Below, one piece after another: positions 1 through 64,000 of a stretch of 64,000 bases of DNA; the first letter of the stretch is position 1; the number at the start of each line of letters is the position of its first letter. Source of the DNA: Erodium maritimum (taxonomy: Eukaryota; Streptophyta; Magnoliopsida; Geraniales; Geraniaceae); contig OY997596.1 in NCBI GenBank assembly GCA_963921825.1, forward strand, positions 13,459,001 to 13,523,000, read 5' to 3'. The translations under genes and the position numbers were made by a program. The notes under the pieces were generated by a model. It made no database searches. It was not told where the DNA came from and saw only the letters and a program-made list of their open reading frames with translations.

Positions 1-308
1 AAGGCATGACGGGAAGGGAGGCAAGGCTTGGGAGCTTTCTTAGAGAAAACAAAGGGGACAATGTTTGAGAGAGTGGAGAGGGGAAAGCAATAGGACAACG
101 GACGGAGAAGACACACCCCTATCGACAGCCCTTGCGGTCGAAACCTATGCGACGACCGATGATGACGACTGTTACAATCAAGAGAAAACTCATTTAAGGT
201 TTCGCGAGAGAAGACCTACACATAATTTATATAAGTTCTCCTTAAATTAAGAAAATAATAGCTTTAATATAATAGTTTTAAAAGGATATTAATATCATAT
301 ATGACAAC
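1..308. other. Left-edge sequence, no gene recognised
   Basis: A 61-codon open frame exists here but has no recognisable motif, no good start context and no neighbours that would make it a gene. The last 8 bases (301-308, ATGACAAC) are the left target duplication of the adjoining hAT element. Nothing else could be supported. Confidence 0.4.
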
Positions 309-1042
309 TAGGGGTGTCCAAAATTAACCCATAACCCAATCCACCCGGTCAACCCGTCCAACCCGGTCCTAGTGGGTTTGTCCCCATGGGTTACGGGGAC
401 GGACCCGGGTTCAAAAATACCAAACCTGGAGTGAGCGGTCCGGGTAGCGGATTCGTGACATGGTTTCCTACATAACCCGGACCACCCGGATATGGTACAA
501 GTCCAAGGCCTAAGGCCACACTCTTACGATTTTAATTACTTTTGCATATGAAGATGAAGATTGATTACTTGAGATTTTGAAGATGATTACCAATTTTGTA
601 ATACAATATGTCGTAGTTTTGTGTTGAACTCATCTTTTGTAATCGTAATCTGTTTTGGGTCAACTTGAACTCCCTATTTGACGATTGTAATCCTTGAACC
701 GTTGATAAAGTTTAAACATTTTATAAGTTTTTTCCATCATTAAGAAGTGACCAAATTGAGAGCTTCTAAGCACTCTTTAATGACTTTTTAATAATTTTTT
801 GGATAATGAAAAAAATATTTGAAAGTATATGTACTACTACTTACGGTTAATGTTATCAATTGTTATTAAATTCGGATGGGTTGGTCCAACCCGGTGAACC
901 GGCCCATAACCTGGACGGGCGGGTTCAAAGGTCCTTTTTTGGACCCGGGGCCGGGAGTGGGTTAAAGTTTTTGAACCCGGTCACTCCGGGTCGGTTCAAA
1001 AATTTGGCCACGGGGCCGGGGCCCGACCCATGGACACCCCTA
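309..1042. mobile_element. Non-autonomous hAT-type MITE
   Basis: The element begins TAGGGGTGTCCA and ends with the exact inverted copy TGGACACCCCTA. It is bounded by a perfect 8-bp target duplication, ATGACAAC, at 301-308 and 1043-1050. An 8-bp duplication and a TAGGG-type terminal repeat are characteristic of the hAT (Ac-like) superfamily. The subterminal 120-150 bp on both sides are GC-rich and packed with ACCCGG / CCGGGT motifs in opposite orientation, as expected for hAT transposase-binding regions. The AT-rich core (about 520-850) has no transposase coding. At 734 bp it must have been moved by a transposase supplied elsewhere. Confidence 0.88.
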
Positions 1043-1949
1043 ATGACAACTATGTTCTAGCCCATTTTTTTTTTGAACGAAAGGTGCAATATTATTGATA
1101 TCAAGAGATTACATGGGTTTGCATCGAGGAATAAGTTTCCCGACCACATGAAGAAGGTCAGAATAGTTGAACAATGGTTCTTTAAACCTTTTAGTATCAT
1201 AACCGACATAAGTTGTATTGTAATGCCTCATAGGCCATGACAGAAGACGAAAAGGAGGAATGGGAAACCGGAGATCCTGAGGGACCTCAATGGTAGTAGT
1301 GAAGGGGGAGGAAACAAATCGTACATGGACCCCTCCCTGGACCAGTCCCTAATGCACGACGTACCACTCATTCCTCATAGCGGGGTTGTTTCCCCGCCCT
1401 GAACTGTTCCTCCCTAGGGACCCCAGCTGCTGAACGTTTCAGGGTGTTCTGGTTGTCCCCAGCGCCAACTGCTCCAGAGACTCCATCCTTCTGGACTCCC
1501 TAACCCGTCCGAGCTCTCCCATCCAAATGTTCTAGGCGCGGTAATGGATCCTCCAGCACCAGAAATGTAGATGGCCAAAACAGCGCCCCACTGGTCGAGC
1601 CCTGATGTCCTGGCCGAGGGGGCATAAGGGGCCGAGGGCCCTTATCCAGGTTCGAAGGACCATGAGTGCCAAAGCCTATCAGACAAGGCCGACAGACCTG
1701 TTCTCCCCAATCTATAGCATACACCTTGACTTTCTTCTCCCGGTTGTAGTCCAAGATGAATTCACCGAACCGCGGGGGGCCTCTAACCGCCCACGTTCAG
1801 TCCTGGTCCCAAGTAATCTTAGGAACGGATGCCCGACCAGGAGCATGACCTGGGGGACACTCAACCCTAGGCAGGGCTGAGATAACATCAGTCGGCGCCG
1901 AAACCCTAGAAGCCCCGCCGCCAGGCAGCGGTGCCAGAGCAAGGTCATG

Positions 1950-2402
1950 TCACACATGGAGAAGCGGGGTGCTAGGGACTGAGGAATCCAGAACGATGAT
2001 ACTCGCAAGACATGCCGAAAATTTAGGGTTCAATAGAACCAGAGTAGGATCACGGCTTGCAGGGCAGTGCGGCACGTTAGGGTTCGGGAGAACCAGAGCA
2101 ACAATACGACTTACAGGACTAGGCGGCCCGCTGGGGTTCAGGGAAATCAAAATGAGGTCGCGGCTTGCTACGCAAGACGGCACGCTAGGGTTTGGAGGCG
2201 GTAAGGCGAGAAGACCCTTACTTGAAGAAGAAGAAGACACCGTTTGGCGACGCAGAGGCATCCACCGTTTCGGTTTAGCCGTCCGGGTAGGAGAGCTGAC
2301 CCCACGACGAAGGAACCTTCTTCTGGAAATTGTCCCAGAGGCGGAGAGATCGCAGAGGGTGCCACAGCTTAGAGGGTCGACTTTGGCTTCCGTCGGCGAC
2401 AC
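1950..2402 (-). CDS. LINE ORF1-like reading frame with 18-residue repeats
   Basis: This is a 150-residue open frame starting about 200 bp inside the 5' end of the LINE derivative, where a plant L1 ORF1 would start. The first 80 residues are basic and Ser-rich. From about residue 72 the protein is a tandem array of about 18-residue units that begin NPSVPS, NPSGPP, NPNVPH and NPKFSA, encoded by 54-bp DNA units. No zinc knuckle or RRM remains. Further minus-strand frames down to 1500 may continue the ORF after frameshifts. It is annotated as a remnant of an element protein, not a host gene. The opposite-strand frame of similar length is treated as a shadow. Confidence 0.45.
   Translation of the reverse strand: MSPTEAKVDPLSCGTLCDLSASGTISRRRFLRRGVSSPTRTAKPKRWMPLRRQTVSSSSSSKGLLALPPPNPSVPSCVASRDLILISLNPSGPPSPVSRIVALVLPNPNVPHCPASRDPTLVLLNPKFSACLASIIVLDSSVPSTPLLHV
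1974..2190. repeat. 54-bp tandem repeat inside LINE ORF1
   Basis: Units start at about 1974 (51 bp), 2025, 2079 and 2133, with a partial unit at 2187. Each begins AGGGTT or a close variant. The 54-bp period is a multiple of three, so the array keeps the ORF1 frame open. The units are diverged at many positions, so the array is not recent. Confidence 0.8.
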
Positions 2403-2622
2403 TCCACCTTCCTAAATTTGGAAGCGGGTTGATGGGGGCATGGGAGGGGGAGAAGAAAACCACCGTTAGGAACCACAACTGTCATCACCGACCTATTGTT
2501 GTCGTAGGCACGGCGACATAGATTTTTGCGAAGAGCACCATAACGATCGATTGTTAGGGATTGAAAAAAGTCTCAAAGTTGAGAGGGAGAGTTTGGGAGA
2601 GTGTAGTTATGTTCTAGCTCAT

Positions 2623-3008
2623 TAAAAGTAAAATTTGAATTGATTGAGTTATTATATTTTCTATTGTAACCATAATAACGAGGAAATGAGGTTGAGTAGT
2701 TAGAAACCACATTTAGTTTTGACCATTGGCGTTCAAACAAACTCTAAAGTCTTGTTTGGTTGACATCTCGTATTTGACATGAAAGACATTCCTCAACCAT
2801 AATTTTATTATGTGAACTGTTTTTTTTCTTTTTATACCTAACATTGAAAAAGAATGTATTAACCATCATCGTTTCCAAGATCTCAAGATTTCTAATTGCT
2901 CTCGTACTGACTCGTAAATTAAAAGTTATTTTTTGTCATTCTCTCGGAATTTTGAAGATTTGTCACTGAAATAGGTGGCTTGAATCTTCATCTCTTTATA
3001 AGCATGAA
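2623..3008. other. AT-rich spacer, nothing recognised
   Basis: This stretch lies between the LINE target duplication and the Mutator-like MITE. It is AT-rich, has no open frame of note, no terminal repeats and no recognisable element. Confidence 0.4.
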
Positions 3009-3018
3009 TTTATAATAA

Positions 3019-3363
3019 GGGTAACCCTGTTTCCTAATCTTATTTGAGCTTTGTTTTTCAATTCCTAACCTAGATTTATCTTTGGTGACATTTCCCAACC
3101 GCACCTTTCAATTTTTTGTAGAAAGTATCAGAAATCGTCAAAACTGACGATTCCGTTAGTTTTTTGCCCATGTGGCGGCCACGTGTCGTCACAGGTGAAG
3201 TGACACGTGGCAAAAAAAACTAACGGATTTGTCAAAATAAATGGTAAACGATACTTTCTGCAAAAAAAAATGAAAGGTGATAGTTGAGAAATGTCACCAA
3301 AGGTAAACTAGCTTAGGAATTGAAAAACAAAGCTCAAATGGGGTTAGGAAACAGGGTTTCCCC
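3019..3363. mobile_element. Mutator-like MITE (long inverted repeats)
   Basis: The two halves are inverted copies of each other over roughly 130 bp. The outer ends read GGGTAACCCTGTTTCCTAA on the left and, in inverse, GGGGAAACCCTGTTTCCTAA on the right. A 10-bp direct repeat TTTATAATAA flanks it at 3009-3018 and 3364-3373. Long terminal repeats with a 9-10 bp duplication fit the Mutator superfamily. The central 50 bp contain a second small palindrome around GTGACACGTGGC. There is no coding capacity. The transcript would fold into a near-continuous hairpin. Confidence 0.82.
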
Positions 3364-3429
3364 TTTATAATAAAAATGATCAAATAGAATATATTTTTTT
3401 TTAAAATTTAAACTTTTAATTCATGTAAA

Positions 3430-5462
3430 AAAAGAGAACTCTCCTCGCTTCTGTCGAGACCTCTAAACCCTAGTCCTAATGTGTTCCCGGATCTTTGCGT
3501 TTTTGCCGACCAAGCCGCGCGCTCCGCCTCCTTACCGGCGCCTTTTCCCTTGCCCCTCCCATGTCCACACCATCCTCCCAGTCTGCCTCTCTGAAGGTTC
3601 TCGCAATGGACCCTATTCCATCAACCAATGGTGTGGGTGCGATCGCGGGAGCCCTTGCCCCATTAGCCGCTGGCGTGGGCGCGGGAACGGGGGTTGTCCC
3701 TCCCCCTTTCCCATCGCACGACGTGGTGCGACCTAAGCGGACACGGCGGAAGAAGAAGGTGTCGGCGACGCCATCGAGTCCGTCCTGGGACCTATTGTAG
3801 GCCCCGTCCTCGGACCCCCCATTGATGCTCCCACTGATAGAGAATACATCGGGGGAGCATTCTCCGTTGTCCAAACCACTACATGCGCGCCGGGGACGTC
3901 CCCCAAAACAGGCGAACATTGTGCCATCACCCCATCTTTCGGCTAGGGTTTTGGAGGGCCACCGACTGCAGATGGCGGAAGGGTTGGATTGATACCCCCG
4001 TCCAGAAGGGGCAACCCTTGATGACAGAACTAGCAGGGGACCACTCGCAGCCTTCCCGCTCTCGTATCACGCCTCTATCAATAGATCATGATACTCCCCT
4101 ACAAGCTCTCCAGCACAGTTTCTCCGGTTGCTCCCTAGGGTTCGAGGAACCCTTGGAAGTTACGGTCATGAACGGGGTGCTTGATCCGGCTGCACATTCC
4201 CGCCAACAGTATGGGATGGTGGGTCGTCTCCTCACGGAGGTCCAACCTCGTCGGGATACCCTCCTCCGTATCCTTACCAATGCATGGGACAAATTGGCTG
4301 TTGGTTTGGTCATAAAGGACGCCGCCCCTGGTGTCTTCGGGTTCTATTTTGCCAGAAAGGAGGATAGGGATTAAGTTCAATTAAATGAACCATGGTGTTT
4401 TGATGGCAAACCACTGATGCTGGAGGAGACGGATCCATTTGTCCCAGACCTTCCACCCATGGACAGGATGCAACTTTGGGTTCATGCCTATGGTATCCCC
4501 TAGATAATTAGCACTATGATTACGGGCACTAGAATTGGGGAGGCGTTAGGCGGGACGGTGGACGTCCCTTGTGATGAATTTGGCCAGTGTTGGGGGGGGG
4601 GATGAAGGTCCGCTACTGGCACTCCCTTGATCGACCCCTATGTCGCAATATGCGCCTTCGGTTCCCTGAATTCAAGGACCCGATCACATGTTCTCTTACA
4701 TATGTCAAGCTGCCAAGTTTCTGTGGAAATTGTGGGTTTATAGGCCATTCGCCCACGCCCTGTGACAAGGAGATCCTGGGCATCCATACTTTTGATAAGT
4801 CACTGAAGCATTTTCCCAAGACCCGGAAGGATAAAGGGTATGCCATGACTTGGACACAGACTGTTAGGGTGCCGCCGGGTTTGCTCCACTGTTACGTTGG
4901 TCAACCCATCTATTGCCTGGACCTCGAGAAGGGGCGGGGAAGGCACCTTGGGGAACCAGGGATGGGTCGATAGCGGGAGGGGCATCAGGGACCTCGTGGG
5001 CCAAAATGCTTGAGGAACCTCCAGCGGCTCCAGGAATGAAGAGGGGGTCGGCGGGAGAACCTCGGGAAGATCATGCGAGGGCTGGGAAATAGCCCCGCCA
5101 GGAGCCATGAGTCGTCCATTGGGGCTCAGGGGAGTTTGGGTACTCCCACCGAGGTCACCCTGTCCTCAACCTGGTACTAGTGGTCATATGCTCGGTTTTA
5201 TAGCGAAAGAATATTGTCGCCTTTGGGTGACCCAACAGTCTGTAGACTCTACCTTGAGCAGTGGTCGCATGTACTTTCATAGTTTTATGGTTTTATATTT
5301 TCAGATATACTTAGTTTGGTTCCTGTTTTACTTAACTCTTCTGGCTCCTTCAATTCATCCTAGACGCAATAGTTGTTACAGGGTTTTTGTGTTTGCCTTG
5401 TTAAGGCTGTCAAACATGTACTGACCCTTTTAATGGAATGAAATCCTAGTTACTCAAAAATA
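3430..5462 (+). mobile_element. ORF2-less L1-type LINE derivative
   Basis: The element is bounded by a 20-bp target duplication with one mismatch, at 3410-3429 and 5463-5482 (AAACTTTTAA..TCATGTAAA). It ends in a weak A-rich tail. It contains a GC-rich 5' leader, an ORF1 with a plant-type zinc knuckle, and a 3' untranslated region ending TGAAATCCTAGTTACTC. No endonuclease or reverse transcriptase domain can be found between the end of ORF1 (about 5110) and the tail. Like the 1066-2607 element it keeps both termini while lacking ORF2, so it was retrotransposed in trans. Confidence 0.78.
3883..4973 (+). pseudogene. LINE ORF1 remnant (DUF4283-like region plus CCHC knuckle)
   Basis: One frame runs from about 3883 with in-frame stops at 4372-4374 and 4501-4503. 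It contains the WDKLAVGLV and MQLWVHAYGIP blocks typical of the ORF1 nucleic-acid-binding region of plant L1 elements. A run of about ten G residues near 4590-4600 coincides with a change of frame. The next frame carries the knuckle CGNCGFIGHSPTPCD (C-X2-C-X4-H-X5-C), preceded by the usual YVKLPSF lead-in. The protein would bind element RNA in the cytoplasm. Two stops and one frameshift make it inactive. Confidence 0.7.
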
Positions 5463-5482
5463 AAACTTTTAAGTCATGTAAA

Positions 5483-6060
5483 TTGTGAAGCGACGAAAAT
5501 GTAAGTCTTCATTTACATGGAATAATTATGTGATTAAAAACACAAATACTTATTTTGGATAAATGACTTATTAAATTAGTCTTTATTGGGCTAGTCCTCT
5601 CTCTCAAACGTGTTTCTTCCGCTAAAAGAGTTAGGGTTAACTTCCCCTATCCTAACTAATTTGTTTTGATTACTATTCAGTCATATACCCGTTAGAGGAC
5701 GACGATTTTGCGTGACTATTTTGAGAGGTTATAGTCTTAAAGAAGAATGTCCATAGCCATATGAAACATATGATTGAAAGTGGTCGAAATAAAATGAACA
5801 TGTATAGGGTGCGATTCACGTCACGACTTGTGAATCGTTCATCGCGATTCGTAAGCTGAACCGCGACTCACAATGAGTCTTTGGTGTGTGAATCGCAGAT
5901 CGTGTGCTGGCCACGTGGTCACTAAGGGGAAAAAATTCGGACCGTTTTCCCAACGGTCCGATTAACGGCTATTTTTTAATTAAAATAAACACAAAAAACC
6001 ATTTTTTTTCACTCTCCACTTTCTCTCTCAAAATCTCGAATTTCTCACACAAATTGCGAT
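5483..6060. other. Spacer and 5' flank of the Harbinger remnant
   Basis: The stretch 5483-5790 shows no recognisable gene or element. From about 5800 short GC-rich direct and inverted motifs appear (GTGAATCG variants, and an inverted GGACCGTT..AACGGTCC pair near 5940-5960). These may be the subterminal region of the PIF/Harbinger element that follows, but no terminal inverted repeat with a 3-bp duplication could be fixed. Confidence 0.35.
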
Positions 6061-6125
6061 AAAAAATGTCTGAAGACAAGCCTCATCTAAGGGAGGAGTT
6101 GTAAGCCAAAATTCGTGCAATAAAA

Positions 6126-7342
6126 CAACGAATCCGGCAAAGGACTGACATAATGATGGAGAGAGAAATGTCAAGGATCGACGCTTTTAGGCAAAGGATC
6201 GAAAGTGGGGAACCTTCCCGACGACAGATTAACAGAGGTCATCTCGAAGCCCACAACCCACTGATGTATGATTATTTCGTCGAGAACCAACATATAGGCC
6301 TTATATGTTTAGGAGTCGATTTCTTATGTCCCGACCACTCTTCCAACGAGTGATGGAAAAGGTAGCAGAAATTGATGATTACTTCGTTCAGAATTCGGAT
6401 GGTGCAAGATGCTTGTGGTTATCAACGGACTATAAATACACCGTTGCATTACGAATTCTAGCGTATGGGTGTTCAACCGATTCATTGGACGAATCCCTAC
6501 GTATTGGGGTAAGTACCATACTCGAATGTGTACTCCTTTTTCGTTAGGCCATTGTTGAGGTTTTCAAAGAGAAATAGGAGCATAAACCAACAACAGAGGA
6601 CTTGACCCGATTACTCGAATCGGGGTACAACCAAGGGTTTCTCGGCATGGTTGGGAGTCTTTACTGCATACATTTTCATTGGAAGAATTTTCCAGTCACA
6701 TTGTAAGGAGCATATGGCCGGGGAGACCACCACGAGGATCCAATCGTTATGTTGGAAATTGTAGCGTCCATGATTTATGGATTTGACATTCGGTTTTTGG
6801 GTTGGATGACTCGAACAATGACATCAACATCCTCAACACTGACCACTAATTTAAGGACGCTTTTCATGGTCATGACTTAGTTGTGGAGTACGAGATCAAC
6901 GGGCGTCGCTATGACCGACCTTATTATTTGGTTGACGGAATTGACCCATCATGGAGTCGATTCGCCATCCCATACTCCCAATCAAAAATTGTTTGCTATA
7001 GTTCAATAAGGTTGTCAGAAAGATATTGAATGGACTTTTGGAATCCTCCAAGCATGGTGGCACATAATTTATCGGCCCGCTCGTGTTTGGAAGAGGACGA
7101 ATATGGATGATATCATGCACACTTGTATCATTCTACACAACATGGTTGTAGAGGATGAACACGACTGGTACGAAGCAAGTGATGACGACTTGTATTACGA
7201 CCCACCTCTAGATATACCAGATTGGAAACCACCTGAACGATGGCATCAAGGAGGGCCCTTGTCCTACCAACAACGCTTGGTTGCTCGACTTAGCGTCACA
7301 ACTGATATGACCCTCTGGAAACTCCAAGATGACCTTGTTTAG
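6126..7342 (+). pseudogene. PIF/Harbinger transposase remnant (HARBI1/ALP1-like)
   Basis: The conserved order of the plant Harbinger DDE nuclease is readable across several frames. It has RRQINRGHLEAH and LMYDYF near the N terminus, FRSRFLMSRPLFQRVMEKV, then YTVALRILAYGCSTDSLDE. A degraded catalytic region follows (about 6640-6720), then DIEWTFGILQAWW and DDIMHTCIILHNMVVEDE. The active version cuts and pastes its own element. The reading frame changes near 6305-6350, and stops occur at about 6547 and in 6570-7020. The usual SIDCMH block reads SLYCIH, so the first catalytic Asp is also lost. A HARBI1-type MYB partner was not found nearby. Confidence 0.82.
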
Positions 7343-8020
7343 CACATATGAGATCGGTTTGGAGCGACTAACAAATCAGACGACGAGTGAGATGATTTCT
7401 CTATGCAACAATTGTCTTGTCAATTAATAATCAATATATTATTCGAGGATTAATAAAAGTTCAAGTTTAATTTATTTTTATTAATTCATTTTATTTCAAT
7501 TTTATTTAGTATTTATTGGTTTAAATCGAAATTTAATAAATTCAGCAAAATATAAATTCAACATCCAGTCAGCATCCACTTAACATCCCTTCAATTCATA
7601 AGTCTCATACATGAGTCTCACACTGTGGAGCATAACTCAATTTAAGGAGCTCACATCACAATTCTATACAGTCACCACACAAGTCTCAACTCATGAGTCC
7701 CACATGTAAGTCTCTCACTGTACATACTCTAATAAGTAGGTTTTGGTGGGGAGACTTTTCTTGATCATTTAGAAAATGTGGACGCGAGAGATGCTGACTT
7801 ATGGAGACTAGGACAAATGTTTTGATTTAGGAAGTTGCCTCGAATCTACAATTCTCTTCTAGTTCTTCCACGATTTAGGTATGAGTCGAGTAGATTTATG
7901 ATTAATTACCATAAATATTAGTCTCAACTTCTAATCAAGCTTTAATTAAGCCTAATATGACGTTTTGATAATAAATAAAAAACCGGTATTAGGAACCCTA
8001 ACTGCCTAGCTACTATACTC
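7343..8020. other. AT-rich spacer
   Basis: This follows the transposase stop codon. It has repeated short motifs such as GAGTCTCACA and CATGAGTC between 7600 and 7720, possibly the 3' subterminal region of the Harbinger element. No open frame or complete element is recognised. Confidence 0.35.
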
Positions 8021-8026
8021 TACACC

Positions 8027-8665
8027 CTAATGACTGTTCCACCATCCCTTCCATCTAACCCATGTTGCGCTGCTTGCCTCCCTGCCTCCACGATTGACGA
8101 GCCCCCTTTCACGAGTGCCTTCCTTGTCATGCTCGTCCACGGTTTTCATGGAACCGGAATATGGCAGAAGGCTTCCTAAGGAGCCTGCACCTGCTTCGTC
8201 CTCCACATCGTCTCTTCCATTCGTACCTTCCTTTCTGACGTCCCGTATGCGACCACCGCCAAACTGCATCCCTCGGGCGTCTCCAATTATCCCCAACCCA
8301 CTGCACCACGCCCTCAACCTCTGCGATCGAGTTTCTCTACCACCACGACCATTATGACTCAAGAAATAAGGGTGGGGCTTCCGGTGTTCCGCCCTCGACC
8401 TTCTATCCTTGTCGAACCGGCTAGAGTGTCGAGTCCCCGCAACTAGCGTTCTGCCCCTTCTCCCATCCCAGAGTAGGGGACCCACCACCCATAATTTCCA
8501 GCCTTGGTTCGTTATCGGAGGTGAACATCCTCTCTGGCCTCGTCCATATGTCAAGGTTCGGAAACCATTCGGACTCGGATCCATTTGAGGCTCAATCTCC
8601 TGCTCGGCTTCCCATTTGAGGTCCACTATCATGCCTAAGGTGTCTGCATCTGTTGGGACATCCAA
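8027..8665. other. C-rich, coding-like stretch of unknown origin
   Basis: Base composition changes abruptly to pyrimidine-rich, coding-like sequence. A 212-codon minus-strand frame spans it. On the plus strand a Pro/Ser-rich peptide can be read only by changing frame twice (from an ATG at 8029, then near 8094, then near 8350). This resembles the low-complexity N-terminal part of a retroelement ORF1 or gag, but no domain was identified. Neither strand can be preferred with confidence. It is not proposed as a host gene. Confidence 0.25.
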
Positions 8666-9134
8666 TCCAACTAGTCCCTCCGTCCGCGCAAGGGGACCAG
8701 AGAGGGTGTTTGATGACGTCCACCATCCTGCCTAACCAAGGGTGGGCTATCACGGCCACTACCGATTCCTCAGAAGAATATCTAAGGCTTCTCCTAGGAC
8801 CTCAAGAGCGGTTGAAACCATACCTAGAGTTCATATGTTACAGAAAATCAGAAAATTCTTCGATTGTTGAGACATCACATGAAAACATATGTTGATTATT
8901 ATAAAAATTGCTTGAAAATCTATAACCATGTTTGATTTGAGAACCATGTACGTGGATTTTACTGCATATTACACTTCCTAGAAAAAATAGTTTTACCGGA
9001 TTTGTTGCACAATGTGTAAATCTAGGACACTGATTATTGATTTGACGAAACACTTAAAATAAGAAATCTACTATAAACCACTGATAGCCTGTAACCTCCG
9101 ATAATGTTGTCGGCTCAGATGACATAGGAACACC

Positions 9135-10822
9135 TGTTGGGTCTCGAGGTAGGGTTGGAGATGAACCAACTCGCAGCGGAAAATCAATGAAAACCAAGAG
9201 ACAATTAAAACCATGAAACAACTAACAAAGAATGGATTAACAAGAGAAAAATTCAGCACTAGTTCTTACCAAAACAAGAACACCGGTTAACGAATGATTG
9301 GCTTGAGTCTCCAAGACGCCTACGTATCCACATGGGAATCAAAGCCACGTAGTTCTTCTCTTTGAGGACTCAAGAACACAAACATGGAGGTGGAAACTAG
9401 CCAAAACCGAAATGGCCATGGAAGAGGGAGAGAAAATGTGTTTCCTATTCTTGTCTTGTGTTTGTTATGTTGAAAAAAGATGACTTAAACATAACAAAAC
9501 CCATACTTGTCCAACTAAAGGCATGGGACAAGTATGGTGTCAAGTAAGGTGTAAATAGGACAAAGTATGGCAAGACAAGATTGGGTTAGGTGGTGAATCA
9601 CCAACACCTTAATCCTTGTCTTGCTTACTTAGTACTAATTAATCAAGACTTGATTAATTAGTTCCATGGGCCTTGGTTGCACGGGCCTTTCATGGGCCTC
9701 TTGGAACATGGCCCGTGGCCATTTCTAACGAGGTCCCGTGATTCGCTCATCGCCTCCAAGCCTTCCATACCGGAAATGTCCAACATTATCCGACGCGATC
9801 AATCCCAAGACTCCAAGCCTTGTCTCGATCCGTAAAGTCCTATTCACGTACGGGCACATGACCCAAAACCCAGTTTTGGTCATGTCCCGAGACAACTCCC
9901 TTTTGGCCATTCTCCATAAATGTGTCAATGAGTTTCATCCTCCGGTGTGACCCTTAGGTTTATGCATGTCAATAGATCAACGTAAAATCCCATTTTACTT
10001 GATCCTATTTAAGTGGCAACTAACGAGACTTTAGTATTGCCTGACACTGCATAACGAATCGACCCTGTCGATTCTAACCTTTCCGTCGTCCCTGTCATTA
10101 TCCTTTTATCTCCGATATCCTGATTGAGATAAGGCATAGAGCCGTCATCCTTATTATTCTCAATCACCGTTCCTTGATATGTGAGATGACTGAAGATATG
10201 ATACCCAGTATCATGTGCATGGCCATGCTATTCTTCTAGTCATTCTCGATCAAGCGGCCGAGAACCGATATCTTTCCCATACCTTAGTATGAGGGATAAA
10301 TCCCTTAGCCGTCTTTCGTGTCACTCATGTAGCCCGTCCCCAAGCCAATCCTGGCCGTTATGGAAGCCCTGTTACGGACAACGTTAGGCTCAGGTCAAAC
10401 TCAGTTGTTGACTACATAGCGATCACAAAGACTCCTTGGTCTAAGGATACATGACAAGCTACAACACTGAATATGTTCATGACTTAATCTATGGCACATA
10501 TTCAGGGCGGGTCGTCCAATATCATGTCCCACATGATATCTATGATCAGACTCCGGAATCCCATTCCAATGACTAACAGAACGTAAGCCATAAAGAGCCA
10601 TCTTTCATACTAGTCGCTTCTAGTGAAGCTTTGTTGACTAGGGACCTATCGAGTGTGATCTATCTCGATCTATGGTTCTATTCGCATGGTGGGCATAGAT
10701 CAGAGCACACGTCGATATATTACTCCAACACATAAGTAATATAAAGCCGCTTTAATTTTATTGCTAACGATGATATGTACATTTGGACATTTAGGATTGA
10801 ACTACGGGCACTAAGACTAACA
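9135..10822 (-). repeat. 3' LTR of copia copy A
   Basis: It starts TGTTGGGTCT and ends CTAACA on the plus strand, which is TGTTAG...CCCAACA in element orientation. Its partner is 15912-17599. A small open frame at 9725-9928 and another at 10401-10601 recur in all four LTRs of this family in the window. They are treated as chance frames. Confidence 0.93.
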
Positions 10823-10973
10823 ATCTCCCACTTGCCCTAGTTCCAATCTAAACTCCAATATGTCCCCATCGACTTTACATGTCTAACATGTTCAGGTAGT
10901 GACACTGCCTTAGTCAAAGGGTTGGCTATGTTATCATCTGTTGCAATATCGGTTATCTTCACTTCACCTCAGT

Positions 10974-13900
10974 TCAGTATTTATCTGATGAGGTGGATAC
11001 GCCGCAGTACATGTTTGGATTTGTTATACGCTCTAGGCTTTTAGCTTGCGCAATGGCCCTTGTGTTGTCGCAAGATGGATTCACCAGGCTGGATGGGTTT
11101 TTAATTACACCCAGCACTGCCATGAATTTCCAAATCCACATAGCCTCCTTAGCTACCTCTGCAGCATCCATGTACTTGGCCTCTGTCGTAGATTCGGCAA
11201 TGATATCTTGCTTTACGCTCTCCCAGCTAAAGCTCTACCATTCAGCGTAAACACATATCCTGATTGACTTCTAAAGTCATCTGGATTTGTCTTGGAAAAC
11301 TAGCGTCTACTCATCCTTCGACGACTAGTTCAACATCATCTTTCCCCCGGGTTAGAATGATGTCTACTGGTACAACATAAGGCTTACGAGACGTCTGGTC
11401 TCATACATGTCATGGCATATATGATCGATCCTACCCCCAGGCGCATAGGATTCTCATCATCCTTTTCAGCTCATCAGGTGTCTTAGGACACTAAGTCTTG
11501 CTGAGATGAATGCCATGACTAGTGGGTAAGAGTCCTTTCTTTGAATCGAGCATTAAGAACCTACTCAATGCCTTGTTCACATAGGTTCCTTGACTTAAAT
11601 CCAAGACCCTCTTGGTGCGATCTCTACATATCTTAATCCTTAAGATATAAGAAGCATCGCCTAAGTCCTTTATTGAAAAACACTTCCTCAACCAAGCTTT
11701 AGTCTCGTGCAAGGTTGGGATGTCGTTTACAATGAGAACCAGAAAGGTAATATTGCTCCCACTAGCCTTCTTATAAACGCAAGATTCATCCTCGTTCCTG
11801 ATTAAGCCAAATCCAATTACAGCTTCATCAAAACGAAGGATCCAACTCCGAGAAGTTCGTTTCAATCCATAAATGGATTTCAACAACTTATAAATCTTTC
11901 CTTTATTCTTCGGATCGTCAAAACCTTTGGGCCGAGACATACAAACGTACTCAGTCAAATTTCCATTTAGGAAAGCGGTTTTGACATCCACTTGCCATAT
12001 CTCGTAATTATGATACGCAGTTATGTCAAGAAAAATTTGGATCGATTTTGACCATAGCCACTAAGGAGAAGGTTTCCTCATAGTCAATCCATTGGATCTG
12101 CCTATAACCTTTCGCCACCAGTTGAGCTTTGTAGGTCAGAGGGTTGCCGTCCATATCCATCTTCACCTTGAAGATCCATTTGCATCCTATGGTCCTCACA
12201 CCATTGATGGGATCAACCGGTTCCCAGACTCGGTTGTCCGACATGGATTGCATTTCCTCCCTCATGGCTCCCAACCATAACTCGGAGTTGGGCCCATCCA
12301 CGACTTCTTGAAAGGTGGCTGGATCATCGTGATCCACCATGACTTCATTGTCACCTCCGGATACCATATCTTGGAGGTGGAAGATTGATCCTTTCAAATC
12401 GCCTTGGACCTTCCGGAATTGTAACAGGAATTGGTTCTTACTCTACGACAATCTCTGGCTCCTTTCTACTGGGTTGCCAATTGGTTTAGACAGATCTATA
12501 CCATCCTGAATTTCTTCGAGATGCACAGTCCTCCCAATGACGTCTTTGGAAACAAAACTTCTTTTCCATAAAGACCCCACCCCAAGCGACGAACACCATG
12601 TTCTCACTGGGATTGTAGAAATAGTATCCCCTTGTTGCTTTGGGATACCACACGAAGGTGCATATCTCAGATCTTGGTTCGAGCTTAGTCGAAACCAAAT
12701 GTTTCACATAAGCCTCGCAACCACAAATCTTTAGGAAGGACAAAGCGGGCATCATCCCGTACCATTTTTAAAATGGTGTCCCTTCCACACCATTCGTCGA
12801 AGCCCGATTCACTATGAATGCGGTCGTCTCTAGAGCAAAACCCCTAAAAGAGATTCGGAGATCAGTCCAACTAATCATGGAACAGACCATTGTCTAACAA
12901 TGTCCGATTTCTCCGTTTGGCTACACCTTTCAACTACAGTGACCTAGGATGAGTCCATTCCAAAAGGATCCCATTCTCTTTTAGATGATCTAATAACTCT
13001 GTGGTCAAGTATTTTCCACCTCGATCCAATCGAAGTGCCTTAATACCTTTGTCGAGCTGGTTTTCTACTATAGTCTTAAACTCTTTGAATTTATCAAAAG
13101 CTTCAGACTTATGTCTCACCGAATAGACATAACCATATTTACTGTAATCATCAGTAAATGTGATAAAGTAGCTAAAACCCCTCCTGGCAAGTGAACTTAT
13201 TGGTCTACACACATTCGAGTGTATCAGCCCCAACAATTCACCCGCCCTTTCATCGCGATCGATAAAAGGGCACTTTAGTCATTTTGCCCATTCAAACAAA
13301 CCTTGCACCTATCGATCGAATGGAATTCGAATGAACCTGAAAGTCCGCACTTCTGAATTGCTGATAGGTGCTTCTTGTTTATGCGACCTAGATGACAGTG
13401 CCTTAACAGAGTTAGGTTTAAATCGTTGGATTTAGACCTCTTGGTATTAACGGAATATATAGAACTTGAGGCATTGTTACCCATATCTAATATGTACAAT
13501 CCTCCAACCAAGTCAGTACTTGTATAAAACATATCATTGCATAGAACATTGAAAACTCCATTTCCAATATTAACATTATATCCTTCCTTGTCAAACACGG
13601 ATACAAATATAATATTCCTACTAAAAGTAGGTATGCAATATACATTATACAATACTAAGAAAAGGCCACTTGGCAAAGCAAGACTCATGGATCCTACAGC
13701 AGTTGCCACAACTCTGAGGTCCACTTCGTACTTTCCAAACCTCTCCTACTTTCAGCCACCATATATAAGTGCATGTGTGAGATTCAGTCCTGGTATCTAA
13801 TACCCATGAATATTTGTAAGTAGAGAGATGTAGCTCTATAGAGTTAATACCGGATGAAGGCACGGTCCCACCGCCCTTCCTTAGATCATCCAGGTTTCCT

Positions 13901-14353
13901 GATGAAGGCGCAGTCCTACTGCCCTTCTTCAGATCATCCACGCTATTTGATGAAGGCGCAGTCCCACTGTCCTTCTTCTAATCAGTCGTGAACTTCCTGT
14001 AATCCCGGTTCCCATGACCAGGCTATTGGCAGTAGAAGCAGACATTCTCAGGTGTCTCATCTTTCCTGCCAAGTGCGCATGGGCCCCGCCCTTGCCACTT
14101 CCAATTCCCTTGTTGACCATCAGAATATCCTTGGATCCCAGATCCCTGATATATTCTTCTCAGCAATTAATGACACTTCATGTAACTCTGATATGGTCTT
14201 AGAGACAGCCTTGTCAAGGACATATTCTTTGCGTTCAGACTTGAGGACTATCCTCAAAATTCTGTACCAGTCCAAATAGTTTGTCCCATTTAGCTTGACC
14301 CTGTCAAGAATGGTTTTTAATGACAAACTTTTAATGTTCGCTGAATTTGCCAT
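10974..14353 (-). pseudogene. Broken gag-pol of copia copy A
   Basis: Gag opens at 14353 with 77 codons (MANSANIKSLSL) and stops. A degenerate knuckle and linker follow (about 13850-14100). The GAG-pre-integrase region is 13275-13724, integrase core 12934-13236, integrase C-terminal block 12486-12755, reverse transcriptase 12026-12397 and 11491-11991, and RNase H 10974-11171. The protease DTG reads DTR, the first integrase Asp is Asn (HSNVCRP), and the integrase Glu before RRNRT is Lys. The usual YVDD of the reverse transcriptase is IVND. An extra A near 13290 (KVCLNGQND instead of KVCLMGKMTK) adds a frameshift that copy B lacks. Confidence 0.88.
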
Positions 14354-15898
14354 TTGATCTACAACAGATAAAATTCAATCAGTAAACTGAATAAATTTTA
14401 TGAAGATCAAGCTTAAACACCAACAATCGATTCTAAACCTTTAGAATCTGAAACCAAGATCCTTGATTCACTCGATTAAGCTGAACTAATGCTCACCACT
14501 TAATCGAGCTATGTAGGTAGGACTCCATCCAATCACATCCAATGTGACTCTTGGCTAGGGTATGTACTTATGTACACGGCTTACCCTATCTGTTACCCTA
14601 GCTCAACCTCAGGCTGAGAATCGTAGTCGGGTCCACCAATTTTCAACTATGGCCCGTCACTATGTAGGTGCTCCGCTAATGCGCACGACACCCACATATG
14701 TCGTCCAAACCTACTACCCCGCTTTCCCATGGATGCTCCGCTAATGCGCACGACACCCATAGGACGGGGAGGTAGTAAGGTGTTGATAATTGGGAGGTAT
14801 CGGACATGACCCGCTTTTACTTGTCCGGTTGTGTTTAAAACTTTGGCACATCCTAGATGCGATGAGCACATCAACTACATTCCAAATGCAATGATGCCTC
14901 AAATTACATCCAATGTAATTCTTCCTTCGAACCCGTCAACTACATCCAATGTAATGACGATTCTAAGGGCTCACACACAAGGATTAAAATTCCAATTTTA
15001 TCTTTGCATGTGAGGTGATATGCTCGGTAAATAAAGTTAAGCATGCAATTCTAAAACACATAGAATTAGTCATGCATAAACTAAACCAAACATAAAGCGA
15101 TAAATGTGCACATAATAGCCCCCTAAACTAACTCCCACTAGCTTCTTGAGCTCCACCGACTCCAAGCCGATGCCAACACCCGAAAAGCCACCAAATGACC
15201 TTTTCGCCCTTTCTTCGTCTTGAGTAAAATATTACAATTTAATACACGACTCGCAGGTCGGGAATAAATAAATATTACAAACAAGTGGTTCGACGACCAC
15301 ACCTTGAAAGAATAATTACACGTTAACTCTAACGGCTCGCAGGCCGTGAAAGGCGATAAATAATTAAATCGAGCTCGGGGCTATTATGTACACCATGCCA
15401 ACATCACATCACACATCGTGTTATCAAACAAGCATGTTATCAAACATCATGTGATTTTCCGGTTTTAATTAATAGCCAAGTTTCGAAATTTTTTTGATGC
15501 TCGGTTTATCGAAACCGTTCAAAAATGAAACTTTTGAACATTTGATCTTCGAGTTCGTCATGACGGTTCCAAACTCGTCATAACTAACAAAACGGTTTAG
15601 CCTTGGCATATCAACCATCCAATGGTCATGCTTGGCTTAGCTCCGTCCAACGGAGCCCCGTTCGGTCCCGGTTTCGGCTCCCCGAGAGTCCCGCTCCCGA
15701 GACCCGAAAAATCAAAAAAAATTTCAAAATTTCCAGATTTGAAATAATTTTCAAAAATTCATTTTACATGCATTAAATCCATAAACAATAATTTAAAACA
15801 TGTTATCAAACAATTTAGCAAAACAACATGCCAAAAACGAAACTTTCAAGCAAAACCGAAACTTTGAACACCGTCTTGTGAATCCCGAAGGTAGCACG

Positions 15899-15910
15899 GC
15901 TCTGATACCA
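15899..15910 (-). promoter_or_regulatory. Primer-binding site of copia copy A
   Basis: The minus strand reads TGGTATCAGAGC, complementary to the 3' end of initiator Met-tRNA, one base inside the 5' LTR. This is where minus-strand DNA synthesis would start. Confidence 0.92.
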
Positions 15911-15911
15911 C

Positions 15912-17599
15912 TGTTGGGTCTCGAGGTAGGGTTGGAGATGAACCAACTCGCAGCGGAAAATCAATGAAAACCAAGAGACAATTAAAACCATGAAACAACT
16001 AACAAAGAATGGATTAACAAGAGAAAAATTCAGCACTAGTTCTTACCAAAACAAGAACACCGGTTAACGAATGATTGGCTTGAGTCTCCAAGACGCCTAC
16101 GTATCCACATGGGAATCAAAGCCACGTAGTTCTTCTCTTTGAGGACTCAAGAACACAAACATGGAGGTGGAAACTAGCCAAAACCGAAATGGCCATGGAA
16201 GAGGGAGAGAAAATGTGTTTCCTATTCTTGTCTTGTGTTTGTTATGTTGAAAAAAGATGACTTAAACATAACAAAACCCATACTTGTCCAACTAAAGGCA
16301 TGGGACAAGTATGGTGTCAAGTAAGGTGTAAATAGGACAAAGTATGGCAAGACAAGATTGGGTTAGGTGGTGAATCACCAACACCTTAATCCTTGTCTTG
16401 CTTACTTAGTACTAATTAATCAAGACTTGATTAATTAGTTCCATGGGCCTTGGTTGCACGGGCCTTTCATGGGCCTCTTGGAACATGGCCCGTGGCCATT
16501 TCTAACGAGGTCCCGTGATTCGCTCATCGCCTCCAAGCCTTCCATACCGGAAATGTCCAACATTATCCGACGCGATCAATCCCAAGACTCCAAGCCTTGT
16601 CTCGATCCGTAAAGTCCTATTCACGTACGGGCACATGACCCAAAACCCAGTTTTGGTCATGTCCCGAGACAACTCCCTTTTGGCCATTCTCCATAAATGT
16701 GTCAATGAGTTTCATCCTCCGGTGTGACCCTTAGGTTTATGCATGTCAATAGATCAACGTAAAATCCCATTTTACTTGATCCTATTTAAGTGGCAACTAA
16801 CGAGACTTTAGTATTGCCTGACACTGCATAACGAATCGACCCTGTCGATTCTAACCTTTCCGTCGTCCCTGTCATTATCCTTTTATCTCCGATATCCTGA
16901 TTGAGATAAGGCATAGAGCCGTCATCCTTATTATTCTCAATCACCGTTCCTTGATATGTGAGATGACTGAAGATATGATACCCAGTATCATGTGCATGGC
17001 CATGCTATTCTTCTAGTCATTCTCGATCAAGCGGCCGAGAACCGATATCTTTCCCATACCTTAGTATGAGGGATAAATCCCTTAGCCGTCTTTCGTGTCA
17101 CTCATGTAGCCCGTCCCCAAGCCAATCCTGGCCGTTATGGAAGCCCTGTTACGGACAACGTTAGGCTCAGGTCAAACTCAGTTGTTGACTACATAGCGAT
17201 CACAAAGACTCCTTGGTCTAAGGATACATGACAAGCTACAACACTGAATATGTTCATGACTTAATCTATGGCACATATTCAGGGCGGGTCGTCCAATATC
17301 ATGTCCCACATGATATCTATGATCAGACTCCGGAATCTCATTCCAATGACTAACAGAACGTAAGCCATAAAGAGCCATCTTTCATACTAGTCGCTTCTAG
17401 TGAAGCTTTGTTGACTAGGGACCTATCGAGTGTGATCTATCTCGATCTATGGTTCTATTCGCATGGTGGGCATAGATCAGAGCACACGTCGATATATTAC
17501 TCCAACACATAAGTAATATAAAGCCGCTTTAATTTTATTGCTAACGATGATATGTACATTTGGACATTTAGGATTGAACTACGGGCACTAAGACTAACA
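15912..17599 (-). repeat. 5' LTR of copia copy A
   Basis: Same length as the 3' LTR and nearly identical to it. It is followed on the minus strand by the primer-binding site, and its outer edge borders the duplication ACACC. Transcription from this LTR would run toward lower coordinates, away from the laccase gene whose start codon is about 960 bp to the right. Confidence 0.93.
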
Positions 17600-17604
17600 A
17601 CACC

Positions 17605-18518
17605 AACAGTGAATCCTGATATTGATCAACAACCTACCACTATACAAGACCAATCTCCACCTTTTCAGAGTCCCCAACCAACTGTCTTCATACAATTCAG
17701 ATAGATGACACAAAAGAGTACATACTGAATTGCAATATAGACATTAAACCGAGAGTTAATGAGAAATTCAACACTCTTACCCTATTCCTCGTCCTATGTA
17801 ATCTGCTTTTTATGAATAAACTGTTCCTTCGACGTTAGATCGAAACCGGACGATAAACCACACCACGTCATATACCATGTGAATCGAGAGCGTTACCCTT
17901 TTTTTTATGGGAGCGTTACCCTTGCACCCCATAAATTGGTTTTCCTTGAACGTCTCTCGTGGAGTGACCATTTTTCGAGGGTGTCCTCTAGACCTTTCGA
18001 CAGTTTCCGATGAATGTCGATTCAGACAAAATTAACAATGCCATATCTAATTTTAGAAAGCATGACTCGGGAGTAGTCTCATCATCTAAGACCAAATATT
18101 TTTTTTGAAAGTAAGTGAATAGAAGTTAGTTTAATGTTGCGTTCAAATGAGTTGAACCGTTGTTGGCTAGTGCCTAAACTTGTAGGAGTTTTGTGTGCTT
18201 AGCCAGTAGCTTAGTAACCAAGTTGAAAAGTGTTTAAGCTTTAAAGTAGTAGCAACTAAAAGGGCAAGCGCATTTTGATTAGCATACAATAACTATTAAG
18301 ATCCAAAACAATACAAAAAGAAAAGGAAAAATGACATTTAATTTCATTTTCAAAACACCACATAGAGAAGGACTTTATGTAAGAAGCAAGAAACGAAGAT
18401 ATGCAGGATATTAATGGGATTAAATCCTAAGAAATCTTGGTTCTAAAGAAACAAAAAAAAAATCAAAATCTTCACCTAATCTAATTAAAACGACATGACA
18501 GCGATTCAGCCTTTCCCT
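17605..18518 (+). promoter_or_regulatory. Laccase upstream region
   Basis: No gene is seen here. The stretch is the 5' flank of the laccase gene, cut by the copia insertion at 17604. A perfect AC element ACCTACC lies at 17632-17638, a motif bound by MYB factors that drive lignin genes. It sits only 28 bp from the end of the copia LTR and about 0.92 kb from the start codon. A short direct repeat GAGCGTTACCC occurs near 17888 and 17911. Assigning a regulatory role is inference. Confidence 0.4.
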
Positions 18519-18526
18519 TTATAAGG
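18519..18526 (+). promoter_or_regulatory. Candidate TATA box of the laccase gene
   Basis: TTATAAGG lies about 35 bp before the laccase ATG, after a pyrimidine-rich stretch. Usual TATA spacing would put the transcript start near 18550 and leave a very short leader. An ATG at 18534 opens a 7-codon frame ending TAA, and would be an upstream ORF only if transcription starts earlier. Confidence 0.45.
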
Positions 18527-18559
18527 CCATATCCATGGCCAAGAAAGAGTATCAGTAAA

Positions 18560-21456
18560 ATGGGTTCGTGGCTCCGATCATCAATCTTTCTAGTCGCATG
18601 CATTTTTCCAGTTTTGGTTGACTGCAGAGTTCGAGAGTACAAGTTCAATGTACGTAGGTGTAGCTAGTTATTATATATATGTTGCTTCACTTTTCTTTTT
18701 CTTATATGGGGTTACTTCATGTCCGTACGTTAATATTTTGTTTATTGTTCAATCTTAACTAAATTAACGTAAGTTAACGTTGATCAACAACTATTGTATT
18801 TGTCGTCCGCAAGTCCAACGACCGTTTAGTGAGTAACATGAAAAATTGATAGTTCATGTTTATAATTTGACAATAAACGAAAAGTTGAAGTATAATTTGA
18901 GAATAAATGAAAAGTTGAAGTTTCCGTTTTAGGAAAGTTTTAAAACACGTGACAAGCATGTGATTGGTATTTTACGGCGTTAGTCACACTTAACAGATTT
19001 TGATACATTTTGAGAATTAATAAGGTGAAACCTCTTACTATCTAATACGTTTCATATATGAGGATTATGATTTGATGTTTGACTTTAATACAATAAGGTG
19101 ACATAAAGTTTTTTTCTTTGTATAATTAATGTACTTGGCATGCAGGTGGTGATGAAGAACACGACGAGGTTGTGTGCAAGCAAGGCCATCGTTACCGTTA
19201 ATGGGAGGTTCCCAGGGCCAACTCTCTACGCCAGGGAAGACGATACAGTGCTGGTCAAAGTGGTCAACCACGTCAAATATAATGTTACCATCCACTGGTC
19301 AGTACCATATATAATAGACGATGCATGGCCTTTCTATTTATTCAAGACTTATTGTTTTATGTTTGAACAAATTAAAGGCATGGCATACGACAGCTGCAAA
19401 CGGGATGGTCCGATGGGCCTGCGTACATAACCCAATGCCCGATCCCACCGGGGCACCAGTACGTCTACAACTTCACCGTCACCGGGCAGAGGGGCACGCT
19501 GCTCTGGCACGCCCACATTCTCTGGCTCAGAGCCACCGTCCACGGCGCCATTGTCATCCTCCCCAAGCTCGGCGTCCCCTACCCTTTCCCTAAACCTCAC
19601 CGTCAAGTTGTCGTCATTTTAGGTACTTTATTACAAATTACGTACAAAAACACCACTCTACATTTGTATTTAGCTCAAGTAGCGATCATGGATCGTTTTA
19701 TTTGAATCAGCGGAATGGTGGAAATCGGACACTGAACAAGTGATTAACGAAGCGATAAAGTCTGGATTGGCCCCCAATGTGTCCGACGCCCACACTATCA
19801 ACGGTCACCCAGGACCGGTCCCCAACTGCTCCACTAAAGGTATCACGTTAACGTCACATGTTTTAATATTGTTATCTCAACTTATTTAACTGCTGCTTTT
19901 GTTAGGGGGTTTCGAGCTGTCCGTGAAAAGCAGCAAAACTTACATGCTACGTATAATCAATGCTGCACTCAACGAAGAGCTCTTCTTCAAGATCGCCGGC
20001 CACAATCTCACCGTCGTTGAGGTCGACGCCACCTACGTCAAGCCCGTCCAGCTGGATACCATAGTGATAGCACCGGGCCAGACCACAAACGTCCTCCTCA
20101 CCGCCGACAAAAGCTCCGGCAAGTACTTAGTCACCGCCTCCCCCTTTATGGACTCGCCCCTAGCCGTAGACAACCTCACCGCCACCGCCACGGTGCACTA
20201 CTCGGGCACCCTCTCCACCTCCCAAACCACCCTCGCCCTCCCGCCGCCACAAAACGCCACCGCCGTGGCCAACACCTTCATAGACTCTCTCAGGTCACTG
20301 AATTCCCCGAAATACCCCGCGAACGTCCCGCTGACGGTCGACCACAACCTGTTCTTCACGGTGGGGCTGGGGATCAACCCGTGTCCGTCGTGCAAGGCCG
20401 GGAACGGGAGCCGTGCGGTGGCGGCTATCAACAATGTGACGTTCGTGATGCCCACCACTGCCCTGCTTCAGGCCCATATCTTCAACGTGAGCGGTGTGTT
20501 CACCGATGACTTTCCGGGGAACCCTCCGAATGTATTCAACTACACAGGGGCGGGTCCGGCGAGCCTGGCGACCAATAACGGGACCAAGGTGTATAGGCTG
20601 GCCTATAACTCTACCGTCGAGCTGGTGCTGCAGGATACGGGGATCATTGCTCCTGAAAACCACCCGGTTCACCTTCACGGCTTCAATTTCTTTGCCGTCG
20701 GTAAGGGTTTGGGAAATTACAACCCCAAGAGTGATCCAAGCAAGTTCAATCTTGTTGATCCTGTTGAGAGGAACACCATTGGTGTGCCCTCCGGTGGGTG
20801 GGTGGCCATTAGGTTCAGAGCTGACAACCCAGGTACTTAAACACTATATCAAAGATTTAAGAACTACATAATATAAGATGACTAAGACTATTAAAAACTC
20901 AAGCTGATTGTTATAATTTTGTATTGGGGTAAAATCAGGAGCTAACTGTCGTCGAGTTGTACCGCTCAAGAACTTGTTGTTGACTTATTAGTCGATCAGA
21001 TCAGTACCCTTGACTTATGGTAATTCCACAAATTAACATTTTCCGTTAGAAATAACAGAAAACGTTAAGAAAATACTCCAAAAAGTAGCAAGTCTACAGT
21101 TCTTTGAGTTTTTTTTAACGTTTTCTGTCATTTTTAACGAAAAATGTTAGTTTGTGTAATTATCATAAGTCAAGGGTACTGATCTGATCGACTAATAAGT
21201 CAACAACAAATTCTTGAGATGTACAAGTCGGAGACAATTAGTATCTGGAGTTTTTCCTTTTGTATTTTAATACGTAAGTACCGTCACATCGGTGTTGATA
21301 TATACATGTTGTTGTTGTATCGTAGGTGTGTGGTTCATGCATTGCCATTTGGAGGTGCACACGTCATGGGGGCTGAAGATGGCATTCTTGGTGGAGAATG
21401 GGAAAGGCCCGAATCAGTCAGTTGTAGCACCACCTGCTGATCTTCCCAAATGCTAG
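18560..21456 (+). CDS. LAC4-like: Plant laccase (multicopper oxidase), six exons, LAC4-like
   Basis: Exons are 18560-18649, 19146-19297, 19378-19622, 19711-19839, 19906-20832 and 21326-21456. All introns are GT-AG, and the joined frame is 557 residues, normal for a plant laccase. Residues 1-24 form a secretion signal (hydrophobic [12 protein letters not shown]), so the product is an apoplastic enzyme that couples oxidation of monolignol-type phenols to reduction of O2. All copper ligands are present: HWHG at 80-83, WHAH at 124-127, HPVHLH at 458-463, and HCHLEVH at 520-526 with Cys521 and axial Leu531. The C terminus DLPKC is typical. Blocks such as [13 protein letters not shown] and ALLQAH place it nearest the LAC4/LAC10 group (from memory of the family). 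No lesion was seen. A copia element lies upstream and a MITE sits in intron 5. Confidence 0.95.
19955..19975 (+). promoter_or_regulatory. miR397 pairing site in laccase exon 5
   Basis: The sequence over the INAALNE codons matches the complement of miR397 at 18 of 21 positions. One of the three differences is a G:U wobble, and the centre (TGCTGCACTC) pairs fully. miR397 is an established regulator of LAC4-type laccases in plants, and this is the conserved target position. Cleavage here would lower laccase mRNA. The miRNA gene is not in this window. Confidence 0.8.
20942..21242. mobile_element. Inverted-repeat MITE in laccase intron 5
   Basis: Two arms of about 120 bp are inverted copies of each other (left arm about 20942-21060, right arm about 21110-21242). 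The most conserved block is TTGTTGTTGACTTATTAGTC and its inverse. The edges are imprecise. ATCAGGAG at 20934-20941 and ATCTGGAG at 21243-21250 may be a decayed 8-bp duplication. There is no coding. It makes up most of the 493-bp intron but leaves the splice sites and the last exon untouched. Confidence 0.72.
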
Positions 21457-21904
21457 ACTAAAGAGCAACCAAATTAACATTGTTTTTAGAGGTTTCTGCA
21501 TCAAAGAGAGGGGAAGAGGATAATCGATGAACTAGCTTGGGACAGAGCTTCACGAGCGCATAACATCCAATTATTTCTTGAGTAAATGATAGATTTTGCT
21601 CAAGCAAGTTTCAATAATAATTTCTCTCTCTCTCTCTCAATAATATATATAAACGTAATGACCGTTAACTGTAATAATACTCTTTTCTGTGTTAATGTAA
21701 CATTTGAAAAGATCTTTTGCCTCATGTACCATCATGAGATGTACCCGTTTAGTTATATCTTTTTTATAATACAAAAAAGTTCTATGGGTGTATTTTTTGA
21801 TAGAATTAGGATGATGATAGGATATCATGGTGAATGTTGAAATTTAAGTTTAGGTGTGTATGGTTAGGATTGGTTCTCACGGTTTTTAGGATAAGAAGAG
21901 TTTT
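21457..21904. other. Laccase 3' flank
   Basis: This is the AT-rich region after the laccase stop, with a short CT microsatellite (TCTCTCTCTC, about 21622-21637). No clear canonical poly-A signal was singled out. No gene is seen. Confidence 0.4.
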
Positions 21905-22460
21905 TATTAGATTTGTATCGGTCCTCTAATATATATGGTATAAGAGTTTGGTACCTCACGTACACGGGTTCAAACCCACTCCTTACAAAAATACTAATTT
22001 TCTCTCTATTTATCAAATTTTTCCGAAAACAGGCCAACCCTTATCTCTTTTCTCAATAAGCTAATCTCCTCTTCTAAACAATCCACCTCTAAACCCGTAA
22101 ATGAGTTTGTCTGTGGGGACGCGTGTTATAGTATAATTATAATTGGGTCTTCAACCATCAGCTCCAACGTCTAGTTGAGTTGGTCCTCTAATAAAGTATC
22201 AGAGCTTGGTGCCTCACGCATATGGGTTCGAACCCCACTATCTATAAAAAATATTGATTTATTCTCAATTTATCAAATTTGGCCCAAATTGGCTAGACAT
22301 TATCTCTATTCTCAATGGGCTCATATTCTCTTCTAAATAATTCACCTCCGAACCCATCAATGAGGTTGTCCGTTGAGGCGTGTATTAGAATGTAACTATA
22401 ATTGGGTTTTCAGGTATCAGTTTGAGCTTTTAATTAAGTTAGTCCTCCAACAATAAGAAC
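21905..22460 (+). repeat. Tandem SINE-like units (about 263 bp)
   Basis: Two full head-to-tail units and the start of a third are readable. Each contains GTTGGTCCTCTAAT, then a TATCAGAGCTTGG-type block, then a TGGGTTCGAACCCC block. Unit landmarks recur near 21915, 22181 and 22441. In the second unit TAGTTGAGTTGG (22172-22183) fits a pol III A box and GGTTCGAACCC (22225-22235) a B box, so the unit resembles a tRNA-derived SINE. The TATCAGAGC block also resembles an LTR primer site, so a TRIM fragment is an alternative. A related copy lies near 47.2-47.5 kb. Confidence 0.5.
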
Positions 22461-22726
22461 CAAAATTCTTACATATTAATGCCTCACGTTGAAAGATAAT
22501 AAATATGATTCAGAGTCTCCAAAAAGACCCGGGTAGAGAACCAGCATGGGGTATGAGTTTGGAGCAACAAATGACCTTATATTTCATGGAGTTTTTTTTC
22601 ATATCGACATAACCGAAGTTAAGCGATCACTTATGTTGGCCAAGGTATCGGTCGAGGAGGTTAGGTACACAATCTTTCAAATGGGTCCTAACAATCCTTG
22701 GGTCTAGATGGTCTAAATACTTATTT
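22461..22726. other. Spacer before the LINE tail
   Basis: No gene or complete element was seen. It contains a 12-base match to part of 5S rRNA (around 22616), which is too short to annotate as an RNA gene. Confidence 0.35.
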
Positions 22727-23098
22727 CTTTTTTTTTTGATCGGCAAAGCAAATTTAGATTAAAAACCTCTTTCGAGATGAAAGAGGAGGTTGTTACAAAT
22801 AAAACCCATTGTTGATGTTAGACAAACCATCCAACAAGGGACAAAAACAAACAAGTAATGTAATAGAATCCCTATTCTAACTAATTCAAAAGGGAAAGGA
22901 TCTCCTTGTATTGGGATTAAACAAGGGCTTAGGTATTGAGATGCAGAAACAGGGAATTTCAAGATTCAAAATTCAAACCAAAGAGATGCTTATATGTCAA
23001 GGAACCCGGCAAAAAGAGCTTTGCTTGCCGGGCAAGTAATGCAGCAAAAGGAGGGAACCAATGCTTGAGAGGCTGAGATGAATCTGATAGGAGAAGAC

Positions 23099-23197
23099 CC
23101 TTGCTTGAGATGCTGTGTTATTTCTGAACATCATCTTGCATTGAAACCTTGCTTGAGATGCTGTGTTATTTCTGAACATCATCATCTTGCATTGAAA
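23099..23197. repeat. 48/51-bp tandem duplication in LINE 3' UTR
   Basis: The unit starting CCTTGCTTGAGATGCTG is present twice (23099-23146 and 23147-23197). The second copy has one extra ATC and is otherwise nearly identical. A third, more diverged GCTTGAGA.GCTGAGATG lies just upstream. Confidence 0.8.
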
Positions 23198-23614
23198 CCT
23201 TTGGGAACTAACGTGACATGTAGTGTGAAGACATCAGAATGTATTCACTCCATAGGAAATATCTTGTAAAGTCAAAATCAAATAGAAGGGGCTTCTGAGC
23301 ACAAGCCAAAGCAGATAGCACTTGCAAGAAAATAGAGACCAACAAGAGAGAACCAAACCACTCAACCTTAAAAGGAGCTACCCACACTCATGAAGACCAA
23401 AAAGGAGTAACAACCTAAGGGACTACCCACACTCAAGCAAAGGAACCAGGGAACCAACAAAACAAACCAACAAGCCTTACCAAACTCACATTGTACCCAT
23501 TCCAACCCAACCCAATCCCTTCCCCAACCCAACCCCAAAATAAGACCAGTTATGGGCAACCCCAATTCTCAGCATTGAAGCTGAGGGGAGCTAATAACTG
23601 GAGAGAAAAACCAA

Positions 23615-25267
23615 TCAATGGTGAGATGGAATTGATAGGCACAAAGCTGGGGCAGAGACCCATGCTAAAAAGGTGAAATGATGGCCCTTGGCACTGAAGT
23701 TTGCCAATTCCAAAGAGAAAGCTTGATTAACAATTTTTTTAAAGATGAATGCAGCTTCAGGTCTAGCATCTTCAAAGATAGTACCATTTCTTGCAAGCCA
23801 AAGTTGCCAGCAAGTGATGAGAAGTATATTTCCCCAGCTATTCTTGAGTTTGGGGTGCACTAGTGTTGACCAAGATGAGAAAAGGGATTTAGTATTGCCA
23901 AACATTGCCAAAGAGATCCCCCACCAGTTGAAGATGAGTCCCCAAACTTCCAAAGATTTTTGCCAATGAAGTAAAATGTGGGAAGTGTCTTCCAGATCAT
24001 TATGACAAACCACACAAGTTAAGCCTTGAAGAGATAGACTCATCCCTCTTGAATCTAAGAAACACTTTGTTGGGATTGCTTCCAGCCCTGCCAGCCAACA
24101 AAAGGCTGAGATTTTAAGAGGTATACCTGGATTCCAAATGGCTTTTGTCCATGCTGCTGTTAAAGATGGTGCTGAGGCAGTTGTGTCTATGAGAGAGTAT
24201 ATCTTTTTAACTAAGAAACCTTTTTTTATCTCCAACCCAAACTAGTAAATCACGTTGTTGTGAAATATTGACTTCAACTAATATTGATTGCAGTGTTAAC
24301 CAAGCTGATTCTGCCCTGCCTCTTGGGGTATTTCTGAAATTGAATTCCCATTCTCCATTGCACCAGGCTTCTGAAACAAGTAATTTTTTGGAGAGGGAAA
24401 GCTGATAGGGCCTTGGAAATAGGAATTTAAAGGAAATTTCCCCCCACCAAATGTCCTTCCAGAATAATATTCTCTCACCATTCCCTAATTTCCAAGATAG
24501 GCCTTGAACACCAAAGAGATTATGGAAGGCAGGGTCAGCATTAAGAACTAAAATATGTGACATGAAACTTGTGCTTCCAATTTCTGCAAAAGAAGATAAG
24601 TCCCACTCTAATATATCCCACCCATATTTTGAGCAAATGATTTTTTTTTCCAAAGGGTATCCTTTTCCAAAGCAAATCTCCACCACCATTTTGCTAATAG
24701 AGCAATGTTCATTTTTTCCAAGCTTGATATTCCAAGCCCTCCAGCTTCTTTTGATTGGCAGACCTTGTTCCAGGCCACTTTACAGAATGCTCTAGCCACT
24801 GAACTTCCATGCCATAAGAATCTTCTTTGCCATGATTCCATCTTCTTAAGGACACTTTTTGGAGCTTTGATAATTGAGAAGTAGTATAATGGCAGGGCAC
24901 TCAGTGTTGATTTAATGAGAGTGATCCTTCCACCTAATGAGAGCAATTTTGCTTGCCAAAGTCCAAGAGCAGCTTTAAACTTTTTGATAATTGGATCCCA
25001 AGTTTTGATTCTTTTTGGATTGACACTAAGTGAAAATCCTAAATAGGTTGTGGGGAGGGCTCCTTTAGAGCATTGAAGGATCTCTGCCAAAACCAATTTT
25101 TCCTCCTCAGAGATATTAAAAGATATTGCCACTGATTTTTCATAATTTACTGATAGACCAGAAGCCATCTTGAATATTGAGAGAGCAAATTTGAGGCTCC
25201 AAGCATTAGAGGGAGTGGCCTTGAAGAAAAACATGGTGTCACCAGCAAACTGAATGTGAGATATCAT
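23615..25267 (-). pseudogene. LINE ORF2 fragment: reverse transcriptase end and zf-RVT
   Basis: From the 5' side there is a reverse transcriptase palm end (MISHIQFAGDTMFFF), thumb (YLGFSLSVNPKRIK, GGRITLIKSTLSALPLYYFS) and connection (GGLGISSLEKMNIALLAKWWWR). After frame changes near 24600 and 24220 comes a zf-RVT domain (AIWNPGIPLKISAFCWLA, CVVCHNDLEDTSHILLH). The catalytic FADD box reads FAGD, so the first Asp is lost. This would have been the polymerase that copies LINE RNA at the chromosomal nick. Confidence 0.85.
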
Positions 25268-25370
25268 GGGACCTGTTATGTTGAATTGAATGCCTGTGAT
25301 GTGTTGGTGTTGAACTGAAGCTTTTATGATCTGGTTTGTACTAACATTTTTTGGCGGGCGGTCTCATATG

Positions 25371-25803
25371 TCATCCAGTTCATGGATGTCGTTCTTGATC
25401 AACAATAATTGTTGCCTGGCCTTTAAGAGACTGTTCTAGTGATCATCCCGAAATAGCCAAGTCCAATGGGAATTGGCTATCTCCGACCAATTTTCATATG
25501 TAACGTCCTTTTTAAAATCATGTGTAAGGTGCTACCAAACAAAATTAACCTCATGCTCCATGAGATTATATCAACCTCTTAAAGAATTTTTTCCCTCTTA
25601 AATAAATCCATGTCAATGTCATGGTCTTCTATGGAGCTAAATACACCACCCCAAGAAAAATGCATACGAATGGATACATGGCTTTAAAGCTTGACATGAG
25701 CAAAACTTACAACTTAGTAGAATGATCTTTCCTTCTTGCTATTTTGAGGGGTTTGGTTTTGGAGAACGATGACTTAAACTGGTGACTTCATGCCTTTGTA
25801 TAG
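25371..25803 (+). pseudogene. Old LINE reverse transcriptase, 5' part
   Basis: Reading through stops and shifts gives RPIFICNVLFKIMCKVLPNK, LMLHEIIS and LKLDMSKTYNLVE followed by SFLLAILRG. These match the order of plant L1 reverse transcriptase blocks, where the usual forms are RPISLCNVLYKI and LDMSKAYDRVEW. The catalytic Asp of AYDR is Asn, and the following Trp codon is TGA. It belongs to a different LINE lineage from its neighbours and is on the opposite strand. The end is cut by the LINE insertion at 25804, and the continuation lies after 39645. Confidence 0.72.
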
Positions 25804-26026
25804 TTTTTTTTTTCTTTCAAAAAAGCAAACGTATTAACTTAAGACTTTAGCAGAAAGTCAAGAGCAAGAGGAGTAAATCCTCTCGTACAACCAAGAGCAA
25901 TTTCATAAAGAAAGCCTCAAAATCAGACACAAAAGTCTAAACATACCCAAACAATGGGTTTACAGCAGGTCTTCTACCTAGATTTTACTACCATGAAGTA
26001 CCAAGAACCTAACAAGGGCCAAAACA

Positions 26027-29004
26027 TGTAAAGACCTGAGATTTTAATAGTCTATGTTACGGTTTTAAAACGAAGGGGTTGGAAAACGGATCGAAAATTT
26101 GGAATGAGGGCGAAACAAAAAGGAAAGTTCAAAAAAAAAGAGAAAGAAGGGGGAAATCAAGCCTGGGCCTGATCAGACGCGGTTTGGGTCAAGCCAGACC
26201 GGGCCCAACCAGGCCCATTCAGCCCACCAAAACCATAAGTGAACAAAACCCTTCAGCGCCGTTTCATTTCCCCCAATTCTCCACACGAATCCCAAAGTTC
26301 CTACCTCCTCGCCTCAGCTTCTCTCTCGCCATCGTCATCTCCTTCGCGCAGAGTCATCGAAGCTCCGCCCATCTCCTCCTCCATCTTCTTCTTCTATCTA
26401 CCAAGCCTCGACCGTCCCTTACCTCTCCTCACAACCCAGAAACCCCCTACCTCTTCGTTCTTCCTCTTCGATTCGACAAGAACCAGCACCACCGACCTCA
26501 CTCGAACCTCACCGGACCACAAACGCGCATCCCAGTGAGGGTGAGTCACTTCCCCGACCTCATTTCATCTCCTCGTCATCTACTCTTCTAAAAATCGCTT
26601 CCTCGCGAGCTCGAGATGGCCGAGTTCAATCGAGAAGGTTCGCCGGAGCTCGCGCGTGCCAGATCTGACATTTTCCAACGCCGGCGAGCTCTCCTAGCCG
26701 TCAGATCTGGACGGCGAGGCCCGACTCTTGTCTTGACGGCTTTCCCTCGACTTCCTCAGCCTCTTGCCGCCACCACCACCGTTGAACCCCCCCCCCCCCC
26801 TCGAACCCTACTAACACCGCCGCCGCCGGAGCCAGAACCCTAGCTCGCCGCCCCGTCTCCAGCTCCGACCATGGATAAGAAGCACTCGGGCCTTGGGCTC
26901 CGGACCTGCCTTGGGCCAGACGAGGGGGCTTGGGCCTTGGTCAGACTCGGCCTGGTCTTGACTTGGGCCTCGGCCTAGTCTTGACTTGGGTCGGACATGG
27001 ACGAGGATCTGGGTCGGGTCTAGGTCTAAGGTTGGACCGGGTCGGATCCGGGTCCGGATCTCGGACTCGGGTCGGATCCGGGTCAGACCAGTTTAATAAA
27101 ATAATTAATTAATTAATATATTGGACTTAAAATCAGATAAATTCAAGGACTTCAGACAATTTAAAGGACTGATCTGATAACTTAAGGACTTACCTGATAA
27201 TAAAATTGGAGGACCGTTACGTACTGGACCGGGACTGATGACTGTCCCTTTTGTGTTAAACCCAGGCCTTTACCCCGGGCACGGAGAAGACTGGAGTTGG
27301 CCAAGACGTCAGCAGCTAGGCGACCTAGATAGAGATTTGAGAGGTAGGGAATTACCTCGAAACCCTACTTTTTACGGTTGGACTAGAATGCATATAGGGA
27401 AACCTAATAACCAGATAAATAACTAGTATGCCTATAGGACGGTATTGACTAGGGTAGTCTTATAACATGCGAACAACCTACGAGCCATGTCGTGCCGTAG
27501 GTGTTGGTATGTTGTGCTGGTAGAATCAGGCCATGTCGTGCCTGGAGGATTGTTTGTTGATTGTGTGGATTGTATACTATGTGCTGTTTGAACGGTTAAT
27601 AAATAATGAACATGGAAACGAGTAGAGTTGAACTTGGTGATGCATATTAGTGACTTGGGGATGTTGGGGACTTGGTGATGCATATTAGTGCGTGTTGGTT
27701 GTGTAAGTTGTTGAGAATGTGATTGTGATCCTGTTTGTGAGTATGATCGTGATTGTGGTACTATGGTTACCAGTGATTATAGTTGTGAGTGTGATTGTGA
27801 TTGTTTTGATGCGCGGCCGGTAAAGTGTGAGAGATGTACTTCCGTCAGGTGTATCGTACTTTCCGGCGTGTAATCGGTAAAGTGTTGCGTTTATGGTACT
27901 TTGGTTACATGAGAAAGGTGGTTTCCCTACCTTCCGACCGTGAGTCGGTAAAACGTTGTGTCCCGCGAAAAGGTGGTTTCCCTACCTTCCGACTAGCACT
28001 CGGTAAAACGCTACTGCGAGAGATGAGGCCGCGAAGAGGCGATTTCCCTGCCTTCCATCGATTGGTAAAACGCTGTGTTCCGCGATGAGGTCGATCGCCT
28101 ATCCCGACTTTGTGTTTGGGAAGTTGCGTGCGACTGTGCCGGGCCGAGCGGGTTGCTCCCGAGACCGTGCGATGGTTACGAGTTGTGTGTTTGAGATTGC
28201 TTTGAATTGAATGGGTATTGTTGTGTTGTGGCCTTGAGTGTTTTCCTTGTTGTGAGTCGTGTGTGATCGTGAATAACTTGATTCTGATTGTTTGATGATG
28301 AGTTCATGGGTGTGGTTTCCGTGTAAGTTAAGGCGTCTTCTTTGTGGTTATCTGTGAGTCGTTCGTGAAGGGGTTCTGGACGAGGAATTCCGGGATATTT
28401 TGTGGTCAATGTAAAGTGAAGGTTGTTTACTGTGGGTTGCATGTTCTCGTTGTCGCCTTCTCCTTTTAACCGTTAAAAAGTTAGTTTGGAATTGTACTTG
28501 GGTGTCTTACTTGGATTGTTCCTTTCGGTGCGTGCTTGGTCTGTTGTGGTGTTGAGTTAGAGTTGGGGTGTTGGGACTGGTGAAGGTCAGGAAAAAAGGG
28601 GAATTGTATTTAAATGGTTTAAGTGTCAAACCGTTGTATCAAACCTTTCAATATATTTTTAGACTGTCAAGTAAAACTGTAATGATGAGGTTTTGTGGTT
28701 TTCCCTACTGAGCGTCAAGCTCACCCCTTACCGTGTTTTCTACAGGTTTTACTTATGATTTGGAGTAGAGGGTTACGTAGAGCTTGGGAGCTAGCGGAGG
28801 CCGGGTTTCTTTGTGTTCGTAGAGACGTACCTTTCAAAAATGAATTATGTATTTGACTGAGCTTAAGACTCAAAATTTGAAATTCTCTTTGATTTATATA
28901 TTATTTCGTCTTTATCAATTATCTTTTTCCTCTTTTAAGTTTTATTATTTAATTTCACTAAGTCACGTCTCGAGTCCGGTCAATACCGGATTTGGGGCGT
29001 GACA
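26027..29004 (+). repeat. 5' LTR of the gypsy element
   Basis: It is 2978 bp and starts TGTAAAGACC and ends CGTGACA. Long C runs (about 26787-26800), a GGGTC-rich stretch (26940-27090) and two diverged units around TTTCCCTACCTTCCGAC (27917-28020) lie inside. Proline-rich open frames at 26079-26591 and 26616-26843 recur in the 3' LTR. They are not supported as genes. Confidence 0.9.
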
Positions 29005-30528
29005 ATTTGGTATCAGAGCCTGGTTTCATTTGAAATGATTTTTCAAAACCTCGGACCGTACGTCAACTAAGTGGGTAGAGTTAGGTGGCTGAGGTCGTAG
29101 TGCTTAGTGACGCAAGTCTGAATATTTCCTATGCGTAGAGTCGAAACGACAAGAGCCTCGTTTGTTAAAAGGCGTCGTTTAAGCTTTACCTTACTTGATT
29201 TGTACTTTTTCCTCTGTTGGCTGTACACCTTAGTGGATCCATGATGTCGATCTGTTGAGATCGAGGTTGATTAACGAGCGAGGCTCGGGCTGGTTATGAC
29301 GTGTTGGTTGATTAATTGATATGTGGGTTTCCGCCTTGGTCGGCCGATGTTGATTGGTGAAACGTTAGGCCTAAGTGAAGTGTATGTTTGGGTGGACTTG
29401 TGTGGTTTGTGGTTTTTGTCTGAGTTGAATTGTTAGTCGGGCGGTAATAGTAAGATTACCGAGACCCGAGGTGTAAGATAAGATAATTGGCTGAATGCAA
29501 AAATTGTATTTGGGTGCTACATGCAGTCGGTAATGGGTTGTCCCGCTTAAGCGGATGGTTAACTTAATTTACGAACGGGTCATTAGGAGTGTCGAGAGTT
29601 GGTTGTTGTTGGTTGGCTAATGATTTGCGGGTTTGCTGTGTTTAATGTTTTGTGGACTGCCTACTAAAGTGTTCGATGTGTATTGTTTAAGTGTGAACTG
29701 TTTGTCCTGCGTGTGCGGATGGTTTACCAAGTTTTCAAACGGAGCATGTCGAAATTTTCTGTAAAATTAGAGTGTATGTCCTATTATGATTTGACTGCAG
29801 CAAATCATGATAGTGGGGATATCAGTTGGTTACAACGTGGTTCGGGGACGCCTGAACCGAGTTGTAACGAGATGATATCAACATGTACTATTTTGCTACA
29901 AGAATAAGCTTTACAATCTGTGTTAATGAGTAGGGTGGAGACTATGAGGTTTTGATATCCGTTATGATTTTTTTTAGGCTGCTTGGTTGTGTGTAAGCTT
30001 GTTATATTGTTCGTTGTATTTAAGTGTTATGTGTTTGAACTGTGAAACATGTGGTTTCTTTTGTGCGATTGTGTGGTAGGTTTTGTGTGACGCACTAGGG
30101 TGCGGTGGTTGTACTATTACTACTACTAAGCTGAAGTTTTAAAGAACCGTTTAGGTTTTTTTTTTGTTCACGTGTGGGCGTTTTTTTTCTGAGTGGGTTA
30201 CCTTTAAGAGTTGTGAGGACGGTGTGTGGCGTTAGTTTTGTTTTAAACGCGTTGCTATTTTCAAGTTAAGGACCTGAGCGTGTGCATTATCCGTGAAGAG
30301 GTTTTACGCCATGAACCGATGTCACGTTCCGCGAGGTACTAGGAGACGGCCCACAAGAGGCCGAGGGCGATCATCGACCGCTGGGTCGACAGGGGCGACT
30401 AGAGCCCAGGGTGCGCCCGCTGAGGGGCATGAGAGGACTGAGACAGCCCAGAAGGCAGCTCTGGAGGAGCTGACCCGCACTGTTCAGGGGTTGGTAGCAG
30501 CCTTTTCCTAGAGAGAGGCCGACCACTG

Positions 30529-31521
30529 GTGGCAGCGCGAGTGACAGATGACCTTGCGTTGTTCATGCAGCATTTTCTTGAGCAATATTGTCCACTGTCG
30601 GTATTAGACGACAAGCGTCAGCAGTTTCGGGAGCTGCGACAGGGGGGACTGTCAGTGTCCGAGTACGAGGCGAGGTTCACCTCATTAGCTCGTTTTGCTC
30701 AGGATATGGTTCAGACTGAGGCTCTCCGTTGCCGACGTTTCGAGAAAGGGCTTCGCCCTGCGATCGCGGACAAGGTCGCTGTTTTGAAGACCCAGGTTTA
30801 CTCTGACCTGGTAGATCAGGACTTAGCTGTGGAGCGGCACTTTCGTGATTCGGCCAGAGTGCGAGAGATCCGGTAGAGACCGACCAATTCCCTAAGGCCA
30901 TCTGAGTCTCGTGATCCGAGGAGGCCGAGGACCTCGGGATCGTTCCAGCCCCAGCCACCGTTGAGAGGACCGCGACATGTCGGGTCAGGGACTTTTGTTG
31001 GACCTTCCATGAGAGTACGCACGTGCCACCGTTGCGGACAGCCGAGTCACATTGCTCGAGACTGTCCGGATATCAGCGTACCAGTAGATCGTCCGGCGAG
31101 CAGACCTGTTGAGAGGTCGAGTGTCGGGCCCCCACTTTGTTACCGGTGTTGTCGGCCAAGACACTTCGCTCCCAGATGCCCAGAACGGTTTTTGGTGACG
31201 TCGGCTCAGCGACCACCGCAGTCACAGACTGAGCAGTTACCACAGTCCCAGCAGTGTCAGGCTCATACGCAGAGAGCTCAGAGACAGGCAGCGTCCGATG
31301 TGGGACCAGAGTGTTATTGATGCCATCGACGGGGTCATCTGAGCAGGGATTGCCCGTGGGGCGCGAGTATTGCACCTTGTCCCACCCGCAGCCAGACCGG
31401 ATCAGTGAGGAGGCCGAGCAACGGAGAGCACCGGTGTCGCGGATTTGGACGGCTTGGACACATGGTGATGCAGTGCCCCTCGTCAGGCAGAGTGCACGCG
31501 ATTGCCGACTCCCAAGCGTAG
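30529..31521 (+). pseudogene. Gypsy gag with four zinc-knuckle positions
   Basis: One frame carries the retrotransposon gag core (FMQHFLEQYCPLSVLDDKRQ, LSVSEYEARFTSLARFAQDM, RRFEKGLRP) and then four knuckles. CHRCGQPSHIARDC lies at 31024-31065 and CYRCCRPRHFAPRC at 31138-31179. The third knuckle is at 31312-31353 and its residue 3 is a TGA stop. The fourth is at 31435-31476, with Phe in place of its second Cys. In-frame stops are TAG at 30874 and TGA at 31318, and both could be C-to-T changes. Gag would package element RNA. An N-terminal Arg/Gly-rich piece (30293-30511) is in another frame. Confidence 0.82.
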
Positions 31522-34335
31522 AGACAGGAGTCCGAGCATGAGATCGCTCATAGTACGTGCTTACCATTTCAATTTTTTAGTGTTGTGTTATGTGATATTG
31601 GGGTACCCCACTCGTTCTTTCTTCTTGGTTGCTGAAATGTTTGGATGGAAATTAGAACTGTTGAGCTCACTTTGTGCCTTGGCACACTAGTCGAGGGTGC
31701 GGTGGTGTCGACCAGTGTCAGTCATGAGTAAGAAAGTAGAGTAGCGGACCGTTATCTATCTCAATGACCTTCTCGTATTGCACTGTCTTTCTTCAAGCGT
31801 ATTGAGGAAGTTAAGAGAATCGAATTTTGAGGTGTCAAACGTTCTTCGATTGTTCATCAGCGACTAGTACCCGAGCTAAGTACATTGTGGTTTGACGTGG
31901 GTGTACCGTACGTGTGAGAGTAGAGTAAGTGACCGGCCTTTTTCTTAGTACCCCCTTTTTGTTGATGTTGCGTGTTACTTAAGTAAGTGAAGTGAATAGC
32001 TGAGGAGAAGTGTATGTGTGTTGGATCCGCTTTAAGTGCGATGTGATATTTGATCCGACATGATACCTATACCGACGGACGGTTCCGGTATAGGATATCT
32101 CGACCAAGCCGCGTGTGCCAGTGCGACGTCTCTATCGACGGAGAATTCCGGTATCGACTAACTGGGTTATGCGTGCCGTGTGTTTGGGTGACAATGGACT
32201 AGGAGTTTTTAATCGGACGTTCCCTGAGATAGGGCCATGTGGAGTGCGTTCGTTTTAAATTTTGGGGACGAAATTCCTTTAAGGGGGGTAGACTGTAAAG
32301 ACCTGAGATTTTAATAGTCTAATTTACGGTTTTAAAACGATGGGTTTGGAAAACGGATCGAAAATTTGGAATGAAGGCGAAACAAAAAGGAAATTTAAAA
32401 AAAAAGGGAAAGAAGGGGGGAAATCAGGCCTAGGCCTGATCAGATGCGGTTTGGGCCGAGCCAGACCGGCCCCAACCAGGCCCATTCAGCCCACCAAAAC
32501 CCTAAGTGAACAAAACCCATCAGCGCCGCTTCATTTCCCCCATTTCTCCGCACGAATCCCAAAGCTCCTCCCTCCTCGCATCAGCTTCTCTCTCGTCATC
32601 GTCGTCTCCTTCACGCAGAATCGCCGGAGCTCCGCCCATCTCCTCCATCTTTTTCTTTTGTCTACCAAGCCTCGAACGTTCCTTAGCTCTCCTCACAACC
32701 CAGAAAAGCCCCCCCCCCCCTTCCTTCTTCCTCTTCGATTCGACAAGAATCATCACTGGGGACCTCACCCGAACCTCACGGCACCACAAACGCGAAGCCC
32801 AGTGACGGTGAGTCACTTCCCCGACCTCGTTTCATCTCCCCGTCAACTACTCTTCTGAAAATCGCTTCCTCGCGAGCTCGAGACGGCCAATTTTAGTCAT
32901 GAAGGTTCGCCGGAGCTCGCACGTGCCAGATCTAACATTTTCCAACGTCGGCGATCTCTCCTAGCCGTCAGATCTGAACGGCGAGTCCCGACTCTTTCCT
33001 TGACGGCTTTCCCTCGACTTCCTGAGCCTCCTGCCGCCACCACCACCGTCGAAACCCCCCCCCCCCCCTCGAACCCTACTAACGCCGCCGTCGCCCAAGC
33101 CGGAACCCTAGCTCGCAGCTCCGGCCTGGGATGAGAAGCACTCGGGCCTTGGCTCCGGACCTGCCTTGGGCCAGACGAGGGGCCTTGGGCCTTGGTCAGA
33201 CTCGGCCTGGTCTTGACTTGGGCCTCGGGCTGGTCTTGACCTGGGTCGGACCTGGACGAGGATCTGGGTCGGGTCTGGATCCGGGTCTAGGTCGGGCTCG
33301 GGTCAGGTCTGGGTCTAATTTTGGACCGGGTCAGATTCGTGTACGGATCTCGGACTCGGGTTGGATCCGGGTCAGACCAGTTTAATTAAATAATTAATTA
33401 ATATATTGGACTTAAAATCATATAGATTCAAGGACTTCGGACAATTTAAAGGACTGATCTGATAACTTAAGGACTTACCTGATAATAAAATTTGAGGACC
33501 GTTACGGACTGGCCCAGGACTGATGGCCGTCCCTTTTGTGTTAAACCCAGGCTTTTACCCCGAGCACGGAGAAGACCGGATTTGGCCAGGACGTCAGCAG
33601 CTAGGCGACCCACATAGAGATTTGAGAGGTAGGGAATTACCTCGAACCCCTACTTTTTACGGTTGTACTAGAATGCATATAGGGAAACCTGATAACCGGA
33701 TAAGTAACTAGTATGCCTATAGGACGGTATTGACTAGGGTAGTCTTATAACATGCGAACGACCTACGAGCCATGTCGTGTCGTAGGTGTTGGTATGCTGT
33801 GCTGGTAGAATCAGGTCATGTCGTGTCTGTAGGATTGTTTGTTGATTGTGTGGATTGTATACTATGTGCTGTTTGAACGGTTAATAAATAATGAACATGG
33901 AAACGAGTTGAGTTGAACTTGGTGATGCATATTAGTGACTTGAGTGGTTATTCCCTGTTTAGCGGATATGTTGAAATGTGGGGATGTTGGGGACTGGATA
34001 CCGGTTAAGCCGGTGGGGTTACCACGTTGAGTGGAGTGACGGTAAGTGATGGTAAGTGCGTGTTGGTTGTGTAAGTTGTTGAGAATGTGATTGTGATCCT
34101 ATTTGTGAGTATGATCGTGATTGTGGTACTGTGTTTACCAGTGATTATGGTTGTGAGTGTGATTGTGATTGTTTTCATGCACAGCCGGTAAAGTGTGAGA
34201 GATGTACTTCCGTCAGGTGTATCGTACCTTCCAGCGTGTAAACGGTAAAGTGTTGCGTTTATGGTACTTTGGTTACATGAGAAAGGTGGTTTCCCTACCT
34301 TCCGACCGTGAGTCGGTAAAACGTTGTGTCCCACG

Positions 34336-37300
34336 TGTAAGATCCACTCCCGGTCAACGCCAGTTAAATCTGCGAAAAACGGGAAAATTTTTTAAAAAAA
34401 ATTAGCAGACACTTAATTAAACCTAAGATTGACCCCGAGGGTCATACCGGACTTAAGTTGACCCCGATATCGACCAAAGTGAGTTCCGAGGGACTCAGGG
34501 CAACTTTCTGACCAATTTGGGAAATGTTGACTTTTCGCTGGAAAAGTCAACCGAGCGACGTTTTGGTCCATTCGTGGACCGTTTTGGATCCAAAAAGCTT
34601 AGCCGTCATCGCAGCTGTCTTAGTTGAGCCGTTTCCTTGTAGCCCGTGAAATTTCGTAATTTGTTTGAAAAAGTGCCCGTTCGGGGCCCGAGACGTCCAA
34701 ATTTCGCGAATCTGATTGGAAAATATGTAGAAGATAATTTCCAAAAGGTGTGGGACCCACTTTCCACTTGTCACACAAGTGGTGGTGTTAGGTTTTGGAC
34801 AAGACAAGGGAGACCCTTATAGGGTGGCCGGCCACACAATTCAAAAAAAGAAAAGAAAATAGAAAAAAAGAGTTAGTTTTTAGAAAGAGAAAGAAGAGAG
34901 AAGAAAGGGAGAGAAAAAGAAGGAAGCTTGGGGGGTTTTTCCACTATTCACAAGCTTCAACCTTTGGATCGTCTCAAGGCTAGGAGAATCGAACTCACAC
35001 CGTCTTTCTCTACGGTAAGCACTGAACCGATTCTCGTTGCTAAGTTTGGAAAGTTAGGGTTTGAGTAAAACTAGTAGTTTAGGGTTGTATTGAGGATGGG
35101 GGATCGTTGGAGACGTATTGGAGACGTTTTGGAGTGAAGAGGGACGTTTTCTGGTGACCGGGAGCTCGGGGGGAGCTCCGGCCACCATAGGGGGTGGCCG
35201 GCCGACCATGGGGTGGCTGGCCGGAGCTAGGGCCGGCCACCACCATGGTGGGCCGTGCCCATTTTAGTCCTAGCCACCCACGGCCAAGGTTGTCTGGGTG
35301 GGGCCCACGTGCTCGGGTGCTCGGGTTTCGTGTTCGGGTGGTTTAGGGCGTTTCCCGAATCATTAATCTACAACCGGATCGAAATTTGGAATTAAATTGT
35401 GAAAGTTGTAATTGACGGGTTTAGAAACTTGAAACGCTAATTAAATTACTCGGAAGTCAGAATTGGATCCCATCGAGTGCATAGGAACCCTTGAATTATT
35501 CTAAGATCGTAGAAACGAAAACGGGAATTTTCGGAGCCCCGGAAGGGCGTTTTCAAAACCCGGGCAGATTCGCCATGTCGGGCGAATCGGGCCTTTCCGG
35601 GTCCAATATCGACAATGTCGAGTAATTGGGGAGTTTGGGAGTGATCGACATTGTCGGGGTTACTTTTGGCCGTCAAGTTTATTAAAATTCAGTTTATGCT
35701 TGCAAGCTTAAAAGCGTTTAAAAAAATGTGTTCTTTTTAGATCGTGCCGCTGATAGAGGAAATGGAAAGCTAGGCGAGTGACCGAGATCACGCCGGAGCT
35801 TATTTGTGCGCTTTTGGAGAAAGCATACGAGGTAGGGAAAAGTAGCCGGATCTCGGCCCTGACTAGGGAAAGTTAACAGTAGAAATGCATGTGACACTTT
35901 GGTGTCGTGGGTTAAGTAAGTTTATCGAATATTAGAAAGGCAGGCGACACCGGGTGGTGTCGTATGATACGGGAACATATCGAACATTAGAAATGCATGT
36001 GACACTTAGTAGTGTCGTAGGAGCAGTGAACTTATCGATATTAGAATTAATGGAGGCATATGACCATGCCCGGAGGTTGATTGTGAAACTGTTGATGTTA
36101 GAACTGCTGGAGGCATTGGTTATTCCCGAAGGTTTATTGTTTAATTTGTGTCTTGGGTGGCCATGAGAGCCCGTATTACTGTTGTGTCTTGGGTGGCCAT
36201 GAGAGCCCGTATTACTGTTGTGTCTTGGGTGGCCATGAGAGCTCGTATTACTGTTGTGTCTTGGGTGGCCATGAGAGCCCGTGTTACTGTTGTGTCTTGG
36301 GTGGCCATGAGAGTCCGTATTTTTACTGTTGGTGTCTTGGGTGGCCATGAGTGCCCGTGGGGTTGTTGAGCCTGTGAGTTATTGTCGGTGTGTCTTGGGA
36401 GGCCGTGAGTGCCCGTGGGGTTGTTGAGCCCGTGAGTTACTGTTGGTGTGTCTTGGTAGGCCGTGAGTGCCCGTGGGGTTGTTGAGCCCGTGAGTTACTG
36501 TTGGTGTGTCTTGGGAGGCCGTGAGTGCCCGTGGGGTTGTTGAGCCCGTGAGTTATTGTCGGTGTGTCTTGGGAGGCCGTGAGTGCCCGTGGGGTTGTTG
36601 AGCCCGTGAGTTACTGTTGGTGTGTCTTGGGAGGCCGTGAGTGCCCGTGGGGTTGTTGAGCCCGTGAGTTACTGTTGGTGTGTCTTGGGAGGCCGTGAAT
36701 GCCCGTGGGGTTGTTGAGTCCGTGTTTTACTGTTGATGTCTTGGGTGGCCATGAGTGCCTGTGGAGTGTTGAACCTGTGTTGTTGCTGTTTGTTGAACTT
36801 TGCTTGTGATTGTGATCGTGGTTACCTGAGAGGTTGGCGGTGTGGCTAGCCTCCCGACAGAAGTCGGGGGTAGGGGAGAGGTTGTGGGCTAGCCTTCCGG
36901 CTGTGTGTCGGGAGAAGTTGCGTGGGTTGCGCGGGTGTGGCTAGCCTCCCGACAGAGGTCGGGGGTGGGGGAGAGGTTGTGGGCTAGCCTCTCGACTGAG
37001 ATCGGGAGAAGTTGCGCGACAGGTCGACCGCCTGACCTGACAGGGATCGGTAAAGGGCGAGAGAGAGGGGGTTACTGAGCAGCTGGCGTGCGATCCTTTG
37101 TGATCTTGTTTGGTGTGCGATCCTTTGTGATCTTGGGTGTTGCGTGGTTTTCTGTCGTGTCTTTGGAGGAGGTCGTCAATCGTTGTGTCGGGTCTACATT
37201 ACGTGTCCGAGTGTTGAGTCGGTTGAGGAAAGTAACAGTGTGTGTGTGTCAGTCGGGTTACTGGAGTTTAGGGATAGTAGTCCCCAGTGTTGAGTTGTTG

Positions 37301-37647
37301 TTGGTGTTACCGGCATTGTCTGCTAAGTATGCCGTAGTCAGTCTGTTATCCGTGGTGGTGAGCGAACGCTCACCCCTAGCTGCTTTTCCTACAGGTACTG
37401 TTCGCGGGACGGACTAGATGAGCTCTCGAAGCTTGAAGAGCTAGGAGTGGGGGTCCGGGTTTACTTTTGAGTCTAGCAACGTACACTTGTATTTTGTCCG
37501 CTTGTGGGACGTACTTTTGAGTTGTAAATAATTATTTTGTGTAACTAAATGGTGATTTTAAAGTGTTTTATTTAAAATTTCTGAAAGGTTTTATTGTTTT
37601 AAACGTTCGCGTTCCGAGTTCGGTTTTACTGAAATCGGGGCGTGACA
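34336..37647. mobile_element. Solo LTR (3.3 kb) nested in the gypsy 3' LTR
   Basis: It begins TGTAAGATCC and ends GGGGCGTGACA, like a gypsy LTR, and has no internal domain. The flanks are CCACG (34331-34335) and CTGCG (37648-37652). The uninterrupted sister LTR has CCGCG at this place, so both flanks derive from one 5-bp duplication by a single CpG transition each. It was left by recombination between the two LTRs of a full element. It contains minisatellites (36146-36736) and an LTR-typical CTCACCCC...TACAGGT motif near 37370. The open frames inside the minisatellite are not genes. Confidence 0.85.
36146..36736. repeat. Two adjoining minisatellites, 36 bp and 58 bp
   Basis: Five 36-bp units start at 36146, 36182, 36218, 36254 and 36290 (TTGTGTCTTGGGTGGCCATG core). 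After a transitional unit come six 58-bp units at 36389, 36447, 36505, 36563, 36621 and 36679 (TGTGTCTTGGGAGGCCGTGA core). The 58-mer shares its first half with the 36-mer, so it grew from it by adding a GGGGTTGTTGAGCCCGTGAG segment. Confidence 0.9.
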
Positions 37648-39645
37648 CTGCGAAAAGGTGGTTTCCCTACCTTCCGACTAGCACTCGGTAAAACGCTGTG
37701 TTGAGCACCGCGAGAGATGAGGCCGCGAAGAGGCGATTTCCCTGCCTTCCGTCGATCGGTAAAACGATGTGTTCCGTGATGAGGTCGACCGCCTATCCTG
37801 ACTTTGTGTGGGGAAGTTGCGTGCGGCTGCGCCGGGCCGAGCGGGTTGCTCCCGAGACCGTGCGATGGTTACGAGTTGTGTGTTTGAGATTGCTTTGAAT
37901 TGAATGAGTATTGTTGTGTTGTGGCCTTGAGTGTTTTCCTTGTTGTGAGTCGTGTGTGACCGTGAATAACTTGATTCTGATTGTTTGATGATGAGTTCAT
38001 GGGTGTGGTTTCCGTGTAAGTTAAGGCGTCTTCTTTGTGGTTATCTGTGAGTCGTTCGTGAAGGGGTTCTGGACGAGGAATTCCGGGATATTTTGTGGTC
38101 AATGTAAAGTGAAGGTTGTTTAATGTGGGTTGCATGTTCTCGTTGTCGCCTTCTCCTTTTAACCGTTAAAAAGTTAGTTTGGAATTGTACTTGGGTGTCT
38201 TACTTGGATTGTTCCTTTCGGGGCGTGCTTGGTCTGTTGTGGTGTTGAGTTAGAGTTGGGGTGTTGGGACTGGTGAAGGTCAGGAAAAAGGGGGAATTGT
38301 ATTTAAATGGTTTAAGTGTCAAACCGTTGTATCAAACCTTTCAATATATTTTTAAACTGTAGTAAGACTGTCTAGTAAAACTGTAATGAGGAGGTTTTGT
38401 GGTTTTCCCTACTGAGCGTCAAGCTCATCCCTTACCGTGTTTTCTACAGGTTTTACTTATGATTTGAAGTAGAGGGCTACGCAGAGCTTGGGAGCTAGCG
38501 GAGGCCGAGTTTCTTTATGTTCGTAGAGACGTACCTTTCAAAAATGAATTATTGTATTTAACTAAGCTTAAGACTCAAAATTTGAACTTCTCGTTGATTT
38601 ATATATTATTTCGTCTTTATCAGTTATCTTTTTCCTCTTTTAGGTTTTATTATTTAATTTCACTAAGTCACGTCTCGAGTCCGATCAATACCGGATTTGG
38701 GGCGTAACAAAACAAGTAAATGATAGAACACAACTAATAACAACATAGGTCATACAAGACCAACAAGAGGAACAAACATGTAAAACAAAAATGAGTCTAA
38801 TACCAAGGAAACACAAGGCAAGTAGCTCCAAAAACAATTGAACCGAAGCTTGTATGACCACGAAAAAACCATCCAAATCCAGAACTCAACGGAACTCGAG
38901 AGTATCCGGTTGTCGTCGGCCAACACCGAACACGGTTGAGTTGAATGCAGATATGGAGAAAACTTACTATACCTAAATACGTCGACCCTAATGTAACTCC
39001 AAATAGGGCTAACAACCCAAAACAAGCTCGTCCGGAAAACACCGACGACGAGCCCTAAGCCTTACCACTACACCACTGCTAGTAAAGAGGGAACAGTAGA
39101 GGAGAAAACAAAAGGAAAAATGGGAAAGTGTAAATAGAAATCCCAGATCTGACTTGGAGGAGGATTTCAGAGGTAGCTGCGGAGGTAGCTACGGACCAGA
39201 TCCGCAATGATCCCAACAGAGGCAAGGCGGAAGCGCGTCCCACAACCAGATATGGTGCGAGAAGCCGAAGATGGAGGTGTGTAACAGGATCCACTGAACG
39301 CCGAAGGAGAAGGCGAAAAAAGGCGATAAGGTAGTCCCCGTTGCAGCAGTCCAGATCTGCGATGATCCCCACCAAAGGAGGTGGAGAAACGTGTCTTACG
39401 GTCGGATCTAAGGCGAAATGCCAAAAACGATAGGAGAGCAGTCACCGCCGAAGAAAAAAAAAGTAGTGAAAGAGAAGAGAAGGGAAGAGACAAGAGGAGA
39501 AGGAGGATTTCACCGGTGACGACCTCAATAGGCATGGCCACGAGGTCACCACCAAAAACGATGACGGAAGGATGGGTAAAAGGTTGTTCGAGAGAGTTTA
39601 GATAGAGGAGTTTTTTGCTGGGTTTTAATTAAAATCTATGAGATT

Positions 39646-39770
39646 ATGTCTTTGTATAATAGATTGTAAAATCAGCTCTAGTAGCGGTGAATTTGGCTGG
39701 TTAATACTTGAGGGGAATTTTTTCGAGTGATATGTTCTCTCTACTCATTCATATTATATATATAGGTTCT
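39646..39770 (+). pseudogene. Old LINE reverse transcriptase, continuation
   Basis: After the LINE target duplication the sequence can be read as SALVAVNLAG, then RGIFSSDMFSLLIHI. This lines up with the LINE block whose usual form is RGIRQGDPLSPYLFI and follows directly, in domain order, from the fragment ending at 25803. The match is short and decayed. Confidence 0.5.
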
Positions 39771-40970
39771 TTCTAAACTTCTCACCCTTTTTTTTTATCA
39801 GTGAAGACATATATTAAAGAACCCGTTTTTGAGGAGAAAAGAGATACAATAAGGCAATCTAGCTACAGATTGCAAAACCGAAACAAAAAAACCCCAGAAG
39901 GGCAGTACAAATTAGAAAAAACAGCAAAAAGCCCAACTGAAACCCTTTATTTTGTAGATGAGCCTGTAAATGGATGAGGGTTTGCAGATGGGGGTTGCAG
40001 ATGAGGGTTTGCAGATGAGGGTTGCAGATGAGGGTGAGTATGAAGGTAGTAAACTGAAAATGGACAAAGGGAAATGAGAGTACAACAATTGGGAAGGCCT
40101 ATGATTGAGCAAAATGGAATGGCCAAATGAAGTGTGACTGAGGTGTTGTGAGTCTGAGATTGATTCAAAAAAAGATGGTGAGCTTGATGATTGTCGAGCA
40201 ATGAATTGAGCTTGTGAAGCAATTGGTGTGAGGGTGCTGAAAAGAGTGGTTGTATCTGAAGAGTCCTTTGGATGAAGAGACCAATGTCTGTGGAGGTCAA
40301 GGGCAGTGGGTGTAGAGAGCAAAAAAGGGACCTTTATCAGTAGGGATCGTTGAATGTGAAGGTCCTCTGAAGACAGGAGAAAGTGCTGATGAATCCTAGC
40401 CTGAGGAGAAGCAAGGGGCGCAAACTTGAGGCACACGTAAACAGAACAAAAAGGAAAGCTCAACAAGAGCACACTTACCACTCTCGGAGAAAGAGAGGGA
40501 GGAGAGAATAAAAGAGAAACCCACACACAGAACAGAAAGATCAAAGCCCCAAAGACACTCAAGACCTAGCCTCACCAAAACTAAGCTCACAACCCACCAA
40601 ACCCCCCCTCCCACCCAAACCCCAAGAAAAGATAAGAGATACACAGCTCATAACCAGTTGAAGAGGAGCCAAGGAGTAATCCAAGGAGCCAAGAGCTTAA
40701 AGAGCAAGAGTTGGAAAGCTTAGGCAGTCTTGTATGGTGAAGTGTTTATCAGATGTGAAGGAGGCCCATTCCCAACTGTAAGCCATATTGATGATTTTTG
40801 CAAAAGTCACAGCAGCAGAGTCATTGATGTCTTTGAAGTGTAGATTATTCCTAGCTAGCCAGAGTTGCCAAATGGTGATCTGAAGAATAGAAAGCCAACA
40901 TCTTTTACTTCCTTGAGGGCACTAGTTGATTCCAAGAACAGAAGAGAGCTTTGACCGTAGGAGGAGAGAC

Positions 40971-43900
40971 CTAGCAAATCCCCCACCATTGTAAAATTAA
41001 ATTCCAAGTACCCCAGGCTTTGCTACAATGTAGAAAAATGTGTGCTCCATCTTCAAAATCCCAGTTGCATTGAGTACATATCAATTGATTGAGTGAGAAG
41101 TCCATACCCCTCTCTTCAAGGAAGCATTTAGAGGGGACTGCATCAAGGCATGCAAGCCAAGAGAGGGCTGATATTTTTGAGGGTATACCAGGTTTCCATA
41201 TTGAAACAGTCCAGTTCACATCTGATGTACCTTGTTGAGCAATCAAGGAGTATAATTTTTGTACTGAGAAGCCCTTAGCATCCCCCTTCCAGATAAGTAT
41301 GTCATCAATATCAAGTAGCTGAACTGAATCAATTACCATACAGAACAAATCCCATTGTTGCTCCTCCCAACCTCTAGGCCACCTCCTAAGAGAGAAATCC
41401 CAAGCAACCCCATCCCAAAGATCAGTAATGACCTTATTTTTTTGATTGAGCCAATGAATAAATTCTAGGGAATAAGAACTTGAAGGACGCATCCCCCCAC
41501 CAAGTATCCTCCCAGAAGGAAGTTCTATTCCCTCTTCCCAATTGCCAAGAGAGACCATTATTTCCAAATAAATTGGAGAACTTTTGATCCTGAAGTAGAG
41601 TAATTATGTGGGTCATGTAGGATGAGCAACCAAGTTCATTGAATTTTGTCAGGTCCCATTCCTTTTTGTTCCATCCAAGCCTAGCACAGACAACCTGCTT
41701 CCAGAGTGAGTTCTCCTTAAGAGCAAATCTCTAGCCCCATTTAGCAAGTAGAGCATCATTCATCAAATTGAGTTTTTTGATCCCAAGGCCACCTTCTGAT
41801 TTGTTTTTACACACCTGGTTCCATCCAACCTTACAGAAGACTTTGGAGGGGGCTGAGGGATGCCTTAGAAACCTTCTTTGCCATCTTTCCATTGTTTTGA
41901 GAACTGATTTAGGGGCCTTGAGGAGTGAAAAGTAATATAGAGGTAGCACTTAGAGTAGATTTAATTAGAATAATTCTGCCCCCAAAAGATAACAATTTGG
42001 CTTGCCAAAGGCCCAAGTGGTTCTTGAAATTTTGTATGATTGGTTCCCAGTGATGAGCCTTTTTGGGTTTGATCCAAGATAGAAGCCCAGGTATTTGAAG
42101 GGGAGGCTTTCAGCTTGGCAGTTTAGTATCTGAGGGTATATAAGTGCTTCTTCATCTGTCAAATTCTGAGTGATGATGGTTGATTTAGAGAAATTGACTT
42201 TGAGGCCAGCAACCATCTTGAACATCTTAAGGGCATTCTTGAGATTGTAAGCCCCATCTTCAGTAGCTTTGATGAAGAATATAGTGTCATCAGCAAACTG
42301 AAGATGTGAGATGATGGGGCCATTAGTCCCAATTGTGATTCCTTGGAAATGCTCATGGGCCAATCCTGCCTTCATGATTTGGTTTAAGGCTTCAGCAACC
42401 AGGGCAAATAGTAATGGGGAAAGAGCACAACCCTGTCTTATGCCTCTGAGTAATTGAAAGTCTGGGGATGGGTATCCATTGATCAGAACAGATACATGTG
42501 CCTTGAAGCAGGAAATGATCCAAAGTTTCCATAAGAGTCCAAATCCCATCCTGGCCAAGAGTTTCATGACAAAATTCCAGTGAACATTATCAAAAGCCTT
42601 TTCAAAGTCAGCTTTGAAAATCAAGGCTTTGATCTTTTCTTTCTTTATTTGGAGGACTACCTCATTTGCTACCAGTACCCCATCTAGGATCTACCTACCA
42701 GCAATGAATCCTGTTTTCTCAAACCCTACTAGAGAAGATGCTATTTTTTTTTTAATCTGAGAGACAGTAGTTTTGTGAGGATCTTATAAGGAGCACCCAT
42801 AAGACTGATGGGCCTATAGTCATCAAAGGAGATAGGGGAGTCACATTTTGGGATTAAGGTGATGAATGAGGAGTTGATACCTTTTCCCAGATGGCCTGTC
42901 ATGTGGAAATATGTGAAGAAACTTAATAGGTCAGCTTTGAGTATATGCCAACAGACTTGGAAGAATTTCAAGGTAAAGCCATCTGGCCCTGTGGCTTTAT
43001 CTCCAGCACAAGCCATTAGGGCCATTAGTATTTCAGGTTCAGTGAACGGTAGTTCAAGTTCTTGAGCTTGTTGTATAGAGAAAGATTTGAATTGTAGGTG
43101 ATCAATATTTATGAGATTTGTAGGAGGCTCTGAGAATTTGTTGCTGAAGTGTATGAGGCTGCCTCTTTAATTTCTTGAGGATCAATCAAGATCTCCCAAT
43201 TGTGCTGTATCTGAGTGAGCTTATTCCTTGCTCCTTGGAAGTTTGCTACTCTATGATAATATTTAGACCCTTTGTCTCCATCTTCATGCCATTTTTTCTT
43301 GACTTATGGCTCCAAAGTTTTGCTAGGAGTTTAGTTTTTTTGTATCAATTCAGCTTTGAACAGACCTCTTTGATTGAGCTCAGCAGAGGTAAGGGTTCTT
43401 TGCTCAATTAGAGAGTCAAGAGCATCAATATCTTTTCTGAGATTAGCAATTTGGGTATCAAGAATTCCATAGACCTGAGTATTCTAGTCTCTGAGCTTTT
43501 CTTTTAGCAGTTTAAGTTTCTTCCATAATATGAGGTGTGGTTGTCCATTGAGGTTAAAGGATTCCCAGCACTCCTGCACAAATGGATGAAATCTTCTATC
43601 TTCTGACCAAACATTGAGGAATTTGAAGGGTCTTGGGCCCCAATCAACCTGATCACCAAACAAAACAAGAGCTCTATGATCTAGATGCATCTAGGAATGC
43701 ATAGTTGTGTGAGGTTGTTGTAAGAGGCAAGGAAGTCAGATGATATAAAGAATCTGTCAATTCTTGAGGCCACTGACCCAGGGCCAAACCAAGTAAATCT
43801 CCCACCTGCTAATGGAAGATCAATGAGTCCTAGACCATCCACCAAGTGTTGAAGAGAGTCCATATCAGTTGAAGATGCTCTTGCTGAAGATCTTTCAGAA

Positions 43901-44349
43901 GGGTCCAGAACAGCATTGAAGTCTCCAGCCATGACTAGCATTGAGGGTGGGTTAAGGTCATCAAGCTTAGAGGATAGAGCAAGCCAGAGAGATCTTCTTG
44001 CTCTAGAGAAGCAAGGAGGATAAATATTAACATAGCAGCAAAGAGATCCAAGATCAAGAGCTTCACCAATCCAGATCATTGCTCCTGGAATTTTTGTGAC
44101 TGAGAGTTTCATACAGGAATGAGTTTTCCAAAGCATTATTAAGCCTCCAGAAAGTCCTTCAGCAGGTATGTGATCTATATCCCACCCAATAGTTAGACCA
44201 CGAGATCTGAGAAAGTGAGAGGGGAGGGTTTCAATTTTTGTTTCTTGAAGGAGCACCATTTGGGGCAGTTGCTTGCGTAGCACGTCTGCAAGGGTCTTCC
44301 TCTTTTGTGAGGAAGAGAGGCCTCTCATATTCCATGAGAGAGCCTTCAT
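40971..44349 (-). pseudogene. LINE ORF2: endonuclease, reverse transcriptase, zf-RVT
   Basis: The AP-type endonuclease is 43681-44349 (MKALSWNMRGL, LLQETK, VMAGDFNAVLDPSERSS, SRIDRFF). After a frame change near 43690 it continues with DHRALV. The reverse transcriptase starts at about 43025 (GPDGFTLKFFQ, DDYRPISLMGAPYKI) and continues at 42624 (ADFEKAFDNVHW, RGIRQGCALSPLLF, LQFADDTIFF with an intact catalytic pair). The thumb is at 41731-41949. The zf-RVT domain is 40971-41567 (SIWKPGIPSKISALSWLA, CTQCNWDFEDGAHIFLHC), with a short C-terminal tail to about 40650. At least four frame breaks inactivate it. Confidence 0.85.
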
Positions 44350-44580
44350 GTTCTGAAATTAGAGGGTTGGGGATGCCCTGAGCTTATTGCTCACATGGGC
44401 ATCAGAATCAGAGTCTTTTTGTAGATCAACATAATCTTCTTCACTTCCTATATCTAGATCAACACCTTCAATCCTCTCATCATCAAGGGAAGCTAGTTGC
44501 AGAAGCACTTGTTCTTCACTACAGTCTGTAGTCAACCCAATTGCCTTGCCAAAAGACCAGGCCTTATTGGCCTCATTTAA

Positions 44581-46728
44581 TTAAGCTTTAGAAACAAAAG
44601 ATTTAGCTCCTTTGGTTTTTGACCTACTCGGATATTTGTGAGCAGAGAGGGAGGCCTTTTTTGTTTTTGATTTTGATGAGGTCTTTCCTTTTTTCCAGTT
44701 ACCAAGGGAGGGAAAATTTGAATCTAAAAGCCCCAAATGTTCAGCCACTTCTAGGGTTTGTGGGTCTAGTGGTCTGGTGTGTATGCCAGTAGAAAGGGGA
44801 TGATTGTCACTGAGAAGACAATCCAAGCCACCAAACTGGGCTGGAGGGGACATATTGGAAGGAGTATCTCTCCTAAGATCAGAACCAATTAATGCCTCAT
44901 TTCCCAAAGTTGTTCTCTCACCTGACTTTGAATGTGATAACAATAAATGTTGTTGGTCCCTTGTACTTGTTTCTTCAACAGTGAGAAAAATTGGTTGCTG
45001 ATGTACTAAATTGGGGATGAGTGAGGTATTTAGTTGAAGATTGACTGAATCCAGTGGTTGAGTGACTGAAATACCTCCTTGAGACTTTGAAGTGAACTTA
45101 GTCTCAGTCTCAGTCAGAAGGATCTGGTCAGGATTGTTCTGTTGCAGACTGGACTTGGAGTTTTTGCTTTCCTCAGTTATTAGCAAGGAGATTGGCTCAA
45201 AAGTATCATGCACCACCAGATGTAGAAGATTCGAAGGTTGTTGAGAGGTAATAACTGCTGGGGAGGTATGAATTTGTAGGCAGTCTTTCACAGGAACATT
45301 CTCTTTCAGACCAAGATTGCCTTCCATAAATGGAGTTGGCTGAATCCTTGTACCAGTACCTTCTAAGGTAGCAATCCTAACAGTGCCATCTTCATTATTG
45401 AAAGAACCACCCAAATCAGAGGAAAATGAGGCTGATCTTTCCTCAAATGGTGACTGTAGTGGATCAGAATCCTTTGAGCTCGGGTCTTGGGAGGAAGAAC
45501 TTTGTTGAGAAGATATATTAGGAAGCTCACTATCCTTTATAGAGACTATGTTGATTTTATAGGATTGTGATCCTAAAATTAGATCCTCCTCTGCAAATAA
45601 GAAGGAAAAGGAAGTTGTATGAATCAATACATAAGCAATGCCAATTTTCATACCCAATTTTGTTTGTGGATGTGTGCAAATAAAACTCCCCAGGTTAGAA
45701 ACAGCTGCAGCAAATAACTCCTCGCACCATCCATGGTATGGGATACCATGGATAGCTACCCAACCGTATGAGCCTCCTTGTTTCAATAGATAATCCTTTC
45801 CTGGTATAATGGATAGCCAATTAGCAAGCCAATCACCATCTTCATGCAGCAATTCTTGGTTGAGAATAGGATTAGAGCAATGCAGTAGTAGAACTTTGTT
45901 CCCTAGGTCCTTGAGATTTATATCACAAACTTCCTCTATTGTGATGTCCCTCATAATTTCCTCAGAGGAGTAATTATTATGAGCCAAAGCTAGATGACAG
46001 TGTTGAAGATAATGGTGTTGTGCTGTTACAATGGAACCTTGGATTCTGGGAGGATGAGGGGTATGAACGGTAGCAGGCAAGTACTGAGAAGTTACTGGTT
46101 TCTTGTGTTGTGGTGAGTTGTTGGCATATATGTTCTTCCCAAGTGCTCTTGTGACATACAACTTGAAACCATTTATCGTGTAACCATTAAACATAGTGAT
46201 GGCTTGTTGCAATTGTTCATGACTTTGGAAATAGCAGAAGCCATAATGTTTTCCCAATCTACTTCTGTTGGCAGCAATGTGAACTTTTGCAACACCCCCA
46301 ATTTCTGAAAAGAGATTGGCTAACCAGAAGGTAGTAGCTCTAGTTGGAAGATTATGGATATATGCTACAAATGACTTCTCATCCATAGCTTTTCTTTTGA
46401 GGTTAATCTTGGCTGCATTTCTTCTTGGGAGATAGTCTTCAAACCCTGGTGGTGGGTAACCTATCGAGGAAGAAGGTTGTTGTTGCAGAGATACCACCAG
46501 AGATTTGAGTTTCCTCATTCTTTTGGTGCGCCCCGAAGTGGTGGTTTTGAAGAAGAATTGGCCAGTGTTGTCGTTGAAGTCTTGACCATAATCTTGTCGG
46601 ATCTGTCTACGGAGTTGCGATGAGGTTTGTGAATGTCCATAGCTTCCAAGATCTTCAGCATTGGTGTTGAGAGGGTCGTCTTGTGCGGTAGATAGGTGGA
46701 GTGGAGCAGAGGTACCCGAGCGAGCCAT
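44581..46728 (-). CDS. LINE ORF1 protein with RRM, open over 715 residues
   Basis: The frame is uninterrupted. A basic N terminus precedes an RNA-recognition motif at about residues 119-195, with RNP2-like YIHNLP (123-128) and RNP1-like KHYGFCYF (160-167). Around residues 270-410 lies a region with YGWVAIHGIPYHGWCEELF, the DUF4283-like block common in plant retroelement ORF1s. The last 300 residues are Ser/Gln/Thr-rich, and the C terminus is Lys-rich (KGKTSSKSKTKKASLSAHK). It would coat LINE RNA for retrotransposition. No CCHC knuckle is present. The long intact frame contrasts with the broken ORF2 and suggests a fairly recent copy. Confidence 0.85.
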   Translation of the reverse strand: MARSGTSAPLHLSTAQDDPLNTNAEDLGSYGHSQTSSQLRRQIRQDYGQDFNDNTGQFFFKTTTSGRTKRMRKLKSLVVSLQQQPSSSIGYPPPGFEDYLPRRNAAKINLKRKAMDEKSFVAYIHNLPTRATTFWLANLFSEIGGVAKVHIAANRSRLGKHYGFCYFQSHEQLQQAITMFNGYTINGFKLYVTRALGKNIYANNSPQHKKPVTSQYLPATVHTPHPPRIQGSIVTAQHHYLQHCHLALAHNNYSSEEIMRDITIEEVCDINLKDLGNKVLLLHCSNPILNQELLHEDGDWLANWLSIIPGKDYLLKQGGSYGWVAIHGIPYHGWCEELFAAAVSNLGSFICTHPQTKLGMKIGIAYVLIHTTSFSFLFAEEDLILGSQSYKINIVSIKDSELPNISSQQSSSSQDPSSKDSDPLQSPFEERSASFSSDLGGSFNNEDGTVRIATLEGTGTRIQPTPFMEGNLGLKENVPVKDCLQIHTSPAVITSQQPSNLLHLVVHDTFEPISLLITEESKNSKSSLQQNNPDQILLTETETKFTSKSQGGISVTQPLDSVNLQLNTSLIPNLVHQQPIFLTVEETSTRDQQHLLLSHSKSGERTTLGNEALIGSDLRRDTPSNMSPPAQFGGLDCLLSDNHPLSTGIHTRPLDPQTLEVAEHLGLLDSNFPSLGNWKKGKTSSKSKTKKASLSAHKYPSRSKTKGAKSFVSKA

Positions 46729-46971
46729 GTTGATGAATGTATCTGTCCTGAAACGAAGAGGGGCAACACGATGGTTCGATGGCAGATCAAGATACCATCC
46801 TGAACACTACATCGGAGAAACCATGATGAAGATTGATGAAGAACAACTACTGTAGATGAGATGAACTAAGAACATGCATTGTAGCTCTTAGAGAGAAAAT
46901 GTTTTTTTTTTTTAATTTGGTTAGGAACTTTTAAAAAAGCAATTGGTTGTTGTAGCATTTCATGATAATTG

Positions 46972-47065
46972 TCGTTGTAGGGTGAATGAGGTGCTCTAAG
47001 CATCACCAATATGAGGGACATGTATCGTTGTAGGGTGAATGAGGTGCTCTAAGCATCACCAATAT
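46972..47065. repeat. 41-bp direct repeat pair
   Basis: Identical 41-bp blocks beginning TCGTTGTAGGGTGAATGAGG lie at 46972-47012 and 47025-47065, separated by 12 bp. No element boundary explains them. They lie just outside the 5' end of the LINE. Confidence 0.85.
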
Positions 47066-47214
47066 ATTTTTTTGTTGATGACTATTACATTTTTTTTTTG
47101 TAAGGTTATGAGAAAGGAAGCTTAGAAAGAATCTCAAGAGAATTTTGGCCCTGTTTGGATCATTCTGAAGTCAAAGTCAAGTAATTAATAATGTCAAATC
47201 ATCTGTTTTTGTTA

Positions 47215-47545
47215 GAATATAATTATATTGGAGCTTTCACCTACCAACTTGAGCTTTTATAATTGAGTTGGTCCTCTAATAAGGCATTAGAGTTTAGTAT
47301 TTCACGGATCTGGGTTTAAACTCCATTCTTTACAAAAATAACTAATTTCTTCTCAATTCATCAAATTTGTCTAAAATGGGTCATTCCTTATCTATTTGCT
47401 CAATGTCCTTATATCTCCTTCTAAATAATCCCCCTCTAAACCCGTAAACGAGTTTGTCCGTGAAAACGCGTATTAGAATATAACTATAATTGAGTGTTCA
47501 ACTATCAGCTAGAATTTTTAGTTGAGTTGGTCCTCTAATATTTTT
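47215..47545 (+). repeat. Diverged copy of the SINE-like unit
   Basis: It has the same order of blocks as 21905-22460: TTGAGTTGGTCCTCTAATAA, a GGCATTAGAGTTTAGT block, a TGGGTTTAAACTCC block replacing the B box, then CTCTAAACCCGTAAACGAG and ATTAGAATATAACTATAATT. The next unit starts at about 47520 and then stops. Unit spacing is about 265 bp. Confidence 0.5.
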
Positions 47546-47779
47546 TCAACTATAACACTTTTTTTCCGATGTTTTCACATTACGGAAATTACATAAACGT
47601 CCAACTATCTAGGTGTCCCCAACTTGATGTGGAGTAGGAAGAAACAAAACCTTGATATTGTGCTTACATGGGTTCTTAAAAGTGTATCATCTTGGGATGA
47701 CAACTCCTTTCACAAACGGGAAAGAGGTCATGATTAAGTTAGTATTATACAAAGAGGTCATGATCCAACTTGTGGATCT

Positions 47780-48490
47780 GGTTCGGTCGAGTTGGAAGGT
47801 TCGTTTTGGGGGTGCTTGGCTCTTCCGGCTCTTGCTCTTCGGGACTCCTCTCCTTTGGCTCTCGAGGTCGGGGTCATGTTTACCTTCTTCCCTCCTCTCT
47901 GTCTAAGTTAGGTTTTCTTTTCCCTTTCGATTTATTGGCTCTTCGACTGATCTTCCTAGGCTCCCGTCCACTTTTGTGGCCGGGATTATCGGTTTGGGGT
48001 TGGCCTCCCATGAATGCTTGGGGCTTTGTCCCTGGGATTTTGATTGATTAGTCTTTAGGATCGGTTTATATTCCTGTCGTGTTGTGGTCCTGGCAACCGG
48101 GAACTACAAGATCTCCCTACCTCTCAAGGTTATCGGAGTTTTTTTGTGGACAAGGGAGTAAATGTCATTCCTTCTTAGATTAGGGAAGAGTGGTTGTAGG
48201 TAGCTGCTGTTTTCTTCCTGGGCTTAAAGGTTGGAAAATCTAGGTATCCAGACATGTTTTTCTCTGGCTTCAAGGTTGGTAAATTTGGGCATTCAGACTT
48301 GTTTTGCTCCGGGCTTAATGGTAGACAAATCAGGTTCTCCAGACCAGTTTTTTCGTGGATTTTTAGACACTCTCTCATCCTCATACTTTCATCGTTGCAT
48401 ATTTGCAAGGCTGCACAAGCATTCACAAGACTGCATACACACAGGTCTCTCAAGGAAATCCAGTTACATTCCCATTCACAAGGATGCGCA
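47780..48490 (+). mobile_element. LINE-like element, 5' part, cut by copia copy B
   Basis: This GC-richer stretch contains a tandem repeat (48214-48355) of 45-46 bp with reading SGFKVGKFGHSDLFC-type units. It runs straight into the copia target duplication GCGCA. The sequence resumes at 56959 on the far side and ends in an A run at 57219, like a LINE 3' end. No ORF2 is present. The 5' boundary and any target duplication are unresolved. Confidence 0.4.
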
Positions 48491-50179
48491 TGTTAGTCTT
48501 AGTGCCCGTAGTTCAATCCTAAATGTCCAAATGTATATATCATCGTTAGCAATAAAATTAAAGCGGCTTTATATTACTTATGTGTTGGAGTAATATATCG
48601 ATGTGTGCTCTGATCTATGCCCACCATGCGAATAGAACCATAGATCGAGATAGATCACACTCGATGGGTCCCTAGTCAACAAAGCTTCACTAGAAGCGAC
48701 TAGTATGAAAGATGGCTCTTTATGGCTTACGTTCTGTTAGTCATTGGAATGGGATTCTGGAGTCTGATCATAGATATCATGTGGGACATGATATTGGACG
48801 ACCCGCCCTGAATATGTGCCATAGATTAAGTCATGAACATATTCAGTGTTGTAGCTTGTCATGTATCCTTAGACCAAGGAGTCTTTGTGATCGCTATGTA
48901 GTCAACAACTGAGTTTGACCTGAGCCTAACGTTGTCCGTAACAGGGCTTCCATAACGGCCAGGATTGGCTTGGGGATGGGCTACATGAGTGACACGAAAG
49001 ACGGCTAAGGGATTTATCCCTCATACTAAGGTATGGGAAAGATATCGGTTCTCGGCCGCTTGATCGAGAGTGACTGAAAGAATAGCATGGCCATGCACAT
49101 GATACTGGGTATCATATCTTCAGTCATCTCACATATCAAGGAACGGTGATTGAGAATAATAAGGATGACGGCTCTATGCCTTATCTCAATCAGGATATCG
49201 GAGATAAAAGGATAATGACAGGGACGACGGAAAGGTTAGAATCGACAGGGTCGATTCGTAATGTAGTGTCAGGCAATACTAAAGTCTCGTTAGTTGCCAC
49301 TTAAATAGGATCAAGTAAAATGGGATTTTACGTTGATCTATTGACATGCATAAACCTAAGGGTCACACCGGAGGATGAAACTCATTGACACATTTATGGA
49401 GAATGGCCAAAAGGGAGTTGTCTCGGGACATGACCAAAACTGGGTTTTGGGTCATGTGCCCGTAAGTGAATAGGACTTTACGGATCGAGACAAGGCTTGG
49501 AGTCTTGGGATTGATTGCGTCGGATAATGTTGGACATTTCCGGTATGGAAGGCTTGGAGGCGATGAGCGAATCACGGGACCTCGTTGGAAATGGCCACGG
49601 GCCATGTTCCAAGAGGCCCATGAAAGGCCCATGCAACCAAGGCCCATGGAACTAATTAATCAAGTCTTGATTAATTAGTACTAAGTAAGCAAGACAAGGA
49701 TTAAGGTGTTGGTGATTCACCACCTAACCCAATCTTGTCTTGCCATACTTTGTCCTATTTACACCTTACTTGACACCATACTTGTCCCATGCCTTTAGTT
49801 GGACAAGTATGGGTTTTGTTATGTTTAAGTCATCTTTTTTCAACATAACAAACACAAGACAAGAATAGGAAACACATTTTCTCTCCCTCTTCCATGGCCA
49901 TTTCGGGTTTGGCTAGTTTCCACCTCCATGTTTGTGTTCTTGAGTCCTCAAAGAGAAGAACTACGTGGCTTTGATTCCCATGTGGATACGTAGGCGTCTT
50001 GGAGACTCAAGCCAATCATTCGTTAACCGGTGTTCTTGTTTTGGTAAGAACTAGTGCTGAAATTTTTCTCTTGTTAATCCATTCTTTGTTAGTTGTTTCA
50101 TGGTTCTAATTGTCTCTTGGTTTTCATTGATTTTCCGCTGCGAGTTGGTTCATCTCCAACCCTACCTAGAGACCCAACA
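48491..50179 (+). repeat. 5' LTR of copia copy B
   Basis: TGTTAGTCTT...GACCCAACA, 1689 bp, one base longer than the LTRs of copy A. It is followed directly by one base and the primer-binding site. Confidence 0.95.
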
Positions 50180-50180
50180 G

Positions 50181-50192
50181 TGGTATCAGAGC
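50181..50192 (+). promoter_or_regulatory. Primer-binding site of copia copy B
   Basis: TGGTATCAGAGC, complementary to the 3' end of initiator Met-tRNA, one base after the 5' LTR. Confidence 0.93.
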
Positions 50193-51735
50193 CGTGCTAC
50201 CTTCGGGATTCACAAGACGGTGTTCAAAGTTTCGGTTTTGCTTGAAAGTTTCGTTTTTGGCATGTTGTTTTGCTAAATTGTTTGATAACATGTTTTAAAT
50301 TCTTGTTTATGGATTTAATGCATGTAAAATGAATTTTTGAAAATTATTTCAAATCTGGAAATTTTGAATTTTTTTTGATTTTTCGGGTCTCGGGAGCGGG
50401 ACTCTCGGGGAGCCGAAACCGGGACTGAACGGGGCTCCGTTGGACGGAGCTAGGCCAAGCATGACCATTGGATGGTTGATATGCCAAGGCTAAACCGTTT
50501 TGTTAGTTATGACGAGTTTGGAACCGTCATGACGAACTCGAAGATCAAATGTTCAAAAGTTTCATCTTTGAACGGTTTCGATAAACCGAGCATCAAAAAA
50601 TTTCGAAACTTGGCTATTAATTAAAACCGGAAAATCACATGATGTTTGATAACATGCTTGTTTGATAACACGATGTGTGATGTGATGTTGGCATGGTGTA
50701 CATAATAGCCCCGAGCTCGATTTAATTATTTATCGCTTTTCACGGCCTGCGAGCCGTTAGTGTTAGCGTGTAATTATTCTTTCAATGTGTGGTCGTCGAA
50801 CCACTTGTTTGTAATATTTATTTATTCCCGACCTGCGAGTCGTGTATTAAATTGTAATATTTTACTCAAGATGAAGAAAGGGCGAAAAGGTCATTTGGTG
50901 GCTTTTCGGGTGTTGGCATCGGCTTGGAGTCGGTGGAGCTCAAGAAGCTAGTGGGAGTTAGTTTAGGGGGCTATTATGTGCACATTTATCGCTTTATGCT
51001 TGGTTTAGTTTATGCATGATTAATTCTATGTGTTTTAGAATTGCATGCTTAACTTTATTTACCGAGCATATCACCTCACATGCAAAGATAAAATTGGACT
51101 TTTAATCCTTGTGTGTGAACCCTTAGAACCGTCATTGCATTGGATGTAGTTGACGGGTTCAAAGGAAGAATTACATTGGATGTAATTTGAGGCATCATTG
51201 CATTTGGAATGTAGTTGATGTGCTCATCGCATCTAGGATGTGCCAAAGTTTTGAACACAACTGGACAAGTAAAAGCGGGTCATGTCCGATACCTCCCAAT
51301 CATCAACACCTTACTACCTCCCCGTCCTATGGTTGTCGTGCGCATTAGCGGAGCATCCATGGGGAAGCGGGGTAGTAGGTTTGGACGACATATGTGGGTG
51401 TCGTGCGCATTAGCGGAGCACCTACATAGTGACGAGCCATAGTTGAAAATTGGTGGACCCGACTACGATTCTCGGCCTGAGGTTGAGCTAGGGTAACAGA
51501 TAGGGTAAGTCGTGTACATAAGTACATACCCTAGCCAAGAGTCACATTGGATGTGATTGGATGGAGTCCTACCTACATAGCTCGATTAAGTGGTGAGCAT
51601 TAGTTCAGCTTAATCGAGTGAATCAAGGATCTTGGTTTCAGATTCTAAAGGTTTAGAATTGATTGTTGGTGTTTAAGCTTGATCTTCATAAAATTTATTC
51701 AGTTTACTGATTGAATTTTATCTGTTGTAGATCAA

Positions 51736-54700
51736 ATGGCAAATTCAGCGAACATTAATAGTTTGTCATTAAAAACCATCCTTGACAGGGTCAAGCTAAA
51801 TGGGACAAACTATTTGGACTGGTACAGAATTTTGAGGATAGTCCTCAAGTCTGAACGCAAAGAATATGTCCTTGACAAGGCTGTCTCTAAGACCATATCA
51901 GAGTTACATGAAGTGTCATCAGCTGCTGAGAAGAATATCTCAGGGATCTGGGATCCAAGGATATTCTGATGGTCAACAAGGGAATTGGAAGTGGCAAGGG
52001 CTGGGCCCATGCGCACTTGGCAGGAAAGATGAGACACCTGAGAATGTCTGCTTCTACTGCCAACAGCCTGGTCATTGGAACCGGGATTACAGGAAGTTCA
52101 CGGCTGATCTGAAGAAGGGCAGTGGGACTGCGCCTTCATCAAATAGCGTGGATGATCTGAAGAAGGGCAGTAGGACTGCGCCTTCATCAGGAAACCTGGA
52201 TGATCTAAGGAAGGGCGGTGGGACCGTGCCTTCATCCGGTATTAACTCTATAGAGCTACATCTCTCTACTTCCAAAGATTCATGGGTATTAGATACCAGG
52301 ACTGAATCTCACACATGCACTTATATATGGTAGCTGAAAGTAGGAGAGGTTTGGAAAGCACGAAGTGGACCTCAGAGTTGTGGCAACTGCTGTAGGATCC
52401 ATGAGTCTTGCTTTGCCAAGAGGCCTTGTCTTAGTATTGTATAATGTATATTGCATACCTACTTTTAGTAGGAATATTATATCTGTATCCGTGTTTGACA
52501 AGGAAGGATATAATGTTAATATTGGAAATGGAGTTTTCAATGTTCTATGCAATGATATGTTTTATACCAGTACTGACATGGTTGGAGGATTGTACATATT
52601 AGATATGGGTAACAATGCCTCAAGTTCTATATATTCCGTTAATACCAAGAGGTCTAAATCCAACGATTTAAACCTAACTCTGTTATGGTACTGTCATTTG
52701 GGTCGCATAAACAAGAAGCGCCTATCAGCACTTCAGAAGTGCGGGCTTTCAGGTTCATTCGAATTCCATTCGATCGATAGGTGCAAGGTTTGTTTGATGG
52801 GCAAAATGACTAAAGTGCCCTTTATCGATCGCGATGAAAGGGCGGGTGAATTATTGGGGCTGATACACTCGAATGTGTGTAGACCAATAAGTTCACTTGC
52901 CAGGAGGGGTTTTAGCTACTTTATCACATTTACTGATGATTACAGTAAATATGGTTATGTCTATTCGGTGAGACATAAGTCTGAAACTTTTGATAAATTC
53001 AAAGAGTTTAAGACTATAGTAGAAAACCAGCTCGACAAAGGTATTAAGGCACTTCGATTGGATCGAGGTGGAAAATACTTGACCACAGAGTTATTAGATC
53101 ATCTAAAAGAGAATGGGATCCTTTTTGAATGGACTCCTCCTAGGTCACTGTAGTTGAAAGGTGTAGCCAAACGGAGAAATCGGACATTGTTAGACAATGG
53201 TCTGTTCCATGATTAGTTGGACTGATCTCCCAATCTCTTTTAGGGGTTTTGCTCTAGAGACGACCGCATTCATAGTGAATCGGGCTTCGACGAATGGTGT
53301 GGAAGGGACACCATTTTAAAAATGGTACGGGATGATGCCCGCTTTGTCCTTCCTAAAGATTTGTGGTTGCGAGGCTTATGTGAAACATTTGGTTTCGACT
53401 AAGCTCGAACCAAGATCTGAGATATGCACCTTCGTGTGGTATCCCAAAGCAACAAGGGGATACTATTTCTACAATCCCAGTGAGAACATGGTGTTCGTCG
53501 CTTGGGGTGGGGTCTTTATGGAAAAGAAGTTTTGTTTCCAAAGACGTCATTGGGAGGACTGTGCATCTCGAAGAAATTCAGGATGGTACAGATCTGTCTA
53601 AACCAATTGGCAACCCAGTAGAAAGGAGCCAGAGATTGTCGTAGAGTAAGAACCAATTCCTGTTACAATTCCGGAAGGTCCAAGGCGATTTGAAAGGATC
53701 AATCTTCCACCTCCAAGATATGGTATCCGGAGGTGACAATGAAGTCATGGTGGATCACGATGATCCAGCCACCTTTCAGGAAGTCGTGGATGGGCCCAAC
53801 TCCGAGTTATGGCTGGGAGCCATGAGGGAGGAAATGCAATCCATGTCGGACAACCGAGTCTGTGAACCGGTTGATCCCATCAATGGTGTGAGGACCATAG
53901 GATGCAAATGGATCTTCAAGGTGAAGATGGACATGGACGGAAACCCTCTGACCTACAAAGCTCAACTGGTGGCGAAAGGTTATAGGCAGATCCAATGGAT
54001 TGACTATGAGGAAACCTTCTCCTTAGTGGCTATGGTCAAAATCGATCCAAATTCTTCTTGACATAACTGCGTATCATAATTACGAGATATGGCAAGTGGA
54101 TGTCAAAACCGCTTTCCTAAATGGAAATTTGACTGAGTACGTTTGTATGTCTCGGCCCAAAGGTTTTGACGATCCGAAGAATAAAGGAAAGATTTATAAG
54201 TTGTTGAAATCCATTTATGGATTGAAACGAACTTCTCGGAATTGGATCCTTCGTTTTGATGAAGCTGTAATTGGATTTGGCTTAATCAAGAACGAGGATG
54301 AATCTTGCGTTTATAAGAAGGCTAGTGGGAGCAATATTACCTTTCTGGTTCTCATTGAAAACGACATCCCAACCTTGCACGAGACTAAAGCTTGGTTGAG
54401 GAAGTGTTTTTCAATAAAGGACTTAGGTGATGCTTCTCATATCTTAAGGATTAAGATATGTAGAGATCGCACCAAGAGGGTCTTGGATTTAAGTCAGGGA
54501 ACCTATGTGAACAAGGCATTGAGTAGGTTCTTAATGCTCGATTCAAAGAAAGGACTCTTACCCACTAGTCATGGCATTCGTCTCAGCAAGACTCAGTGTC
54601 CTAAGACACCTGATGAGCTGAAAAGGATGATGAGAATCCTATGCGCCTGGGGGCAGGATCGATCATATATGCCATGACATGTATGAGACCAGACGTCTCG

Positions 54701-55113
54701 TAAGCCTTATGTTGTACCAGTAGACATCATTCTAACCCGGGGGAAAGATGATGCTGAACTAGTCGTCGAAGGATGAGTAGACGCTAGTTTTCCAAGACAA
54801 ATCCAGATGACTTTAGAAGTCAATCAGGATATGTGTTTACGCTGAATGGCAGAGCTTTAGCTGGGAAAGCGTAAAGCAAGATACCATTGCCGAATCTACG
54901 ACAGAGGCCAAGTACATGGATGCTGCAGAGGCAGCTAAGGAGGCTATGTGGATTTGGAAATTCATGGCAGGGCTGGGTGTAATTAAAAACCCATCCAGTC
55001 CGGTGAATCCATTTTGCGACAACACAAGGGCCATTGCGCAAGCTAAAAGCCTAGATCGCTTAACAAATCCAAACATGTACTGCGGCGTATCCACCTCATC
55101 AGATAAATACTGA
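51736..55113 (+). pseudogene. Broken gag-pol of copia copy B
   Basis: Gag starts at 51736 and stops after 77 codons. The knuckle region lies in another frame (CFYCQQPGHWNRDY, about 52042), with the last Cys changed to Tyr. Three 48-bp linker repeats follow, then protease (WVLDTRTESH, Gly lost). GAG-pre-integrase plus integrase core form one 262-codon frame, 52365-53153 (HSNVCRP, ALRLDRGGKYL), and GVAKRRNRT follows near 53165. The integrase C-terminal block is 53332-53601. Reverse transcriptase is at 53690-54061 (CKWIFKVK) and 54096-54677 (MDVKTAFLNG, IENDIP in place of YVDD). RNase H is 54916-55113. Most of gag is deleted. Confidence 0.9.
52103..52246 (+). repeat. Three 48-bp repeats between gag knuckle and protease
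   Basis: Units at 52103, 52151 and 52199 encode variants of DDLKKGSRTAPSSGNL. The period keeps the frame. Copy A has the same array at about 13855-13980 on the minus strand, so the expansion predates both insertions. Confidence 0.88.
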
Positions 55114-55264
55114 ACTGAGGTGAAGTGAAGATAACCGATATTGCAACAGATGATAACATAGCCAACCCTTTGACTAAGGCAGTGTCACTGCCTGAACACG
55201 TTAGACATGTAAAGTCGATGGGGACATATTGGAGTTTAGATTGGAACTAGGGCAAGTGGGAGAT

Positions 55265-56953
55265 TGTTAGTCTTAGTGCCCGTAGTTCAATCCTAAATGT
55301 CCAAATGTATATATCATCGTTAGCAATAAAATTAAAGCGGCTTTATATTACTTATGTGTTGGAGTAATATATCGATGTGTGCTCTGATCTATGCCCACCA
55401 TGCGAATAGAACCATAGATCGAGATAGATCACACTCGATGGGTCCCTAGTCAACAAAGCTTCACTAGAAGCGACTAGTATGAAAGATGGCTCTTTATGGC
55501 TTACGTTCTGTTAGTCATTGGAATGGGATTCTGGAGTCTGATCATAGATATCATGTGGGACATGATATTGGACGACCCGCCCTGAATATGTGCCATAGAT
55601 TAAGTCATGAACATATTCAGTGTTGTAGCTTGTCATGTATCCTTAGACCAAGGAGTCTTTGTGATCGCTATGTAGTCAACAACTGAGTTTGACCTGAGCC
55701 TAACGTTGTCCGTAACAGGGCTTCCATAACGGCCAGGATTGGCTTGGGGATGGGCTACATGAGTGACACGAAAGACGGCTAAGGGATTTATCCCTCATAC
55801 TAAGGTATGGGAAAGATATCGGTTCTCGGCCGCTTGATCGAGAGTGACTGAAAGAATAGCATGGCCATGCACATGATACTGGGTATCATATCTTCAGTCA
55901 TCTCACATATCAAGGAACGGTGATTGAGAATAATAAGGATGACGGCTCTATGCCTTATCTCAATCAGGATATCGGAGATAAAAGGATAATGACAGGGACG
56001 ACGGAAAGGTTAGAATCGACAGGGTCGATTCGTAATGTAGTGTCAGGCAATACTAAAGTCTCGTTAGTTGCCACTTAAATAGGATCAAGTAAAATGGGAT
56101 TTTACGTTGATCTATTGACATGCATAAACCTAAGGGTCACACCGGAGGATGAAACTCATTGACACATTTATGGAGAATGGCCAAAAGGGAGTTGTCTCGG
56201 GACATGACCAAAACTGGGTTTTGGGTCATGTGCCCGTAAGTGAATAGGACTTTACGGATCGAGACAAGGCTTGGAGTCTTGGGATTGATTGCGTCGGATA
56301 ATGTTGGACATTTCCGGTATGGAAGGCTTGGAGGCGATGAGCGAATCACGGGACCTCGTTGGAAATGGCCACGGGCCATGTTCCAAGAGGCCCATGAAAG
56401 GCCCATGCAACCAAGGCCCATGGAACTAATTAATCAAGTCTTGATTAATTAGTACTAAGTAAGCAAGACAAGGATTAAGGTGTTGGTGATTCACCACCTA
56501 ACCCAATCTTGTCTTGCCATACTTTGTCCTATTTACACCTTACTTGACACCATACTTGTCCCATGCCTTTAGTTGGACAAGTATGGGTTTTGTTATGTTT
56601 AAGTCATCTTTTTTCAACATAACAAACACAAGACAAGAATAGGAAACACATTTTCTCTCCCTCTTCCATGGCCATTTCGGGTTTGGCTAGTTTCCACCTC
56701 CATGTTTGTGTTCTTGAGTCCTCAAAGAGAAGAACTACGTGGCTTTGATTCCCATGTGGATACGTAGGCGTCTTGGAGACTCAAGCCAATCATTCGTTAA
56801 CCGGTGTTCTTGTTTTGGTAAGAACTAGTGCTGAAATTTTTCTCTTGTTAATCCATTCTTTGTTAGTTGTTTCATGGTTCTAATTGTCTCTTGGTTTTCA
56901 TTGATTTTCCGCTGCGAGTTGGTTCATCTCCAACCCTACCTAGAGACCCAACA
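55265..56953 (+). repeat. 3' LTR of copia copy B
   Basis: Same length and apparently same sequence as 48491-50179. It is preceded by the purine tract at about 55253-55262 and followed by the duplication GCGCA. Confidence 0.95.
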
Positions 56954-56958
56954 GCGCA

Positions 56959-57219
56959 TACATTCACAGGGCAACATACTCACATGCCTCTCAGGGGAAT
57001 CCAGTTACATTCGCATTCATCTACTCTCAGGCCGCACAGTATTTTGGTTTTGGGGATGGGCAGTTTGTGTTTAGACATTTACTTTCTGTTGTTTTCTTTC
57101 TGTTGTTTTTTGTCTTTTTTCTGGCAATTTTTCTCAAACTATAGCTAGGTTGGGATTTATTGTTTTGCATCTTTTTCCTCAAAAGGTAATTTCAATTTGC
57201 TTTCGCTGATAAAAAAAAA
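56959..57219 (+). mobile_element. LINE-like 3' tail beyond copia copy B
   Basis: This continues the sequence interrupted at 48490. It ends TTTGCTTTCGCTGAT followed by nine A residues (57211-57219), the form of a plant L1 3' end. The flanks on both sides of the copia insertion contain related CATTCACA and CCAGTTACATTC motifs. Confidence 0.5.
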
Positions 57220-57379
57220 GTTAGTGTGGCGATCGATTCAATCCTATACCATGTGAGTTTTCATGCTACCCAACTACTTAATCTACCGGATCCACAAGAC
57301 TCGAGAAATTTCTATGGACAGGGAACACTAATGCATAGGCCGATCATATGGCAATCTTGAAGCGCTTTTGTTGGTCGAA

Positions 57380-57500
57380 ATCTATTTCAGGTACCTGAGG
57401 GATTTTAACATCACGCTGCTAGGTAAATTGGCGCAACAAGTAATGACAAAGGAGGATATTGGATCGGGAGAGGCCACACCTATTATGTACTCTCCCTGAC
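57380..57500 (+). pseudogene. Possible LINE ORF2 scrap
   Basis: The peptide YLRDFNITLLGKLAQQVMT resembles the LINE connection block (usual form: FRDLHDFNLALLGKQ.W). It is short and decayed, and no adjoining domain is readable. The rest of 57220-57940 shows no gene. Confidence 0.35.
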
Positions 57501-57940
57501 TCAATGAGGACATTCCTTTCATCCAAACGAGGTCTGGAAGCATGGAAGGTCATACACTGTTCAATCTCATGTGTATTAATGGGATGACGGAGTCTTTTTT
57601 GGAAACCTCAGATGCCTACTCAACTAAGTCAGGCTACCAGGCCCTTGGCCAGCAATGAAACCAGACCTATGCACCACCCCTTCTCCCACATGGAACATTT
57701 CCACTCAACCCCGTCTTTTATCATTCCTCTGCAAGATCAATGCGGGATGTCTCCCATTAGGACGTTACTAAGATTAGGTGAGTCAACCTATAACTTCAAT
57801 TAACATACATGACGTATAGGTGGGGAATTTGTAAATTTAACAAAGTTATAGGCAAACGGTAACAGTTGCAGCTATATTTAAATGTTAACAAATTGGAATG
57901 TTACACAAGTGATCATCTAATGGAGTGTAAGATAATGATT

Positions 57941-60900
57941 TCAAGCTTGATCAACTTCTTTGGATGAAGCATGAGTAGCCTTCTTGAGTTCAAGAGCTCT
58001 CTTATAAGGCGGGGCAATTGGGGGTTGCACAGGATCCAAACTCTGGTAAGTTCCCTCTGCAACTTTGGGCAGTGGATAAGAACGGTCCGAGTCGTACCCG
58101 CTGAGGTCTCCACAAGCTAAAAATGGGATGTACACCTTATTCGGGCCTTCCAGCCACCCACTACTGCAATCTGCTTTGCAATAAAGTCTGAATTACACAA
58201 ACACAAGAAATAACTGAATTACTCATATATGAAACACTTCAGTTACCTAAATCATCTGCTCCTGAGGGGCTTCCCACTTTTTCCAGGAGGCTATGCAAAT
58301 CCTTTGGGTTGAAACCTTCAGGCGGGGAATAATTCTCACAAACTGCAAATGCCTCTGTGACAAACAATAATAAAATACTTAGCTTTAATTGCCAGTTCAA
58401 CACTTTGAAGGTTGGGTTGGGTGGGACTAATTACATACTGTTCATTTAAGATGAGTAAATTTATTTGCCAAGTCTTAGGTTATAATATATCCCATAAAGA
58501 TCAAGACTCGGATCAGTCATGAGCAAACCACCTCCATGCACACAGATAGTTGAGATACTTGTATCCGGTTGATCAACACAGCTTTAATTAAGAACAAAGA
58601 CTTCAATTTATTCTAAAAGTTATCAGTTACATTAACACTTAATTATAAAGAACAAACAGATAAGTTGAGTAATTTATGAACCAAGACAAAGAAAACAAGC
58701 ATCTGACCTATGCTAGAGTTACGGCTGCTTTTCGGTTTAGCAAAAGTCACTATAGGGAAGAACAACTTTAGCTGCAACAAACAAGCAAAAAAGAATTAAA
58801 AGTAAAGCAAAAATAAGCTGTTTTCTTACTATGAAACAGAGTGTGGAGTCAAAAAACATAGAAGAAATGTAGGGATAAGGGAACAAAGAAGTAAAAGTAA
58901 GGTACGATTGTGATGATAATAAGTTCAGCTTAATGATTCAAATACCATGACCTTGATCTTAAAATTACAGTAAAAACAAGCATATAAATTACCTGGCAGT
59001 ACAGAAGACTTGTATCCTTTCCACGAAATATCTTCGCAATAAATTTACCACCTTCTCTAAGTATATGAGTTACAATAGTTAAACCCTGTAAGCTAGGCAA
59101 TTCAGGTGATACAATCCAATGGAAAAGACAAATACTGGTTAAAACAAACATTTTGGGATATAACTCCCTAGAAAACAAAAGGTCACATGGCAGAATTTAT
59201 TTACCCATACAGAAAGTTTGAATGCCGCAATACAAAATTTAGTTTACAACTTATGCGCAAGGGAACAAAACCCTCTCTTTGTTACTAAGTGACACTGCAT
59301 CTACTTAGTAGACAAGCCACAGGGTTCTGGATGTTATGTCCACCACATTTGATCTACAATCTCTAGTAGTAAGTCGCATTCACAATGCTTTGGTTAGCAT
59401 ATGAGGAATAAAAAACACTTACAGCTAATATGAGCTGGGACTGAACAAATTCATCCATGTCATGAAGACCAGTAACTACAATCAGAATGATACAAAAACA
59501 ATAAATTGACCAAATTAAGACAAATGTATTCAGCAGCATGGATAGTCCTTGAGAGTATAATATTCTATATAGCATCTTACCGTCAGGAGCACCATCACAC
59601 ACAACCAGGTCAGCCTTGCAGCCATCAAAATGTCTAATAACCTGAAGAAGAATTGAACAGGGCACACAATTGATTGATTACAAGTTGGGAACATATAGCC
59701 ATGGGGATAGCAATTGAAGGTTCAACATGTGAAAAAAAAAACAATTCAAGGAAAGCAATAACTATGAAATATATTATTTGTTCAAACTGCCTAACCCTCT
59801 CATAAAAAAAAGGCCATTTGTGGGGGAGGGGTTAAGTTAGGAGGGGGGTGATGGGGTTCATTACTGCTGATGAAAAAGCCCATTTAATACGGCATGATGA
59901 TAGTTGCACACTTGACCATACAGTTAGCACAAAGAAGCTCTCTTGCAGCAGAAATCATGTGAAAAACACCGAACATTGTCTTCGTAATCTAAAACAAAAA
60001 GAAAACATAAAGAGTGAAGGTATATTAATGCCCTTACCACTTCAGCTGTCCGAGCATTAGTTATATCACCCTGAACTTGAATAACACCATCTATGGGAGC
60101 CATGGGCTGTAAATCAATGGCCACGATAAGAGGAAGACCACCATCCCTGAAAACTCGTGATTAGAATAAGAAGTTTGGGTGAAGAAGGTGTTTAGCATAT
60201 TCATACAAGAAGACATTGTAGCATTGCTCAGTCAAACATCAATCACTGATAAACATAATTTTGTAAGTTTTTTTTATCAACAATACTCCAAACCCTAAGG
60301 TTTGAACCCGAGAGTTTGAATGAGGAAACCAGGCTCTTAATCACGTGATCCAACAGGCGTCAGCAATACAAATTTGTATTGAGATGGCTCTACTTAGGAT
60401 ACTTCCATTGAAAATGTACGGCAAGTCATATGTTCCAGACTTCAGAACTGTAGAATTTAAAGAAATATGTTTCTGCAAATATGATTGTCAAAATGTTAAA
60501 TCCGAAGAAGGAGCATTGCATTTCATCTTTGTTTACATGAATGTTTTTTAATTGGTTGTAACATGTTGCATTAACAGACACCAACATTCATTGTTGAGGG
60601 AAAATCAAACATAAATGAGGACAACAAAAGTTTGCTGACCATAAGGCCAAAGGTAATTGTTGCATATGTTGATATCCAATAATAACTTAATAGCAAGTAT
60701 TCAAAACATTCAAATTTAATAAAACTAAACCTATTGTGGTGGAAGACCTACTTAATTTCCGCAAACAAAATGTGCATTTGCGGGATTTTTTTGAAACCTA
60801 ATGTAACACAAGGTAAAATGTTTCAAAACTCAAATGGAGGAAAAGTTTCAAATGATTTTATGTGAGGCTCATATAAAACCTCACACATATTTTAACAATC

Positions 60901-61885
60901 AGCAATAGGGGTAGGGGGAAGAAAGCAAGCATAAACAAGTAAGGAGTTTCGTAGCAAACTTGTAGCAAATAAGAAGAGATAAGTTAAGGTTACAAATTTA
61001 ACTCGGGTGTAAAGAGAGTAACTTACTTTGGATCAGCTGAAACCTTAGCTGGGAGATATAATTTGCGACTTAAAACCTACATAACAAATTTACATCAAAG
61101 ACAAGTATAGGAGCATTGTAGGCAACCACAGATTAAACCAGTAAGGTAGGTAAAAGCATAAGATAAGCAATTCAGGACAAAGATATCAAGAACTTCATTC
61201 ATGCCAAATATCCATGTTAACTGAGAGCCTAGTACTAACCCATCAAGCACAATCAAAGTAGAGCATAGGAGGGATTAATTCTTACTTAAAACAAATGTTT
61301 TTCAAGCAATCATTCCTAACCTATTCATTTCAAGGACTAGTGTATTATCTTCAAAATACAAGTACCTGGCTCCAGCTTCCAGGGGCAGCACACAAATCTA
61401 CTACATGCTTCACTCCTGCAAATTAAATTTTAATCAAGCAGCTAGTAAGTATCTGGAACCTATCATATAAATTCAGAAAATTGTTCAACTTATTTCCAAA
61501 CACATACCATTATCAAGGTTTCTAGAAAAGGAGAATAAAGGGATGGCAAAAACATATTTTGCCACAATTAGTAGGCTTCTAACTAGGATTCATCTCCAAA
61601 CATTGTATGAGGAAACATGTGTTTGTAATAAACGTGCGTCAGAGCAAGAGATAAAGAGATTGATTGAACCTTCGAATATGTTGAATTCCTCATCTATCTG
61701 AAGAAGCTTAAAGGCACTACGAGCACGCCAACCTTCTTCTTTTGCTTTCCGATAATAGATATCCTTGAAAAAACACAAAACAACCTACAGTCAGAAATTG
61801 GCAAAATATGGAAACCGTTAAAATGGAATTTTCAGCCAACAAATCAACACATGTATACCCTTTTATCTCTCGAAGCTTTGCCCAT
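57941..61885 (-). CDS. TRM7: tRNA (C32/N34) 2'-O-methyltransferase, TRM7/FTSJ1 type, 11 exons
   Basis: Minus-strand exons are 61859-61885, 61670-61763, 61366-61415, 61027-61076, 60038-60146, 59581-59641, 59423-59475, 58993-59085, 58708-58771, 58247-58354 and 57941-58170. All introns are GT-AG, and the joined frame is 312 residues. It uses S-adenosylmethionine to methylate the ribose at positions 32 and 34 of the tRNA anticodon loop. In yeast and animals each site needs a partner protein. The N terminus [12 protein letters not shown]-binding [11 protein letters not shown] (47-57), SRNSSIEAFAVC and [13 protein letters not shown] match the family. The catalytic tetrad is complete: Lys28, Asp126 (VVCDGAPD), Lys166 (FIAKIFRG), Glu201. 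No lesion was seen. Confidence 0.95.
60266..60360 (-). mobile_element. Possible SINE in TRM7 intron 4
   Basis: On the minus strand the stretch reads TGGATCACGTGATTAAGAGCC, then GGTTCAAACCTTAGGG (B-box-like), then GTATTGTTGATAAAAAAA. This is the layout of a tRNA-derived SINE with an A tail. Left ATTTTGTA and right AATTTGTA may be a decayed target duplication. Confidence 0.4.
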
Positions 61886-62398
61886 GTTAAACTGTGGTTC
61901 CTAGAAGATGTTAAAACACGGTCCTGAAAACCAAGATTAATTCCAAAATTAAAAGCTTATTGTAAATAACCAACCCCACAGTGCACCCATTGATAGGAGC
62001 ACGACCAATAGGTCTAGGGAGCTTACGACCTCAAAACCATTTGATCATTGCTTTTATTCCCTTCAAGTTACTACAAAGCAAGTGTGATAAAGAAAGTCTC
62101 ATTATCATTATGAAAAGGGAAAACGTCATTTACTTACCCACTAATAACATACCATAAATGTTATCCATTATCAATAACACACCTTCACCTTTCTTAATTC
62201 ATCAAAAAACCCGAACTTCCGTTAATTTAGATGGAAAAAAACATGCTTTTATCACATTTTAATAAAATACCTAAAATAACCTTTTTTTAATCTCTTCTGG
62301 CATGGAGGGAACAGAGGGTTCCTCTTTACTTCCCCTAAATCGGAGCCTATTACCATAACAAGCAAGTCTATGTCAAGAGAGTGGGGACTGTAAGTGAG
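61886..62398. other. Upstream region of TRM7
   Basis: This is the AT-rich 5' flank of the minus-strand methyltransferase gene. No TATA box with convincing spacing, no other gene and no element could be fixed. Confidence 0.35.
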
Positions 62399-62731
62399 CA
62401 CCGGGGAAGGCCCTTGGTCATTCAGTCAACTGGGTCGATTCATATCAATGGAGGTCCAATCCGCCCAGATAAGTCGGAGCCATAGTTTTGAGCCAACATA
62501 CCAGAGCCAGTCCCTAAATAGGGCGGACTCGCTCAGGAACTACTCAGCGAAACCGAACTACATGGAGAACAAGTTGTTGTTTCTGAGGAGCAATTAGTTA
62601 TCCAGAAAACAAAGCCTTACGGAGAGGGTGAAATCCTCTTTGGTTCGAGCCAAAAGGGTGATCTGGCGGTGGCTTTGATTAGTCCGGACAATGAGGACGG
62701 TGGTCCTGTTCAGGTTCAAATGCGAGCTTAA
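62399..62731 (+). pseudogene. Unidentified coding-like fragment with three stops
   Basis: One frame of 110 codons reads coherently, with stops at about 62483 (TAG), 62489 (TGA) and 62525 (TAG). Each would be a Gln or Arg codon before a C-to-T change. Blocks include PLVIQSTGSIHINGG, LAQELLSETELHGEQVVV, TKPYGEGEILFGSSQKGD and VALISPDNEDGGPVQVQMRA before a terminal TAA. The base composition is clearly more GC-rich than its surroundings. The family was not recognised. It could be the linker part of a retroelement ORF1 or the end of a decayed host gene. Confidence 0.4.
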
Positions 62732-63377
62732 TTATAGAGGATGAGGTTTCTTTCTCTCCTCCATAACAACAACAACAAAATCTCTTCCTCTTACTGCTTC
62801 TGTTACTGGTAGGAATCATAATCTTGATTCTCTTCTATATAATTGTGTTTAATATGTTTAGAATAATTCAGTGATATTTACATGCTAAAAGCCTAAAATT
62901 ACAATCTCTGGTAGATTGATATTCAAAATGTTTTGGGATCAATTGAAAACAAAATTTAAAGTTGATGATGAGGAGTGAGAACCATTTGGAACCGTGATTA
63001 TAACTAAATCTTTTGAAATGATGATGATAACTATCATTAACTAGTTTTAGGTTCCAAATAAAAATATTAATTGAAAGCAGCAAATCATCGTCCACCCTCC
63101 ACAGTCAACACCTCTACAATATCATCGTGCAACCAGGACAACAATCGGCTCTGAGAAATCTATTGATGTTGAACAAGGTAAGGTTTTGGAAATTCTCAAG
63201 TTGGGTATGAATATGATCTAAACACAAATATAAAAATCGAAAATTAGATGATTGAGTAAGGATAATTGGACATTTCATCTCTAATTTTGATGCCGTCAGT
63301 CAGTACTAACAGAAACTCAGGTTTTTTGATGAATAACGAAAGGTGACAGAGTGTTATTGATAATGAATGACTTCTAG

Positions 63378-63510
63378 GCAGGGGCGGAACTAGGTAGAAC
63401 ATAGGGTGTTCCATGGAACACCCTAGATATAAGAGCATCTAGCCTAATGGTAGAAGGCTTCTTAATCTTTTCTACAAGTCTTGTGTTCGACTCACTTGTG
63501 GAACACCCTC
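63378..63510 (+). repeat. Repeat with pol III-like A and B boxes
   Basis: TAGCCTAATGG (63440-63450) fits the A-box consensus and TGTTCGACTC (63484-63493) the B box, 44 bp apart, as in a tRNA or tRNA-derived SINE. A perfect palindrome GGGTGTTCCATGGAACACCC (63404-63423) lies upstream, and GGAACACCC recurs at 63501-63509. The region starts with CAGGGGCGGAACTAGG, a sequence often seen at the ends of plant repeats. No complete element could be bounded. Confidence 0.4.
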
Positions 63511-63540
63511 AGATTTTCCTCCCTCTTTTTGCTTCTCCTT

Positions 63541-63652
63541 TCCAGTTTGGGCTTTAAAGCCTTTAAATCAACATAAAAAAATGTCCACGAACGACTCAAT
63601 TTTTCACTTTTCAGGTTGGGCTTTAAAGCCTTTAAATCAACATAAAAATGTA
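63541..63652. repeat. Direct repeat pair of about 40 bp
   Basis: The block GGGCTTTAAAGCCTTTAAAT followed by CAACATAAAAA occurs at about 63548 and 63618, about 70 bp apart. It contains the palindrome TTTAAAGCCTTTAAA-like core. From about 63690 a CGGTGAGATC / ATATCGG-rich stretch and a TA microsatellite (63788-63802) follow, with no gene to the end of the window. Confidence 0.7.
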
Positions 63653-64000
63653 ACCACTTCAATTGGTGTAAATATTTTATTCCCTCACGCAAGGTTCTAA
63701 ATATCGGTCGCGGTGAAATATCGGTGAGATCACCGGTAAAGATATTTCAATATATCGGAGAGATCTCGGTAAATCGCGTTTTGTATTAAATATATATATA
63801 TAATACATATATTAATAACAAAATTAATGTTATAATAAAATTTGTTACTAAATGTTATTATTAAAACATAAATTATTACTTGAGTCCAACAAATTTAACT
63901 CAGGTTCAATTAATCTAAGCCCAATAAGATAAACAACTTAAAAGAATAGCCCAACCCACTGAAACCTTAAAGCTAACTCTTATATTCACTTAAACACTAC

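Follow-up and report, generated by a model that had tools for sequence, protein, structure and literature searches.

Non-autonomous copia elements of plants

The closest known relatives in kind of the locus described here are the degenerate, non-autonomous RLC_Angela elements of wheat. In the available part of PMC9744471, these elements are described as having a size near that of their autonomous partners and a coding sequence full of frameshifts and stop codons. They are active alongside autonomous sub-families, by which they are thought to be mobilised (PMC9744471, same part). A copia element of barley, BARE2, has a broken gag gene and is presumed to depend on the proteins of a relative (PMC9744471, same part). 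Regarding the decay of such sequences, the accessible portion of PMC12994199 reports that transition rates in plants are raised at CG and CHG sites, and that the size of the rate is not predicted by the average methylation level. Deamination in Welwitschia (PMC8275611) and TARE1 (PMC3701649) are dealt with in two further papers, also cited from partial text.

The window, i.e., the whole stretch of 64,000 nucleotides of Erodium maritimum DNA that was analysed, contains two copies, A and B, of one copia family. Like RLC_Angela, as portrayed in the available part of PMC9744471, they have a broken coding sequence, but there are only two copies here and the partner is deduced. BARE2 keeps its other genes according to the same text, whereas in A and B also the protease, the integrase and the reverse transcriptase are broken. 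Very probably, A and B belong to a non-autonomous lineage of plant-type copia elements that was dead in its coding region before they inserted, and that decayed by mutation of methylated DNA on two strands together with deletions, rather than by a special attack on one strand. The element is a further case of a recently moved, coding-dead copia lineage.

Structure of the two copies

In both copies, the LTRs measure 1,689 bp and have TG...CA ends, and the 5-bp target duplications are intact. An earlier reading of this DNA, made from the letters alone and called the sequence-only reading below, had placed two elements with near-identical LTRs and intact target duplications at the positions in Table 1, and it was correct in this respect. 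The Pfam matches in B follow the order zinc knuckle, gag_pre-integrs, rve, and RVT_2, with the integrase upstream of RVT_2; B is, therefore, a copia element. The LTR ends with target duplications, the integrase before RVT_2, and the primer site with the purine tract are the characteristics of Ty1/copia. A tRNA scan and a search of Rfam at the gathering threshold gave no match over the window.

Table 1. Positions in the window of copies A and B and of their parts (L-numbers are related loci used for comparison).
Feature	Position	Strand	Remarks
Copy B, full-length coding-dead copia element	48491..56953	+	Identical LTR pair, TSD GCGCA
Copy B, 5' LTR	48491..50179	+	1,689 bp, TG...CA
Copy B, primer binding site TGGTATCAGAGCC, presumably of the initiator-Met tRNA type	50181..50193	+	Read from sequence
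Copy B, residual gag: N-terminal portion and, after a deletion of 443 to 449 nt, the knuckle with Tyr for Cys	51736..52100	+	Pfam zf-CCHC, E 2e-4; spacing relative to L005, L007, L008
Copy B, protease motif, DTG to DTR (also in A)	52283..52315	+	Motif only, without Pfam match
Copy B, GAG-pre-integrase and integrase core, catalytic residues gone	52365..53150	+	Pfam gag_pre-integrs 3e-8, rve 1e-8
Copy B, frameshifted reverse transcriptase with two open pieces; deletion of the YVDD stretch	53690..54674	+	Pfam RVT_2 1e-10, 3e-23
Copy B, last part of pol, by its position taken to be RNase H; 67- to 68-nt deletion upstream, frameshift inside	54853..55223	+	tblastx blocks
Copy B, purine-rich tract, directly 5' of the 3' LTR	55250..55263	+	
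Copy B, 3' LTR	55265..56953	+	No mismatch to 5' LTR
Copy A, same family as B	9135..17599	-	TSD ACACC
Copy A, 5' LTR	15911..17599	-	
Copy A, 3' LTR	9135..10823	-	1 mismatch to partner LTR

Relatives used for comparison

A tblastn search with the reverse transcriptase piece matched two plasmid records of Streptomycetaceae, and a scan of bacterial genomes yielded 13 more loci. Eight of the loci, L001-L008, are only 48-59% identical to the window in the reverse transcriptase piece; they probably represent plant copia DNA that contaminates bacterial assemblies. The counts below are based on seven relatives, i.e., L001 and L003-L008, and leave out L002, which is 99.4% like L001, and the remote L009-L015. 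In the aligned codons, five of the seven contain no stops, whilst L003 has two and L006 has one; judged from block offsets, L006 and L008 shift frame between blocks. L003, L006, and L008 were retained in the counts, even though not all seven relatives are thus intact. The relatives found by tblastn and the bacterial genome scan include no close, coding-intact member of the family. Scans of viral contigs with the reverse transcriptase piece, either single or aligned, gave pattern matches and no relatives, and searches with this piece of phage records and of PDB sequences found none.

Lesions in gag-pol

All of the residue changes that the sequence-only reading had named in the knuckle, the protease, and the integrase are found in A as well as in B. 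In the knuckle, the last Cys is replaced by Tyr, and in the protease, DTG is replaced by DTR. In the integrase, the first Asp has become Asn, the Gly after that Asp has become Arg, GGE has become GGK, and the Glu preceding RRNRT has become Lys. The relatives that align at these positions (five at the knuckle, three at the protease, and 10 to 12 in the integrase) keep the usual residue, with the exception of L009, which has Glu for the integrase Gly and Asp for the Glu before RRNRT; the protease Gly is kept in 3/3 relatives, in one of them as DSG. The change reported for the reverse transcriptase, from YVDD to VND or END, did not hold. YVDD falls within an in-frame deletion of 21 nt in A and B as compared with all seven close relatives, and the IEND of the window aligns with residues beyond the deleted stretch.

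Several other lesions had not been listed before. In gag, 443 to 449 nt are missing relative to all three close relatives that cover the region (L005, L007, and L008; from block offsets), as are 67 to 68 nt late in pol relative to all five that have both flanking blocks (L001, L004, L005, L006, and L007). Block offsets also reveal four single-base frameshifts, which A and B have in common. The aligned blocks contain five in-frame stops, again common to A and B, one of which fits a C-to-T change and none a G-to-A change; the other four fit transversions.

Among the relatives, 288 residues are invariant, and 69 of these are lost in both copies. The losses comprise 17 single G-to-A, four C-to-T, six A-to-G, and three T-to-C changes, 18 transversions, and 21 cases with multiple changes. 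That nearly every loss is from G to A, as had been proposed, was an overstatement, since single G-to-A changes explain 17 of the 69. The lesions gave this impression because only Asp, Glu, Gly, and Cys residues had been read, whose codons never lose the residue by a C-to-T change: at the invariant residues of these four kinds, 91 residue-changing G-to-A transitions are possible and no C-to-T transition at all. The earlier list of lesions is, therefore, an ascertainment effect, and reading catalytic residues alone can yield a false strand-biased mutation signature. When residue-changing single transitions at invariant residues are counted, 17 of ~165 are found for G to A vs. 4 of ~98 for C to T (p 0.099).

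Substitution spectrum

Substitutions were polarised where A equals B and four or more relatives were present and in full agreement; sites at which A and B differ were excluded. Shared changes were found at 109 of 808 sites, i.e., G to A at 31/219 (0.142 per conserved base), C to T at 14/118 (0.119), A to G at 14/238 (0.059), and T to C at 12/233 (0.052), the other 38 being transversions. The G-to-A and C-to-T rates are alike, whether ancestral calls are unanimous (p 0.62) or are made at 80% (p 0.33) or 60% agreement (p 0.28). The codon-bootstrap interval of their ratio is 0.68-2.41, and the test would recognise a pure one-strand process of the observed magnitude with a power of 0.69. C to T alone exceeds the A:T-to-G:C background (p 0.023). 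Among conserved coding sites, G is 1.9 times as frequent as C. The sequence-only reading had itself set equal frequencies of C-to-T and G-to-A changes on the coding strand against its proposal, and this is nearly what is seen.

When each relative was compared with the others, G-to-A changes numbered 55/1416 and C-to-T changes 17/779 (p 0.033), which is more lopsided than in the window. Within the blocks, the window exceeds every one of the seven relatives in G and falls below all of them in A, which speaks against a G-to-A load on the coding strand. Its GC content is slightly higher (0.434, as compared with 0.402-0.428 in the seven relatives), and a net loss of C:G pairs is, therefore, not visible in the blocks, which counts against the mode of decay proposed here. 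A one-strand G-to-A process is not supported; a modest residual asymmetry, and with it a small one-strand component, may exist.

Sequence context and the question of a cDNA editor

Classified by the window's own flanks, C-to-T changes occur at 5/18 CG sites, 7/26 CHG sites, and 2/74 sites elsewhere, and G-to-A changes at 9/27, 6/26, and 16/166 sites, respectively. Thus, the CG and CHG sites stand out from the others for C (12/44 vs. 2/74; p 1e-4) as well as for G (15/53 vs. 16/166; p 0.001), an enrichment that rests on the window's own flanks, as with the flanks of the relatives the context classes become too small. The same treatment of the relatives gave no clear effect of CG/CHG context (G, 13/279 vs. 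42/1137; C, 5/234 vs. 12/545). Judged by context, the rise on both strands fits deamination of methylated cytosines on the two strands. It resembles plant mutagenesis as reported in the available part of PMC12994199 in that C-to-T changes are elevated at CG and CHG sites, and in A and B this holds for both strands; that study deals with genome-wide polymorphism, whereas here few sites of a single element lineage are considered. Of the two substrates that had been suggested for deamination on one strand, methylated DNA thus fared better, albeit with both strands affected, whilst the restriction to one strand was not supported by the comparison of G-to-A and C-to-T rates.

Outside CG and CHG, G-to-A changes exceed C-to-T changes (16/166 vs. 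2/74; p 0.067), and with looser ancestral calls the figures are 26/234 vs. 7/108 (p 0.24) and 46/295 vs. 16/158 (p 0.12). Hence, the ancestor might, on top of methylation decay, have taken a limited load of G-to-A changes on the coding strand outside CG/CHG, for example by deamination of minus-strand cDNA in the plant, but we consider this very unlikely. If true, the small excess would point to a cDNA editor; the evidence does not require one.

Also very unlikely is the stronger proposal that a cytidine deaminase of the APOBEC type acted on the minus-strand cDNA and killed the ancestor in a single burst of coding-strand G-to-A changes. The named catalytic losses would fit such a burst, and the excess outside CG/CHG and the residue-changing single steps mentioned above lean in the same direction. 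However, the per-site rates of G-to-A and C-to-T changes are alike, and C to T itself is raised. APOBEC3G prefers the GG dinucleotide context. Here, GG is the context with few changes (3/68, as compared with 15/81 for GA, 7/38 for GT, and 6/32 for GC), and an APOBEC3G-like preference is thus missing. Furthermore, none of 10 conserved Trp codons was converted to a stop codon, G-to-A changes explain none of the five in-frame stops, and 18 of the 69 losses are transversions. Among the matches listed in a literature search on G-to-A hypermutation in plant LTR elements, no title mentions such a pattern in plant elements.

Repeat-induced point mutation was also considered and set aside: G-to-A changes are commonest after C (9/27) and not after T (8/75), which we take to be the context preferred in that process.

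Comparison of copies A and B

A and B are 98.5% identical and differ by 124 substitutions, with 89 in ~5,084 internal bases; the 5' LTR accounts for 18 and the 3' LTR for 17, and since the latter 17 were not recounted, 107 were used. The differences are spread evenly over the codon positions (11/14/14) and, hence, give no sign of purifying selection since A and B split. This bears on the idea that selection maintains the decayed frame, be it for a non-coding function or for a peptide that is still made. A frame of 262 codons is indeed still open in B, but the matching frame in A has 149 codons and, together with the even spread, this makes such selection highly improbable.

The alignment of A with B contains six gaps, all of a single base and none where the deletions and frameshifts are located; these lesions are, therefore, common to both copies. 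It is hardly conceivable that A and B arose independently from a live family, each dead on arrival and with lesions of separate origin, as the two share deletions, frameshifts, and residue losses and have almost identical LTR pairs; this holds even though a section heading in PMC9744471 allows for death on arrival of new plant LTR insertions. As in degenerate non-autonomous copia elements, the same coding breakage is found in both copies and insertion was recent, with 0 and 1 LTR mismatches. A and B are recent insertions, and they stem from a form that was coding-dead before it was copied. Recent movement of a disabled form had also been concluded in the sequence-only reading from shared lesions and near-identical LTRs, and this conclusion stands; A and B were presumably moved in trans by the proteins of a working relative.

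In the reading of a lineage that was dead before insertion, the function of gag-pol would have been lost before A and B inserted, and the LTRs, primer site, and purine tract would have been retained. The proteins of a working relative may then have copied the lineage in trans, and the coding region of genome-resident source copies would have drifted without constraint. As suggested by the context, deamination of 5-methylcytosine at the CG and CHG sites of the two strands would have contributed to the decay, to which deletions, frameshifts, and other substitutions may have added.

The differences between A and B comprise 32 of the A/G type vs. 44 of the C/T type (p 0.21). Of the differing sites, 39 lie inside the blocks; polarisation was feasible for 24 of them and not for the other 15, and the 24 include three G-to-A and six C-to-T changes.

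Divergence and Relatives of the Copia Copies

A and B, the two copies of the copia family with disabled gag-pol, differ less in the LTR, with 18 substitutions in 1690 positions, than internally, with 89 in 5084 (p 0.055). The lower divergence of the LTR possibly reflects LTR exchange or constraint. Copia-type sequence is also present in two bacterial records, L001 and L002, which are 99.4% identical to each other and are entered as "complete plasmids", one from Streptomyces camelliae and the other from Kitasatospora cathayae. Probably, these records represent plant contamination that was entered as plasmids.

Other Elements in the Window

The second LTR element is flanked on either side by AAACA and has TGGTATCAGAGCC as its primer site. 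Its LTRs are separated by only ~3.3 kb, and the second one is interrupted by a further piece of ~3.3 kb. It resembles a large non-coding element of LARD-like type. The long frame with the RVT_1 piece resembles a plant L1-type LINE. The self-complementary stretches may be foldback elements.

Table. Positions of additional features in the window
Feature	Position	Strand	Remarks
LTR element with ~3-kb LTRs	26027-38709		LTRs 26027-29004 and 32294-38709
Piece interrupting its second LTR	34333-37649
Tandem arrays, units of 36, 55 and 58 bp	35923-36779		within the interrupting piece
RRM/DUF4283 frame, 715 codons, plus RVT_1 piece	41968-46728	-	domain matches; DUF4283 below cut-off
Multicopper oxidase (laccase-like) stretch, 313 codons	19899-20837	+
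Self-complementary stretches, ~300-360 bp	20942-21241 and 3010-3370		86% and 78%
48-bp tandem repeat	52105-52236 (B) and 13848-13978 (A)		separates the gag zinc knuckle from the protease in each copia copy
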